DNA of 64,000 nucleotides, taken from positions 3,384,001 through 3,448,000 of the forward strand of contig OX359202.1 of the NCBI GenBank assembly GCA_947172415.1, read 5' to 3'. This document shows positions 1 through 64,000 of the stretch, one piece after another. Origin of the DNA: Chondrosia reniformis. Its lineage: Eukaryota; Porifera; Demospongiae; Chondrillida; Chondrillidae. How positions within the stretch are numbered: the first letter of the stretch is position 1; the number at the start of each line of letters is the position of its first letter. The notes under the pieces were generated by a model, which ran no database searches, was not told where the DNA came from, and worked only from the letters and a program-made list of their open reading frames with translations. Both the position numbers and the translations under genes were made by a program.

Positions 1-1195
1 CTCAGTGACTGATGGTTGAGTGGAAGAATAGCCTCTATTTATAGAGGACTTTTCCCGCCATTTCTACTTCCTTTCATGTGACCCTCAGCAGGATGAGAAA
101 AACAACTATGAATTAGAAGTATGAATATTAAATTGTCTCCGGGCTTGATGTAACAAAATGCCTTGATCTAAATTCATCCTCAGTTGACTCTTCTGGATCC
201 TGATGGCTTCTTTGACCCTTCTCCTTTGCCAGTGGGTTTCCCTTTATGTAATCTTGGCCTTGTCCCAAGCAATTGAGTGGCCAGTCTTGAGGGAGTGAAC
301 AGCTATACCGTTGTTCACATCCCCAATCCTGACTACTCGCTTATGTTCTGCCAATCTCACTTTCAGGGTCCTTCCAGTTTCACCAAGGTAGGCTGCAGAA
401 CACTCAGAGCATGGAATTAGGTAAACTACACCCTTAATATCCATAGATGGTTGTGGCTGTTATGGGCTGGATAAAACAGTTCTCAGTGTTCTCTGTTTGT
501 AGAAAATGGTGTGGATACCCATTTTCTACAGCTTTAATCGATCATCTTACTGAGTCCCTTTATATATGGAATAAAGAGTTTGTGTTTATACTCATCCTCA
601 CTCCCGTTAGTATGCCTTCTCCTGTTGAGCAGTCTATAAGCCTCCCGTTTAGGGTATCCATTAGCTTGAAGCACTCTTTCCAGGTGCTCCTTTTCTTCTT
701 CCAAGCTACTAGAGTTTCGTCCACAAATCTTTTGGATCTGTCTTTGAGACACAGTGTGATACCAGTTTTTACCCTAGGGTGGTGATGAGAGGTAAAGTGA
801 AGGTCCTGCCTGTGTGTTTTGGTTTCCTATTCACAAATGTGTCCAAACTTCCCATGCACTTCTTTACTTGTACATCCAGGAAGGGTAAGGAACCATTGGT
901 CTCCTTCTCCATATTAAATTTGATGTTGCTATTTCTTCCATTGAGGAAACTAAAAAAGTCCTACAGCTGCTCTTCACCATGATTCCAGATGACAAATGTG
1001 TCATCCACATATCTCAACCAACAACTTAGGCCATTTCACAGCAGCATGAAGGGCTTCTATTTCGAATTTCTCCATGAAGATGTTTGCTACCACCGGGGAC
1101 AGAGGAGATCCCATGGCTGCCCCTTCTCTCTGCTCAAAGAACTCATCGCTGTACAGGAAGTACATTGTCCTGAGACAGAGTTTTATGTCTTAGTT
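1..1195 (-). mobile_element. Penelope-like element family A, copy 1 (5'-truncated, 3' end cut by window edge)
   Basis: This is a minus-strand Penelope-like retroelement whose 5' side breaks into the minisatellite near 1,195. Its 3' untranslated region runs off the left edge. The family is the same as at 37,500-38,478, because the text around positions 1-180 and the GIY-YIG frame match that element closely. Position 1 falls inside the hammerhead-type terminal motif seen complete in the other copy. It is a broken copy. Confidence 0.85.
244..1190 (-). pseudogene. Penelope-like reverse transcriptase / GIY-YIG endonuclease, partial
   Basis: Reading the minus strand from about 1,190 down, I see RT motif B as GAAMGSPLSPVVAN (about 1,085-1,130) and motif C as YVDDTFVIW (about 985-1,010). 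A linker frame at 534-752 ends in IPYIKGL, the usual bridge to the endonuclease. The GIY-YIG domain at 244-444 has GVVYLIPC, then YLGETGRTLKVRLAEHK. In this family RT copies the RNA template and GIY-YIG nicks the target. The N-terminal RT fingers are missing, and the pieces are spread over more than one frame. This is a dead fragment, and identification as Penelope-like is secure. Confidence 0.85.
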
Positions 1196-1978
1196 AAACT
1201 GCTAGTTGAATATACTAGTTGTATGTAATAGTAGTATGTTATAGTTTTATGTACTAGTAGTATACTCTAGTTATATATACCGTTTTTATGTATTAGTTAT
1301 ATGTATATGTACTGGTTATTTGTACTAGTTTTTTGTAGAAGTTGTATGTACTAGTTGTATGTACTGGTAACTATCTGTATGTGCTAGTTGTATGTACTAG
1401 TTATTTAAACCAGTTGTATATATGTAGTTATATGCACTATTTGTATGTACTAGTTGTGCGAACATTTTGTATATACTAGTTATATTTACTAGTTGTATGT
1501 ACTAGTCGTATCTACTAGTAACTAGATGTATGTCTAGTTGTATGGACTAGTTGTATCTACAAGTTGTAAATACTTCTTGTATGTACTAGTTGTATGTACT
1601 AGTTGTATACATGTTCTAGTAAGTAGTTGTATGTATTAGTTGTGTGTACTAGATGTGTGTAATTACTAGTTGTAGTTACTACCTGCATGTACTGGTTATA
1701 CGTATTAGTTGTATGTACTAGTTATATACTAGTTGTAGTACTAGTTGTATGTACAAATTGTATGTACTTGTTATGTACTAGTAATATGTACTAGTTTTAT
1801 GTACTTTTTATATGTACTAGTTGTTTGTACTAGTAGTGTGTATTAGTTGTGTGTACTAGTAGTATGTACTATACAGTTGTATGTACTAGTCGTATGTACC
1901 AGTTGTATGTGCTTGTATGTACTAGTAAGTAGTTGATGGACAAGTTATATGTACTAATTGTTTGTACTAGCTGTATGT

Positions 1979-2037
1979 ACTATTTGTATGTTCAAGTTGT
2001 ATGTACTCAGTACATACAACTTGAACATGCAAATAGT
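1979..2037. repeat. Small foldback inside the minisatellite
   Basis: About 28 bases of array sequence are followed at once by their reverse complement, centred near 2,009 (GTATGTACT then AGTACATAC at the axis). It can form a hairpin. It is the only clear polarity flip inside the left-hand arrays. Confidence 0.8.
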
Positions 2038-2712
2038 GCTGAGTACCTAGTTGTATGTAGTAGTTGAATATACTAGTTCAATGTGCTCGTTTTATGAACT
2101 AGCTGTATGTACTAGTTGTATGTAGTTATATGTAGTACTTGTATGTACTAATTGTGTATATTTTTTGTATTCTAGTTATATTTACTAGTTGTATTTACTA
2201 GTTTTAAATACTAGTTATTTGTACTAGTTGTCTGTACTAGTTTCTAGTTGTATGTAGTCTAGGTGTGTGTACTAGGTTTATGTACTAGTTATATGTGTAT
2301 GTACTGGTTAAATGAACTAGTTGTTTGTACTAGTTGTATGTACGAGTAAGTAGTTGCATGCACTAGTTATATGTACTAGTTCAATGTACTAGTTGTAGGT
2401 ACCATGTGTATGAACTAGTAACAATTTCTATTTACTAGTTGTATGTACAAGTATTATGTAGTTATACGTACTGATTGTATGTACTAGTTATAAATACTAG
2501 TTGTATATAGTAGTCGTGTAATTGTTGAATGTAATAGTTATATGTACTAGTTGTAGGTACTAGTTATATGTCCTAGTTGTATGTACTAGTTATATGTACT
2601 GGTTCTATGAACTTGTTATATGTACTAGTTCTATGTCCCAGTTGCAGTACTAGTTGTATGTACTATATAGTTGTATTTACTGGTTATATCTACTAGTTGT
2701 ATGTACTAGTTG

Positions 2713-2912
2713 TATGTATGTAGCATAGTAACTAACTAACTAATGCATGCTTAGTAAACATCCTGTGATGATTTTATATTGCTGCTGTATCTGTTGGTTT
2801 GTAATTTAGCTTTCTAGAACTTGTATATATGCTATTGTACAGAACTTAATAATCATCTTTTACCCGAAAGTGACTCGTGTACGGTTAAGCAGTGTTACCA
2901 TAACATAACTCG
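2713..2912. other. Unidentified insert in the minisatellite
   Basis: About 200 bp with no CTAGT periodicity, between GTATGTATGTAGC and the return of the array at ACATGTACTAG. It contains a short ACTA microrepeat at its left edge. I recognise no coding capacity, terminal repeats or known family. Confidence 0.5.
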
Positions 2913-3544
2913 TCACATGTACTAGTTGTATTTACTAGTTGTATGTTCTAGTAAGTAGTTGATGTACTAGCTATAAGTACTAGTTGTATGTACTAGCTGT
3001 AGGTACTAGTTGTATGTACTGGTTGTATGCATAATTTGTATGTTCTAGTTGTATGTACTAGTAGGTAGTTGTATGAACTAGTTATATGTTCATGTTGTAT
3101 GTACTAGTTGTGTGTAATTTATGTATGTACTAGTTATATTTACTAGTTGTAGTTAATAGTTTTATGTACTAGTTGTATGTACTAGTAACTAGATGGATGC
3201 ACTAGTTGTGTGTGCTAGTAAAAATCCGTATTTACTAGTTGTATGCACTGGTTGTATGTAGTAATATGTACTAGATGTATGTACTAGTTGTGTGTAATTG
3301 TTGTACGTACTGGTTTTATTTACTAGTTGTATATGTATACTAGTGGTATGTAATAGTAATATGTTCTAGTTTTATGTGTATGTGCTGGTTATATGTACTA
3401 GTTGTATGGACTAATTATATGTACTAGTGACAATCTGTATTTACTAGTTGCATGTTCTAGTTGTATGTACTACTAACTAGATGTATGTACTAGTTGTATG
3501 TACTAGTTGTATGTAGTTATATGTAGTACTTGTATGTACTAGTT

Positions 3545-3905
3545 GTGTGTATTTTATTCTATTGTTTTCATAACACAATTTATGTATGGCTTCATGTTAC
3601 GTATATATATATATATAATACGAGTTCATACGCAACTATTATAACACATTTTATACGTCGATATATGTATAATACGAGTTCATACGCAACTATTGTTACA
3701 CTTAATTTATACGTAAATACATCGTTTTTGCAAATGGCGGCGTTCAGGAAGCTTTAGTTAACAAAGCTTTTCTGTCGCTATTTATAATTTTCAGGACACT
3801 TACTCAATCGTTAGGATTAAGAATAATATATCAAAACCCAACGATGCGACCAAGTGGTTCGAGTAAATGTGGGGGCGGTAGCCCCACGAGTTTTTATACT
3901 CGAAC
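3545..3905. other. Unidentified insert with TA run, direct repeats and a nested hairpin
   Basis: A non-satellite stretch. It holds a (TA)n run near 3,603 and two direct copies of AATACGAGTTCATACGCAAC about 53 bases apart. Near 3,858-3,905, GTTCGAGTA is matched by TACTCGAAC, with a second GC-rich stem (GTGGGG / CCCCAC) inside. No coding region is convincing, and the family is unknown. Confidence 0.45.
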
Positions 3906-5112
3906 TTGTTTGTATTCTAGTTATATTTACTATTTGTATTTACTAGTTTTAAGTACTAATTGGATGTACTAGTTGTATGTACTAGTTTCTAGTTGTATGT
4001 AGTGTAGGTGTAGGTCCTGGTTTTATGTAGTATATATAGGAACTGGTTATATGTCTAAGTACTTGTTAAATGAACTAGTTGTATGTTCTAGTTTTATGCA
4101 CTTGTTAAATGTACTAGTTGCATGTACTAGCTGTGTGTAATAGTTGTATATACTTATTCTATGTACTAGTTGTATGTACAAGTAAGTAGTTGCATGAACT
4201 AGTTATATGTACTAGTTCTAGGTACTAGTTGTAGGTACTAGTTGTAGGTACCATGTGTATGGACTAGTAACAATCTGTATTTACTAGTTGTATGTACAAG
4301 TATTATGTAGTTAAACATACTGGTTGTATGTACTAGTTATATGTACTAGATGTGTGTACTAGTTGTATATACTGGTGGTAAGTAGTTATATGTACTATTT
4401 GTATGTACTACCTGTGTGTAATTCTAGTTATATGTACCAGTTGTATGAACTAGCTGTATGTACTAGTTATATGAACTGGTTATATGTATTCGTTATATGT
4501 CCTAGTTGTAGTATTAGTTGGATGTACTAGTTGGATGTACTAGTTGGATGTACTAGTTGTATGTACTAGTTTCTAGTTGTATGTAGTCTAGGTGTAGGTC
4601 CTGGCTTTATGTAGTATATATATGAACTAGTTAGACGTGAAAGTACTTGTTAAATGAACTAGTTGTACGTACTAGTTATATGAACTGGTTATATGTATTC
4701 GTTCTATGTCGTAGTTGTAGTTCTAGTTGGATGTACTGTATAATTGTATGTACTAGTTGTATGTACTTTGTGTATTTACTAGTTGTATGTTCTAGTAGGT
4801 AGTTGATTTACTAGCTATAAGTACTAGTTGTATGTACCAGCTGTAGGAACTAGTTGTAGGTACTGGTTGTATGTACTATTTCTATGTTCTAGTAGTATGT
4901 ACTAGTAGGTCATTGTATGTACTAGTTATTTGTACAAGTTGTATGTACTACTTGTATATATCAGGTGTATGTACACTGTAACATTCTATATTTACTAGCT
5001 TTAAGAACTAGTAGTACGTACTAGTTGTATATAGTTATATGTACTAGTTGTGTGTAATTGTTGTACGAACTAGTCGGGGAATTGGAGGCTGTGGTTCCGA
5101 GCTGACAAGAGG

Positions 5113-5784
5113 ATGGGTATTGTCCAGTTCAACCCCCCCAACAGAGCAGGGTGCTTAGCCCTTCATGTGGCATCCTGTGGGCTAAATCAGCCTCCCTGTC
5201 AGCATGGGCTAACCCCCGTCTGGCAGCTTCACTGGGTTACGTTGCGCCATGAGAATGACAATTTTCAAGACAGGCTGTGGCGTAGGTGCACCAGTTGTGA
5301 AGGAAACCCTGGGTCAACCAGAATAGGTGATTCCACTGGTGCCTCACAGGTAGATGTATCTGAATGTAATAGCCTTTCTTCGGTCCCCATGATGGGCCAA
5401 CCAGCCCTTTGGACCTAGGAAATGGTTAGGGCACTAATTGATTGCTATGAGTGATCTGAACCCAAAAGAGGTGGCTATCAGAAGCGTTTAGAGCGGGAAT
5501 GGCTGAGCAAATACCCACATTTGCCTCAGACTGGTCGAACCCTTGCTTTCCAAGCCAAAGGAACTTGGTAGGAGACGGAGTACTGCAAGTAACGGATAGC
5601 CAAGATTTAGATTATTATTAATGATGCACCGCAAGGTGCCTCTAGAAGGAGAAGGATCCAAGGGGTGATCTGGAACCTTCAGAGGGATAATATCCTCATA
5701 GAGCTCTACCAAGAAAGTAAGCACATGGTAAAGGGGTATGCCGAGCGGTGGTACCAGGCTTGGAATGCCAGACCATAAAACCAC
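5113..5784 (+). pseudogene. LINE copy 1 N-terminal region (Myb-like)
   Basis: The first readable part, 5,113-5,418, has paired cysteines (CGLNQPPCQHG; RCTSCEGNPG) and matches copy 2. Downstream, in broken frames near 5,400-5,560, lies the region that in copy 2 reads FWTEEMVRALIDCYE, then GGYQKRLEREWLSKYPHLPQ. The spacing of W, L, W and the T..L..Q end suggests a Myb/SANT-type DNA-binding helix bundle, as R2-group LINEs use to find their target. The zinc-binding role of the cysteines is a guess. Several stops and shifts make it non-functional. Confidence 0.55.
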
Positions 5785-6120
5785 AAAGGTAGCGCTAACT
5801 ACAAGAGTTAGTAGAATCCGAAGAGGTCAAGGTCTCTCGAGACTAAACTTTGTGGAACCTGACTCTCGTAGTGTTGCCACCCTAACTGAGACTGTGGAGG
5901 AAGGTATGAGAGCCTAGGGACAGGAAGAGCCTCACCAAGTTCAGGCTGGGACCGTACAAAATGGTGAGATGTTTACAGGCCCTGTTGAAACTCCCACACA
6001 TGATCATCCCAGTCCAGGAAAAGTGGCAATGATCATCTGATGCAACTTCTAGGCAAAGCAAAAGATGCCTGACTCCGAAGGAAACCTGGAGATTTTGCTG
6101 ATAGAAAACCCTGTGGGGCG

Positions 6121-7108
6121 GTGCAGTTCAACCATGTGGATACGGCACTGCTTCAGGAGGCAAATGATTGGGTGGAGAAAGAGTGGCAGGAAGGCCCTAG
6201 GTCGGCCTGGCACCTGAACTGCCTGGTCTACTCTGTTGCTATAGCTGTGAGGGGAAAAAAACAACGAATCGCAGCCATGCAACCAGGGAAGGAAATCAGG
6301 CAATCAAAGGAGTAGTAAGAGACAAGGAGGTCACATAAGTGACAGGAAGGCCAAAGGCCTTATGTTTAGAAGACTGCTTGCCTGGTTGGATGTGGAAATA
6401 GCGCGCCAACAGAGTAATAATCCTATGATCAAACAACAGAAAGTACTCCAAAGTAAGCTTAGGAGGGAGTTACATTCATTAAACCTAAATGTGCTGATCA
6501 AAGCTCGGGAACAGACACTGGGGAAACTCAGGGTCTGGACTCTACAAGAGCGAAGATCGGCTGAACACAGGAAATTCCAGGAACAAAACCATCTTTGGAA
6601 TACCCAAAGGAAGTTCCGGATGAATGGCAATGTTCCAACCTCCAATGAAGCTCCCTCAATTGAGGTAGTAAGAGACTTTTGGACAAAGATTGTAGGTACT
6701 GCTGGTAAGGTCAACAAAGACGACCCAGGGGTGAAAGAATGGCTAAAGGAAACCAAAAAGAGGGTGGGTAGAACCTCCTCTGAAGGTCCCAATAGCATTG
6801 ATGAGACCAAACTGAGGAAAGCCTTGAGAAAGGCAAAAAGCTGGTCAGCCCCTGGGCCGGATGGCATCCACACTTTTTGGTGGAAAGCACTCCCCTCTGC
6901 ACAGTCTGCCTTGGCAGATGAACTACGGAAGGTGGTGAGCGGAGATCTGTCAGTCCCAGACTGGCTTACAAGGGGTCGCACTCTACTCATCCCCAAAAAG
7001 GGTGACCCGAAAAGGGCGGCCAACTACCGACCTATTGCGTGTCTCAACACAATGTACAAGGCTGTCACAGCATACATTGCATCAGAATTACTCTTACACC
7101 TACACTAA
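6121..7108 (+). pseudogene. LINE copy 1 RT fingers (motifs 0-2)
   Basis: A first frame from 6,121 (VDTALLQEANDWVEKEW) is followed by 6,362-7,108. The latter carries a basic helical stretch, then RT motif 1 SWSAPGPDGIHTFWWKALP (about residues 160-180 of that frame) and motif 2 RTLLIPKKGDPKRAANYRPI. This is the template-binding part of the reverse transcriptase. The frame ends near 7,108, where the next part continues in another frame, so a frameshift lies at about 7,090. Copy 2 at 25,159-26,130 is closely similar, which supports real former coding. Confidence 0.85.
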
Positions 7109-8024
7109 TGATCTTTTTCCTATGGCTCAACGAGCCATGAGGAAAGGGAGGTGGCGCTGTGTGGACTGTCTATTGCTGGATCAATCAATCGGTCTAGATG
7201 CCAAAATTATGGGCAAGCCACTTAGTGTGGCATGGATCGATTATGAGAAGGCATACGACAGAGTCCCTCACAAGTGGGTGATGAAGGTACCAAAAACCAT
7301 CAAGTGCCCAGGTTGGATCCGGAGGTCTATAGAGCTCTTCTCCAAACACTGGGCTACTGTGCTTGAGTTGAGGACTGCGGGAAAGGTGGTTAGGAGCACC
7401 CCTGTTATATTTTACAGGGGACTCTTCCAAGGAGACTCCTTATTGCCACTCCCCTTTTGTCTGGCCATAGCTACCATATCCCAAGTTCCTAACAGAACCA
7501 AGGGATATACCCTATGGTATAATGGGGAAAGGAACACCATGTCACACTTGTTGTACATGGATGACCTTAAGATATATGCTGGAGGGCCTGATAAACTCAG
7601 GGAAGCCATGGAATGGGTGGAGAAAACCTTAAATGCCATTGGCATGAGGTTTGGAGTGAGAAAGTGTGGAAGAGCTCACATGCCAAAGGGGAAAGTTCTG
7701 GTTAGGCCAGACAACCCTGAACGCAGTGAAGAATCCATAAGGAGCCTTGAAAAAGGTACTAACTATAAGTACCTAGGGCTAGAACAACTGTTTGAGGTAG
7801 ATGACAGCAAGGTCAAAGCTTGCTTGATCAACGAATTGAGGAGGAGACTCCACAAAGTGTGGGGCTCTCACCTCAATGGTAAGAATGCTGCAGAAGCCTC
7901 TAACATGTTGTGTGCCTCTCTATTGAGATACTCTTACCCAGTTTTGAAGTGGACTCAAAGTGAACTTCCAAAACTGGACCGAATGGTGAGAAAGATCATG
8001 AGAAAGTACCAGTGTCATCACTAA
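7093..8024 (+). pseudogene. LINE copy 1 RT palm and thumb with intact catalytic motifs
   Basis: This frame is open upstream to 7,002, but homology to the family starts near 7,093 (TYTNDLFPMAQRAMRKG). Motif A is AWIDYEKAYDRVPHKW (about 7,228-7,275), motif B is GLFQGDSLLPLPFCLAI (about 7,420-7,470) and motif C is HLLYMDDLKIYAG (about 7,545-7,585). All three catalytic aspartates are present. YMDDLK is typical of R4/Dong-type LINEs. The thumb follows, ending MRKIMRKYQ. This is the only copy of the family in the window with a catalytic palm. Confidence 0.88.
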
Positions 8025-8042
8025 AACTCTGCCATTGAAAGA

Positions 8043-9097
8043 GTGAACTTGCCTCGCTCTCAAGGTGGTAGAGGGCTCTGTAGTTTTCCTTTGGATCACG
8101 ACCGGGCTATTGTGAATCTGGCAAGATACCTCCATACTGCCAATGATCCACTTATAGCTGTTGTGGTTAAACACCAAAAGTGGCTGGAGTGCTCAAAGCA
8201 GAGGAGGACTGTCTTGAAAGAAGCCAGATTGATACTGAGAAGCCACGGAATAGAGCTAAAACCGGAAATGTGGCTGAAGACATATCCCTCACAAAATAGT
8301 GTAAGAGAATGGAGGAGAGTGGCACGTGAGCTCCGGGAGGCTCAGACTGAAAGGTTAAAAAGTGACCTAGCTGAAAAGTCTCACCAGGTCTCATACCACA
8401 GACAAGTCACAAATAGGGAGTCTTATGTGTGGCTTTCTGAGGGGAGACTAAGACCTCAAACTAAGGCTCTGATTCTCGCAGCCCAAGATGATGTGCTGAA
8501 CACTAGGTGGCAAGGCTATGGAAACGGTCAAACACATACTATACATGTGTGAGCCCAAGGGATTTTCTCTCTACAAAGAGAAGCATGACCGGGCGATACT
8601 GATAGTGTTGTGGAGATGGTTGAAAGAATATGGATTCAAGCAGGAAGAGCCCTGGTACAAACTAGAAGCAAAACCAGTCTATGAGAATAGGTCTGTCAAA
8701 ATCTTGTGGGATCCTAGCATCCCTACAGATGAAGAAATGACAGAAAGAAGGCCAGACTTAGTGGTTGAAGATCGGCTATAAGTCTATCTGCATTGTTGAG
8801 ATGTCAGTTCCTACTGACAGCAATATTAATGGAAGATGGCAAGAGAAGTTCCAAAAGTACCAGAAGCTGGCTGCTGATATGAGGAAACAATTTAGGGGCT
8901 ACCGAATTAAGGTAGTCCTGATGATAATTGGTGCTTTGGGGACAGTGGACACGCTCCAGGAAGACCTTAGGGGAATTCCAAAGCTGTCAAAAGATGTAGT
9001 AGAAGTGATGAGAGCCATGCAGAGAACTGTTTTCTGCTCGGCTGTGAGGATATTGAGGCGACATCTATCTGTTGAGGGATTGGGGCCTGGACGATAA
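8043..9097 (+). pseudogene. LINE copy 1 linker and restriction-like endonuclease
   Basis: Three frames cover this part: 8,043-8,552, 8,518-8,781 and 8,765-9,097. The linker matches copy 2. The endonuclease core reads RPDLVVEDRL, then IVEMSVPTDSNINGRWQEKF, the R-PD...E/D pattern of REL nucleases that make the target nick for RNA copying. The C-terminal part has VVLMIIGALGTV. The CCHC knuckle seen in copy 3 (C-x2-C-x8-H-x4-C) has been damaged by a small deletion near 8,515. Frameshifts separate the three pieces. Confidence 0.82.
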
Positions 9098-9304
9098 GTA
9101 GTCCTGTCCCAGTCCTTGCCTGTCGACTTCTGGAAAGCAGTGGTGGATTTCTGTATGGAGGCACTCCTTCCTATTATGACGGTCAACTTTGGCCCGACGT
9201 GCACCTGTCTGCTGCTTCCGGAAAGAAACAAAGCCGAGGCTTCTGGCTAAAAACCCGAAGGAAGGAAAACATAACTGACTGAGGGTTGTCCAAGCCAGAT
9301 ACTC

Positions 9305-9327
9305 CTTGCCTTAGTAAACTAAGGTAG
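9305..9327 (+). other. 3' UTR stem-loop of LINE copy 1
   Basis: TGCCTTAG, TAAA loop, CTAAGGTA. The same stem-loop is better kept at 27,560-27,583 and 33,272-33,295. Its position just before the 3' end suggests the RNA element that the reverse transcriptase recognises. Confidence 0.6.
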
Positions 9328-9366
9328 GAAGTAACATAGTTCCCCGTTAAGGCTTTTGTTTCTAAA

Positions 9367-9850
9367 GTAGTAATTAGTGTATGTACTAGTTTTATTTGCT
9401 AGTTCTATTTACTTTTAACTAGTTGTATGTACTGGTTGCATGTACTAATAACTAGTTGTAGTTAATAGCTGTATGTACTAGTTGTTTGAACTAGTTGTAT
9501 GTAGTTTATATGTCCTACTTGTATGTACTAGTTGTATAATGTATGTATGTATTAGTTATATTTACTAGATGTAGTTAATAGTTTTATTTACTAGTTGTAT
9601 GTACTAGTAACTAGATGGATGTTCTAGTTGTATGTACTGGTTATTTGTACTATTTGTGTGTATTAATTTTATGTACTAGATATATGTACAAGTTTAATGT
9701 ACTAGTTGTGTCTACTAGTTGTATGAACTAGTTGTATGTATTAGTTGTATGTACTAGTGGCTGGTTGTATGTATATAGTCTAGGTGTATGTACTAATTTT
9801 ATGTTATAGTAATATGTGTATGTACTGGTTATAAACACTATTTGTATGTA
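9367..9850 (+). repeat. 13-bp minisatellite block 2
   Basis: Continuation of the ACTAGTTGTATGT array between LINE copy 1 and the family B Penelope-like pair. Its last 13 bases, CTATTTGTATGTA, are repeated just right of that pair at 13,281. Confidence 0.95.
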
Positions 9851-9911
9851 TGCTTCAGAATCTGGAACTGCACTAGCCAAGGGATTGGGACAGATGTCGC
9901 TTGTCAATGAT

Positions 9912-9953
9912 TACCAAACGTTTCGACCCAATCTCGGGTCTTCATCAGTGGTA
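9912..9953 (-). ncRNA. Hammerhead ribozyme motif, family B left end
   Basis: On the minus strand: stem I TACCA/TGGTA, core CTGATGA, one extra A, stem II GACCC/GGGTC with a 6-base loop, then GAAACGTT. Stem III is only the palindrome ACGT, so cleavage would need two molecules. Penelope-like elements are known to carry such minimal hammerheads. Confidence 0.75.
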
Positions 9954-10202
9954 GTGAGATTACAGGGCAAGGTGACTTATATATCGGTACGGGGAGGGGC
10001 AGGTGAGATGGCTGTGGGCGGGAAAATAATGGGCGGGAAACTGGTAAAACAAACAGTGCAGTAAGTAAGGAATAAATAGGTATATGAGAGGAAAAAACTA
10101 AGTAATGGAAAAAAAGGGAAGGAGGGGGTTGCAGGAAATGAGGAGGAACATCATGCAGTGAAAGTGTGTGACTGGATGGGTCAAGGGGTGGGTGGGGCTT
10201 GA

Positions 10203-11576
10203 CTAGCCTGAGGATCGAAACTGGCGGACGAGGAGGTCATAAACCGGGGGGAGGTTGCCTTCATCTCTATTCATTGTGTTCAATTCAGATCGGATGTGCC
10301 ACAATTCCAGCAGGCATCTCTGGTGATATTGCTGCTGAATATCCATCACTGTGGCACCCTCCCAGTCAATGTCGTGCAACTCCTGTGCAGCATGTTCTGC
10401 CACTGCCGACTGTGCCAGGTGTCCACTCACTAGAGCCCGTTTGTGTTCCTTCAGCCGTTGGGCCAGTGTTCTGCCAGTCTGGCCTACATACACTCTGGGG
10501 CAACCGCTGCAGGGGATCCTGTAGATCACCCCTGCCTTCTGCTGGAAAGGGACCCGGTCCTTCAAATTGACCAGTGCCTGTCTCAGAGTCCGGTGTGGTC
10601 TGAAGCAGGTACGGATCTTCAGCGGGGAGAGGATGCGCCGAATGGATTCCGACAGATGCTTAACGTAAGGGATGACCACCACGGCTTTGGGAGTGTCCAG
10701 TTCTGGAGGGGGAGTGGAGTGGGGTGTCGGGTGCCAGTTCTTCTTCACCAGTGCAGTGGGATAACCATTGCTGTTGAGGGCTTCAGTGATCCGTCTCTTC
10801 TCAACATCTCTGTCTGGGGCACTCCCGCAGATACGATCTGCCCGGGTGAGTAGTGTCCGAGCCACTGCCACTTTGTGCGCTAGAGGATGGTGGGAGTCAA
10901 AGTCCAGGTACCGGTCTGAGTGGGTCTTCTTTCTGAAGACTGTGGTGGTCAGTGAGCCATCACCGTTTCGAGTCACCCTGGTGTCTAGGAATGGGAGTGA
11001 TCCCTCCTGTTCCATCTCAATTGTGAACTTGATGGTTGGTTCAATAGAATTGAGGTGGTCATGGAACTGTTGGATCTGCCCTCTGGGTAACACCGGGAAG
11101 GTGTCGTCCACGTAACGTTTCCAGAATGCAGGTGGGGATGCACAGGTGTTGAGTGCCCTTTGTTCCACATCTTCCATAACCAGATTGGCCACAGTGACAG
11201 AAACGGGGGAGCCCATTGCCGTACCATTGACCTGCTGGTACACCTCTCCTCTGTATGCTAGGTATGTGGCATCCAGGCAAAACTTCAGGAGACTGACAAC
11301 CTCATCAGGTGATAATGCCGACCGCTCTGGTAGTGATGGGTCCTCAGCGAGGCGTTGACACGCCACCCTGATGGCTAGGTCCGTTGGCACTTTGGTAAAA
11401 AGTGACACTACATCAAAGGACACCATAGTCATCTCCTGGGGTATGGTCTGTCCTGTGATGAAAGAGGCAAACTCTGTTGAGTTACGAACATGTGACTGGG
11501 ACTTACCAACCAATGGAGCCAGAATGGAGACCAGGTGCTTTGATAAAGCGTAGGTAAGGGAGTTGACGAATGACAC
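10203..11576 (-). CDS. Penelope-like RT / GIY-YIG endonuclease, left copy (457 codons, 5' incomplete)
   Basis: This is the largest open frame of family B. RT motif A is TMVSFDVVSLFTKVP (about residues 50-64), motif B is NGTAMGSPVSVTVANLVME (about 117-135), motif C is FWKRYVDDTFPVL (about 152-164), and LPFLDTRVTRNG follows. The linker has VIPYVKHLSESIRRIL. The GIY-YIG nuclease is GVIYRIPCSGCPRVYVGQTG with RTLAQRLKEHKR, and the tail is CLLELWHIRSELNTM. The protein would copy its own RNA into a nicked chromosomal site. The start is arbitrary, because upstream text at 11,577-11,745 (LLYGLPKVHK region) is in a different frame. It is incomplete and probably inactive. Confidence 0.85.
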   Translation of the reverse strand: MSFVNSLTYALSKHLVSILAPLVGKSQSHVRNSTEFASFITGQTIPQEMTMVSFDVVSLFTKVPTDLAIRVACQRLAEDPSLPERSALSPDEVVSLLKFCLDATYLAYRGEVYQQVNGTAMGSPVSVTVANLVMEDVEQRALNTCASPPAFWKRYVDDTFPVLPRGQIQQFHDHLNSIEPTIKFTIEMEQEGSLPFLDTRVTRNGDGSLTTTVFRKKTHSDRYLDFDSHHPLAHKVAVARTLLTRADRICGSAPDRDVEKRRITEALNSNGYPTALVKKNWHPTPHSTPPPELDTPKAVVVIPYVKHLSESIRRILSPLKIRTCFRPHRTLRQALVNLKDRVPFQQKAGVIYRIPCSGCPRVYVGQTGRTLAQRLKEHKRALVSGHLAQSAVAEHAAQELHDIDWEGATVMDIQQQYHQRCLLELWHIRSELNTMNRDEGNLPPVYDLLVRQFRSSG

Positions 11577-11749
11577 TATTGGCCGGAGGGGATCCCTGTC
11601 TTGTGCACCTTCGGAAGTCCATAGAGGAGGGGAACCTTTCCAGCAGAGCTCCTCAGCCGTTGATAGAGCCGCTCCGAAATGGCCCCAGATCTCATCAACG
11701 GCAGAAGTAGAGCGTTCATCTTACTCTCCTGGACCAATGTCAACACCTC

Positions 11750-12895
11750 ACTGAGGACCCATCACTACCAGAGCGGTCGGCATTATCACCTGATGAGGTT
11801 GTCAGTCTCCTGAAGTTTTGCCTGGATGCCACATACCTAGCATACAGAGGAGAGGTGTACCAGCAGGTCAATGGTACGGCAATGGGCTCCCCCGTTTCTG
11901 TCACTGTGGCCAATCTGGTTATGGAAGATGTGGAACAAAGGGCACTCAACACCTGTGCATCCCCACCTGCATTCTGGAAACGTTACGTGGACGACACCTT
12001 CCCGGTGTTACCCAGAGGGCAGATCCAACAGTTCCATGACCACCTCAATTCTATTGAACCAACCATCAAGTTCACAATTGAGATGGAACAGGAGGGATCA
12101 CTCCCATTCCTAGACACCAGGGTGACTCGAAACGGTGATGGCTCACTGACCACCACAGTCTTCAGAAAGAAGACCCACTCAGACCGGTACCTGGACTTTG
12201 ACTCCCACCATCCTCTAGCGCACAAAGTGGCAGTGGCTCGGACACTACTCACCCGGGCAGATCGTATCTGCGGGAGTGCCCCAGACAGAGATGTTGAGAA
12301 GAGACGGATCACTGAAGCCCTCAACAGCAATGGTTATCCCACTGCACTGGTGAAGAAGAACTGGCACCCGACACCCCACTCCACTCCCCCTCCAGAACTG
12401 GACACTCCCAAAGCCGTGGTGGTCATCCCTTACGTTAAGCATCTGTCGGAATCCATTCGGCGCATCCTCTCCCCGCTGAAGATCCGTACCTGCTTCAGAC
12501 CACACCGGACTCTGAGACAGGCACTGGTCAATTTGAAGGACCGGGTCCCTTTCCAGCAGAAGGCAGGGGTGATCTACAGGATCCCCTGCAGCGGTTGCCC
12601 CAGAGTGTATGTAGGCCAGACTGGCAGAACACTGGCCCAACGGCTGAAGGAACACAAACGGGCTCTAGTGAGTGGACACCTGGCACAGTCGGCAGTGGCA
12701 GAACATGCTGCACAGGAGTTGCACGACATTGACTGGGAGGGTGCCACAGTGATGGATATTCAGCAGCAATATCACCAGAGATGCCTGCTGGAATTGTGGC
12801 ACATCCGATCTGAATTGAACACAATGAAAAGAGATGAAGGCAACCTCCCCCCGGTTTATGACCTCCTCGTCCGCCAGCTCAGATCCTCAGACTAG
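11750..12895 (+). CDS. Penelope-like RT / GIY-YIG endonuclease, right copy (5'-truncated)
   Basis: The plus-strand partner of the left copy begins at the head-to-head junction with TEDPSLPERSALSPDEVV and runs open to 12,895. It keeps motif B (GTAMGSPVS), motif C (YVDD), the linker and GIY-YIG (VYVGQTGRTLAQRLKEHK). It lacks motif A and everything before it, so it cannot make a whole enzyme. Over the shared part it differs from the left copy by only a few residues near the C terminus (TMKRDEG for TMNRDEG; QLRSSD for QFRSSG). That points to recent origin or conversion between the arms. Confidence 0.85.
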   Translation, partial: TEDPSLPERSALSPDEVVSLLKFCLDATYLAYRGEVYQQVNGTAMGSPVSVTVANLVMEDVEQRALNTCASPPAFWKRYVDDTFPVLPRGQIQQFHDHLNSIEPTIKFTIEMEQEGSLPFLDTRVTRNGDGSLTTTVFRKKTHSDRYLDFDSHHPLAHKVAVARTLLTRADRICGSAPDRDVEKRRITEALNSNGYPTALVKKNWHPTPHSTPPPELDTPKAVVVIPYVKHLSESIRRILSPLKIRTCFRPHRTLRQALVNLKDRVPFQQKAGVIYRIPCSGCPRVYVGQTGRTLAQRLKEHKRALVSGHLAQSAVAEHAAQELHDIDWEGATVMDIQQQYHQRCLLELWHIRSELNTMKRDEGNLPPVYDLLVRQLRSSD

Positions 12896-13144
12896 TCAAG
12901 CCCCACCCACCCCTTGACCCATCCAGTTACACACTTTCACTGCATGATGTTCCTCCTCATTTCCTGCAACCCCCTCCTTCCCTTTTTTTTCCATTACTTA
13001 GTTTTTCCTCTCATTTACCTATTTATTCCTTACTCACTGCACTGTTTATTTTACCAGTTTCCCACCCATTATTTTCCCGCCCACAGCCATCTCACCTGCC
13101 CCTCCCCCTACCGATATATAAGTCACCTTGCCCTGTAATCTCAC

Positions 13145-13186
13145 TACCACTGATGAAGACCCGAGATTGGGTCGAAACGTTTGGTA
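13145..13186 (+). ncRNA. Hammerhead ribozyme motif, family B right end
   Basis: Stem I TACCA (13,145-13,149) pairs with TGGTA (13,182-13,186). The core CTGATGA is at 13,150, stem II is GACCC/GGGTC, and GAAA is at 13,174. Stem III is the palindrome ACGT, followed by U as the predicted cleavage base. There is one extra A between the core and stem II. Confidence 0.78.
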
Positions 13187-13280
13187 ATCATTGACAAGCG
13201 ACATCTGTCCCAATCCCTTGGCTAGTGCAGTTCCAGATTCTGAAGCATGAATACACCTAGCCACACAGAAATCTTCAAAG

Positions 13281-16200
13281 CTATTTGTATGTACTTGTTT
13301 TATGTAATGGTAGTATGTTCTAGTTTTATGTGCTAGTAGTTTGTTCTAGTTTTGTATACCGTTTATATGTACTAGTTATATGTGTATGTAGTTGTTATAC
13401 ATACTAGTTGTTTGTACTAGTTTTATGTCCTATTTGTACTACTAGTTGTATGTACTAGTTGTATGCACAATTAGTATGTTCTAGTTTTATCTACCGTTCA
13501 TATGTTCTAGTTATATGTGTATGTACTGTTTATATGTACTAGTTGTTTGTAGATGTTATATGTACTGGTTGCATGTACTAGTTCTATGTACTAGGTGTAT
13601 GTACTAGTTACAATCTGTATTTACTAGTTGTTTGTACTAGTTGTATGTACTTCCTTTATGTAGTTATATGGACTAGTTCTATGTACTAGTTGTGTGTAAT
13701 TGTTGTATATAATAATTGTATTTACTAGCTGTATGCACTACTTATATGTACTTCTTGTATGTACTAATTGTATGTACTACTAACTAGATGTATGAATTAG
13801 TCGTTTGTACTAGTTTCTGGTAGAATGTAGTCTAGGTGAATGTACTATTTTTATGTACTAGTTATATGTGTATGAACCGGTTCATCGTACTAGTTGCATG
13901 AACTAATTTTATGTCCTAATTTAACTATTAGTTGTATGGACTAGTTGTATGTAAAAGTAGTATGTTCTAGTTATATGTACTAATTGTATGTATTAGTTTT
14001 ATGTACTAGTTATATGTACTAGTTTAATGTACTATGTTATGTGTACTGGTTGTATGAACTAGTTGTATATACGAATTGTCTGTAGTAGTTTCTGGTTGTA
14101 TGTAGTCTAGGTGTATGTACTAATTATATGGTACTAGTTATTTGTGTATGTACTGGTTATACGTACTAGTTGTATGTACTAGTTTTATGTCCTAGATGAA
14201 CTACTAGTTGTATGTACTAGTTGTATGTTCTAGCTGAATGCACTAGATGTATGTACTAATTGTATGTTCTAATTGTATGTAATAGTTGTACGCACTAGGA
14301 AGTAGTTGTATGTATTAGTTGTATGTACTAGTTTTATGCACTAGTTGTGTGAACTAGATGTATGTACTAGTTTCTGGTTGTATGTAGCCTAGGTGTATGT
14401 ACTTATTTTATGTACTAGTTATATGTGTATTTACTGGTTATACGCACTAGTTGTATGTACTAGTTTTATGTCCTAGTTGAACTACTAGTTGTACGTACTA
14501 GTTGTATGTAATAGTAGTATGTTCTAGTTTTATGTACTAGTAGCATGTTCTAGTTTTATATACCGTTTATATGTATTAGTTATATGTGTGTGTAGTGTTT
14601 ATATGTACAAGTTGTACATACTAGTAACTAGATGGATGTACTAGTTGTATTTACTAGTTGTATGTACTAGTTCTATGTACTAGTTGAATGCACTAGTTGT
14701 ATGTACTAGTTATATGTACTAAGTGTATGTATTAATTTTATGTACTAATTATATGTACTAATTTAATGTACTAGTTGTGTGTGCTAGTTGTATGAACTAG
14801 TTGTATGTACTAGTTGTATGCATTGGTTTCTGAGATATGTAGTCTATGTGTAGGTACTAATTATATGTACTAGTTATATGTGTATTTAGTGGTTGTACGT
14901 ACTAGTTGTATGTACTAGTTTTATGTTCTAGTTGAACTACTAGTTGTATGTAATAGTAGTATGTTCTAGTTTTATGTACTACTAGTATGTTCTAGTTTTA
15001 TATAAAGTTTATATGTACTAGTTATATGTGTATGTAGTGGTTATATGTACTAGTTGTATGTACTAGTTTTATGTCCTAGTTGTACTACTAGTTGTATGTA
15101 CTAGTTGTATGTACTAGTAGTATGCTCCAGTTTTTTTGAACCGTTTATATGTACTAGTTATATGTGTATTTACTGGTTATATGTACTAGTAACTATCTGT
15201 ATGTGCTAGTTGTTGTACTAGTTATTTGAACTAGTTGTATATATGTTGTTGTATGTACTACTTATATTTACTAGTTGTAGTTACTAGTTTTATGTACTAG
15301 TTGTATTTAATAGTTGCTTGTACTAGTTGCATGGAGTTGTTGTATGTACTAGTTGTATACATGTTCTAGTAAGTAGTTATTTGTATTAGTTATATGTAGC
15401 TGCTGTATGAACTAGCTGTATGTACTAGTTGTGTGTACTAGGTGTATGTACTGGTAACAATCTGTATTTACTAGTTGCATATACTAGTGGTATGTCCTAG
15501 TTGTATGCACTAGTTGTATTTAGCTATATGTACCAGTTGTATGCACTAGTTGTATTTAGCTATATGTACTAGTTGTATGTACTAGTTGTATGTACTAGTT
15601 TTGTGTAATTGTTGTTTGTACTAGTTATATGTACTAGCTGTATATACTAGTTGCACGTACTAGTATCATGTACTAGGTGTGTGTAATAACTGTATGAACT
15701 AGTTGTATGTATTAATTGTATGGACTAGTTGTGTTTAATTGTTGAATGTAATAGTTGTGTGTACTGGCTGTAGGTACTAGTTTTACGCACTAGTATCATG
15801 TATTAGTTGTATGTACTATCTGTATGAACTAGTTTTATGTACTTATTGTATGTACTAGTTGTATGGACTATTCTTATGTATAAGTTGTTTGCACTAGGTG
15901 GATGTACTGGTAACAATCTGTATTTACTAGTTGTATGTACTAGTTGTATGTACTACTTGTACATACTAGTTGTATATAGCTATATGTACTAGTTGTATGT
16001 ACTAGTTGTGTGTAATTGTTGTATCTACTAGTTGCATGTACTATCCGTATGAAATAGTTGTAAGTACTAGTATCATGTACTAGTTGTATGTACTAGCTGT
16101 ATGAACTAGTTGTATGTACTAATTGTATGTACTAGTTTTATGTACTAGTAAGTAGTTGAATGTACTAGTTTTATGTACTTATTGCAAGTACTAGTTGTAT

Positions 16201-19200
16201 GTACAAGGCGTATGTACTAGTAACAATGTGTACTTACTAGTTGTATGGACTAGTTGGATGTACTACTTGTAGGTAGTTATATGTACTAGTTGAATTTACT
16301 AGTTGTGTATAATTGTTGCAGTTGTATTTACTAATTGTATATACTAGGTCTATCTACTGGTAACAATCTGTATTTACTAGTTGTATGTACTAGTTTTATG
16401 TACCAGTTGAATGTACTAGTTGTATGTAGGTATATGTACTTTTTGAATGTACTAGTTGGGTGTATATAATTGTTGTATGTACTAGTCATATGTATTAGCT
16501 GTGTGTACTAGTTGTCCGTACTAGTATCATGTACTAGTTGTACGTACTAGCTGTATGAACTAGTTGTATGTACTAATTGTATGTACTAGTTGTATGTAAT
16601 AGTAAGTTGTCGCATGTACTATTATATGTACTAGTTGTATATACTAGTTGTATGTTCTAGATGTATTTACTTGAAAATTTCTGTATTTCCTAGTTGTATG
16701 TACTAGTTGTATGTACTACTTGTATGTATTAGTTGTATATACCAGTTGTATGTACTAGTCATTTGTATTAGTTGTATGTACTAGTTGTATGTAAATGTTG
16801 TTATGTACTAGTTGTGTATAATTTTGTATGTACTAGTTGTATGTAATTGTTGTTATGTACTAGTTGTGTATAATTTTGTATGTACTAGTTATATATACTA
16901 GTTGTATGTACTAGTCATATGTATTAGTTGTATGTACTAGTTGCATGTACTTGGTGTATGCACTGGTAAACATCAGTATTTACTAGTTGTCTATACTAGT
17001 TGTATGTACTAGTTGTATGTACCAGTTGTATATAGCTATTTGTACTAGTTGTATTTCCTAGTTGTATGTACTAGCTGTATGTATTAGTTGTATGTACTGG
17101 CTGTATATACTAGTTGTACGTACTAGTATCATGTACTATTTGTATGTACTAGTTGTATGTACTAGTTGTATGTACTAGCTGATTGTACTAGTTGTATGGA
17201 CTAACTGTGTGTACTAGTTGTATGTACTTGTTGTATGTTCTAGTTGTAAATACTAGTTGTATATATATTCTAGTAAGTACCTGTATCTACTAGTTATATG
17301 TAATAGTTGTATGTAGAGGTTGTATGTATAACTTTTATGTTTATACTAGCTGTTTATACTAGTAATATGTTCTAGTTTTATGTACTATATCTATGTACTA
17401 GTTATATGTGTAAGTACCGCTTATGTGTCCTATTTGTTTGGATTATTTATATGTACTAGTTCTATGTCCTAGTTGAAGTACTAGTTGTATGTACTATACA
17501 TTTGTACGTATTGGTTTTACATAATATTTGTGTGTACTAGTTGTATGTACTTGTTGTATGTACTAGTTGTATATACTAATTGTATTTCCTAGTTGTATAT
17601 ATATACTAGTAGGTGGTTGTATGTATTAGTTATATGTACAAGTTGTATGTACTAGTTGTATGCACAATGTGAATGTACTAGTAACAATCTGTATTTGCTA
17701 GTTGCAAGTACTAGTTGTATGTACCACTTGTATGTAGTTATATTTACTAGTTGTATGTACTAGTTGTATGGTTTAGTTGTATGTACTATGTGTATCAACT
17801 GGTAATAATCTGTATTTACTAGTTTTATGTAGTAGTTGTATGTACTAGTTGTATGTACAAGTTCTTTGTAGGTATATGTACTAGTTGTATGTACTAGTTG
17901 TGAGTAATTGTTGTATGTACTAGTTGTATGTACTAATTGTGTGTTCTAGTTGTATATACTAGTAGGTAGTTGTATGTACTAGTTAAATGTATAAGTTGTA
18001 TGTACTGCTTGTATGTACTAGGTGTATGTACTAGTAACAATGTGTATTTATTAGTTGTTTGTGCTAGTTGGATGTACTACTTGTATGTAGTTATATGTAC
18101 TAGTTGTATATACTAGTTTTGTGTAATTGTTGTATGCACTAGTTGTGTGTACTGGTTGTGTGTACTAGTCATATGTATTAGTTTTATGAACTAGTTTTAT
18201 GTACTAGGTGTATGCACTGGTAACAATCTGTATTTACTAGTTGTATGTACTAGTTGTATGTAGCTATATATACTAGTTGTATATACTAGCTGTCTGTAAT
18301 TGTTGTATGTACTATTTGTTTGTACAAGGCATATGTATTAGCTGTATGTACTAGTTGTATGTACTAGGTGTAAGCACTGGTAACAATCTGTATTTACTAG
18401 TTGTATGTACTAGTTGTATGTAGCTATATATACTAGTTGTATATACTAGCTGTCTGTAATTGTTGTATGTACTATTTGTTTGTACAAGGCATATGTATTA
18501 GCTGTATGTACTAGTTGTATGTACTAGGTGTAAGCACTGGTAACAATCTGTATTTACTAGTTGTATGTACTAGTTGTATGTAGCTATATATACTAGTTGT
18601 ATATACTAGCTGTCTGTAAATGTTGTATGTACTATTTGTTTGTACAAGGCATATGTATTAGCTGTGTGTACTAGTTGTATGTACTAGGTGTAAGCACTGG
18701 TAACAATCTGTATTTACTAGTTGTATGTACTTGTTGTATGTTCTAGTTGTAAGGGCTAGTTGTATATATATTCTAGTGAAAACTTGTATCTACTAGTTAT
18801 ATGTACTATATAAATGTATGTAGAGATTGTATGCACTACTTGTATGTATATACTATATGTATGTACTAGTAATATGTTCTAGTTTTATGTACTATATATG
18901 TGTACTAATTATATTTGCATTTACTGGTTATTAGTACTAGTTGTATAGATTAGTTATATGTACTAGTTATATGTACTACTTGTATGTAGTTTTAAATCCT
19001 AGTTGTATGTACTAGTTGTGTATAATTGTTGTATGTTCTTGTTGTAGATACTATTTGTATGTACTAGTTATATGTATTAGTTGTATGTACAACTTGTATG
19101 TACTAGGTGTATGTGCTAGTAACAATCCGTATTTACTAGTTCCTTGTATTAGTTTTATGTACTACTGGTGTGTAGTTTTAAATCCTAGTTTTATGTACTA

Positions 19201-21803
19201 GTTGTGTGTAATTGTTGTATGTTCTAGTTGTATGTACTAGTTATATGTACTAGGGTTATGTACTAGATGTATGTACTAGAAACTAGATATATATGGTAGT
19301 TGTATGTACTAGTTTTATGTAGTAGTTTTATGTACTAGCTGTATGTACTAGTTGTATGTAGTTATATGTAGTACTTGTATTCACTAATTGTGTGTATTGT
19401 TGGATGCTAGTTATATTTACTAGTTCTTTTACTAGTTTTATGTACTAGTTGTATGTACTAGTTGTATGTACTTGTTATATGTACTAGTTTCATGTACTAG
19501 CTCATGTAATAGTTATATGTACTGGACTAGTTGTATTTACTAGGTGTATGTACTAGTAACAATCTGTATTTACTAGTTTTAAATACTAGTTTTTTGTAGT
19601 TATATGTACTAGTTGTAGTTACAAGTTGTATGTACTGGTTATATATACTATTTGTTCGTACTCGTTACTAGTTTTATGTTGTAGTTGTATGTACTAGGAC
19701 TAGTTTACTAATTATAGGTTCTAGTTGTATGTACTCAATTCTAAGTACGTAGTAGTTGCATGTTCTAATTCTCTGTACTAATTGTATGTACAAGTTATAT
19801 CTCGTTGTATGTTCCAGTTGTATGGACTAATTGGATGTTCTAGTAATGTAGTAGTTGTAGGTAGTCGTTGTACGTACTAGTTGTTTGTACTAGTAGTTTG
19901 TTCTAGTTTATGTACTGTTTATATGTACTAGTTGCATGTACTAGTTATTTGTACTAATTGTATGTACTAGTAGTATGTACTAGTTACTAGTTGTATGTAC
20001 TAGTTGTATGTACTAGTTATATGTACTAATTGTATGTACTAGTAGTATGTACTAGTTACTAGTTGTGTGTACTAGTTGTACGTACTAATTTCTAGTTGTA
20101 TGTAGTCGAGGTATATGTACTAGTTATATTTATTAGTTATTTGTACTAGTTTTATGTCCTAGTTGTAGTACTATATAGTTGTATGTACAAGTTGTGTGGA
20201 CTACTTGTATGTACTAGTTTTAGGTTTTAGTTGAATGTACTAGCTGTATGTAATAGTTCTATGTACTAGTTGTAGTTCTAGTTTAATGATCTAATTGCAT
20301 GTACTAGTTGTATATACAATTTATATACTAGTAATATGTGCATGTTCTAGACATATGTTCTAATTGTAAGTACTAGTTGTATGTACTAGTTATGAAGTAC
20401 TCGTCTATGAACTAATTCTATGTACTAGTTTTAGAACTAGTTGTATGTACTAGTTGTATTGACTAGTGGTATATACTAGATATATGTACTATTTATATGT
20501 ACTAGTCATACGTGTGTGTACTAGTTATATGTTAGTAATTGTGTGGTCTAGTTGTATGTACTCTTTGTGTGTACTAGTTGTATTTACTGGTTTTATGTAC
20601 TAGTTGGATGTATTAGTTGTTTTTACTAGTCGTATGTACTATTTGTATGTAGTTATATGTTCTACTTGTATGTTCTAGTTGAGTAATTGTTTTATGTACT
20701 AGATATATTTACTAGTTTTATGCACTAGATACAAGTTGTTTATACTAGTTGTATGTACTAGGTATATATAGTAATTGTGCATACGTAGTGTTTGTAATTG
20801 TTACTGGTACTAGTTAAATTTACTAGTTGTAGTTACTAGTTGTATGTATCAGTTGTATGTACTAGTAGGCTGTACTACTAACTAGTTGTATGTACTAGTT
20901 GTATGGCTAGATGTATGTACTAATAATTATCTACATGTCCTAGTTGTATGTACCAGTTGTATGTACTAGTTGTATGTACTAGTTGTATGTACCAGTAATT
21001 ATCTGCATATTTTAATTATATGTACTAGTTGTATGTTCTAGTTTTATGTAGTTATATGTACTAGATACTAGTTGTATATGCTAGTTGTATGTTGCAATTA
21101 TATGTACTAGTTGTACGTACTAATTGTGTGTAATTGCATTATGTATATACTAGTTATATTTACTAGTTTTATTTACTAGTTGTATGTACTAGTTGTATGT
21201 ACTAGTAACTAGTTGTATTTATAGGTAGTAGTTGTTTTTACTAGTTGTATATAGTAGTAACTTCTTGTATGTACTATTTCTATGTAGTAGTTGTATGTCC
21301 TAGTTTATGTATTAGTTGTATGTACTAATTGTATGTACTAGTAACTATCTGTATGTATGGAGTTCTATGTACTCGTTGTATATACTTGTTGTGTGCCATT
21401 GTTGTATGTACTAGTTATATTTAATAGTTGTAGTTACTAGTTGTATGAACACGTTCTATGTACTAGTTGTATGTACTAGTTTTATGTACTATTTATATGT
21501 ACAATTTTAAGTTTTGTGCACTAGTTGTATAAACTAGTTACTGGTTGTATGTACTAGCTGTATGTAGTCTAGTTGTATGTACTAGTAATATTTTCTAGTT
21601 ATATATGTATGTACTGGTTATATGTAAAAGTTGTATGTACTAGTTGTATGTACTAGTTATATGTACTAATTGTAGTACTAGCTGTATGTACTTGTTTTAT
21701 GTACTAATTGTATGTACTAGTTGAATGTACTAGTTGTATGTACTAATTCTATGTAATAATTATGTACTAGTTATAGGTACTAATTGTATGTAATAGTTTT
21801 ATA
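13281..21803 (+). repeat. 13-bp minisatellite block 3 (longest uninterrupted, 8.5 kb)
   Basis: Pure CTAGTTGTATGTA-type array with no element inside it. The marker AACAATCTGTATTT recurs irregularly (about 15,448; 15,910; 16,362; 17,680; 18,221 onward; 19,550). The stretch 13,300-13,640 is closely repeated at about 45,650-45,905 and 50,520-50,830. No gene is present, and the small frame at 19,016-19,201 is translated repeat. Confidence 0.97.
18221..18700 (+). repeat. 160-bp higher-order unit, three near-identical copies
   Basis: The word TAACAATCTGTATTTACTAG starts at 18,221, 18,381, 18,541 and 18,701, exactly 160 bases apart. The intervening text (GTAGCTATATATACTAG, then AGCTGTCTGTAA and ACAAGGCATATG) is almost identical in each unit. 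This is the youngest tandem amplification visible in the array. Confidence 0.95.
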
Positions 21804-22544
21804 GAGAACAACAAAAGTTTACTACAAAAGTAGTGAATATTTAGGGTTGGTACAAAAAGCACAGAAACAGGGAAGGATGTTACACAGTGAAGCATTAGCT
21901 ATGTATGCATGAATCATGCAACACCCTTGCTTGTAGGATTCATGCATATAGCTAATGCTTCTCTGTGTAACATCCCTTTCCTGTTTCTGGGCTTTTTGTA
22001 CAATCCCTACATCTTCACTAATTTTGTAAAAAAAATTATTGTTCTCTAGTTTCTGTACTTTTTATGGAGCATAAGCTAGGAATTTGATTGTATTTAACCC
22101 CATTTTGGTGTCGCATTTTCGACTTAATACGACGTCATTAAAATGGCGACTTAATTGAGGCCTTGACTCTAGGGTCATGAAAACCGTCATGCCTTATCGC
22201 TCTCACTTCTACAAAAGAATACAGCTCGGAAAATTTGCAGCAGTTTCATTTATCAATTAGTCCAAAAGCTAATATAGTTTTTAAGTTATGGCTGGCGAAG
22301 AAGAATAAGAAGAAGCATATGAAGAAGACAAAAATTAGGATTTTAAAAGTTTATCATTTCGCCAGCGGGAAATGTTGGTTTGCCTTTAAGGTCTATTTGG
22401 AGTATGTATATTGTATATTTAGCTATACATAGGCCTGTTTTGTCAATTTTCAGCTTATTTCGGGATTTTGCTCCTATACCGATGTATGGGGAAAACGGAA
22501 AAAACCCGTCATCCCTACATAGGGAGTACTACTGTACTCCCTGA
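21804..22544 (-). mobile_element. Hairpin-bearing TA-target element, copy 1 (741 bp)
   Basis: Flanked by TA on both sides (21,802-803; 22,545-546) within the minisatellite. It matches copies at 51,267, 53,347 and 59,189, which lie in the opposite orientation. Ends read GAGAACAAC and CTCCCTGA, so the inverted ends are weak. Parts are the long hairpin, a segment with CTAGCTTATGCTCCATAAAAAG (on the other strand), a GAAGAA-rich tract, and a terminal unit with a short GGAGTACTACTGTACTCC palindrome. It has no credible protein, so it is non-autonomous. Confidence 0.75.
21833..22018. repeat. Long imperfect hairpin in element copy 1
   Basis: Two arms of about 85 bases around a short loop (CACCCTTGCTTGTAGG region). 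Arm words include GGATGTTACACAG / CTGTGTAACATCC and CATTAGCTATGTATGCATGA / TCATGCATATAGCTAATG. This copy is more diverged between its arms than the 53-kb and 59-kb copies. Confidence 0.9.
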
Positions 22545-24072
22545 TATACTAGTTGTATGTACCAGATACTAGTTGCATGTACTAGTTGTATGTACAAGTT
22601 TTAAGAAGTAGTTGTATGTATTAGTTGTATGTACTAGAGACTAGTTTTATGCACTGGTTATATATACTAGTTTTATATAGTAGTTGTAGTACTGGTTGAA
22701 TGTACTAGTTGTATGTACTAGTTTTATGTACCCGTTGTAAGTACTCGTTACTAGTTGTATGTTCAAGTTGTATATATTAGGACTAGTAATATTTACTAGT
22801 TGGAGTTTCTAGTTGTATGTACTCAATTGTAAGTAGTAGTTGCATGTTCTAATTGAATGTACTAATTGTATGTACTGGTTGTATGTACTAGCTATAGTAG
22901 TATGTTCTTTTTTATGTACTTTTTATATGTACTAGTTATATGTGTATGTCCTGGTTATATGTACTAGTTGTATGTACTAATTATATGTACTAATTGTATG
23001 TACTAGTTATATGTACTGGTTATATATACTAGTTTTATGTACTAGTTCTAGTACTCGTTGTATGCACTAGTTGTATGTACTAGTTGTATGTACTAGTTGT
23101 ATGTAATAGTTGTATGTATTAGTTGTATGTAGTAGTTGTATGTAATAGTTCTATGTAATAGTTGTATGTACTAATTATATGTACTGGTTATGTACTAATC
23201 GTAGGTATTAGTTGTATGTACTAGTTTTATGTATTTGTTATATGTATTAATTGTATGTACTAGTTGTAACTACTGGTAGTATGTTTTCGTTTTAGGTAGG
23301 TTTACATGCGCTAGTTATATGTGTATATACTGGGTATATATACTAGTTGTATGTACTAATTATATTGAATAATTGTATGTACTAGATGTATGTACTAGTT
23401 ATATGTACTAGTTTAATGTACTATGTGTGTGTAATAGTTGTATGCACTAGTTGTATGAAAAATCTAAGATACCATTTTCCTACATGCTATATGCCTATTC
23501 TGTAAAAAGAGCCTATAGGGGAACTAAACCTAAAGAGAGCTTTAGATGAAGATACAGTAGTCTTTTCTTCCTTGCACTAGTTGTATGCACTAGTTGTAAG
23601 TACTAGTTACAAGTTGTATGTTCTAGTTGTATGTACTAGTTGTATTTTCTAGTTTTATGTACTATATAGTTTTATGTAGTAGTGGTATGTACTAGTTTTA
23701 TATAGTAGTTCTATATACTAGGGGTTTGTAATAGTTATATGTACTAGTTGTATGTACTCTTTATATGTACAATTTATATGTGTATGTACTAGTCATATGT
23801 AGTAGTTGTGTGTACTAGTTAAATGTGCTAGTTGAAAGTACTGGTTGTATGTACTAGTTGCATGTTCTCGTTGTAGGTTCTAATACTAGTTATACTAGGT
23901 ACTAAGTAGGTACTTTTTTTATGTCCTAGATACTAGTTGTATGTACTAGTTGTAGGTACTAATTTAAAGTATTAGTTGTACGTACCAATTGTGTGTAATT
24001 GTTGTATGTACTAATTACATTTACTAGTTGTGTGAACTAGTTGTATTTACTAGTTATATGTATTAGTTGAAT
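22545..24072 (+). repeat. 13-bp minisatellite block 4
   Basis: The array resumes after the hairpin element. The last 16 bases TATGTATTAGTTGAAT (24,057-24,072) are repeated on the far side of LINE copy 2. Confidence 0.95.
23455..23576. other. Unidentified 120-bp insert
   Basis: Non-periodic sequence (AAATCTAAGATACC to CTTTTCTTCCTTG) inside block 4. No terminal repeats or coding potential were seen. Confidence 0.5.
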
Positions 24073-24156
24073 TCCCTATTGTGGGAATTGGAGGCCGTGG
24101 TTCCGAGCTAACAAGAGGATGGGTATTGTCCAGTTCAACCCCCCCAACGGAGCAGG

Positions 24157-25102
24157 GTGCTTAGCCCCTCATGTGGCATCCTGTGGCTAAATCATCCTCC
24201 CTGTCAGCATGGGCTAAGCCCCATCTGGCAGCTTCACTGGGATACGTTGTGCCATGAGAATGACAATTTTCAAGACAGGCTGTGGCCTAGGTGCACCAGT
24301 GGTGAAGAAAGCCCTGGGTCAACCAGAATAGGTGATTCCACTGGTGCCTCACAGGTAGATGTACCTGAATGTATTATGGGCCAACCAGCATTTTGGACCG
24401 AGGAAATGGTTAGGGCACTAATTGATTGCTATGAGTGATCTGAACCCAAAAGAGGTGGCTATCAGAAGCGTTTAGAGTGGGAATGTCTGAGCAAGTACCC
24501 ACATTTGCCTCAGACCGGTCGAACCCTTGCCTTCCAAGCCAAAAGGAACTTGGTAGAAGATGGAGTACTGCAAGTAACTGGTAGCCGAGATCTAGATTTG
24601 GTTAATGATGCACCGCAAGGTGCCTCTAGAAGGAGAAGGATCCAAGGGGTGATCTGGAACCTTCAGAGGGATAATATCCTCATGGAGCTCTACCGAGAAA
24701 GTAAGCCCATGGAAAAGGGGTATGCCGAGCGGTTGTACTAGGCTTGGAATGCTAAAATGCCACACCATAAAACCACAAAGGTAGCACTAGAGAATTAGTA
24801 GAATCCGAAGAGGTCAAGGTCTCTCGAGACTAAACCTTGTGGAACCTGACTCTTGTGGTTTAGCCACCCTAACTGAGACTGTGGAGGAAGGTGTGGGAGC
24901 CCAGGGGCAAGGGGAGCTTCACAAAGTTCAGGCTGTGACTGAACAAAATGGTGAGCTGCCTTCAGCCCCTGTTGAAACTCTTACAAATGATCATCCTAGT
25001 CCCAGGACAAGTGGCAATGATCAACTGATGCAACTTCTAGGCAAAGGAAAAGATGCCTGTCTCCGACAGAAACCTGGAGATTTCTCTGATAGAAAACCCT
25101 GA
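24157..25102 (+). pseudogene. LINE copy 2 N-terminal region (Myb-like, then acidic linker)
   Basis: Three frames follow one another: 24,157-24,438, 24,505-24,741 and 24,839-25,102. The first ends FWTEEMVRALIDCYE. After a stop the second continues with the region that pairs W, RL, W and P..PQTGRTLAFQAK, the spacing of a Myb/SANT-type domain. It ends in a basic NLQRDNILMELYRES segment. The third is an acidic, low-complexity linker (TVEEGVGAQGQGELHKVQ). R2-group LINEs bind their target with Myb and zinc-finger motifs in this position. The domain call is from pattern only. Confidence 0.55.
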
Positions 25103-25158
25103 GGGGTGGTGCGGTTCAACCATGTTGATACGGCACTGCTTCAGGAGGCCATGATTGG

Positions 25159-26398
25159 GTGGAGAAAGAGTGGCAGGAAGGCCCTAGGTCAGCCTGGCAC
25201 CTGAACTGCCTAGTCTACTCTGTTGCTATGGCTGTGAGGGGAAAAAAAACCTACGAATCGCAGCCATGCAACCAGGGAAGGAAATCAGATAATCAGAAGG
25301 GAAGTAAGAGACAGGAAGGTCACATAATTTACAGGAAGGCCAAAGGCCTTAGGTTTAGAAGACTGCTTGCCTGGTTGGATGTGGAAATAGCGCGTCAACA
25401 GAGAAATAATCCTATGACCAAACGCCAGCAAGTTCTCCAAAGTAAGCTTAGGAGGGAGTTACATTCATTTAACCTGAATGTGCTGATCAGAGCTCGGGAA
25501 CAGACACTGGGGAAACTCAGGGTCTGGACCCTACAAGAGCGAAGATTGGCTGAACACAGGAAATTCCAGGAACAAAACCACCTTTGGAATACCCAAAGGA
25601 AGTTCCGGATGAATGGCAATGTTCCAACCTCCAATGAAGCTCCCTCAATTGAGGTAGTAAGAGACTTTTGGACAAAGATTGTAGGTACTGCTGGTAAGGT
25701 CAACAGAGACGACCCAGGGGTGAAAGAATGGCTAAAGGAAACCAAAAAGAGGGTGGGTAGAACCTCCTCTGAAGGTCCCGATAGCATTGATGAGACTAAA
25801 CTGAGGAAAGCCTTGAGAAAAGCAAAAAGCTGGTCAGCCCCTGGGCCGGATGGCGTCAACACTTTTTGGTGGAAAGCACTCCCCTCTTCACAGTCTGCCT
25901 TTGCAGATGTACTACGGAGGGTAGTGAGCAGAGATCTGTCAGTCCCAGACTGGCTTACAAGGGGTCGCACTCTACTCATCCCCAAAAAGGTGACCCGAAA
26001 GGTGCGGCCAACTACCGACCTATTGCGTGTCTCAACACAATGTACAAGGCTGTCACAGCATACATTGCATCAGAATTACTCACTTACACCTACACTAATG
26101 ATCTTGTACCTATGGCTCAACGAGCCATGAGGAAAGGGAGGTGGCGCTGTGTGGACTGTCTATTGCTGGATCAATTAATCGGTCTAGATGCCAAATTATG
26201 GGCAAGCCACTTAGTGTGGCATGGATCGATTATGAGAAGGCATACGACAGAGTCCCTCACAAGTGGGTGATGAAGGTGCTAAAAACCATCAAGTGCCCAG
26301 GTTGGATCCGGAGGTCTATAGAGCTCTTCTCCAAACACTGGGCTACTGTGCTTGAGTTGAGGACTGCGGGGAAGGTGGTTAGGAGCACCCCTGTTTAA
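25159..26398 (+). pseudogene. LINE copy 2 RT fingers and start of palm
   Basis: The main frame, 25,159-26,130, runs from MEKEWQEGPRSAWHLNC through the basic helical part to SWSAPGPDGVNTFWWKALP and RTLLIPKK. It then shifts frame into 25,866-26,270 (GDPKGAANYRPIACLNTMYK) and 26,141-26,398, which holds motif A AWIDYEKAYDRVPHKW. Motif B begins but is followed by a 24-bp tandem duplication (26,400-26,423; 26,424-26,447) and then the deletion junction. No YMDD remains, so reverse transcription is impossible. Confidence 0.85.
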
Positions 26399-26470
26399 TA
26401 TAACAGGGGACTCTTCAAAGGAGATAACAGGGGACTCTTCAAAGGAGACTCCTTATCGCCAGAACCTGAA

Positions 26471-27537
26471 ATGTGGCTAAAGACAGATCCCTCACAAAAT
26501 AGTGTAAGAGAATGGAGGAGAGTTTCACGTGAGCTCTGGGAGGCTCAGACTGAAAGGTTAAAAAGTGACCTAGCCAAAAAATCTCACCAGGTCTCATACC
26601 ACAGACAAGTCACAAATAGTGAGTCGTATGTGTGGCTTTCTGATGGGAGACTCAGACCTCAAACTGAGGCTCTGATTCTCGCAGCCCAAGATGATGTGCT
26701 GCACACTAGGTGGTACCAAAATAGGATTCTGAGGAATTCTAACCTCCTGATGTGCAGAGAAGGTGGCAAGGCTATGGAAACGGTCAAACGCATACTAACA
26801 TGTGTGAGCCCAAGGGATTTTCTCTCTACAAAGAGAGACATGACCGGGCAATACTGATAGTGTTGTGGAGACTGTTGAAAGAATATGGATTCAAGCAGGA
26901 AGAGCCCTGGTACAAACTAGAAGCAAAACCAGTCTATGAGAATAGGTCTGTCAAAATCTTGTGGGATCCTAGTATCCCTACAGATGAAGAAATGACAGAA
27001 AGAAGGCCAGACTTAGTGGTTGAGGATCGGCTATGTAAGTCCATCTTCATTATTGAGATGTCAGTTCCTACTGACAGCAATATTAATGGAAGATGGCAAG
27101 AGAAGTTCCAAAAGTACCAGAAGCTGGCAGCTGACATGAGTAAACACTTTAGGGGCCACCAAATTAAGGTAGTCCCGATGATAATTGGTGCTTTGGGGAC
27201 AGTGGAGATGCTCCTGGAAGACCTTAGGGGAATTCCAAAGTAGTCAAAAAGTGCAGTAGAAGTGATGAGAGCCATGCAGAGAACTGTTCTCTGTTCGGCT
27301 GTGAGGATATTGAGGCGACATCTATCTGTTGGGATTGGGGCCTGGACGATAAGTAGTCCTGTCCCAGTCCTTTCCTGTCGACTTCTGGAAAGCAGTGGTG
27401 GATTGGTGTATGGAGGTACTCCCTCCCATTATGACCATCAACTTTGGCCCGACGCGCACATGTCTGCTGCTGCCGGAAGAAGGCAAAGTCGAGGCCTCTG
27501 GCTAAAAACCCGAAGAAAGGAAAACATAACTGACTGA
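26471..27537 (+). pseudogene. LINE copy 2 linker, CCHC remnant and REL endonuclease
   Basis: After the deletion the frame 26,471-26,857 carries the linker and a knuckle reading MCREGGKAMETVKR, in which a zinc-binding Cys and the His are replaced. The frame 26,752-27,243 carries RPDLVVEDRL and IIEMSVPTDSNINGRW, with PMIIGALGTV near its end, the endonuclease core. The frame 27,262-27,537 gives the tail (TVLCSAVRILRRHLSV). It closely matches copies 1 and 3. Confidence 0.82.
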
Positions 27538-27559
27538 GGGTTGTCCAAACCAGATACTC

Positions 27560-27583
27560 CTTGCCTTAGTAAACTAAGGCAAG
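27560..27583 (+). other. 3' UTR stem-loop of LINE copy 2
   Basis: Perfect 10-bp stem CTTGCCTTAG / CTAAGGCAAG with a TAAA loop. It is followed at 27,586 by GTAACAAGGTTCTCCG, which resembles the 3' end of 18S rRNA (GTAACAAGGTTTCCG). Confidence 0.75.
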
Positions 27584-27621
27584 AAGTAACAAGGTTCTCC
27601 GTAAAGGCTTTTGTTTCAAAG

Positions 27622-30294
27622 TATGTATTAGTTGAATGTACTAGATGTACTGACTAGTTTCTAGTTGTGTGGTCTAGTTGGGTGTACAAGTTGCATGTTC
27701 CAGTTGTATGTACTAGTTCCATGTAATAACTATATGTACTAGTTTTATGTAATAGTTGTATGTAATAGTGGTTTATAATGTTGTATGTACTAGTTATATT
27801 TACTTGTGGTAGTTACTAGTTGCAAGTACTAGTTGAATGTACTAGTTGTGTGTAATTGTTGTATTTACTAGTTATATATACTAGTTGTAGTGACTAGTTG
27901 AATATTCTAGTTGTATGAACTAGTTGTATGTAATAGTTGTATGTACTGGCTACTAGTTGTATGGTTTTGTTGTGTGTACTCGTTTTATGGACTAGTTGTA
28001 TGTACTAGTTTTATGGACTAGATGTATGTACTAGTTGTATGTACTAGTTATATGTACAAGTTCTATGTACTAGTTATATTTACAAGTTTTAGTTAATAGT
28101 TGCATGTACTAGTTGTGTGTACTAGTTGTATGAACTAGTTGTATGTGCTAGTAATTCTTTGAATGTACTAATTGTATATACCAGTTATATGTACCAGTTG
28201 TATGCAATTATATTTACTACTTGTATGTACTAGTTGTGTGTACTAGAATATAGTTGTATACATAGGTACTAGTTGTATGTACTTCTTTTATATATGTACT
28301 AGTAACTAGTTGAACGTACTAAGTATATTTACTAGTTGTATGTACTAGTTGTATGTACTAGTTGTATGAATTAGTTGTATGTACTAGTTGTATGAATTAG
28401 TTGTATGTACTAGTTGTATGAACTAGTTGTATGTACTTGTAATTCTTTGAATGTACTAATTGTATATACCAGTTATATGTACTAGTTGTATGCAATTATA
28501 TTTACTACTTGTATGTACTAGTTGTGTGTAATTGTTGTATATACTAGTTATTTGTAATAGTTGTAGTTACTAGTTGTATGTACTTATTGTGTGTACTCTT
28601 TTTGTGTATGTACTAGTCATATGTAGTAGTTGAGTTTACTAGTTAAATGTACTAGTTTAAAGTACTGGTTGTGTGTATTAGTTGCATGTTCTCTTTGTAG
28701 GTTCTAATACTAGTTATACTAGGTACTAAGAAGGTATGTTTTTATGGCCTAGATACTAGTTGTATGTACTAGTTGTAGGTACTAGTTTTAAGTATTAGTT
28801 GTACGTACCAGTTGTGTGTAATTGTTGTATGTACTAGTTGCATTTACTAGTTGTATGAACTAGTTGTATTTACTAGTTGTATGTATTAGTTGAATGTACT
28901 AGATGTAATGACTAGTTACTAGTTGTGTGGTCTAGTTGTGAGTACAAGTTGCACATTCCAGTTGTATGTACAACTAAAGTAAGTATGTATTAGTTATATA
29001 TCCTAATTGTAGTACTAGTTGTGTGGTCTAGTTGTATGCACTAGTTGTATGTACTAATTGTTGGTACTTTTTCAATGTACTAGTTGTATGTACTAGTTGT
29101 TCGTACTCGTTACTAGTTTAATGTTGTAGTTGTATGAACTAGGACTAGTTTACTAATTAAAGGTTCTAGTTGTATGTACTCAATTCTAAGTAGTAGTTCA
29201 TGTTCTATTTGTTTGTACTAATTGTATGTACTAGTTAAATCTTGTTATATGTTCTAGTTGTATAGACTAATTGGATATATTAGTAATGTAATAGTTGTAG
29301 GTACTTGTTGTATGTACTAGTTTTATGTAATTGTTATATGTACTAATTGTATGTACTAATAGTTTGTTCTAGTTTTAGGTACTGTTTATATATACTAGTG
29401 TGATGTGTATGTACTGGTTATATGTACTAGTTGTATGTACTAGTTATATGTACTAATTGTATGTACTAGTAGTATGTACTAGTTACTAGTTGTATATACT
29501 AGTTGAATGTACTAGTTTCTAGTTGTATGTAGTCTAAGTGTGTGTACTAGTTATATTTACTAGTTATATATACTAATTTTATGTCCTTGGTGTAGTACTA
29601 GTTGTATGTACTAGTTGTTTGTACTAGTATTAGTTCTAGTTTTATGTACTATTTATATGAACTAGTTATATGTGTATGTACTGGTTAAATGTGCTAGTTG
29701 TATGTACTAGTTATATTTACTGGTTATATGTACTAGTTCTATTGACTAGTGGTAGTACTAGTTGAATTTACTAGTTGTATGTACTAGTTACTAGTTGTAT
29801 GTACTAGTTGTATGTACTAGTTTCTAGTTGTATGTAGTCTAGGTGTATGAACTAGTTATATGGACTTATTGTATTTACTAATTGTGTGTAATTGTTGTAT
29901 GTGCTAGTTATAATTACTAGTTGTAGTAACTAGTTGTATGTACTAGTTATATCTACTACTTGTATGTATTAGTAACTATTTGTATATATAGGTATTAGTT
30001 GTATGTACTAGTTGTATGTACTAGTTTTTTTACTTTGTATATACTAGTTGTATGTAATAGTTGTATATATGTTCTAGTAAGTAGTTGTATGTACTAGTTA
30101 TTTTTACTTGTTGTATGTACTAGTTTTATGTACTTGTTATATATACTAATTGTATGTTTATACTAGGTGTATGTACTAGTAGTAGTTCTAGTTTTATATA
30201 CTATTTATATGAACTAGTCATAGGTGTATGTACTGGTTAAATGTGCCAGTTGTATGTACTAGTTATATATACTGGTTATATGTACTAGTTCTAT
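27622..30294 (+). repeat. 13-bp minisatellite block 5, with two empty-site paralogues
   Basis: Array sequence. Positions 28,590-28,960 are a paralogue of the DNA on both sides of LINE copy 2 but without the LINE. Positions 29,650-29,790 are likewise a paralogue of the flanks of the TIR transposon at 30,295. A (TATGAATTAG / TATGTACTAG) dimer is repeated near 28,340-28,440. Confidence 0.95.
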
Positions 30295-31952
30295 CACAGA
30301 CACGGGACTGGCAACGCAAACCGGAAGTTGCCAGGGGGTCGTTCAGGTCACGTGTTTCATTAGCAATGATAATGGCAGCCATGCCGATGTACAACAGCGA
30401 ATGCAAATGATATATCGATGTTTTGAACGGTTTGGGGAGTGGAATATGCTCTAACTTGGTGGAAGGGAAAGAGGCAAGAAGAAGAAGTTGATGGTTTCAA
30501 GCGGGCAATTCGTGCAGAAGAGCGGCAGGAACAGTTCCAGCGATTTTGTAAAGCCCTTTTTCAGCTCATTAATCAATGTATTGTGAAGCCAGCGGCGTCA
30601 GTGGACTTGCGTAGGGAGCGATCATATCAAATGTTTACCAGGCCAGGGCAGTAGAGCTGAATAAGCTGTGGAATGATTTTCATGCCATTCTCAGTTTGCC
30701 TCACCTTGACGTGATTTAGGCACAGACTGTGAAGAGGCTGTTATTCAATCAGGCTTTGGTTGCATGCATAGACCATGATTCAAAGAAGGAGAAACAGCCA
30801 GAGCCATCTATGTTGAGCACCTGTGAAGAGTTGGGGACTGATGAGGGAAACATCATTCGCTACATGGCAGGCTATGTACCTTTTATGTTGATGAAAGTAC
30901 ACGAAAAGAAAGACACCCAAGAAGATCCCAGCGTTCTGGATTGCTTGAGTGAAATGGCTGTTGTCGGTGCAGGGGACGACCTATTTGCCTACACACAAGA
31001 GTGGACGCGAACTATTAATAGGGGAGGCCTTTTTGAAGTCAAGGATGATGTCTTTGTCTTTTTACGGCAACGAATGAGGGGTATACTTCCACGGCATTTA
31101 CTAGGAGGTAATGTGGACACTGTGGCTGTTCATGCTTACATTTTGAAGGATGACAAATTGTTACTGACTGGCATGATTTGTCAAGCGAGTTGCCTCAGGA
31201 GAAGGCCGGCATACTTTTGAAGGAAGTAATTACTTTGTGGATGACCATACGTGGACATGAACATGCAAAACAGATGCTCGAACCGTACAAGATAGACAAA
31301 GGAAAAGGGACGGTGAAGAGTGTATCTTTGGGAGGACATCTAAAATGAACATTTTATAATTATATCCTTTTTTTCATTTATTTTGACTAGTATTAGTATC
31401 ATACTGACATAAAATGCATTCTGCATGCACGCACAGGTGTACTAAAGGAAATCTGGGCAGAGGAGAACTCAGCAGTACTCCTGTGCCCAGCCTTTTTTCC
31501 TTTCGTCAGTAAGGGCTTAGCTCAAGGCATTTCTTACTGCAAGGATACAAGGGTCGCGATAAATCACTGCCTAAGCAATGCACTACTGATGGCACTATAT
31601 ATCCATACCATTGGACTAACAAAAAACGTTTCACAGGAAGAAATCCTTCGCTCCCAAGTTGGTTCGTTCGAAAAGTCTTCCATTGGGAGCAAATGATCTC
31701 GATGTACGAGTGTCCTACGAAGGTGCAAATTTTACGTTGTCACAGACACTTATGAGTCGTATGGTTTCCGCTAGGTATGCGGCGGGTACATCGAAAGAAG
31801 CCGACTGCATACGTTTTATTTGAAGTATATCCGTCTGTGAAACACCTTTCTTTGGATAGGGAAGCTGTACGAACCTTGTACAATATTGGAGATAGGGAAT
31901 TTATATGGATTTTCGGTTTGCCTTGTCAGTCCCGTTCTTTCATGTGTCTATG
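30295..31952 (+). mobile_element. TIR DNA transposon, possibly P-like, 1.66 kb, decayed
   Basis: The left end CACAGACACGGGACTG matches the complement of the right end CATAGACAC, with CGGGACTGACAA a few bases further in after a small insertion. A 7-bp direct repeat GTTCTAT flanks it (30,288-30,294; 31,953-31,959), and the unoccupied paralogue at 29,736-29,742 has it once. An internal CACAGACAC lies at 31,741. CA ends with 7-8 bp duplications fit the P superfamily, but I cannot see a THAP domain or catalytic triad. Superfamily assignment is tentative. Confidence 0.65.
30439..31348 (+). pseudogene. Decayed protein of the 30.3-kb transposon, function unrecognised
   Basis: Pieces read 30,439-30,654, then a different frame with ARAVELNKLWNDFHAILSLP that has an in-frame TAG near 30,716. 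The main piece, 30,729-31,220, holds GNIIRYMAGYVPFMLMKVHEK, VLDCLSEMAVVGAGDDLF and YTQEWTRTINRGGLFEV. After a shift it continues as LLKEVITLWMTIRGHEHAKQ to a stop near 31,348. The YMAGYV block recalls the C-terminal part of P/THAP-type transposases, but I do not recognise the family with confidence. A later small frame at 31,777-31,962 may be part of it or noise. Confidence 0.5.
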
Positions 31953-33216
31953 GTTCTATTAACTAGTGGTAGTACTAGTTGAATGTATTAGTTGTGTGTA
32001 CTAGTTGTTTGTACTAGTTTAATGTACTAGTTGTATATACTAGTTGTATGTACTAGTTACTATTTGTCTCTACTAGTTGTCTGTACAAGTTTCTAGTTGT
32101 ATGTAGCCTGGGCGTATGTACTAGTTATATGTACTTATTGTATATACTAGTTGTGTGTAGTTGTTGTATGTGCTAGATATAATTACTAGTTGTATGTACT
32201 AATTATATCTATTAGTTGCATTTACTAGTTACTAGTTGTATATTTAGGTATCATTTGTTTGTACTAATTGTATGTTCTAGTTTTATGTACTGTTTATATG
32301 TACTAGTTATATCTGTATTTACTGGTTATATATACTAGTTGTATGTACTAGTTATATGTACTAATTGTATTTACTAATTGTGTGTAATTGTTGTATGTAC
32401 TAGTTGTATGTATTAGTTTAATGTAGTAGTTGTATGTACCAGTTGTATGTTATAGTTTTATGTACAGTTTATATATACTAGTTATATGTGTATGTACTGG
32501 TTATATATACTAGTTGTACGTACTAGTTTTATGTACTAATTATATGTACTAGTTTAATGTTTTGTGTACTAGTTTTATGTCCTAGTTGTAGTACTAGTTG
32601 TATGTCCTAGTTGTATGTACTAGTAGTATGTTCTAGTTTTATGTACTATTTATATGAACTAATTATATGAGAATGTAGTGGTTCAATGTACTAGTTGTAG
32701 TACTAGTTGTATGTACTAGTTGTATGTACTACTTGTATGTACTTATTATATGTATATACTTGTCGTATGTACTAGTTGTATGTCCTAGTTGTATGTACTA
32801 ATTGAATGTACTAATTGAATGTACTATAAAGCTGTGTGTACTAGTTGCAAGTACACGTACATAGTTGTATGTTCTAGTTGTATGTTCTATGTGTATGAAC
32901 TAGAACTTCTTATATTTACTAATTGGAGGTTCTAGTAGTATTTACTCCATTGTAATTAGATAGTTGCATGTTCTAATTGTATGTACTAAATGTATATACT
33001 AGTTATGTACTAGTTGTATGTACTGGTTGTATGTAATAGTTTTATGCACTTGTTATATATACTAATTGTATGTTTATACTAGGTGTAGGTACTAGTACTA
33101 TATTCAAGTTTTATGTACTATAAATATGTACTAGTTATATGTGTATTTACTGGTTATATGTACTACTTGTACCAACTAGTTCTATGTCCTAGTTGTAGTA
33201 CTAATTGTACTATATA
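31953..33216 (+). repeat. 13-bp minisatellite block 6
   Basis: Array between the TIR transposon and the rRNA scrap at the 3' end of LINE copy 3. No gene was seen. Confidence 0.95.
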
Positions 33217-33235
33217 CTTGTTACGACTTTTACTT
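33217..33235 (-). other. 19-nt footprint of the 18S rRNA 3' end
   Basis: On the minus strand the 19 bases AAGTAAAAGTCGTAACAAG follow directly on the LINE 3' end. They equal the near-universal segment just before the end of eukaryotic 18S rRNA. The outer seven bases (CTTGTTA on plus) could also be read as array sequence, but the inner 12 cannot. It is too short to be an rRNA gene. Confidence 0.75.
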
Positions 33236-34122
33236 GAAAAACAAAAGCCTTAACGGAGAACCTTGTTACTTCTTGCCTTAGTGTACTAAGGCAAGGAGTA
33301 TCTGGCTTGGACAACCCTCAGTCAGTTATGTTTTCCTTTCTTTGGGTTTTTAGCCAGAAGCCTCGGCTTTTCCTCCTTCCGACAGCAGCAGACGGGTGCA
33401 CGTCGGGCCAAAGTTGACCGTCATAATAGGAGGGAGTACCTCCATACACCAATCCACCACTGCTTTCCAGAGGTCGACAGGCAAGGACTGGGACAGGACT
33501 ACTTATCGTCCAGGCCCCAATCCCTCAACAGATAGATGTCGCCTCAATATCCTCACAGCCGAACAGAGAACAGTTCTCTGCATGGCTCTCATCACTTCTA
33601 CTGCACTTTTTGACAGCTTTGGAATTCCCCTAAGGTCTTCCAGGAGCGTGTCCACTGTCCCCAAAGCACCAATTATCATCGGGACTACCTTAATTCGGTA
33701 GCCGCTAAATTGTTTCCTCATATCAGCTGCCAGCTTCTGGTACTTTTGGAACTTCTCTTGCCATCTTCCATTAATATTGCTGTCAGTAGGAACTGACATC
33801 TCAATAATGAAGATGGACTTACATAGCCGATCCTCAACCACTAAGTCTGGCCTTCTTTCTGTCATTTCTTCATCTGTAGGGATACTAGGATCCCACAAGA
33901 TTTTGACAGACCTATTCTCATAGACTGGTTTTGCTTCTAGTTTGTACCAGGGCTCTTCCTGCTTGAATCCATATTCTTTCAACAGTCTCCACAACACTAT
34001 CAGTATTGCCCGGTCATGCCTCTCTTTGTAGAGAGAAAATCCCTTGGGCTCACACATGTTTAGTATGTGTTTGACCGTTTCCATAGCCTTGCCACATTCT
34101 CTGCACATTAGGAGGCTAGAAT
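33236..34122 (-). mobile_element. REL-type LINE (R4/Dong-like), copy 3, 5'-truncated
   Basis: The 3' terminal 0.9 kb of the family on the minus strand. It starts within the CCHC knuckle and includes the whole REL endonuclease and the 3' UTR with its stem-loop (33,272-33,295). Severe 5' truncation is normal for LINE copies. It is joined to the 18S footprint rather than directly to the array. Confidence 0.88.
33503..34108 (-). CDS. LINE REL endonuclease domain with CCHC knuckle (201 codons, fragment)
   Basis: This is the cleanest C-terminal region of the family. It starts MCRECGKAMETVKHILNMCE, a knuckle C-x2-C-x8-H-x4-C. A helical region WRLLKEYGFKQEEPWYKLEA follows. The endonuclease core is RPDLVVEDRL, then IIEMSVPTDSNINGRWQEKF, where the PD and the downstream E are expected metal-binding residues, and KYQKLAADM. 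The tail is VVPMIIGALGTVDTL and SAVRILRRHLSV. REL nucleases nick the target to prime reverse transcription. The frame is open throughout, but it is only a truncated tail and has no promoter, so it is a fossil rather than a gene. Confidence 0.85.
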   Translation of the reverse strand: MCRECGKAMETVKHILNMCEPKGFSLYKERHDRAILIVLWRLLKEYGFKQEEPWYKLEAKPVYENRSVKILWDPSIPTDEEMTERRPDLVVEDRLCKSIFIIEMSVPTDSNINGRWQEKFQKYQKLAADMRKQFSGYRIKVVPMIIGALGTVDTLLEDLRGIPKLSKSAVEVMRAMQRTVLCSAVRILRRHLSVEGLGPGR

Positions 34123-37012
34123 TAGAATGTACTAGAATGTACTATATAGGTGTATGTAATTGTTGAATGTACTAGTTGTATTTACTAGTTGTGTGTATTA
34201 GTTGTATGTACTAGTAAGTGGTTGATGTACTTGTTATATGTACTAGTTGCATGTACTAGCTGTATGTTCTAATTGTATGTTCTAGTTGTATGTATTAGTA
34301 AATGGTTGTATATATAAGGAAGTAATTGTAGGTTATATATAGTTATATTTACTTATTGTATGTACTAGTTGAATGTACTACGTTTATGTACTAGTAACAA
34401 TCTGTATTTACTAGTTGTATGAACAAGTTGTATGTACTGGTTGTATGTAGTTATCTGTACTAGTTGTATGGTATGTTTGGTGTAATTGTTGTACGTACTA
34501 GTTATATTTACTACTTGTAGTTACTAGTTTTATGTACTAGTTGTATGTACTAGCAACTAGTTGTATTTACTAGTTATATGTACTAGTTATATGAACTAGT
34601 TACATGTATTGGTTATATGTACTTGTTCTATGCCCTAGTTGTAGTACTGGTTCTATGTACTAGTTGTATGTACTGGTTGTTTGTACTAGTTGTATGTACG
34701 TGTTATATGTATATACTAGGTGTATGAACTAGTTTTGTGTATTTGTTGTATGTACTAATTGAATGTACTATTTAAATCTACGATATAGTTGGATGCACTA
34801 AGTTGTAAGTTCACGTTACTAGTTTTTTGTTCCAGTTGTATGTATTTACTATTTGTATGTACTAGTTATGTACTAGTAGTATGTTCTAGTTTTATGTAAT
34901 AGTTTTATGTACTTGTTATATATACTACTTGTATGTTTATACTAGTTGTATGTAATAGGAGTATGTTCTAGTTTTATGTACTATATATATTTACTAGTTA
35001 TATGTGTATGTACTGGTTATATGTACTAGTTGTATGGACTAGTTATATGTAATAGTTATATGTACTAGTTATGTTCTGGTTGTATGTACTAGTTGTATGC
35101 AATAGTTTGATGTGCTTGTTATATATACTAGTTGTATCTACTAGTTGTATTTACTAGTTGTAGTTGTTTGTACTAGTTGTATAAACTAGTAAGTAGTTGA
35201 TATACTAATTATATGTACTAGTTTTATGTACTAGCTGTATGTACTAGTGGTATATACTAGTTATATTTACTAATTGTATGTTCCTGTTAAATTTACAAGG
35301 TGTATGCACTACAAACAATCTGTATTTACTAGTTGTATTTATTAGTTGTATGTACTAGTTCTGTTTAATTGTTGTACGTACTAAATATATTTACTAGTTG
35401 TAGTTACTAGTTGCATGTACTAATTGTATGTTCTAGTTGTATTTACTAGTAACTAGTTGTATGTTCAAGTTGTATTTACTAGTAACTAGTTGTTTGTACT
35501 AGTTGTATGTGCTAGTTGTATATACTAGTTGTAAGTAGGAGTTGTATGTACTATCTGTATGTACTAATTGTATTTACTAGTTGAATGTACTAGTTGTATG
35601 TACTCAATTCTTAGTAGTAGTTTATGTACTAGCTGCATGTACTAGTTATGTGTACTAGTTGTTTGAACTAAGTGTCTTTAGTTTTATGTGGTACTTGTAT
35701 GTATAGTTGTGTGTAATTTTTGTATGTACTATTTATATTTACTAGTTTTAGTTACTAGTTTTATGCACTAGTTGTATATACTAGTTGTGTGTACTAGTAA
35801 CTAGATGTATGTACTAGTTGTATCTACTAGTTATATGTACGTATTGTATGTACCAGTTGTATGTACCAGTTGTATGTACCAGTTGTATGTACTAGGTGTA
35901 TGTACTAGTTGTGTGTACTTGTTGTATGTAGGGTTGTATGTACTAGTTGTATATATGTTCTAGTAAGTAGTGGTCTGTACTAGTTGTATGAACTAGTTGT
36001 ATGTGCTTATTGAATGTACTATATAGTTGTATGGACTAGTTTTAATGCATGTGACTAGGTGCACTGCATTTAGTAGTTCTTCTTATATTCACTAGTTGGA
36101 GGTTTTAGTTGTATGTACTCAATTGTAAGAATATAGTAGTTGCATGTTCTAATTGTATGTGCATAGTTGTATTTACTGGTTCTATGTACTAGTTAAATGT
36201 ACTAGTTGTATGTACTAATTGTATGTACTAGTAACTAGTGGTATATATAAGTACTTCTTGTAAGTACTAGTTGTATATACTAGTTGTATATATGTACTAG
36301 TAACTAGTCGTATGTACTAGTTATATATACTTGTTGTATATACTAGTTGAATCTACTAGTTGTTTAAACTAGTTCTATGTAATAGTTGTATGTACTAGAA
36401 ACTATCTGTATGTATAGGAACTAGTTGTATATACTAGTTTTATTTACCTGTTATATGTACTAGTCCTATGTCCTTGTAGTATGTTCTACTTTTATGTATT
36501 TTTACTATGTACTAGTTATATTTGTATGTACTAGTTGTATCTACTAGTTGTGTGTACTAGTTGTATGTACTAGTAAATAGTTGTATATATAGGTAGTAGT
36601 TGAATGTACTAGTTGTATGTACTAGTTGTATGTACTAGTAACTATCTGCATGTCTTAGATGCATGTAGTAGTAGTATATGGTAGTTGTGTGCAGTTATAT
36701 GTAATAGTTGGTTATACTAGTTATATGTACTACTTGTATGTACTAGTTGTATGTAGTTATATATACTAATTGTATTTACTAATTGTGTGTAATTGTTGTA
36801 TGTACTAGATATATTTACTAGTTTTTGGTGCTAATTGTATCTTCTAGTTGTATAAACTAGTAACTAATTGTATATATAGGTAATAGTTTTATGTACTAGT
36901 TGTATTACTAGTAACTTGCCGTAAGCACTAGTTATATGTACTAGTTGTATGTACTAGTTGTATGTACTAGTTGTATGTACTAGTTGTATGTAATAGTTGT
37001 ATGAGAGAATAT
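34123..37012 (+). repeat. 13-bp minisatellite block 7
   Basis: Array with the usual variants. No element or gene was seen until the Penelope-like end fragment at 37,013. Confidence 0.95.
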
Positions 37013-37246
37013 AGGTTCTTTGCTACATTGTTAATATGGTTAGTTAGTTGATGAGCTTTCCGTAGCAACGCGAAACAATTAATGAATTATTTTAGGACGT
37101 TTTGGTCCTTGGCCTTCATCAGCTGAATGACCCAAATAAGTTTCACCTTGAATATAAACCAACTGATTGGTGAGATAGGAAATCGTGACGTAATATGATG
37201 TTGTCAATGATGATGTAATCGTTCTAAAAATAGGTAGTGAAAAAAA
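37013..37246 (-). mobile_element. Penelope-like terminal fragment with degenerate hammerhead
   Basis: A non-satellite 230-bp insert. On the minus strand it contains CAGCTGATGA, an extra A, a short GGCC/GGACC stem and AAAACGTCC (37,093-37,123), in the arrangement of the Penelope-like hammerheads but with the GAAA box damaged. The left part (TTTCCGTAGCAACGCGAAAC) resembles no other family here. It is probably the end of a fourth family, or a retrozyme-like remnant. Confidence 0.5.
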
Positions 37247-37499
37247 ATTAATTGTATGTAGTTATATGTACTAGTTGTGTGTACTGGATGTGTGTAATTA
37301 CTAGTTGTAGTTACTACCTGCATGTACTGGTTATATGTATTAGTTGTATGTACTAGTTATATATTAGTTGTAGTACTAGTTGTATGTACTAGTTGAATGT
37401 ACTAGTCGTATGTACTAGTAGTTCATAATTGTATTTAGTTATATGTTCTAGTTGTAGGTACTAGCAGTGTGTAATTGTTGTACGTACTAGTTAAATTTA
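37247..37499 (+). repeat. 13-bp minisatellite block 8
   Basis: Array. Positions 37,275-37,420 are closely similar to 1,645-1,760 and 39,055-39,180 (shared rare word GTTACTACCTGCAT). It ends with TAGTTAAATTTA, which is repeated at 38,479. Confidence 0.95.
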
Positions 37500-37602
37500 T
37501 AATAGAATAAGGATTCCTTATAACTGCGTCGAACTCATCTTTGGGATGGTATATCCTTCGACTTTTTAGCGTTTAAAAACGCAGTTGGTTTTTCGATTCA
37601 TG

Positions 37603-37639
37603 GTCAAACGTTTCGACCCTGGGGGTCTTCCTCAGTGAC
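37603..37639 (-). ncRNA. Hammerhead ribozyme motif, family A left end
   Basis: Minus strand: stem I GTCA/TGAC, core CTGAGGA (position 7 is free in the consensus CTGANGA), extra A, stem II GACCC/GGGTC with a CCA loop, GAAA, palindromic ACGT and U. Confidence 0.68.
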
Positions 37640-37811
37640 TGATGGTTGAGTGGAAGAATTGCCTCTATTTATAGAGGATTTTTCCCGCCATTTCCACTTC
37701 CTGTCATGTGACCCTCAGCAGGATGAGAAAAACAGGAAGTATGAATAGTAAATCGTCTCCAGGCTTGATGTAACACAATTCCTTGATCTAAATTCATTCT
37801 CACCTGACACT

Positions 37812-38012
37812 TTATGTAATCTTGGCCTTGTCCCAAGCAATTGAGTGGCCAGTCTTGAGGGAGTGAACAGCTATACCGTTGTTCACATCCCCCATCCTGA
37901 CTGCTCGCTTGTGTTCTGCCAATCTCACTTTCAGAGTCCATCCAGTTTCACCAATGTAGACTGCAGAACACTCAGAGCAAGGAATTAGGTAAACTACACC
38001 CTTGATATCCAT
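37812..38012 (-). pseudogene. GIY-YIG endonuclease fragment, family A
   Basis: A 66-codon frame with GVVYLIPC, SAVYIGETGWTLKVRLAEHK and GIAVHSLKTGHSIAWDKAKIT, nearly the same as the frame at 244-444. It keeps the GIY-like and YIG-like motifs, the conserved K/E-H-K helix and the HSIAWD block, but nothing upstream, so no RT is attached. The opposite arm carries only the end of this domain. It is a relic of the Penelope-like endonuclease. Confidence 0.8.
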
Positions 38013-38376
38013 AGGTGGTTGTGGCTGTTTTGGGTTGGATAAAACGGTTTTACAAGTGAGCAGTCAGGATGGGGGATGTGAACAACGGTATGGCTGTTCA
38101 CTCCCTCAAGACTGGCCACTCAATTGCTTGGGACAAGGCCAAGATTACAGACAGGGAAACCCACTGGTAAAGGAGAAGGGTCAAAGAAGCCATCAGGATC
38201 CAGAAGTGTCAGGTGAGAATGAATTTAGATCAAGGAATTGTGTTAAATCAAGCCTTGAGACGATTTAATATTAATACTTCCTGTTTTTCTCATCCTGCTG
38301 AGGGTCACATGACAGGAGGTGGAAATGGCAGGAAACATCCTCTATAAATAGAGGCAATTCTTCCACTCAACCATCA

Positions 38377-38413
38377 GTCACTGAGGAAGACCCCCAGGGT
38401 CGAAACGTTTGAC
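38377..38413 (+). ncRNA. Hammerhead ribozyme motif, family A right end
   Basis: Plus-strand mirror of the left motif: GTCA 38,377-38,380, CTGAGGA 38,381-38,387, stem II GACCC/GGGTC, GAAA 38,402-38,405, ACGTT, TGAC 38,410-38,413. Confidence 0.68.
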
Positions 38414-38478
38414 CATGAATCGAAAAACCAACTGCGTTTTTAAACGCTCAAAAGTTGAAGGATGTACCATCCCAAAGA

Positions 38479-41400
38479 TAGTTAAATTTACTAGTTGTAG
38501 TTACTAGTTGTATGTACTACTAAGTAGATGAGTGAATTAGTTGTTTGTACTAATTCTATGTACTTGTTTTATGTACTAGCTGTATGTACTAGTTGTATGT
38601 ACTAGCTTCTTGTAGAATGTAGCCTAGGTGTATGTACTAATTTTATGTATTAGTTATATGTGTATGTACTGGTTAATCGTACTAGTTGTACGAACTAATT
38701 TAATAACCTAATTTAACTACTAGTTGTATGTACTAGTTGTATGTAAAAGTAGTATGCTCTAGTTTTATGTACTAGTTGTATGTTCTAGTCTTATATACCG
38801 TTTATATGTACTAGTTGTATGTACTAGTTGTATGTACTAGTTATATGTGCTAGTTGTATGTTCTAGTAACTAATTGTATATATAGGTATTAGTTGTATGT
38901 ACTAGTTGTATTACTATTAACTAGCGTAAGCAATAGTTATATGTACTAGTTGTATGTACTAGTTGTATGTACTAGTTGTATGCACTAGTTGTATGTAGTT
39001 ATATGTACTAGTGGTGTGTACTAGTTGTGTGTAATTGTATTGACTAGTTATATTTGTAGTTACTACCTGCATATACTGGTTTTATGTATTAGTTGTAGGT
39101 ACTAGTTATATATACTAGTTTTAGTACTAGTTGTATGTACTAGTTGAATTTACTAGTCGTATGTACTAGTTGTTCGTACTCGTTACTAGTTGTATGTTCT
39201 AGTTGTATGTACTAGGACTAGTTTACTAGTTGAAAGTTCAAGTTGTATGTACTCAATTCAAAATAGTAGTTGTATGTTCCAATTCGATGTACTAATTGGA
39301 TGTACTTGTTATATAAACTAGTTGTATGTATATACTAGTTTTATGTACTAGTAGTATGTACTAGTTTTATGTACTATATGTGTACTGGTTATAAGAACTA
39401 GTTGTATGTACTAGTTATATGTACTGGTTATATGTACTTGTTCTTTGCCCTCGTTGTAATACTAGTTGTATGTACTAGTTTTAAGTACTGGTTGTATGTA
39501 TTGGTTATGTGTATCAGTTGTATTCACTTGTTGTATTTACTATCTGTATACACTAGTTATATGTACTAGTAGTGTGTACTAGTTACTAGTTGTGTGTACT
39601 AGTTGTATGTAGTAGGACTAATTGACTAGTTGGAGGTTCAAGGTGTATTTACGCAATTCTAAGTAGTAGTTGCAAGTGCTATTTGTATGTACTCATTGTA
39701 TGTACTAGTTATGTGCTAGTTGTATGTTCCAGTTATATGTACTAATTGTATGTACTAGTTATATGTACTAGTTTATTGAACTAATTGTGTGTACTAGTTG
39801 TATGAACTAGTTGAATGTACTAGTAGTGTGTACTAGTTAGTAGTTGTATGTACTAGTTGTATGTACTAATTGTGTGTACTAGTTTCTAGTTGTATGTAGT
39901 CTAGGTGTATGTACTAGTATTATGTCCTAAATGTACTACTAGCTGAAGGTACTAGTTGTATTTACTAGTACTATTTTCTAGTTTTATGTACTATTTATAT
40001 GAACTAGTTTTATGTGTATGTACTGGATAAATGTATTAGTTGTGTGTACTAGTTATATGTACCTTTTATATGTACAAGTTCTATGTAATTGTTGTAGTAC
40101 TAGCTGTACGTACTAGTTGTATGTACTAGTTTTGTGTAATTAAGTATGTACTAATTATATTTACTAGTTGTAGTTACTAGTTGTATGTACTGGTTTTATG
40201 TACTAGTTGTATGCACTAGTAACTAGTTGTATGTACTAGCTGTATGTAGTAGCCCTATGTACTATTGTTAGGTACTAGTTGCATGTAGAAGTTGTATGTA
40301 TTAGTTGTATGTACTAGTGACTATTTGTATATACGGGTTGTATATAGAAGTTTTTTGAATTATGTGTATGTAGTTATATGCACTAGTTGTATGTACTAGT
40401 TTTGTGTAATTAAGTATGTGCTAATTATATTTACTAGTTGTAGTTACTAGGTTTATGCACTAGTTGTATGTACTATGTGTATGTACTAGTTTCTAGTGGT
40501 ATGTAGTCAAGGTGTATGTACTAATTTTATGTACTAGTTATAAGTGTATGTACTGGTTATACGTACTAGTTGTATGTACTAGTTTTATGTCCTAGTTAAA
40601 CTACTAGTTAAATGTACTAGTTGTATGTAATAGTAGTATGTTATAGTTTTATGTACTAGTAGTATACTCTAGTTATATATATCGTTTTTATGTACTAGTT
40701 ATATGTGTATGTAGTGGTTATATATATGTACTAGTTGTATGTACTAGTTTAATATCCTAGTTGGACTACTAGTTTTTATGTACTAGTAGTATGTTCTAAT
40801 TTTATATACCATTTATATGTACTAGTTATATGTGTATGTACTGGTTATTTGTATTAGTTGTTTGTAGAAGTTGTATGTACTAGTTGTATGTACTGGTAAC
40901 TATCTGTATGTGCTAGTTGTATGTACTAGTTATTTAAACTGGTTGTATATATGTAGTTATATGTACTATTTGTATGTACTAGTTGTGCGAAATTTTTGTA
41001 TGTACTAGTTATATTTACTAGTTGTATGTATTAGTTGTATCTACTAGTTGTATGTACTAGTTGTATCTACTAGTAACTAGATGTATGAACTAGTTGTATG
41101 TACTTGATTTAGTGCTAGTTTTATGTATTAGTTGTATGTACTAGTTGTATGTCTAGTTGTATGGACTAGTTGTATCTACAAGCTGTTAGTACTTCTTGTA
41201 TGTACTGGTTGTATGTACTAGTTGTATACATGTTCTAGTAAGTAGTTGTATGTATTAGTTATATGTACTAGTTGTTTGTCCTAGCTGTATGTACTAATTG
41301 TATGTACTAGTTTTATGTACTAATTGTATGTACTAGTTGTATGTACTAGTAAGTGGTGGTATGTACTAGTTATATGTTCTTGTTGTATGTACTAGTTTTA

Positions 41401-42040
41401 TGTACTTGTTATATGGCCCAGTTGTATGTACCAGGTGTATGTATTAGTAGTATATATGTTCAAGTTTTATGTATACTTTATATGTACTAGTTATATGTGT
41501 ATGTACTGGTTGTATGTACTAATTTTATGTACTAGTTGTGTGTACTAGTTGTATGAATTAGTTGTATGTACTAGTATTAAGTACTAGTTACTAGTTTTAT
41601 CTACTAGTTTTATGTACTACTTTCTAGTTGTATGACGTCTAGGTGTATGTACTAGTTTTATGAACTAGTTATATGTGTATGTACTGGTTATACGTACTAG
41701 TTGTATGTACTAGTTTTATATTCTACTTGTACTACTAGTTGTATGTACTAATTGTATGTGCTAATTGAATATACCAGTTGGATGTACTATATAGTTGTGT
41801 GTACTAGTTGTAAGGATACGTTACTAGTTCTATGTTCTAGTTGCATGTACTAGCTCTTGTTATATTTACTAATTGGAGATTCTAGTTGTATGTACTCAAT
41901 AGTAAGTAGTAGTTGCATTTTCTAATTGTATGGACTAGTTTTGTGCCAGTTATGTATACCAGTTGTATGAATTAACTATTTGTATGTACTAGTAGTATGT
42001 TCTAGTTTTATGTACTATATATATGTACTAGTTATAAATG
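38479..42040 (+). repeat. 13-bp minisatellite block 9
   Basis: Array. Positions about 40,630-41,260 closely repeat 1,228-1,640 (shared rare words ATACTCTAGTTATATATA and TGTGCGAA). No gene was seen. Confidence 0.95.
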
Positions 42041-42120
42041 AAGTGATATGGAGTAGTTGTTGCGATCATAATTATTTAATTGATGATTATTGAGCTACAG
42101 CAACAGGAATATTCTTTAGA

Positions 42121-42156
42121 ATTGAACGTTTCGACCCTAAGGTCTTCACCAGCAAT
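42121..42156 (-). ncRNA. Hammerhead-type motif, family C end (non-consensus core)
   Basis: Minus strand: stem I ATTG/CAAT, core CTGGTGA, extra A, stem II GACC/GGTC with a TTAG loop, GAAA, palindromic ACGT and U. The core has G where the consensus CTGANGA has an invariant A, so activity is doubtful. Confidence 0.5.
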
Positions 42157-42281
42157 AATGAAAAGAGAAGCACAAGTGTGTTTAAATAGATGTTGGGTGG
42201 CAGGTGGTGAGTGATGATGTAATAGTGAATTGCGCCAAATATTAATTAGGATGAAAAGAATTAAATAGGTGGTAGTGTTAA

Positions 42282-42905
42282 TTAATTAAGTATGTCCTTC
42301 CAAATAGGATCCACATTCATTCCTAAGTCCATGTTCATACAAGGTGTTTTCTGTATTAGTATAGCCTCCTTGATCTTTCTGCTGATTTTCTGTTGTTCTT
42401 CCTGTAATACTTTAGCATTCTCCCATGAGATGTCATGCAAGGTTTCTTTAATATGTACAGCTAGAGAGTTGTTGGTGTCAATTCTTTGTTCTGACCTTTT
42501 ATGTTCCTTCATCCTGTCAATGAGGGTTTTCCATGTTTCACCAATGTACACCTGTCCGCATCTGCAAGGTATTTCATAAATGACTCCTGTATTCTGAGTC
42601 TCTGGTAGTGGTGTCTTTATCCTGGTCAATAAGGAGCGAAGAGTGTTAGTTGCCTTGTTTCTGATTCTCACTTCCAGTGGTCTGCAAACTCTTTGTAGGG
42701 TTTCACTTAAACCTTTGATGTAAGGTAAGCAGAGGACACGTTCTCCTTCTTTAATCAGATCATCATTCCTTCTTTTCTTCTTCTTTAGTGTTCTTCTTAC
42801 AAGTCCTTCTTGGTAACCATTGGCAATGAAGGTGGTTCTGATGTGTTCGAGTTCTCTTTGTAATGATTGTCCTTTGCATAGGTGTTCAGCCCTTTTTTGA
42901 GGCAT
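42282..42905 (-). CDS. Penelope-like GIY-YIG endonuclease with RT thumb remnant (207 codons)
   Basis: The first about 60 residues (SLQRELEHIRTTFIANGYQE, then a KKKKRR run) correspond to the end of the RT thumb. LCLPYIKGLSETLQRVCRPL is the linker common to Penelope-like proteins. The GIY-YIG nuclease is GVIYEIPCRCGQVYIGETWKT with LIDRMKEHKRS, followed by LHDISWENAKVL and a C-terminal KEAILIQKTPCMN. RT motifs A-C are absent, so the copy is 5'-truncated. The internal methionine start is an accident of truncation. The frame is open, and the protein would be an endonuclease fragment at most. Confidence 0.78.
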   Translation of the reverse strand: MPQKRAEHLCKGQSLQRELEHIRTTFIANGYQEGLVRRTLKKKKRRNDDLIKEGERVLCLPYIKGLSETLQRVCRPLEVRIRNKATNTLRSLLTRIKTPLPETQNTGVIYEIPCRCGQVYIGETWKTLIDRMKEHKRSEQRIDTNNSLAVHIKETLHDISWENAKVLQEEQQKISRKIKEAILIQKTPCMNMDLGMNVDPIWKDILN

Positions 42906-43044
42906 AAGATGGTTCCAATCTTGGTGGACAGATGCTGATTAGAATTGTAGTGAATTATTATTATGTAGTGAGTTATAAATGTATGCTTCAGAATCTGGAA
43001 CTGCACTAGCCAAGGGATTGGGACAGATGTCGCTTGTCAAGGAT

Positions 43045-43086
43045 TACCAAATGTTTCGACCCAATCTCGGGTCTTCATCAGTGGTA
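43045..43086 (-). ncRNA. Hammerhead motif, second family B pair, left (altered stem III)
   Basis: Same layout as 9,912-9,953, but the palindrome reads ACAT instead of ACGT on the minus strand, which weakens dimer pairing. Confidence 0.6.
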
Positions 43087-43251
43087 GTGAGATTACAGGG
43101 CATGGTGACTTATATATCGGTAGGGGGAGGGGCAGGTGAGATGGCTGTGGGCGGGAAAATAATGGGCGGGAAGCTGGGAGTGTGGGTGGTCACGTGAGGT
43201 ATATTTTATGCAGTGAGATAAAACAAACAGTGCAGTAAGTAAGGAATAAAT

Positions 43252-43715
43252 ACGTTAAGCATCTGTCAGAATCCATTCGGCGCATCCTCTCCCCGCTGAA
43301 GATCCGTACCTGCTTCAGACCACACCGGACTCTGAGACAGGCACTGGTCAATTTGAAGGACCGGGTCCCTCTCCAGCAGAAGGCAGGGGTGATCTACAGG
43401 ATCCCCTGCAACGGTTGCCCCAGAGTGTATGTAGGCCAGACTGGCAGAACACTGACCCAACGGCTGAAGGAACACAAACGGGCTCTAGTGAGTGGACACC
43501 TGGCACAGTCGGCAGTGGCAGAGCATGCTGCACAGGAGTCGCACGACATTGACTGGGAGGGTGCCACAGTGATGGATGTTCAGCAGCAATATCACCAGAG
43601 ATGCCTGCTGGAATCGTGGCACATCCGATCTGAATTGAACACAATGAATAGAGATGAAGGCAACCTCCCCCCGGTTTATGACCTCCTCGTGCACCAGCCT
43701 CGATCCTCAGACTAG
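43252..43715 (+). pseudogene. GIY-YIG endonuclease, family B second pair
   Basis: Begins abruptly at VKHLSESIRRILSPLKIR (about 43,254) and runs to 43,715. It includes GVIYRIPCNGCPRVYVGQTG, RTLTQRLKEHKRAL, HDIDWEGATVMDV and LLESWHIRSELNTM. It differs from the 10-kb copies at a handful of residues (NG for SG, LT for LA, ES for EL). There is no RT. It is a truncated relic of the same recent family. Confidence 0.82.
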
Positions 43716-43926
43716 TCAAGCTCCACCCACCCCTTGACCCATCCAGTCACACACTTTCACTATTTATTCCTTACTTACTGCACTGTTTGTTTTATCTTAC
43801 TGCATAAAATATACCTCACGTGACCACCCACACTCCCAGCTTCCCGCCCATTATTTTCCCACCCACAGCCATCTCACCTGCCCCTCCCCCTACTGATATA
43901 TAAGTCACCATGCCCTGTAATCTCAC

Positions 43927-43968
43927 TACCACTGATGAAGACCCGAGATTGGGTCGAAACGTTTGGTA
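43927..43968 (+). ncRNA. Hammerhead ribozyme motif, second family B pair, right
   Basis: TACCA 43,927-43,931 pairs with TGGTA 43,964-43,968. CTGATGA, extra A, GACCC/GGGTC, GAAA and ACGTT are all intact, identical to 13,145-13,186. Confidence 0.75.
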
Positions 43969-44061
43969 ATCATTGACAAGCGACATCTGTCCCAATCCCT
44001 TGGCTAGTGCAATTCCAGATTCTGAAGCATGAATACACCTAGCCACACAGAGATCTTCAAA

Positions 44062-45036
44062 ATAAATGTATGCACTGGTTATATGTACAAGTTGTATGGA
44101 CTAGTTATATGTACAAGTTATATGTACTAGTTATATGTACTGGTCATATGTACTAGTTCTAGGTCCTAGTTATAGTACTAGTTTTATGTACTATATAGTA
44201 GTGTGTACTTGTTGTATGAACTAGTTGTTTGTACTAGTCGTATCTACTAGAAAGTAGTTGTATTTATATACTAGTTGTATGTATATACTAGTAGTATGTT
44301 CTAGTTTTATGTACCATATTTATGTTCTAGTTTTAAGTGTATGTACTGGTTATATGTATTAGTTGTATGGACTAGATATATGTACTAGTTATATGTACTA
44401 GTTCTATATCCTAGTTGTAGTACTAGTTGTATGTGCTATATAGTTGTATTTACTGGTAGTATGTCCTAGTATTATGTACTAGTTGTATGTGCTAGTTTGT
44501 ATGTACTAATTGTATGTTCTAGTTGTAGGTACTAGTAAGTATATAGTTGTATTAACTAGTTATATGTACAAGTTGCATGTACTAGTTGTATATACTAGGT
44601 GTATGGACTAGTAACAATCTGTATTTACTAGTTGAATGTACTAGTTGTATGTAGTTATATGTACTAGTTGTATGTACTAGTTGGGTGTAATTCTTGTACC
44701 TACTAGTTATATTTACTAGTTGTAGTTGCTAGTTGTATGTACTAGTTTTTGGTACTAGTTTGATTTACTAGTAACTAGTTGTATGTACTAGTTGTTTGAA
44801 CTAGCTGTGTGTAGTTATATGTACTACTTGTATGTACTAGTTTTGTCTAATTTTTATGTACTAGGTATATTTACTAGTTGAAGGTTCTAGTTGTATGTAC
44901 TAATAAGTAGTTGTATGTACTGGTTATATGTACTAGTTGTATGTACTTGTTTTATGTACTATTGTATGTAGGTATATGTACTAGTTGTATGTAGTAGATG
45001 GGTGTAACTGTTGTATTTACTAGTTATACTTACTAA
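44062..45036 (+). repeat. 13-bp minisatellite block 10
   Basis: Array between the family B pair and the LTR fossil. No gene was seen. Confidence 0.95.
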
Positions 45037-45612
45037 GAAACACGTTTTCGATTATAATTCAAAAACTAAAGGGAATTTAAAAGGAGTATACATACAATCG
45101 TTAGATATCATTATCCTTCATAGATTGGTGTCACCATTTATTCTATTTTCGTATTTTCCACTGTCTGGTAAAATGTTTTTGCCGATTGGGCACCTATCAC
45201 TTATGGCCGCTTCCCTTCTCCTTTAAGCCTGCAATCGTGACGCTGTTGTAGCCAAAATATTTAGAAAGAATAGCGCTTCAATTCTATATAATTCTATATA
45301 ATTTGTTTAACGATACGATGTTTCTAAAGTAAAATAGAATAAATTAAAAAAGAGTCTTAGTCGGAAGTGTTGACATGTTCCACTAGCGCCTGCAAGCTTC
45401 CAATGGTAGCCATCCCGGTCGCCAAATGTAATATCGTGGGTTCACTATAATACCGTGGCAAACCTGCAGCGTAGAATTCACTTGTGCACAGCAGTAACTC
45501 AATCAACTCCTCTTACAATAAATACACACACCTATAAAGTACACTTAAGTGATTATCTGTAACTGACTAGTGACTTAATAGATATGACTTCACATAGTTA
45601 TACAACATTACA
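45037..45612 (-). mobile_element. LTR retrotransposon fossil: one short LTR plus leader region
   Basis: Non-satellite segment. On the minus strand a probable LTR of 186 bp (45,427-45,612) begins TGTAATG and ends TATTACA. It is followed at once by TTTGGCGACCGGGATGG, the kind of text found at the start of the internal region of LTR retrotransposons, and then about 390 bp of internal sequence. The second LTR and all pol genes are absent. Family is not determined, and it is broken and fragmentary. Age cannot be estimated without a second LTR. Confidence 0.5.
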
Positions 45613-48600
45613 CTAGTTGAACTACTAGTTTTATGTACTAGTTGTATATAATAGTAGTATGTTCTAGGTTTATGTACTAGTTGTATGTTCTAGTTTTATA
45701 TACAGTTTATATGTACTAGTTATATGTGTATGTAGTGGTTATACATACTAGTTGTATGTACTAGTTTTATGTCCTCATTGTACTACTAGTTGTATGTACT
45801 AGTTGTATGTACAATTAGTATGTTCTAGTTTTATGTACCGTTCATATGTACTAGTTATATGTGTATGTACTTGTTATACGTACTAGTTGCTTGTAGAAGT
45901 TGTATGTACTACTTGTATGTACTAGTAACTATCTGTATGTGCTAGTTTTATGTACTAGTTGTATGTACAAGTAAATAGAGGTATATACTGGTTGTATGTA
46001 CTAGTTTTATTACTAGTTGTATGTACTAGCTGTGTGTACTAGTTGTATGTACTAGTTGTATGTACTTTTGTATGTACCAGTTGTATGTACTAGTTGTATG
46101 TACTAGTAGTATGTTCTAGTTTTATGTACCGTTTATATGTACCAATTATATTTGTATTTACTGATTATATGTACTAGTTATATGTACTTGTTATATATAC
46201 TAATTGTATGTACTAGTTAAATGTTCTACTTGTGTGAACTAGCATTATGTACCAGTTACTAGTTGTATGTACTAGTTATATGGTCTAGTATCTAGTTGTC
46301 TATAGTCTAGATGTATGTACTAGTTATGTGTACTAGTTATATGTGTATGTACTGGTTATACGCACTAATTGTATGTACTTGTTTGATGTCCTATGTTGTT
46401 TATAGTAGTTGTATGTACTAAATCTAGGCACTAGTTTAATATACCAGTTGTTTGTACTAGTTGTATGTTCTAGTTGTATGTACTCGTTGTAGTTTCCAGT
46501 ACTTGTTATACTGGTTACTCGATGTGTACCAGTTTCAAGTACTAGTTATATGTTCTGGTTGAATGTACTAGTTATATGTAATTGTTGAATGTACAAGTTA
46601 TATGTACTAGTTGTATGTACTAATTGTATGTACTAGTTGTATGTAGTTGTAAGTAATTGCATGTACTCGTTATATATACTAATTGTGTGTAGTTGCATGT
46701 ACTGGTTGTAAGTGGTTATATGTACTAGTTGTATGTACTACTTGTGTGTAATTGTTGTATGTACTAGTTATATGTACTAGTTGTATGAACTAGCTGTATG
46801 CAGTAGTTATATGTACTAGTTTTATGAATTGGTTATATGTACTTGTTCTATGTCCAAGTTGTAGTACTAGTTGTTTGTACTTGTTGTATTTAATAGTTGT
46901 ATGTACTAGTTGGATGTACCAGTTGTAGGTACTAGTTGTATGTCCTAATTGTATGTATTAATTGTATGTAGTGATATGTACTAGTTGTATGTACCAGTTT
47001 TTCGTACTAGTAACATGTACTAGTTGCAAGTACTAGTTGTATGTACTAGTTGTACGTATGGGTAAGTAGTTGCATGAACTAGTTATATGTTCTAGTTGTA
47101 TGTACTAGTTGTATGTACTAGTTGTATGTACTAGTTGTATGTACTAGGTGTATGTACTAGTAACAATCTGTATTTTCCAGTTGTATATACAAGTTTTATG
47201 TAGTTATATGTACTAATTGTGTGTAATTGTTGAATGTACTAGTTATTTGTACTAGTTGTATGTACTAATTGTATGTACTAGTTGTATGTACCAGTAAATA
47301 GTTGCATGTACTAGTTATATGTACAAGTTGCATGTACTAGTGGTATGTACTAGGTGTATGTACTAGTAACAATCTGTATTTACTAGTTGTATGTACTACT
47401 TCTATTTACTTGTTTTATATACTACCTGTATGTACTAGTTGTATGTAGTTATATGTAGTACTTGTACATAATAATTGTGTGTATTTTTTGTATGCCAGTT
47501 ATAGTTACCAGTTGTATTTACTAGTTGTATGTAGAAGTTGTATGTACCATTTGTATGTACTAGTAACAATCTGTATGTACTAGTTGTATGTTCTATATAG
47601 TTGTATGTACTGGTTGTTTGTACTACTTGTATGTACTAGTTGGGTGAATATTTTGTATGTACTAGATATATTTATTAGTTGTAGTTACTAGTTTTATGTA
47701 CTAGTTGTATGTACTAATTGTGTGTTCTAGTTGTATGTACTAATAACTAGATATATGTAGTAATTGTATGTACTAGTTGTATGGAGTTTGTAGTATGTAC
47801 TAGTTGTTTGAACTTGTTGTATGAACTAATTTTATATACTAATTGTATATATGTTCTAGTAAGTAGTTATATATCCTAGTTATATGCAGTAGTTGTATTT
47901 ACTAGTTGGATATACTAGTTGTATGTACTAGTTGTAAGTACTAGTAACAATCTGTATTTACTAGTTATATGTACTAGTTGTATGTACTACTTGTATGTAG
48001 TTATATGTACTATTTGTGTGTACTAGATGTGTGTAATTGTTGTACATACTAGTTATATTTACTAGTTGTTATTACTAGTTGTATGTACTAGTAACTAGAC
48101 GGATGTACTAGTTGTATGTATTAGTTGTATGTATTAATTGTATTTATTTGTTTAATGTACTAGTTATATGTACTAATTGTAGGTATTTGTTAAATGTACT
48201 AGTTATATGTACTAATGTAATGTACTAGTTGTGTGTACTAGTTGTATGAACTAGTTGTATGTACTGATTATATGTACTAGTTATTTGTGTATGTACTCGT
48301 TATACGTACTAGTTTTATGTCCTGGTTTTGTGTCCTAGTTGAACTACTAGTTGTATATACTAGTTGTGTGTAATAGTAGTATGGTCTAGTGTTATGTACT
48401 AGTAGTGTGTTCTATTTTTATATCCTGTTTATATTTACTAGTTATATGTATATGTACTGGTTATATATACAAGTTGTTTGTAGAAGTTGTATGTACTAGG
48501 TTGTATGTTCTAGTAACTATCTGTATGTGCTAGTTGTATGTACTAGTTATTTGAACTAGTGTATATAGTTAGTTATATGTACTACTTGTGTGTACTAATT

Positions 48601-49625
48601 GTGTGTAATTTTCGTACGTACTAGTTATATTTACTAGTTTTAGTTACTAGTTCTATGTACTAGTTGTATGTACTAGTTTAATATACTAGTAACTAAATGT
48701 ATGTATTAGTTGTATGTACTAGTTTTATTACTAGGTGTAGGTCCTAGTTGTATGTACTAGTTGCATACTTGTCCTAATAATTAATTGTATGTATAAGTTA
48801 TATGTACTAGTTGTATGTACAAGCTGTGTGTACTAGTTTTATGGACTAGTTGTATGTACTAATGTTTTGCACTAGTTGTATGTCCTAGCAAGTAGGTGTA
48901 TGAACTAGTTATATGTCGCTTTTGTATGTACTAGTTGTATGTACTAGTAGGTAGTTGTATGTACTAGTTATATGTGCAAGTTTTATGTAGTACTTCTATA
49001 TTATAGGTGTATGTACTAGTAACAATCTGTATTCACTAGTAGTATGTTCTAGTTGTATGTACTACTTTTATGTAGTATGTACTTCTTTTATGTACTAGTT
49101 GTATGTACTAGTTGTATGTACTACTAACTGGATGTATGTAGTAGTTGAATGTATTAGTTCTATGTAGTTATATGTAGTACTTGTATATACAGCTGTATAT
49201 ACAGCTGTGTGTATTTTTGTATTCTAGTTATATTTACTATTTGCATTTACTAGTTTTAAGTACTAGTTGTATGTACTAGTTTTATCTACTAGTTTCTAGT
49301 TGTATGTAGTCTAGGCGTTGGTCCTGGTTTTATGTACTATATATATTAACTAGTTATATGTCTAAGTACTTGTTAAATGTACTAGTTGCATGTACTAGGT
49401 GTGTGTACTGGTTGTATGTACTAATTCTTTGTACCAGTAAGTAGGTGCATGAACTTGTTATATGTACTAGTTCCAGGTACTAGTTGTAGGTACCACGTCT
49501 ATGTACTAGTAACAATCTGTATTTACTAGTTATACGTACTAGTTCTAGGTACTAGTTGTGTAATTATTGAATGTAATAGTTATATGTACTAGTTGTAGAT
49601 ACTAGTTTCATGTAATAGTTGTATG
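45613..49625 (+). repeat. 13-bp minisatellite block 11
   Basis: Array. The marker AACAATCTGTATTT occurs at about 47,162, 47,369, 47,560 (as AACAATCTGTATGT), 47,944 and 49,018. No gene was seen. Confidence 0.95.
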
Positions 49626-49998
49626 TATCATCATCATTAAACTCTGGGTATTACCCCTGCCCACTCATGTCCCCTGAGGAGCGCAATGAGCTCATGGGCG
49701 GAACCGAAGTTCGCTTGATGGGAACCAGAGTCTCCCCCTAGCCACTCAAAAAGATAGTCGAGCCATAGACAGCTGTTTCGTCCTTATTAGGACTCATCAG
49801 TATGGCATACGATGGAAGTTTGAGTGGCTAGTCTGCTAATAAGTACTTCCAGAAGCAAAAAGGCTTGTGGTTTCCTTATCAGCAGATAAGGGGTACAGCC
49901 AAGAGTGTGGCTGACCACTAATATGGAAAAAATAGGGGAACTTTAAGATCAAAACCGATCTTAAAGCATCGATATCATCATCATTAAGCTCGTAACAA
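49626..49998 (-). mobile_element. Small hammerhead-bearing element (SINE- or retrozyme-like), about 370 bp
   Basis: Non-satellite segment flanked by 15-bp direct repeats TATCATCATCATTAA (49,626-49,640; 49,973-49,987). Besides the ribozyme it has three strong hairpins: 13-bp arms CTAGCCACTCAAA / TTTGAGTGGCTAG (49,738-49,750; 49,819-49,831) enclosing the ribozyme, CTTATC/GATAAG (49,875-49,890), and CTTTAAGATC / GATCTTAAAG (49,941-49,966). On the minus strand it ends in an (ATG)n-like tail. There is no protein, so it must be non-autonomous. I do not recognise the family. Confidence 0.7.
49762..49806 (-). ncRNA. Hammerhead ribozyme, consensus-perfect
   Basis: Minus strand: stem I GCCATA/TATGGC (6 bp), core CTGATGA, stem II GTCC/GGAC with a TAATAA loop, GAAA, then CAGCTGTC. 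Cleavage is expected after GTC. Stem III is the palindrome ACAGCTGT, which allows two pairs with a 4-base loop or a stronger dimer. Every invariant core base is present. Confidence 0.9.
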
Positions 49999-51266
49999 GT
50001 TGTATGTACTAGTTGTATGTACTAGTGGCTGGGTGTTTGTAGTCTAGGTGTATGTACTAATTTTATGTTAGAGTTATATGTGTATGTACTGGTTATACAC
50101 ACTATTTGTATGTACTAGTTTTATGTCCTAGTTGAAGTACTAGTTGTACGTAATAGTAGTATGTTCTAGGTTTATGTACTAGTAGTATATTCTAGTTTTA
50201 TATACCGTCTATATGTACTAATTATATGTTTATGTAGCGGTTATACGTCCTAGTTGAATGTACAAGTAACTAGTTGGATATGCTAGTTGTGTGTACTAGT
50301 TGTATTTACTAGTTATATGTACTAGTTATATGTACTAGTTGTGTGTACTAGTTGTATAAACTAATTTTATGTACTAGTTGTATGTACTAGTTTCTGATTG
50401 TATGTAGTCTAGGTGTATATACTAATTACATGTACTAGTTATATGTGTATGTACTGGTTATACGTAGTAGTTGTATGTACTAATTGTATGTCCTAGTTGA
50501 AATACTAGTTGTATGTACTAGTTTTATGTAATAGTAGCATGTTGTAGTTTTATGTAATAGTAGTTTGTTCTAGTTTTATATACCGTTTATATGTACTAGT
50601 TATATGTGTATGTAGTTGTTATACATACTAGTTGTTTGTACTAGTTTTATGTCCTATTTGTACTACTAGTTTTATGTACTAGTTGTATGTACAATTAGTA
50701 TGTTCTAGTTTTATGTACCGTTCATATTTTCTAGTTATATGTGTATGTACTGTTTATATGTACTAGTTGTTTGTAGAAGTTGTATGTACTACTTGTATTT
50801 ACTAGTAACTATCTGTATGTACTAGTTTTTGTACTAGTAATTAGAGGTATGTACTAGTTGTATGTACTAGTTTTATTACTAGTTGTATGTACTAGCTATA
50901 TGTACTAGTTGTATGTACTAGTTGTATGTACTAGTAGTATGTTCTAGTTTTATGTGCCGTTTATATGTACTAGTTATATTTGTATTTACTGGTTTTATGT
51001 ACTAGTTGTATATACTTGTTCTGTGTACTAATTGTATGTACTAGTTAAATGTTCTACTTGTTTGAACTAGTAGTATGTAGTAGTTACTAGTTGTATGTAC
51101 TAGTTGTATGTGCTAGTATCTAGTTGTTTATAGTCTAGGTGTATGTACTAGTACACATGTGTATATACTGGTTATACGCACTAATTGTATGCACTTGTTT
51201 GATGTCCTAGTTGTATATACTGGTTGTATGTACTAAATCTATGTGCTAGTTGAATATACTAGTTGT
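49999..51266 (+). repeat. 13-bp minisatellite block 12, with empty-site paralogue
   Basis: Array. Positions 50,020-50,180 match the flanks of the family B pair at 9,851-13,280 without the insertion, with CTATTTGTATGTA present once at 50,102-50,114. Confidence 0.95.
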
Positions 51267-51634
51267 GGCCCAAGAGTCAATAAATTCAATAAATTTACCA
51301 TTTTAATGACGTCATAATCATTCAAAGATTGTGAAACCAAAATGGTCTATTATATAATTCCTAGCTTATGCTCCATAAAAAGTACAGAAACTAGAGAATA
51401 ATTAAAATTTTCTACAAAAATAGTAGAAGATGTAGGGATGGCACAAAAAGCATAGAAACAAGAAAGGGATGTTACACAGTGAAGAATTATTTATGCACGA
51501 ATCCTACAAGCAAAGGTGTTGTATGATTCATGCATAAATAATTCTTCACTGTGTAACATCCCTTTCTTGTTTCTATGCTTTTTGTGCCATCCCTACATCT
51601 TCTACTATTTTTGTAGAAAATGTTTATTATTCTC
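51267..51634 (+). mobile_element. Hairpin-bearing TA-target element, copy 2 (truncated)
   Basis: Only the hairpin half of the element remains, starting at GGCCCAAGAGTC and ending ATTATTCTC before TA. It forms the exact border between the 13-bp minisatellite and the tRNA-like satellite. The hairpin is at about 51,425-51,605, with arms GATGTAGGGATGGCACAAAA / TTTTGTGCCATCCCTACATC. Confidence 0.8.
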
Positions 51635-52550
51635 TATATATTGGGTGACCCACGTGACCAATGGTGTTACGGATGACATCGTCTGGATACAAGGTACGAG
51701 GATGCCCTGGTTCAATACTAGGATGGGTCATCTGAAAAAAGAAAAAATATAAATCTTAAATATGTATTACATATCTTATATATGATATATATGGTATATA
51801 TCTTATATGTATATTATATATCTTATATATTACATATATATGCAGACTCAAAAGTGAGTGATATATAAATAGGACTTCATTTACAACATATATTGGGTGA
51901 AAGACGTGACATATGGTGTTACGGATGACATCGTCAGGATACAAGGTACGAGGATGCCCTGGTTCAATGCCAGGTTGGGTCACCTGAAAAAAGAAAAAAC
52001 GCACACATCTTATATATGGATTATATATCTTACATGTAATATATATTGTAAATATCTTATGTGCATATTATATATCTTATATATTGAATACATATGTAGA
52101 GTAAAAAGTGAGTGGTATATTAATAGGACTACATTTACAACATATATTTGGTGACCCCCGTGACCGATGGTGTTACGGATGACATTATCTGGATACAAGG
52201 TACGAAGATGCCCTGGTTCAATACCAGGCTGAGTGACCTGAAAAAAGAAAAAAAAGCACACATCTTATATATGTATTATATATCTTATATGTAATATATA
52301 TTGTATATATCTTATGTGCATATGATATATCTTATATATTCCATACATATGTAGAGTCAAAAGTGAGTGGTATATTAATAGGACTTCATTTATAACATAT
52401 ATTGGGTGACCCACGTGACCGATGGTGTTACGGATGACATTGTCTGGATACAAGGTACAAAGATGCCCTGGTTCAATACCAGGCTGAGTCACCTGAAAAA
52501 AGAAAAAGTATACTCTTATATATGTATTATATATCTTATATATAATATAT

Positions 52551-53063
52551 GTGACCGTCCATGCGAAAAGGGGCATTTTCGCGTATGCAACAGAAATTGC
52601 ATTTTTGATATCATTTGAAAGGGCTTCCGTAGTACTAGCGAATGGTGCAATCGGAAGTGTCATAGCTGTTACGGATCCGAAGTTACGACACTTTGAAACA
52701 GAACCATTGCCAAACGAAATATGTAAAATAGCTTTACTTCCGTTTAGTTAATAAAATGATGACATCATTGATTGCGCAATCTCAAGCAAATCAAATAAAA
52801 ACTCACGAACGATAATGATATTCACTGTTCCGTATATAGTACAAAATGGTGTATTTCCGGTAGCTTCTATTTAATAAGATCGGATTTATTGCACAAAGAA
52901 GACCGAAATAACGACGGCGACATTGGGAGAGGTTCGAGTAACAAATATTTAATGATATAAAAAGAAAATCACACTTTTGACTATTTGGCCATGACGTTTT
53001 AAAACGCCCTTATTGAACATATTGCTACAGCACGAATATGCCCCTTTTCACATGGACGGTCAC
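52551..53063. mobile_element. MITE with about 25-bp inverted ends, unidentified family
   Basis: The left end GTGACCGTCCATGCGAAAAG is mirrored by the right end (complement GTGACCGTCCATGTGAAAAG), and the match continues into GGGGCAT. Both sides are AT repeats, so the target duplication cannot be read. There is no transposase. Small frames inside (for example 52,551-52,751) have no recognisable homology. Confidence 0.75.
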
Positions 53064-53346
53064 ATATATTGCTTTTTCTTATATGTATATTATATATCTC
53101 ATATAATACGTATATACGTAGAGTCAAAAGTGAGTGATATATAAATAGGATTTCATATAAAATATATATTGGGTGACCCACTTGACCGATGGTGTCACGG
53201 ATGACATCGTCTGGATACAAGGTACGAGGGTGCCCTGGTTCAATGCCAGGTTGGGTCACCTGAAAAAAGAAAAAAAGCACACATCTTATATATGTATTAT
53301 ATATCTTATATGTAATATAAATTGTATATATCTTATGTGCATATTA

Positions 53347-54114
53347 TCAGAGAGTACAGTAGTACTCTCTATGTAGGGATGGTACTGGTTGTTTCGTTTT
53401 CCCCATACATTTGTATAGGAGCGAAATTCCGAATTAGGCTGAAAATCGCCGATACGAGACTATGTAGAGTTAAATATAGAACAGCCATGCTATAAATTGG
53501 CCTTGAAGGCAAGCGACCGTGTATCGTTGACATATGAACGAACTTTGAAGTCTTCCATTTTCGTTTTCTTCTTCTTCATCTTCTTCTTCATCTTCTTCAT
53601 CTTCTTCGCCCGCTGTAACTAAAAAACGAAATAAGGCTTCGGACTACTTCATAAGCGAAAATACTCTAAATTTTCCGAGCTGTATTCTTTTGTAGAAACG
53701 AGAGCGATAACGCTATTATTGAGTATGACAGTTTTCATGGCCCCAGAGTCAAGACCTCAATAAATTCGCCATTTCAATGACGTCATATTCAATCGTAAAT
53801 TGCAAAACCAAAGTGGTTTAAAATACAACGAATTCCTAGCTTATGCTCGATAAAAAGTACAGAAACTGGAGAACAATAAAAATTTTCTACAAAAATTGTG
53901 AAGATGTAGGGATAGCACAAAAAGCAGAGAAACAAGAAAGGGATGTTACACAGTGAAGCATTAGCTATGCATGAATCCTACAAGCAAGGGTGTTGTGTGA
54001 TTCATGCATATATAGCTAATGCTTCACTGTGTAACATCCCTTTCTTGTTTCTATGCTTTTTGTGCCATCCCTACATCTTCACAATTTTTGTATAAAATTT
54101 TTATTGTTCTTTAG
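53347..54114 (+). mobile_element. Hairpin-bearing TA-target element, copy 3 (768 bp, full length)
   Basis: Begins TCAGAGAGTACAGTAGTACT and ends TTGTTCTTTAG, with TA on both sides. Order of parts is a short palindromic end, GATTTTC-type linker, a CTTCTTCAT repeat tract, GACGTCA-containing middle, CTAGCTTATGCTC segment, then the long hairpin (53,898-54,082). It inserted into the TA-rich part of a tRNA-like unit. Confidence 0.85.
53898..54082. repeat. Long near-perfect hairpin in element copy 3
   Basis: Arms of about 85 bases around a short loop near CAAGCAAGGGTGTTG. Arm words are AGAAAGGGATGTTACACAGT / ACTGTGTAACATCCCTTTCT and GAAGCATTAGCTATGCATGA. A transcript would be a long double-stranded RNA. 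Confidence 0.92.
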
Positions 54115-54193
54115 TATATCTTATATATTGCATACATATGTAGAGTAAAAAGTGAGTGGTATATAAATAGGACTTCATTTACAACATATATTG

Positions 54194-54282
54194 GGTGACC
54201 CACGTGACCGATGGTGTTACGGATGACATTTTCCGGATACAAATTACGAGGTTGCCCTGGTTCAATACCAGGCTGGGTCACC
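54194..54282 (+). ncRNA. tRNA-like segment (exemplar unit with intact 9-bp terminal stem)
   Basis: 89 nt. Terminal stem GGTGACCCA / TGGGTCACC. T-arm CCTGG, loop TTCAATA, CCAGG, giving a perfect B box GGTTCAATACC. An A-box-like TGACCGATGG lies near position 12. In most units an inner 8-bp stem GATGGTGT / ACATCGTC (with two G-T pairs) closes an 8-base loop. No standard D-arm or anticodon loop can be drawn, so it is not a canonical tRNA. It is either a tRNA-derived repeat or a tRNA-like ncRNA. Confidence 0.5.
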
Positions 54283-55181
54283 TGAAAAAAGAAAAAGTTT
54301 ACATCTTATATATGAATTTTATTTCTTATATATATATTACATATATGGTATTTATCTTATATGCATATTATATATCTTTTATATTACATATATATGTAGT
54401 GTCAAAAGTGTGTATATGAAAAGGACTCCATTTACAACATATGTTGGTTGACCCAGGTGACCGATGGTGTTACGGATGACATGGTCTGGATACAGGGTAC
54501 GAGGATGCCCTGGTTCAATACCAGGCTGAGTCACCTGAAAAAAGAAAAAATATTTTATAAATCTTATATATGTATTATATATCTTATATATAATATATAT
54601 TGGATATATCTTATATGTATATTATATATCTTATATATTACATAAATATGTAGAGTCAAAAGTGAGTGATATATAAATAGGACTTCATTTACAACATATA
54701 TTGGGTGACCCACGTGACCGATGGTGTTCGGATGACATCGTCAGGATACAAGGTACGAGGATGCCCTGGTTCAATACCAGGTTTGGTCACCTGAAAAAAG
54801 AAAAAAGCGCACGTCTTATATAGTTATTATATATCTTATATGTAATATATATTGTATATATCTTATATGCATATAATATATCTTATATATTGCATAAATA
54901 TGTAGAGTCAAAAGTGAGTGGTATATAAATAAGACTTCATTTACAACATATATTGGGTGACCCACGTGACCAATGATGTTACGGATAACATCGTCTGGAT
55001 GCAAGGTACGAGGATGCCCTGGTTTTATACCGGTCTGGGTCACAAGAAAAAAGAAAAAGTATACATCTTTTATATGTATTATATATCTTATATATAATAT
55101 GTATTGAATATATCTTATATGTATATTGTATATCTTATATATCTTATATATTACATATATATGTAGAGTCAAAAGTGAGTG

Positions 55182-55216
55182 ATATATAAATAGGACTTCA
55201 TTTACAACATATATTG
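55182..55216 (+). promoter_or_regulatory. TATA box upstream of tRNA-like segment (exemplar)
   Basis: TATATAAATAG starts 34 bases before the first base of the unit head at 55,217. It is conserved in almost every unit, together with GAGTCAAAAGTGAGTG just upstream, while the DNA further upstream varies. This is the spacing of external TATA boxes in U6- and tRNA-Sec-type pol III promoters. Function is inferred. Confidence 0.4.
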
Positions 55217-55555
55217 GGTGACCCACGTGACCGATGGTGTTACGGATGACATCGTCTGGATGCAAGGTACGAGGATGCCCTGGTTTTATACCAGGTTGGG
55301 TCACCTGAAAAAAGAAAAAGTATACATCTTATATGCATATTATATATCATCTATATATATATCATATATATGGTATTTATCTTATATGCATATTATATAT
55401 CTGATATATAACAAATATATGTAGAGTCAAAAGTGAGTGATATATAAATAAGACTTCATTTACAACAGGCTGGGTCACCTGAAAAGAAAAAGGTATACAT
55501 CTTATATACATATTATATATAATATATTTATATCATATATATTGTATTTATCTGA

Positions 55556-58500
55556 CTATACATGTATATCTTTGTAATATACATTGAATAACAATAAACC
55601 ACTAACATAATTTTATGTCAATAAATAGAATCATTGTTAAATAGTTCAGAAGGGCTGCATTGGGCTGATCCCCTGAATGCAGCAGTGTTGCCTCTTTGAA
55701 TAGCAATAGATAGTTGTTGTATCAGGAACATATAAGAATTGTTTTCTTGGTTTCTGGATCGTATTCTTCTGGCTAAGTCGGAGCAAAATAGAAGAGCCTC
55801 TTGTCCAAAGGCTCCAGATGTCTCAACTGCGAATGGGAGGAAGATGTTTGATCTGGAGAGGAGGCTATATTTGGCCTTTTCCTGAGCTCAGCTTGGTTGG
55901 CAACTGCTCTAGCCTCCCTTGTAGCATGTGTGATGTGGGAGGCGGCAAAGGTATCCACACATGTGGCATCCCAGATGAGGTTTAGGCCTGTCTTCCAGGG
56001 TGTTACAGTAACACCGTCTGGTCTTTTTCCATCACACCTAGAAAGGCCTGGGGGCTCCAGAATTGAAGGGATTCCTGCGGAGGCAAGGCCTCTCTTGAGG
56101 ATGTCGTTAATCGCTGAATGGCGAGGATGACGGCCAGCACTCCTATTACAACTAAGGCCATGCAGGGCTAGCTCATCCACCTCACCACCGCAAAGCTGGC
56201 AAGTGTGTACTCTGCATAAAGGGGCACCAAGGCGGAGACCCACAGCAATCCTGATGGAATTATCATCCAGTCGCAGATCCAATGAAGATACTGGTAGGGT
56301 ATTAAGCCACGCCCCCGATTCCTTTGTTGAGGTGGCAAGAAGTCTAGCTCTAGATCTGGGATCCAGAGCATTAGATAGAAGGGCTTCAAAAGTACTCTGA
56401 ACCCTTGGGATGTCCCAAGCCTTTTGATGGCAATCTGCTGGGGAGGAGGGTGGGGGGCAGTTATGGCCAACTTTCCAGGTTTCAATTGCCTCAGTTTCAG
56501 CAGGGAAAAGGTTGTTGTGAAACCTGCATGGTAGGATCTGTTTCAGTAGAGTAGTGCTTCCAGCAGCTGAAGCAAGGTAGGCAGATGGAGCAAGCTGGAT
56601 AGCACTACGAACACCAATACCACCAAAGGACAATGGCAAAGAAGCCTGGGACCATATGGGGTGCGAGTCAAAGTTAATATTAAGGATCAAACTCAGAGAA
56701 GAGCGTAGTTCCTGGTCGAAGGAAGTTAGAAGGGGTGACAAGAAGCAGGGTGCTGTCCTCAGAACATATAGAATCTTTGGAAGGGCAAAACAGTGCCGAA
56801 GTAAAAGCAAGGCATCATGCTTGGAAAGGAGAGATAATCTGGAGCCCATGGTTCTCAGTGCTTGGATCTTATTGGATAGAGCAGTATTGATGGAAGGCAG
56901 CTGGCCAATAGGGGATCCCAATAGAGTGGCTTCATTAGGGTGTATCTGGCGAAGATTGGGTGCTACCTTGAGCAGCTGGGCACCAGCTGGGCCATAACTA
57001 ATGAGCTCTGATTTGGAAATATTAAGTTTGAGACCGAGAGAACCGCACTCCTGTTTGATGGAAAAAAAGTCATGTAAAACATCCTTGTCAAGGCCCCCCA
57101 AAGTTCCATCATCCAAGTAAAACACACGAAACTCTGAGCTGAGTTGGAGGATGACGGGTTGGATCGATAAACAGAAGAGGGGAGGACCTAGAGGGTCCCC
57201 TTGTTGAATTCCTTCTCTAGATTCTAAAGTAGTACTCTGAAGGTAAAGAGTTGATGGAGAAGAATAGCAAGAAAATACATAGGGGAGGAGTTGGGGTGTA
57301 ATGGCAGCCACTGCTTCAAGGACTTTGTCACGTCTGATGGTGTTAAAGGCATTCTCAAAGTCCAGCTTAAGCAAAATATGTGAAGAAGGTAAGTCATTCA
57401 GATATGATCGTGCCGAATGGGCAGCAGCCTCTGCCCCAAATGGAACTCCAGAGCCGAGCTGAAAAGGGGAAAGATAAGTGCCAACTGACTCCATGACTGA
57501 ATGGCTTGCTAGTTTAGCCACCAAACGCCGAAGGGTGCAGCCAATGGCAATAGGCCTAACCCCTCCGCCTTTTTTATTTAGGATGGTAAGTGAGGCACCA
57601 AAAAAAATTGGGCGTACAGATGAAGGAATATCACCAGAGAGAGCAAGGTTAGCAAGAGATGTTAGGGAAGACAACAAGTTCTCACCTTCAGGGCCAGCTA
57701 TAGTAGAAATCATGTCTTTGAGATGTTGTGGGCGGAGGCCATCAGGGCCCCCTGCAGAGTCATTTGGGAAGGACTTGATGGCTTTGACTACGTCTGCCTC
57801 TGAAACTGATAAGGCATCAGTTATATGTTCCCCTGCAGGTGGAGGGTCTTGAAACTTAGTGTCTGGGTGAGGGGGAGGGTGCTTATCCTTCAAAACAGAG
57901 ATAGTTTCCTGAGTCTCTAAAGCTATTGTGTCTTCTGAGCCGGCCAAACGAACAGCACCTTTAATGTCTCCTTCCTCCATCTTAATGGAGACTCTCTTAG
58001 CCAAATAATTGGCTGAACCTGCAGAATGGGAGAGGTACGTGGAGCGGTTGGGAATAGCTGACCCAGAAGGTGGATCAGATTCCTCAAGAAGTTGCTGTTT
58101 AACCCACTTAGCTAGATTCCATCGGCGACCCCCTCTTCTAGGAACCCGGAAACAACGACTGGGGAATAACAAAAGACGTTTCCAAGACTCATGGCTGTTT
58201 AAACGAGTTATTTGGTTGAGTATGTTGCTCAGTGTCTTAGCGGCGAGAGCTCTGGAAGCACGGGGAAGTCTTCTCAAGAGTTTAACTCGCGGGAAAGATA
58301 TAGTATCGGGAGAGAGTGACCCGATGTCGATGTTGATGGGTCGACTGATAGCTTGTTGGGTACAATCACCATCAGATGGAAGAGTGTGCGGTGCCCTTTG
58401 AGGTAGTTCCGCAGAGCCCTGGCAGCGGTGCCCTACAGGCCCGTGCACACAAACAAAACCGTCCCTTCTCACAGGCATTGACCGGCAGCAAACAGTGCAA

Positions 58501-58630
58501 AGACCACGTAGGGTATCTTGGCTCTTGGAGAAGTTAGGAGCTTGGTATTGAGGATCACGGTCGGGAATCAACTCACTACTCATGTCGCTACTCGTGTCTG
58601 AATCAACCGACTCCATTTTTTTACATGATA
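55556..58630 (-). mobile_element. REL-type LINE with LDDG-type RT (Utopia-like?), 3.07 kb, nearly whole
   Basis: Inserted in the TA-rich part of a tRNA-like unit. TTATCTGA is repeated at both borders (55,548-55,555; 58,631-58,638). A 14-base leader precedes the ATG at 58,616. The coding region spans almost all of the element and would end at 55,618 in the final frame, leaving about 60 bases of 3' UTR without poly(A). I see one frameshift. The RT motif FYLDDG and the compact single-ORF layout recall the Utopia group, but I cannot confirm that clade without a tree. Confidence 0.85.
55773..58616 (-). CDS. LINE polyprotein: zinc finger, reverse transcriptase, CCHC knuckle, REL endonuclease (947 codons)
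   Basis: Residues 40-67 hold C..C and HGPVGHRCQGS, an N-terminal zinc-binding motif. RT covers roughly 265-560: SAGGPDGLRPQHL (287-299), GGVRPIAIGCTLRRLVAK (351-368), motif A LLKLDFENAFNTI (415-427), motif B GIQQGDPLGPPLFCL (469-483), motif C FYLDDG (499-504). The knuckle is C806-x2-C809-x9-H819-x3-C823. The REL core is KRPDG (864-868) and WDATCVD (882-888). At about residue 911 (near 55,880) one base appears lost. The expected end of the fold, EKAKY and FLPFAVETSGAFG with FCSDLARRI, lies in the next frame down to 55,618. All catalytic RT residues are intact, so this is a very recent insertion. It copies RNA into nicked DNA in the nucleus. Confidence 0.88.
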   Translation of the reverse strand: MESVDSDTSSDMSSELIPDRDPQYQAPNFSKSQDTLRGLCTVCCRSMPVRRDGFVCVHGPVGHRCQGSAELPQRAPHTLPSDGDCTQQAISRPINIDIGSLSPDTISFPRVKLLRRLPRASRALAAKTLSNILNQITRLNSHESWKRLLLFPSRCFRVPRRGGRRWNLAKWVKQQLLEESDPPSGSAIPNRSTYLSHSAGSANYLAKRVSIKMEEGDIKGAVRLAGSEDTIALETQETISVLKDKHPPPHPDTKFQDPPPAGEHITDALSVSEADVVKAIKSFPNDSAGGPDGLRPQHLKDMISTIAGPEGENLLSSLTSLANLALSGDIPSSVRPIFFGASLTILNKKGGGVRPIAIGCTLRRLVAKLASHSVMESVGTYLSPFQLGSGVPFGAEAAAHSARSYLNDLPSSHILLKLDFENAFNTIRRDKVLEAVAAITPQLLPYVFSCYSSPSTLYLQSTTLESREGIQQGDPLGPPLFCLSIQPVILQLSSEFRVFYLDDGTLGGLDKDVLHDFFSIKQECGSLGLKLNISKSELISYGPAGAQLLKVAPNLRQIHPNEATLLGSPIGQLPSINTALSNKIQALRTMGSRLSLLSKHDALLLLRHCFALPKILYVLRTAPCFLSPLLTSFDQELRSSLSLILNINFDSHPIWSQASLPLSFGGIGVRSAIQLAPSAYLASAAGSTTLLKQILPCRFHNNLFPAETEAIETWKVGHNCPPPSSPADCHQKAWDIPRVQSTFEALLSNALDPRSRARLLATSTKESGAWLNTLPVSSLDLRLDDNSIRIAVGLRLGAPLCRVHTCQLCGGEVDELALHGLSCNRSAGRHPRHSAINDILKRGLASAGIPSILEPPGLSRCDGKRPDGVTVTPWKTGLNLIWDATCVDTFAASHITHATREARAVANQAELRKRPNIASSPDQTSSSHSQLRHLEPLDKRLFYFAPT

Positions 58631-59188
58631 TTATCTGATATGCATATTATATATCTTTTATATTACATATATATGTAGTGTCAAAAGTGTGTGTTATATA
58701 AATAGGACTTCATTTACAACATATATTTGGTGACCCACGTGACCGATGGTGTTACGGATGACATTCTCTGGATATAAGGTACGAGGATGCCCTGGTTCAA
58801 TACCAGGCTAGGTCACCGGAAAAAAGAAAAAAGTATAAATCTTATATATGTATTATATCTGATATGTAATATATATTGTATATATGTTATATGTATATTA
58901 TATATCTTATATATTACATATATATGTAGAGTCAAAAGTGAGTGGTATATAAATAGGACTTGATTTACAACATCTATTTTGGGTGACCAACGTGACCATT
59001 GATGTTACGGATGCCATCGTCTGGATACAAGGTACGAGGATGCCCTGGTTCAATACCAGGCTGGGTCACTTGAAAAAAGAAAAAAAATTATAAATCTTAT
59101 ATATAATATATATATATTTTATATATCTTATATGCATATTATATAACTTATATATAACAAATATATGTAGAGTCAAAAGTGAGTGATA

Positions 59189-59947
59189 TCAGAGAGTACG
59201 GTAGTACTCTCTATGTAGGGATGGTACTGGTTGTTTCGTTTTCCCCATACATTGGTATAGGAGCGAAATTCCGAATTAGGCTGAAAATCGCCAAAACGGG
59301 ACTATGTAGAGTTAAATATAGAACAGCCATGCTATAAATTGGCCTTGAAGGCAAGCGACCGTGTATCGTTGGCAAATGAACCAACTTTGAAATCTCCCAT
59401 TTTCATTTTCTTCTTCTTCATCTTCTTCTTCTTCATCTTCTTCGCCCGCTGTAACTAAAAAACGAAATCAGCCTTCGGACTACTTCTTAATCGAAATTAC
59501 TCTAAATTTTCCGAGCTGTATTCTTTTGTAGAAGCGAGAGCGATAACGCTATTATTGAGTATGACAGTTTTCATGGCTCCAGAGTCAAGACCTCGATAAA
59601 TTCGCCATTTTAATGACGTCATAATCAGTCGAAGATTGCGAAACCAAAGTGGTTTAAAATACAACGAATTCCTAGCTTATGCTCCATAAAAAGTACAGAA
59701 ACTAGAGAACAATAAAAATTTTCTACAAAAATAGTGAAGATGTAGGGGTGGCACAAAAAGCATAGAAACAAGAAAGGGATGTTACACAGTGAAGCATTAG
59801 CTATGCATGAATCCTACAAGCAAGGGTGTTGTATGATTCATGCATATATAGCTAATGCTTCACTGTGTAACATCCCTTTCTTGTTTCTATGCTTTTTGTG
59901 CCATCCCTACATCTTCAATATTTTTGTAGAAAATGTTTATTGTTATC
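59189..59947 (+). mobile_element. Hairpin-bearing TA-target element, copy 4 (759 bp, full length)
   Basis: Bounded by TA (59,187-188; 59,948-949). Joining the flanks and removing one TA restores the satellite word GAGTGATATATAAATAGG exactly, which proves the target duplication. It is very similar to copy 3. The hairpin is at 59,735-59,917. It has no protein. Confidence 0.9.
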
Positions 59948-61471
59948 TATATAAATAGGACTTCATTTACAACATATATTGGGTGACCCACGTGACCGAT
60001 GGTGTTATGGATGACATGGTCTGGATACAAGGTACGAGGATGCCCTGGTTCAATACTGCTTTGGGTCACCTGAAAAAAGAAAAAAAGGATACATCTTATA
60101 TATTTATTATATATCTTATATGTAATATATATTGTATATATCTTATATGCATAATATATAACATATATATGTAGAGTCAAAAGTGGGTGATATATAAATA
60201 GGACTTCATTTACAACATATATTGTGTGACCCACGTGACTGATGGTGTTACGGATGACATCGTCTGGATACAAGGGACGAGTGTGCCCTTGTTCAATATC
60301 AGGCTGGGTCACCTGAAAAAAGAAAAAAGTATACAACGTATATACGTATTATATATAATATATATATATATTATATATATGGTATTTAACTTATATGTAT
60401 ATTATATATCTTTTATATTACATATATATGTAGTGTCAAAAGTGTGTATTATATAAATAGGCCTTCATTTACAACATATATTTGGTGACCCACGTGACCG
60501 ATTGTGTTACGGATGACATCTTCTGGGTACGAGGATGCCCTGGTTCATTACCGGGCTGGGTCACCTGAAAAAAGACATTTTATATATGTATTAAATATCT
60601 GATATGTAATATAGATTGTATATATCTTATATGCATATTACATATCTTATATATAACAAATATATGTAGAGTCAAAGGTGAGTGATATATAAATAGGACT
60701 TCATTTACAACATATATTGGGTGACCCAAGTGACCGATGGTGTTACGGATGACATGGTCTGGATACAAGGTACGAGGGTGCCCTGGTTGAATATCAGGCT
60801 GGGTAACCTGAAAAAGAAAAAAGTATACATCTAATATACGTATTATATCTCATATATATATATCATTTATATGGTATATATCTTATATGCATATTATATA
60901 TCTTTTATATTACATATACATATAGTGTTAAAAGTGTGTTATATAAATAGGACTTCATTTACAACATATATTGGGTGACCCACGTGACCGATGGTGTTAC
61001 GGATGACATCGTCTGGATACAAGGGACGAGGGTGCCCTTGTTCAATATCAGGCTGGGTCACCTGAAAAAAAGTATACAACTTATATACGTATTATATATC
61101 ATATATTTATATATTATAAATATGGTATTTATCTTATATGTATATTATATACCTTTTATATTACATATATATGTAGGGTCCAAAGTGTGTGTTATATAAA
61201 TAGGACTTCATTTATAACATATATTGGGTGACGCACGTGGCCGATGGTGTTACGGATGACATCTTCTGGGTACGAAGATGCCCTGGTTCATTACCAGGCT
61301 GGGTCACATGAAAAAAGAAAAAAGTATTCATTTTATATATGTATTAAATATCTGATATGTAAAATATATTGTATATATCTTATATGCATATTATATATCT
61401 TATATATTACTTATATATATAGAGTCAAAAGTGAGTGGTATATAAATAGGACTTCATTTAAACATATATTG

Positions 61472-61560
61472 GGTGACCCACGTGACCGATAGTGTTACGG
61501 ATGACATCGTCTGGATACAAGGTATGAGGATGCCCTGGTTCAATACCAAGCTGGGTCACC
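61472..61560 (+). ncRNA. tRNA-like segment (second exemplar)
   Basis: 89 nt with the full 9-bp stem GGTGACCCA / TGGGTCACC, B box GGTTCAATACC and the inner stem arms GATAGTGT / ACATCGTC. The T-arm has one mismatch (CCTGG / CCAAG). The same reservations apply as for 54,194-54,282. Confidence 0.45.
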
Positions 61561-62137
61561 TGAAAAAAGAAAAAAGTATACATCTAATATATGTATTATA
61601 TACCTTATCTTATATGCATATTATATGTCTTATATATAACAAATATATGTAGAGTCAAAGGTGAGTGATATATAAATAGGACTTCATTTACAACATAAAA
61701 TGGGTGAACCACGTGACCGATGGTGTTACGGATGACATCGTCTGGATACAAGGTGCGAGGATGCCCTGGTTCAATATCAGGCTGGGTCACTTTAAAAAAG
61801 AAAAAAGTATACATCTTATATACGTATTATATATATGGTTTTTATCTTATATGCATATTATATATCTTTCATATTACATATATATGTAGAGTCAAAAGTG
61901 TGTGTTATATAAAAAGGACTTCATTTACAACATATATTGGGTGACCCACGTGACCGATGGTGTTACGGATGACATCGTCTGGATACAAGGTACGAGGGTG
62001 CCCTGGTTCAATACCAGGCTGGGTCATTTGAAAAAAGAAAAAAGTATGCATCTTATATATGTATTATATCTGATATGTAATATATATTGTACATATCTTA
62101 TATGCATATTATCTATATAGTACATTCAAATAGTATA

Positions 62138-62512
62138 CAGTCAACCCTCGATTATCTGAACTTCGATTATCCGGATCCTCGATTATCCGGATCACAAAAT
62201 TACCTTGCACGTGACACGTGGATTATGCAGTTATGATACCAACGTATGCGAATGTGACACGTTTCTGTCGCGCTAATGTTATTTGCTCGATCAAGGATGG
62301 TGGAGTCTACTAGCGCTGCGAAGCCTAAGCGGAAGAGAAAAGTTTTAAGTATTGAATGTATACGTGTTTTGTTGGCGTGCTTGATCGTCCAAAGAAATCG
62401 TTCTACTGTTCTACATATTTGATTGTATTTCACTTATCCGAACTTTTCACTTATCCAAACACAATTTTTGTGCCATTTGACCAATGGGGTTTGGATAACC
62501 GAGGATTCACTG
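62138..62512 (-). mobile_element. pogo/Tigger-type DNA transposon, internally deleted (375 bp)
   Basis: The left end CAGTCAACCCTCGATTATCT and the complement of the right end CAGTGAATCCTCGGTTATCC are typical pogo/Tigger inverted repeats, with TA on both sides (62,136-137; 62,513-514). Near the left end CGATTATCCGGATC is duplicated. It lies between the tRNA-like satellite and the inverted minisatellite. Element orientation is uncertain: the surviving transposase start reads on the plus strand. Confidence 0.85.
62297..62422 (+). pseudogene. N-terminal remnant of a pogo/Tigger transposase (41 codons)
   Basis: Reads MVESTSAAKPKRKRKVLSIE and then loses the family pattern. The basic KPKRKRKVLSIE stretch is the usual start of Tigger/pogo transposases, just before the CENP-B-like helix-turn-helix. 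The rest of the DNA-binding domain and the whole DDE catalytic domain are gone through an internal deletion, so it cannot transpose. Confidence 0.6.
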
Positions 62513-64000
62513 TATTCAAATAGTACATACAACTAGTATATACAACTAGTCCATACTACTACTACATACAACTAGTACATACAACTAGTACATAAAAGTC
62601 CATGCAACTAGTACTACAACTAGTACATCAAAGTCCATGCAACTAGTACTACAACTAGTACATCAAAGTCCATGCAACTAGTACTACAACTAGTACATCA
62701 AACTAGTACATATAACCAGTACATAAAACTAGTGCATACAACTAGACTACATACAACTAGAAACTAGTACATACAATTAGTAACTAGTACATAATACTAG
62801 TACATACAACTAGTGCATTAGACTAGTACATATAACTTGAACATAAAACTAGTACATACAATTAGTACATATAACTAGTACATACAAGTAGTACATATAA
62901 CCAGTACATACACATATAACTAGTACATAAAAAAGTACATACACATATAACTAGTACATACACACATTACAAAAACTAGAACGTACTACTAGTACATACA
63001 ACTAGTAAATACAACTAGTGCATATAACAAGTACATAAAACTACTACATACAACAAGAACCTACAACTAGTACATTACTAGTACATCCAATTAGTCCATA
63101 AAACTAGAACATACAATTAGCACATAACTAGTACAAACAATTAGTACATCCAATTGGAACATGCAACTACTACTTAGAATTGAGTACATTCAACTAGAAC
63201 CTCCAACTAGTAACCTAGTCCTAGTACATGCAACTGGAACATACAACTAGTAACGAGTACGAACAACTAGTACATACGACTAGTACATTCAAGTAGCACA
63301 TACAACTAGTACTACAACTAGTATATAACTAATACATAAAACTAATACCTTTATATACAATTAGTTACTAGTTTATACAACTAGTAGATATAACTAGTAC
63401 AAACAACTAGTAAATATATCTAGTACATACAACAATTTCACACAATTAGTAAATACAATTAGTACACATATAACTGGTACATACAACTAGTATATTCAAC
63501 TAGTAAATATTACCCAAAACTAGTACATACAACTAGTACATGGAACTAATACATACAAAAAGTACTACAACCAGAATATGTAACTAGTATATACAACTAG
63601 TAGATATAACCAGTACGTACAATTACACACACCTAGTACATACAATTAGAACTAATAACTACAAACAACTAGTACATACAAATTGTACATACAACTAGTA
63701 CATACAACTAGTATATACAACTAGTACATACAACTAGTTCATACAACTGGTACCTATATATACAACTGGTAGATAAAACTAGTACATACAACTAGAAACT
63801 ACAACTAGTAAATATAGCTAGGACATACAAATATTACACACAACTATAGTACATACATATAACCAGTACATACAACTACTATATTCAACTAGTATCTAAT
63901 ACATAAAACTAGTACATACAACTAGTAAATACAACTAGTACATACCACTTATACATACATTTAGTTACTAGGATATGCAACTAGTACGTACAACTAGTAC
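62513..64000 (-). repeat. 13-bp minisatellite, inverted block
   Basis: The same 13-bp repeat, now as ACATACAACTAGT, that is, in reverse-complement orientation relative to every block left of 51,267. It runs to the window edge. No gene was seen. Confidence 0.96.
62596..62700 (-). repeat. 35-bp local tandem repeat, three copies
   Basis: AAGTCCATGCAACTAGTACT begins at 62,596, 62,631 and 62,666, each followed by ACAACTAGTACATCA. This is a small recent amplification within the inverted array. Confidence 0.9.

Follow-up and report, generated by a model that had tools for sequence, protein, structure and literature searches.

The 18S rRNA tail of a satellite-borne LINE

In the sponge Chondrosia reniformis, a 5'-truncated LINE that lies in satellite DNA is joined at its 3' end to a short piece of 18S rRNA sequence, and the locus raises the question of how a ribosomal tail came to be attached to a retrotransposon copy there. 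The copy is the third of three in the window, by which we mean the whole stretch of DNA analysed here (64,000 nt; G000:C14:3384001-3448000); the genome searched comprised 117.38 Mb in 15 contigs. On the minus strand copy 3 reads ...GGCTTTTGTTTTTC, continues with AAGTAAAAGTCGTAACAAG at 33235-33217 and then passes into satellite (Table 1). On both strands and with up to four mismatches, this is the only site of the 19-mer in the window, and in 18S, at three rDNA loci, the LINE is followed by the same 19 nt. A preliminary description, made from the sequence of the window, had stated that copy 3 passes directly into the 18S 3' region, and both the exact 19-mer and the identical junction in three 18S genes bear this out. 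A cmscan of the 76-nt window stretch on its own did not return the SSU model; the tail is assigned to 18S because it is identical to the rDNA loci, one of which (on C8) was tested and matched RF01960 with E 1.2e-16 over model positions 1771-1831.

Copy 3 is 95-96% identical to copies 1 and 2, and its first LINE block is at 34111-34123. The sole duplication around it is an 11-nt repeat in a repetitive array, with 14 nt between the left copy and the truncated LINE end. Copies 1 and 2 end in AAAGTA, as had been described, at 9364-9369 and 27618-27623. A very long degenerate 13-bp satellite (TACTAGTTGTATG) makes up much of the window, for example 13281-21802 and 34127-37003, and is host to many LINE copies.

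Table 1. LINE copies and associated features in the window
Feature	Position	Strand	Evidence
LINE copy 1, near full length, broken frames, 3' end ...TTTCT + AAAGTA	5073..9369	+	
LINE copy 2, internally deleted, 3' end ...TTTC + AAAGTA in satellite	24081..27623	+	
18S-like stretch in LINE copy 2 3' UTR	27586..27602	+	sequence match
TATATAGTACA adjoining the 18S tail, candidate target-site duplication, right-hand copy (left-hand copy at 34138-34148)	33206..33216	-	weak
18S rRNA tail, 19 nt (AAGTAAAAGTCGTAACAAG), joined to LINE copy 3 3' end	33217..33235	-	exact match, single site
LINE copy 3, 5'-truncated: ORF end (CCHC knuckle, putative restriction-like endonuclease region) and 3' UTR	33236..34123	-	
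18S-like stretch GTAACAAGGTTCTCCGT in LINE copy 3 3' UTR	33253..33269	-	11-nt exact word, score 27
Inverted repeat, predicted hairpin, immediately upstream of 18S-like stretch	33272..33295	-	read from sequence

The 3' UTR of the LINE had also been described as resembling the target, at positions (33254-33271 and 27586-27601) that proved correct to 1-2 nt. The stretch GTAACAAGGTTCTCCGT aligns to GTAACAAGGTT-TCCGT, which follows the insertion site closely in 18S. When compared with the 50 nt of 18S that lie downstream of this site it scores 27 (reverse complement 14), a score attained by one of 5000 dinucleotide shuffles and by none of 174 other slices of the rDNA unit, the best of which reached 23. 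The resemblance claimed for the 3' UTR is upheld by the score, and a chance origin is unlikely. The stretch is probably an older captured tail, although it may instead be a functional imitation of the target.

The window also contains elements of other kinds. A Type I hammerhead ribozyme at 49762-49806 (-) exceeds the Rfam gathering score. Three frames, at 10203-11720 (-), 11711-12895 (+) and 43239-43715 (+), are presumably Penelope-like; the first two have almost identical sequences but run in opposite directions, and the first gives RT and GIY-YIG matches slightly below the Pfam cut-offs. A second LINE-like open frame of 957 aa at 55773-58646 (-), with RVT_1 at E 1.1e-17 and RPDG..WD near the C-terminus, is perhaps another REL type.

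The insertion site in 18S rRNA genes

We searched the genome with an 83-nt query representing the 3' end of 18S. It occurs at three places in the readable genome (on C10, C8 and C4), each starting exactly where the LINE stops. In the alignment to the model, SSU sequence picks up again at the AAG that follows GAGG in the consensus. This puts the LINE between positions 1779 and 1780 of RF01960, at a distance of 52 nt from the 3' end of the gene; on three chromosomes the 3' end of the LINE adjoins the last 52 nt of 18S (SSU model 1780-1831). At 3/3 readable 18S 3' ends the LINE stands immediately before AAGTAAAAGTCGTAACAAGG, the arrangement that the preliminary description had proposed looking for in the rDNA arrays. 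The three junctions share the identical base and come with two ITS1 variants; 5.8S is present in two of the three loci and LSU in one, where it is readable over model positions 24-1449, and the insertions found are in 18S. The readable genome contains no uninterrupted 18S 3' end, the N stretches being uninformative on this point. On their 5' sides the rDNA insertions run into N, so that none of them is seen with both ends.

On C6, two LINEs lie head to tail with a spacer consisting of 13 nt of 18S, AAGTAAAAGTCGT, and both outer sides of the pair read N. A second insertion into the same site, duplicating 13 nt of target, would give just this arrangement, and the pair implies such a duplication. 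The 5' ends of the LINE lie at GTCGTGGG. In the C6 pair (L020), at about 3860-3877 (-), the GTCGT of the LINE 5' end equals the final 5 nt of AAGTAAAAGTCGT, the presumed duplication, and is perhaps another 18S remnant. A further head-to-tail pair (L065, C7:3705188-3705308) has an 18-nt satellite-like spacer and a diverged 3' end in the downstream copy.

It had been suggested that this family normally lives in the 18S gene. All three readable 18S ends support this as the identification of a home site, but 72 of the 75 exact LINE 3' ends lie outside visible rDNA and only 3 (perhaps 4) lie in it.

3' ends and relatedness of dispersed copies

These 75 exact 3' ends come from a pattern search of the genome, and all 75 flanks were read. 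With up to three mismatches there are 215 3' ends and 186 5' ends, most of the diverged ones unread. An alignment of genomic 3' junctions had been proposed as a check on the family's origin: 18S continues for at least 3 nt in 74/75 exact ends and for at least 5 nt in 64/75. The match is 50 nt long at the three rDNA loci, 21 nt at one end, 19 nt at one (the window copy) and 13 nt at one (the tandem); shorter matches are of 9 nt (1), 8 nt (1), 7 nt (7), 6 nt (14), 5 nt (35), 4 nt (7), 3 nt (3) and 0 nt (1). The longest tails outside visible rDNA are thus the 21 nt at C3:1609696 and the 19 nt of the window copy. By a simple motif count, 42/75 flanks score as 13-bp satellite, and 69/75 ends fall within 2.2-5.9 Mb on chromosomes of 6.8-10.4 Mb. 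The LINE ends cluster mid-chromosome.

Over the last 1400 nt, the C10, C4 and C6 tandem copies are identical and the C8 copy differs by 0.71%. Among 33 other copies, 23 are no more than 3% from one rDNA or tandem copy; the remaining 10 stand at 4.5-50% because of age, truncation or rearrangement. The 23 close ectopic copies differ on average by 1.56% from C10, by 1.16% from C8 and by 1.59% among themselves. It is likely that exchange has taken place recently between the rDNA and the dispersed copies, and we read the direction of that exchange from the tails and not from the divergence values. The idea of rDNA copies as strict masters was considered and set aside: the most central copy is the ectopic L045 (1.10%), followed by the rDNA copy on C8 (1.14%), and C10 is only average.

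Target-site duplications

We compared both ends of 30 copies, allowing 5' filler of at most 8 nt. Clean exact target duplications of 9-17 bp (mean 11.8) were present in 18/30 and absent in 12/30; filler of 3, 4 or 8 nt was required in three of the 18, and one of the 12 (L024) has a 13-nt duplication on a looser reading. The duplications overlap the 18S tail by a mean of 2.33 nt as compared with 0.84 nt in 3000 simulated satellite insertions (0/10000 resamples as high), a comparison that is biased upward because 22/30 copies, which end exactly in TTTTTCAAGTA, were picked from ends exactly in AAGTA, so that we place more weight on the 75 exact ends. Two readings suggest themselves: a preference of the endonuclease for AGTA, or pairing between the RNA tail and the primer.

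Two longer tails, one of 7 nt (L143/L061) and one of 8-9 nt (L022), lie outside 11-bp duplications, which indicates that the RNA did contain 18S letters. A clear target duplication is missing in both of the longest-tailed ectopic copies (19 and 21 nt), and for the 21-nt-tail copy nothing beyond an 8-nt word was found. The 19-nt tail of copy 3, the 21-nt tail elsewhere and these two tails outside duplications support the proposal that copy 3 derives from a transcript that ran on into 18S.

The base preceding the duplication is T in 17/18 clean cases (A in L132), non-satellite sites included, where 18S has G; the preceding base differs from the neighbouring tail letter by construction, and the T bias is informative only in part. 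Two LINE copies, L143/L061 and L124/L125, stand at matching positions in a pair of similar non-satellite sequences (GAGGATGTCCA and GGGGATGTCCA) and differ in the length of their tails, 7 and 2 nt.

The LINE protein

One dispersed copy has a frame of 1317 codons with an RVT_1 domain (E 2.3e-29) and YMDD. Two motifs of this frame were identified by pattern only: a CCHC knuckle (C-x2-C-x8-H-x4-C) at aa 1118 and, at aa 1202, RPDLVVED, whose RPD..E marks a putative restriction-like endonuclease region. Several marks of a REL non-LTR retrotransposon are present: an RT domain, 5'-truncated copies, duplications, a CCHC knuckle and a PD-type motif after the RT. We take the C-terminal half of the protein to resemble Rex6-like proteins. 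Solved structures matched by sequence were R2 proteins or R2-like reverse transcriptases in 5/5 distinct sequences. The N-terminus consists of two mutually similar W-rich repeats (score 69) that are Myb-like by eye and without a Pfam match, a search of a 270-aa N-terminal stretch giving none; there is no N-terminal CCHH zinc finger, as no CxxC precedes aa 654 of the 1317-aa frame. The earlier assignment to the R2 group is borne out only in part: the reverse transcriptase sequence is closest to R2 among solved structures, but an N-terminal zinc finger is missing. Judged from its sequence, the LINE would work like R2; we do not claim membership of the R2 clade. Six peptide patterns used to look for relatives in viral contigs gave no match.

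Proposed mechanism and alternative explanations

Based on these observations, we consider it very probable that this is an R2-like, 18S-specific LINE whose RNA reads into 18S, and that the resulting tail also permits insertion at AGTA/GTA sites, largely in the 13-bp satellite. Its home site would lie towards the 3' end of the 18S rRNA gene, with GAGG on one side and AAGTAAAAGTCGT on the other, and a full rDNA insertion would read ...GAGGAAGTAAAAGTCGT joined to GTCGTGGG at the 5' junction and ...TTTTTC joined to AAGTAAAAGTCGTAACAAGG at the 3' junction. The LINE RNA may be made within pre-rRNA, its 3' end running into 18S, and the cut strand would pair with the 18S tail and then prime reverse transcription. 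Such pairing would be exact in 18S, and elsewhere AGTA/GTA at the nick would be enough, so that the LINE could fill a GTA-rich 13-bp satellite. In copy 3, priming would have taken place 19 nt into the 18S part. A cmscan of 351 nt around the 5' end (E up to 5) for an HDV-like ribozyme returned only an unrelated chance match, and the predicted fold of the first 100 nt does not surpass that of shuffled sequences (z 0.63); since neither a ribozyme nor a distinctive 5' fold emerged, co-transcription is a step that we infer.

The short tails could be read otherwise. If the LINE's own terminus were ...CAAGTA and its targets satellite or AGTA sites, the rDNA copies would be a few non-specific insertions and the longer tails chance or target sequence. 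AAGTA alone could indeed be the LINE's own terminus, or reflect an endonuclease that prefers AGTA without pairing: 35/75 ends leave 18S exactly after AAGTA, the satellite is GTA-rich, and many duplications begin with AGTA or GTA. Non-specific insertion would nevertheless not be expected to put three LINEs at one base of 18S, chance cannot account for tails as long as 19 and 21 nt, and the 7 and 8-9 nt tails stand outside clean duplications; we regard this explanation as improbable.

An origin of the dispersed tails by exchange at the level of DNA, in which the LINE-18S junction was copied from rDNA through break repair or ectopic recombination, would suit the two longest-tailed copies, both 5'-truncated and lacking a convincing target duplication. 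It accounts poorly for tails graded from 3 to 21 nt that start from one base (74/75) and for the 9-17 bp duplications in 18/30 copies, which are marks of target-primed insertion, and we hold it to be a shade less probable still. That the rDNA insertions are a misassembly, with satellite LINE copies joined to collapsed rDNA contigs, is the least credible of the alternatives and very improbable: rDNA assembles poorly and the upstream halves of the rDNA loci read N, yet three chromosomes, with two ITS1 variants among them, have the junction at an identical base, and 19-21 nt of it recur at non-rDNA loci (C3:1609696 and the window copy).

The graded 18S tails preserve, in the genome itself, the points at which reverse transcription began, and with them the part played by RNA-target pairing in priming can be put to the test. 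We put forward more tentatively, as a possibility somewhat short of an even chance, that the 18S tail is a portable guide, whose rRNA letters prime at AGTA-like nicks and in this way serve both exact rDNA targeting and the colonisation of mid-chromosome satellite, and that repeated tail capture (the 18S-like 3' UTR, the 5' GTCGT) rewrites the ends of the LINE from its target. Were the tail such a guide, sponge R2-like elements described as 'non-site-specific' might have spilled over from rDNA homes that have escaped notice. Specificity for rDNA may be older or commoner than assumed, and may be hidden because rDNA is poorly assembled and other copies dominate.

Comparison with known systems

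The sponge LINE adds to the known rDNA-specific REL LINEs a variant with an 18S home and a large satellite-borne population bearing 18S scars. In a literature search of titles and abstract openings, neither a LINE at this 18S site nor the LINEs of Chondrosia reniformis came up as the subject of a paper. The closest parallel in target gene is R8 of Hydra (R8Hm-A and R8Hm-B; R2 superclade), likewise a REL-type non-LTR element in 18S rRNA genes (PMC5035012). The same paper places R8 within the R2A clade, whereas the sponge LINE is without an N-terminal zinc finger; the likeness concerns the target gene.

With the 28S-specific R2 the LINE shares a reverse transcriptase nearest 9nl2 and 8gh6, a CCHC knuckle, RPD..E, target duplications and 5' truncation. 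It departs from R2 in that the target seen is 18S where R2 has 28S, in its two Myb-like repeats and the lack of a CCHH finger, and in its many copies outside rDNA. Sequence derived from 28S, near the insertion site, is described in PMC5035012 for the 3' UTRs of the fish elements R2Gs, R2Pt, R2Bs-A, R2Bs-B and R2Sb and for the end of R2Hm-B. A copy of rRNA at the 3' end is thus common to these elements and the sponge LINE, in which it comes from 18S and occurs as graded tails on dispersed copies too.

Among sponges, a 2026 survey (PMC13188248) describes R2-homologous retrotransposons as non-site-specific, those with Myb domains having variable flanks; 'Chondrosia' does not appear in its main text. 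The survey builds its discussion of models of R2 origin on that description, and the presence in a sponge of a REL LINE with an 18S site matters to these models. The Chondrosia LINE is likewise a sponge R2-like element, and departs from the description given there in having an 18S site.
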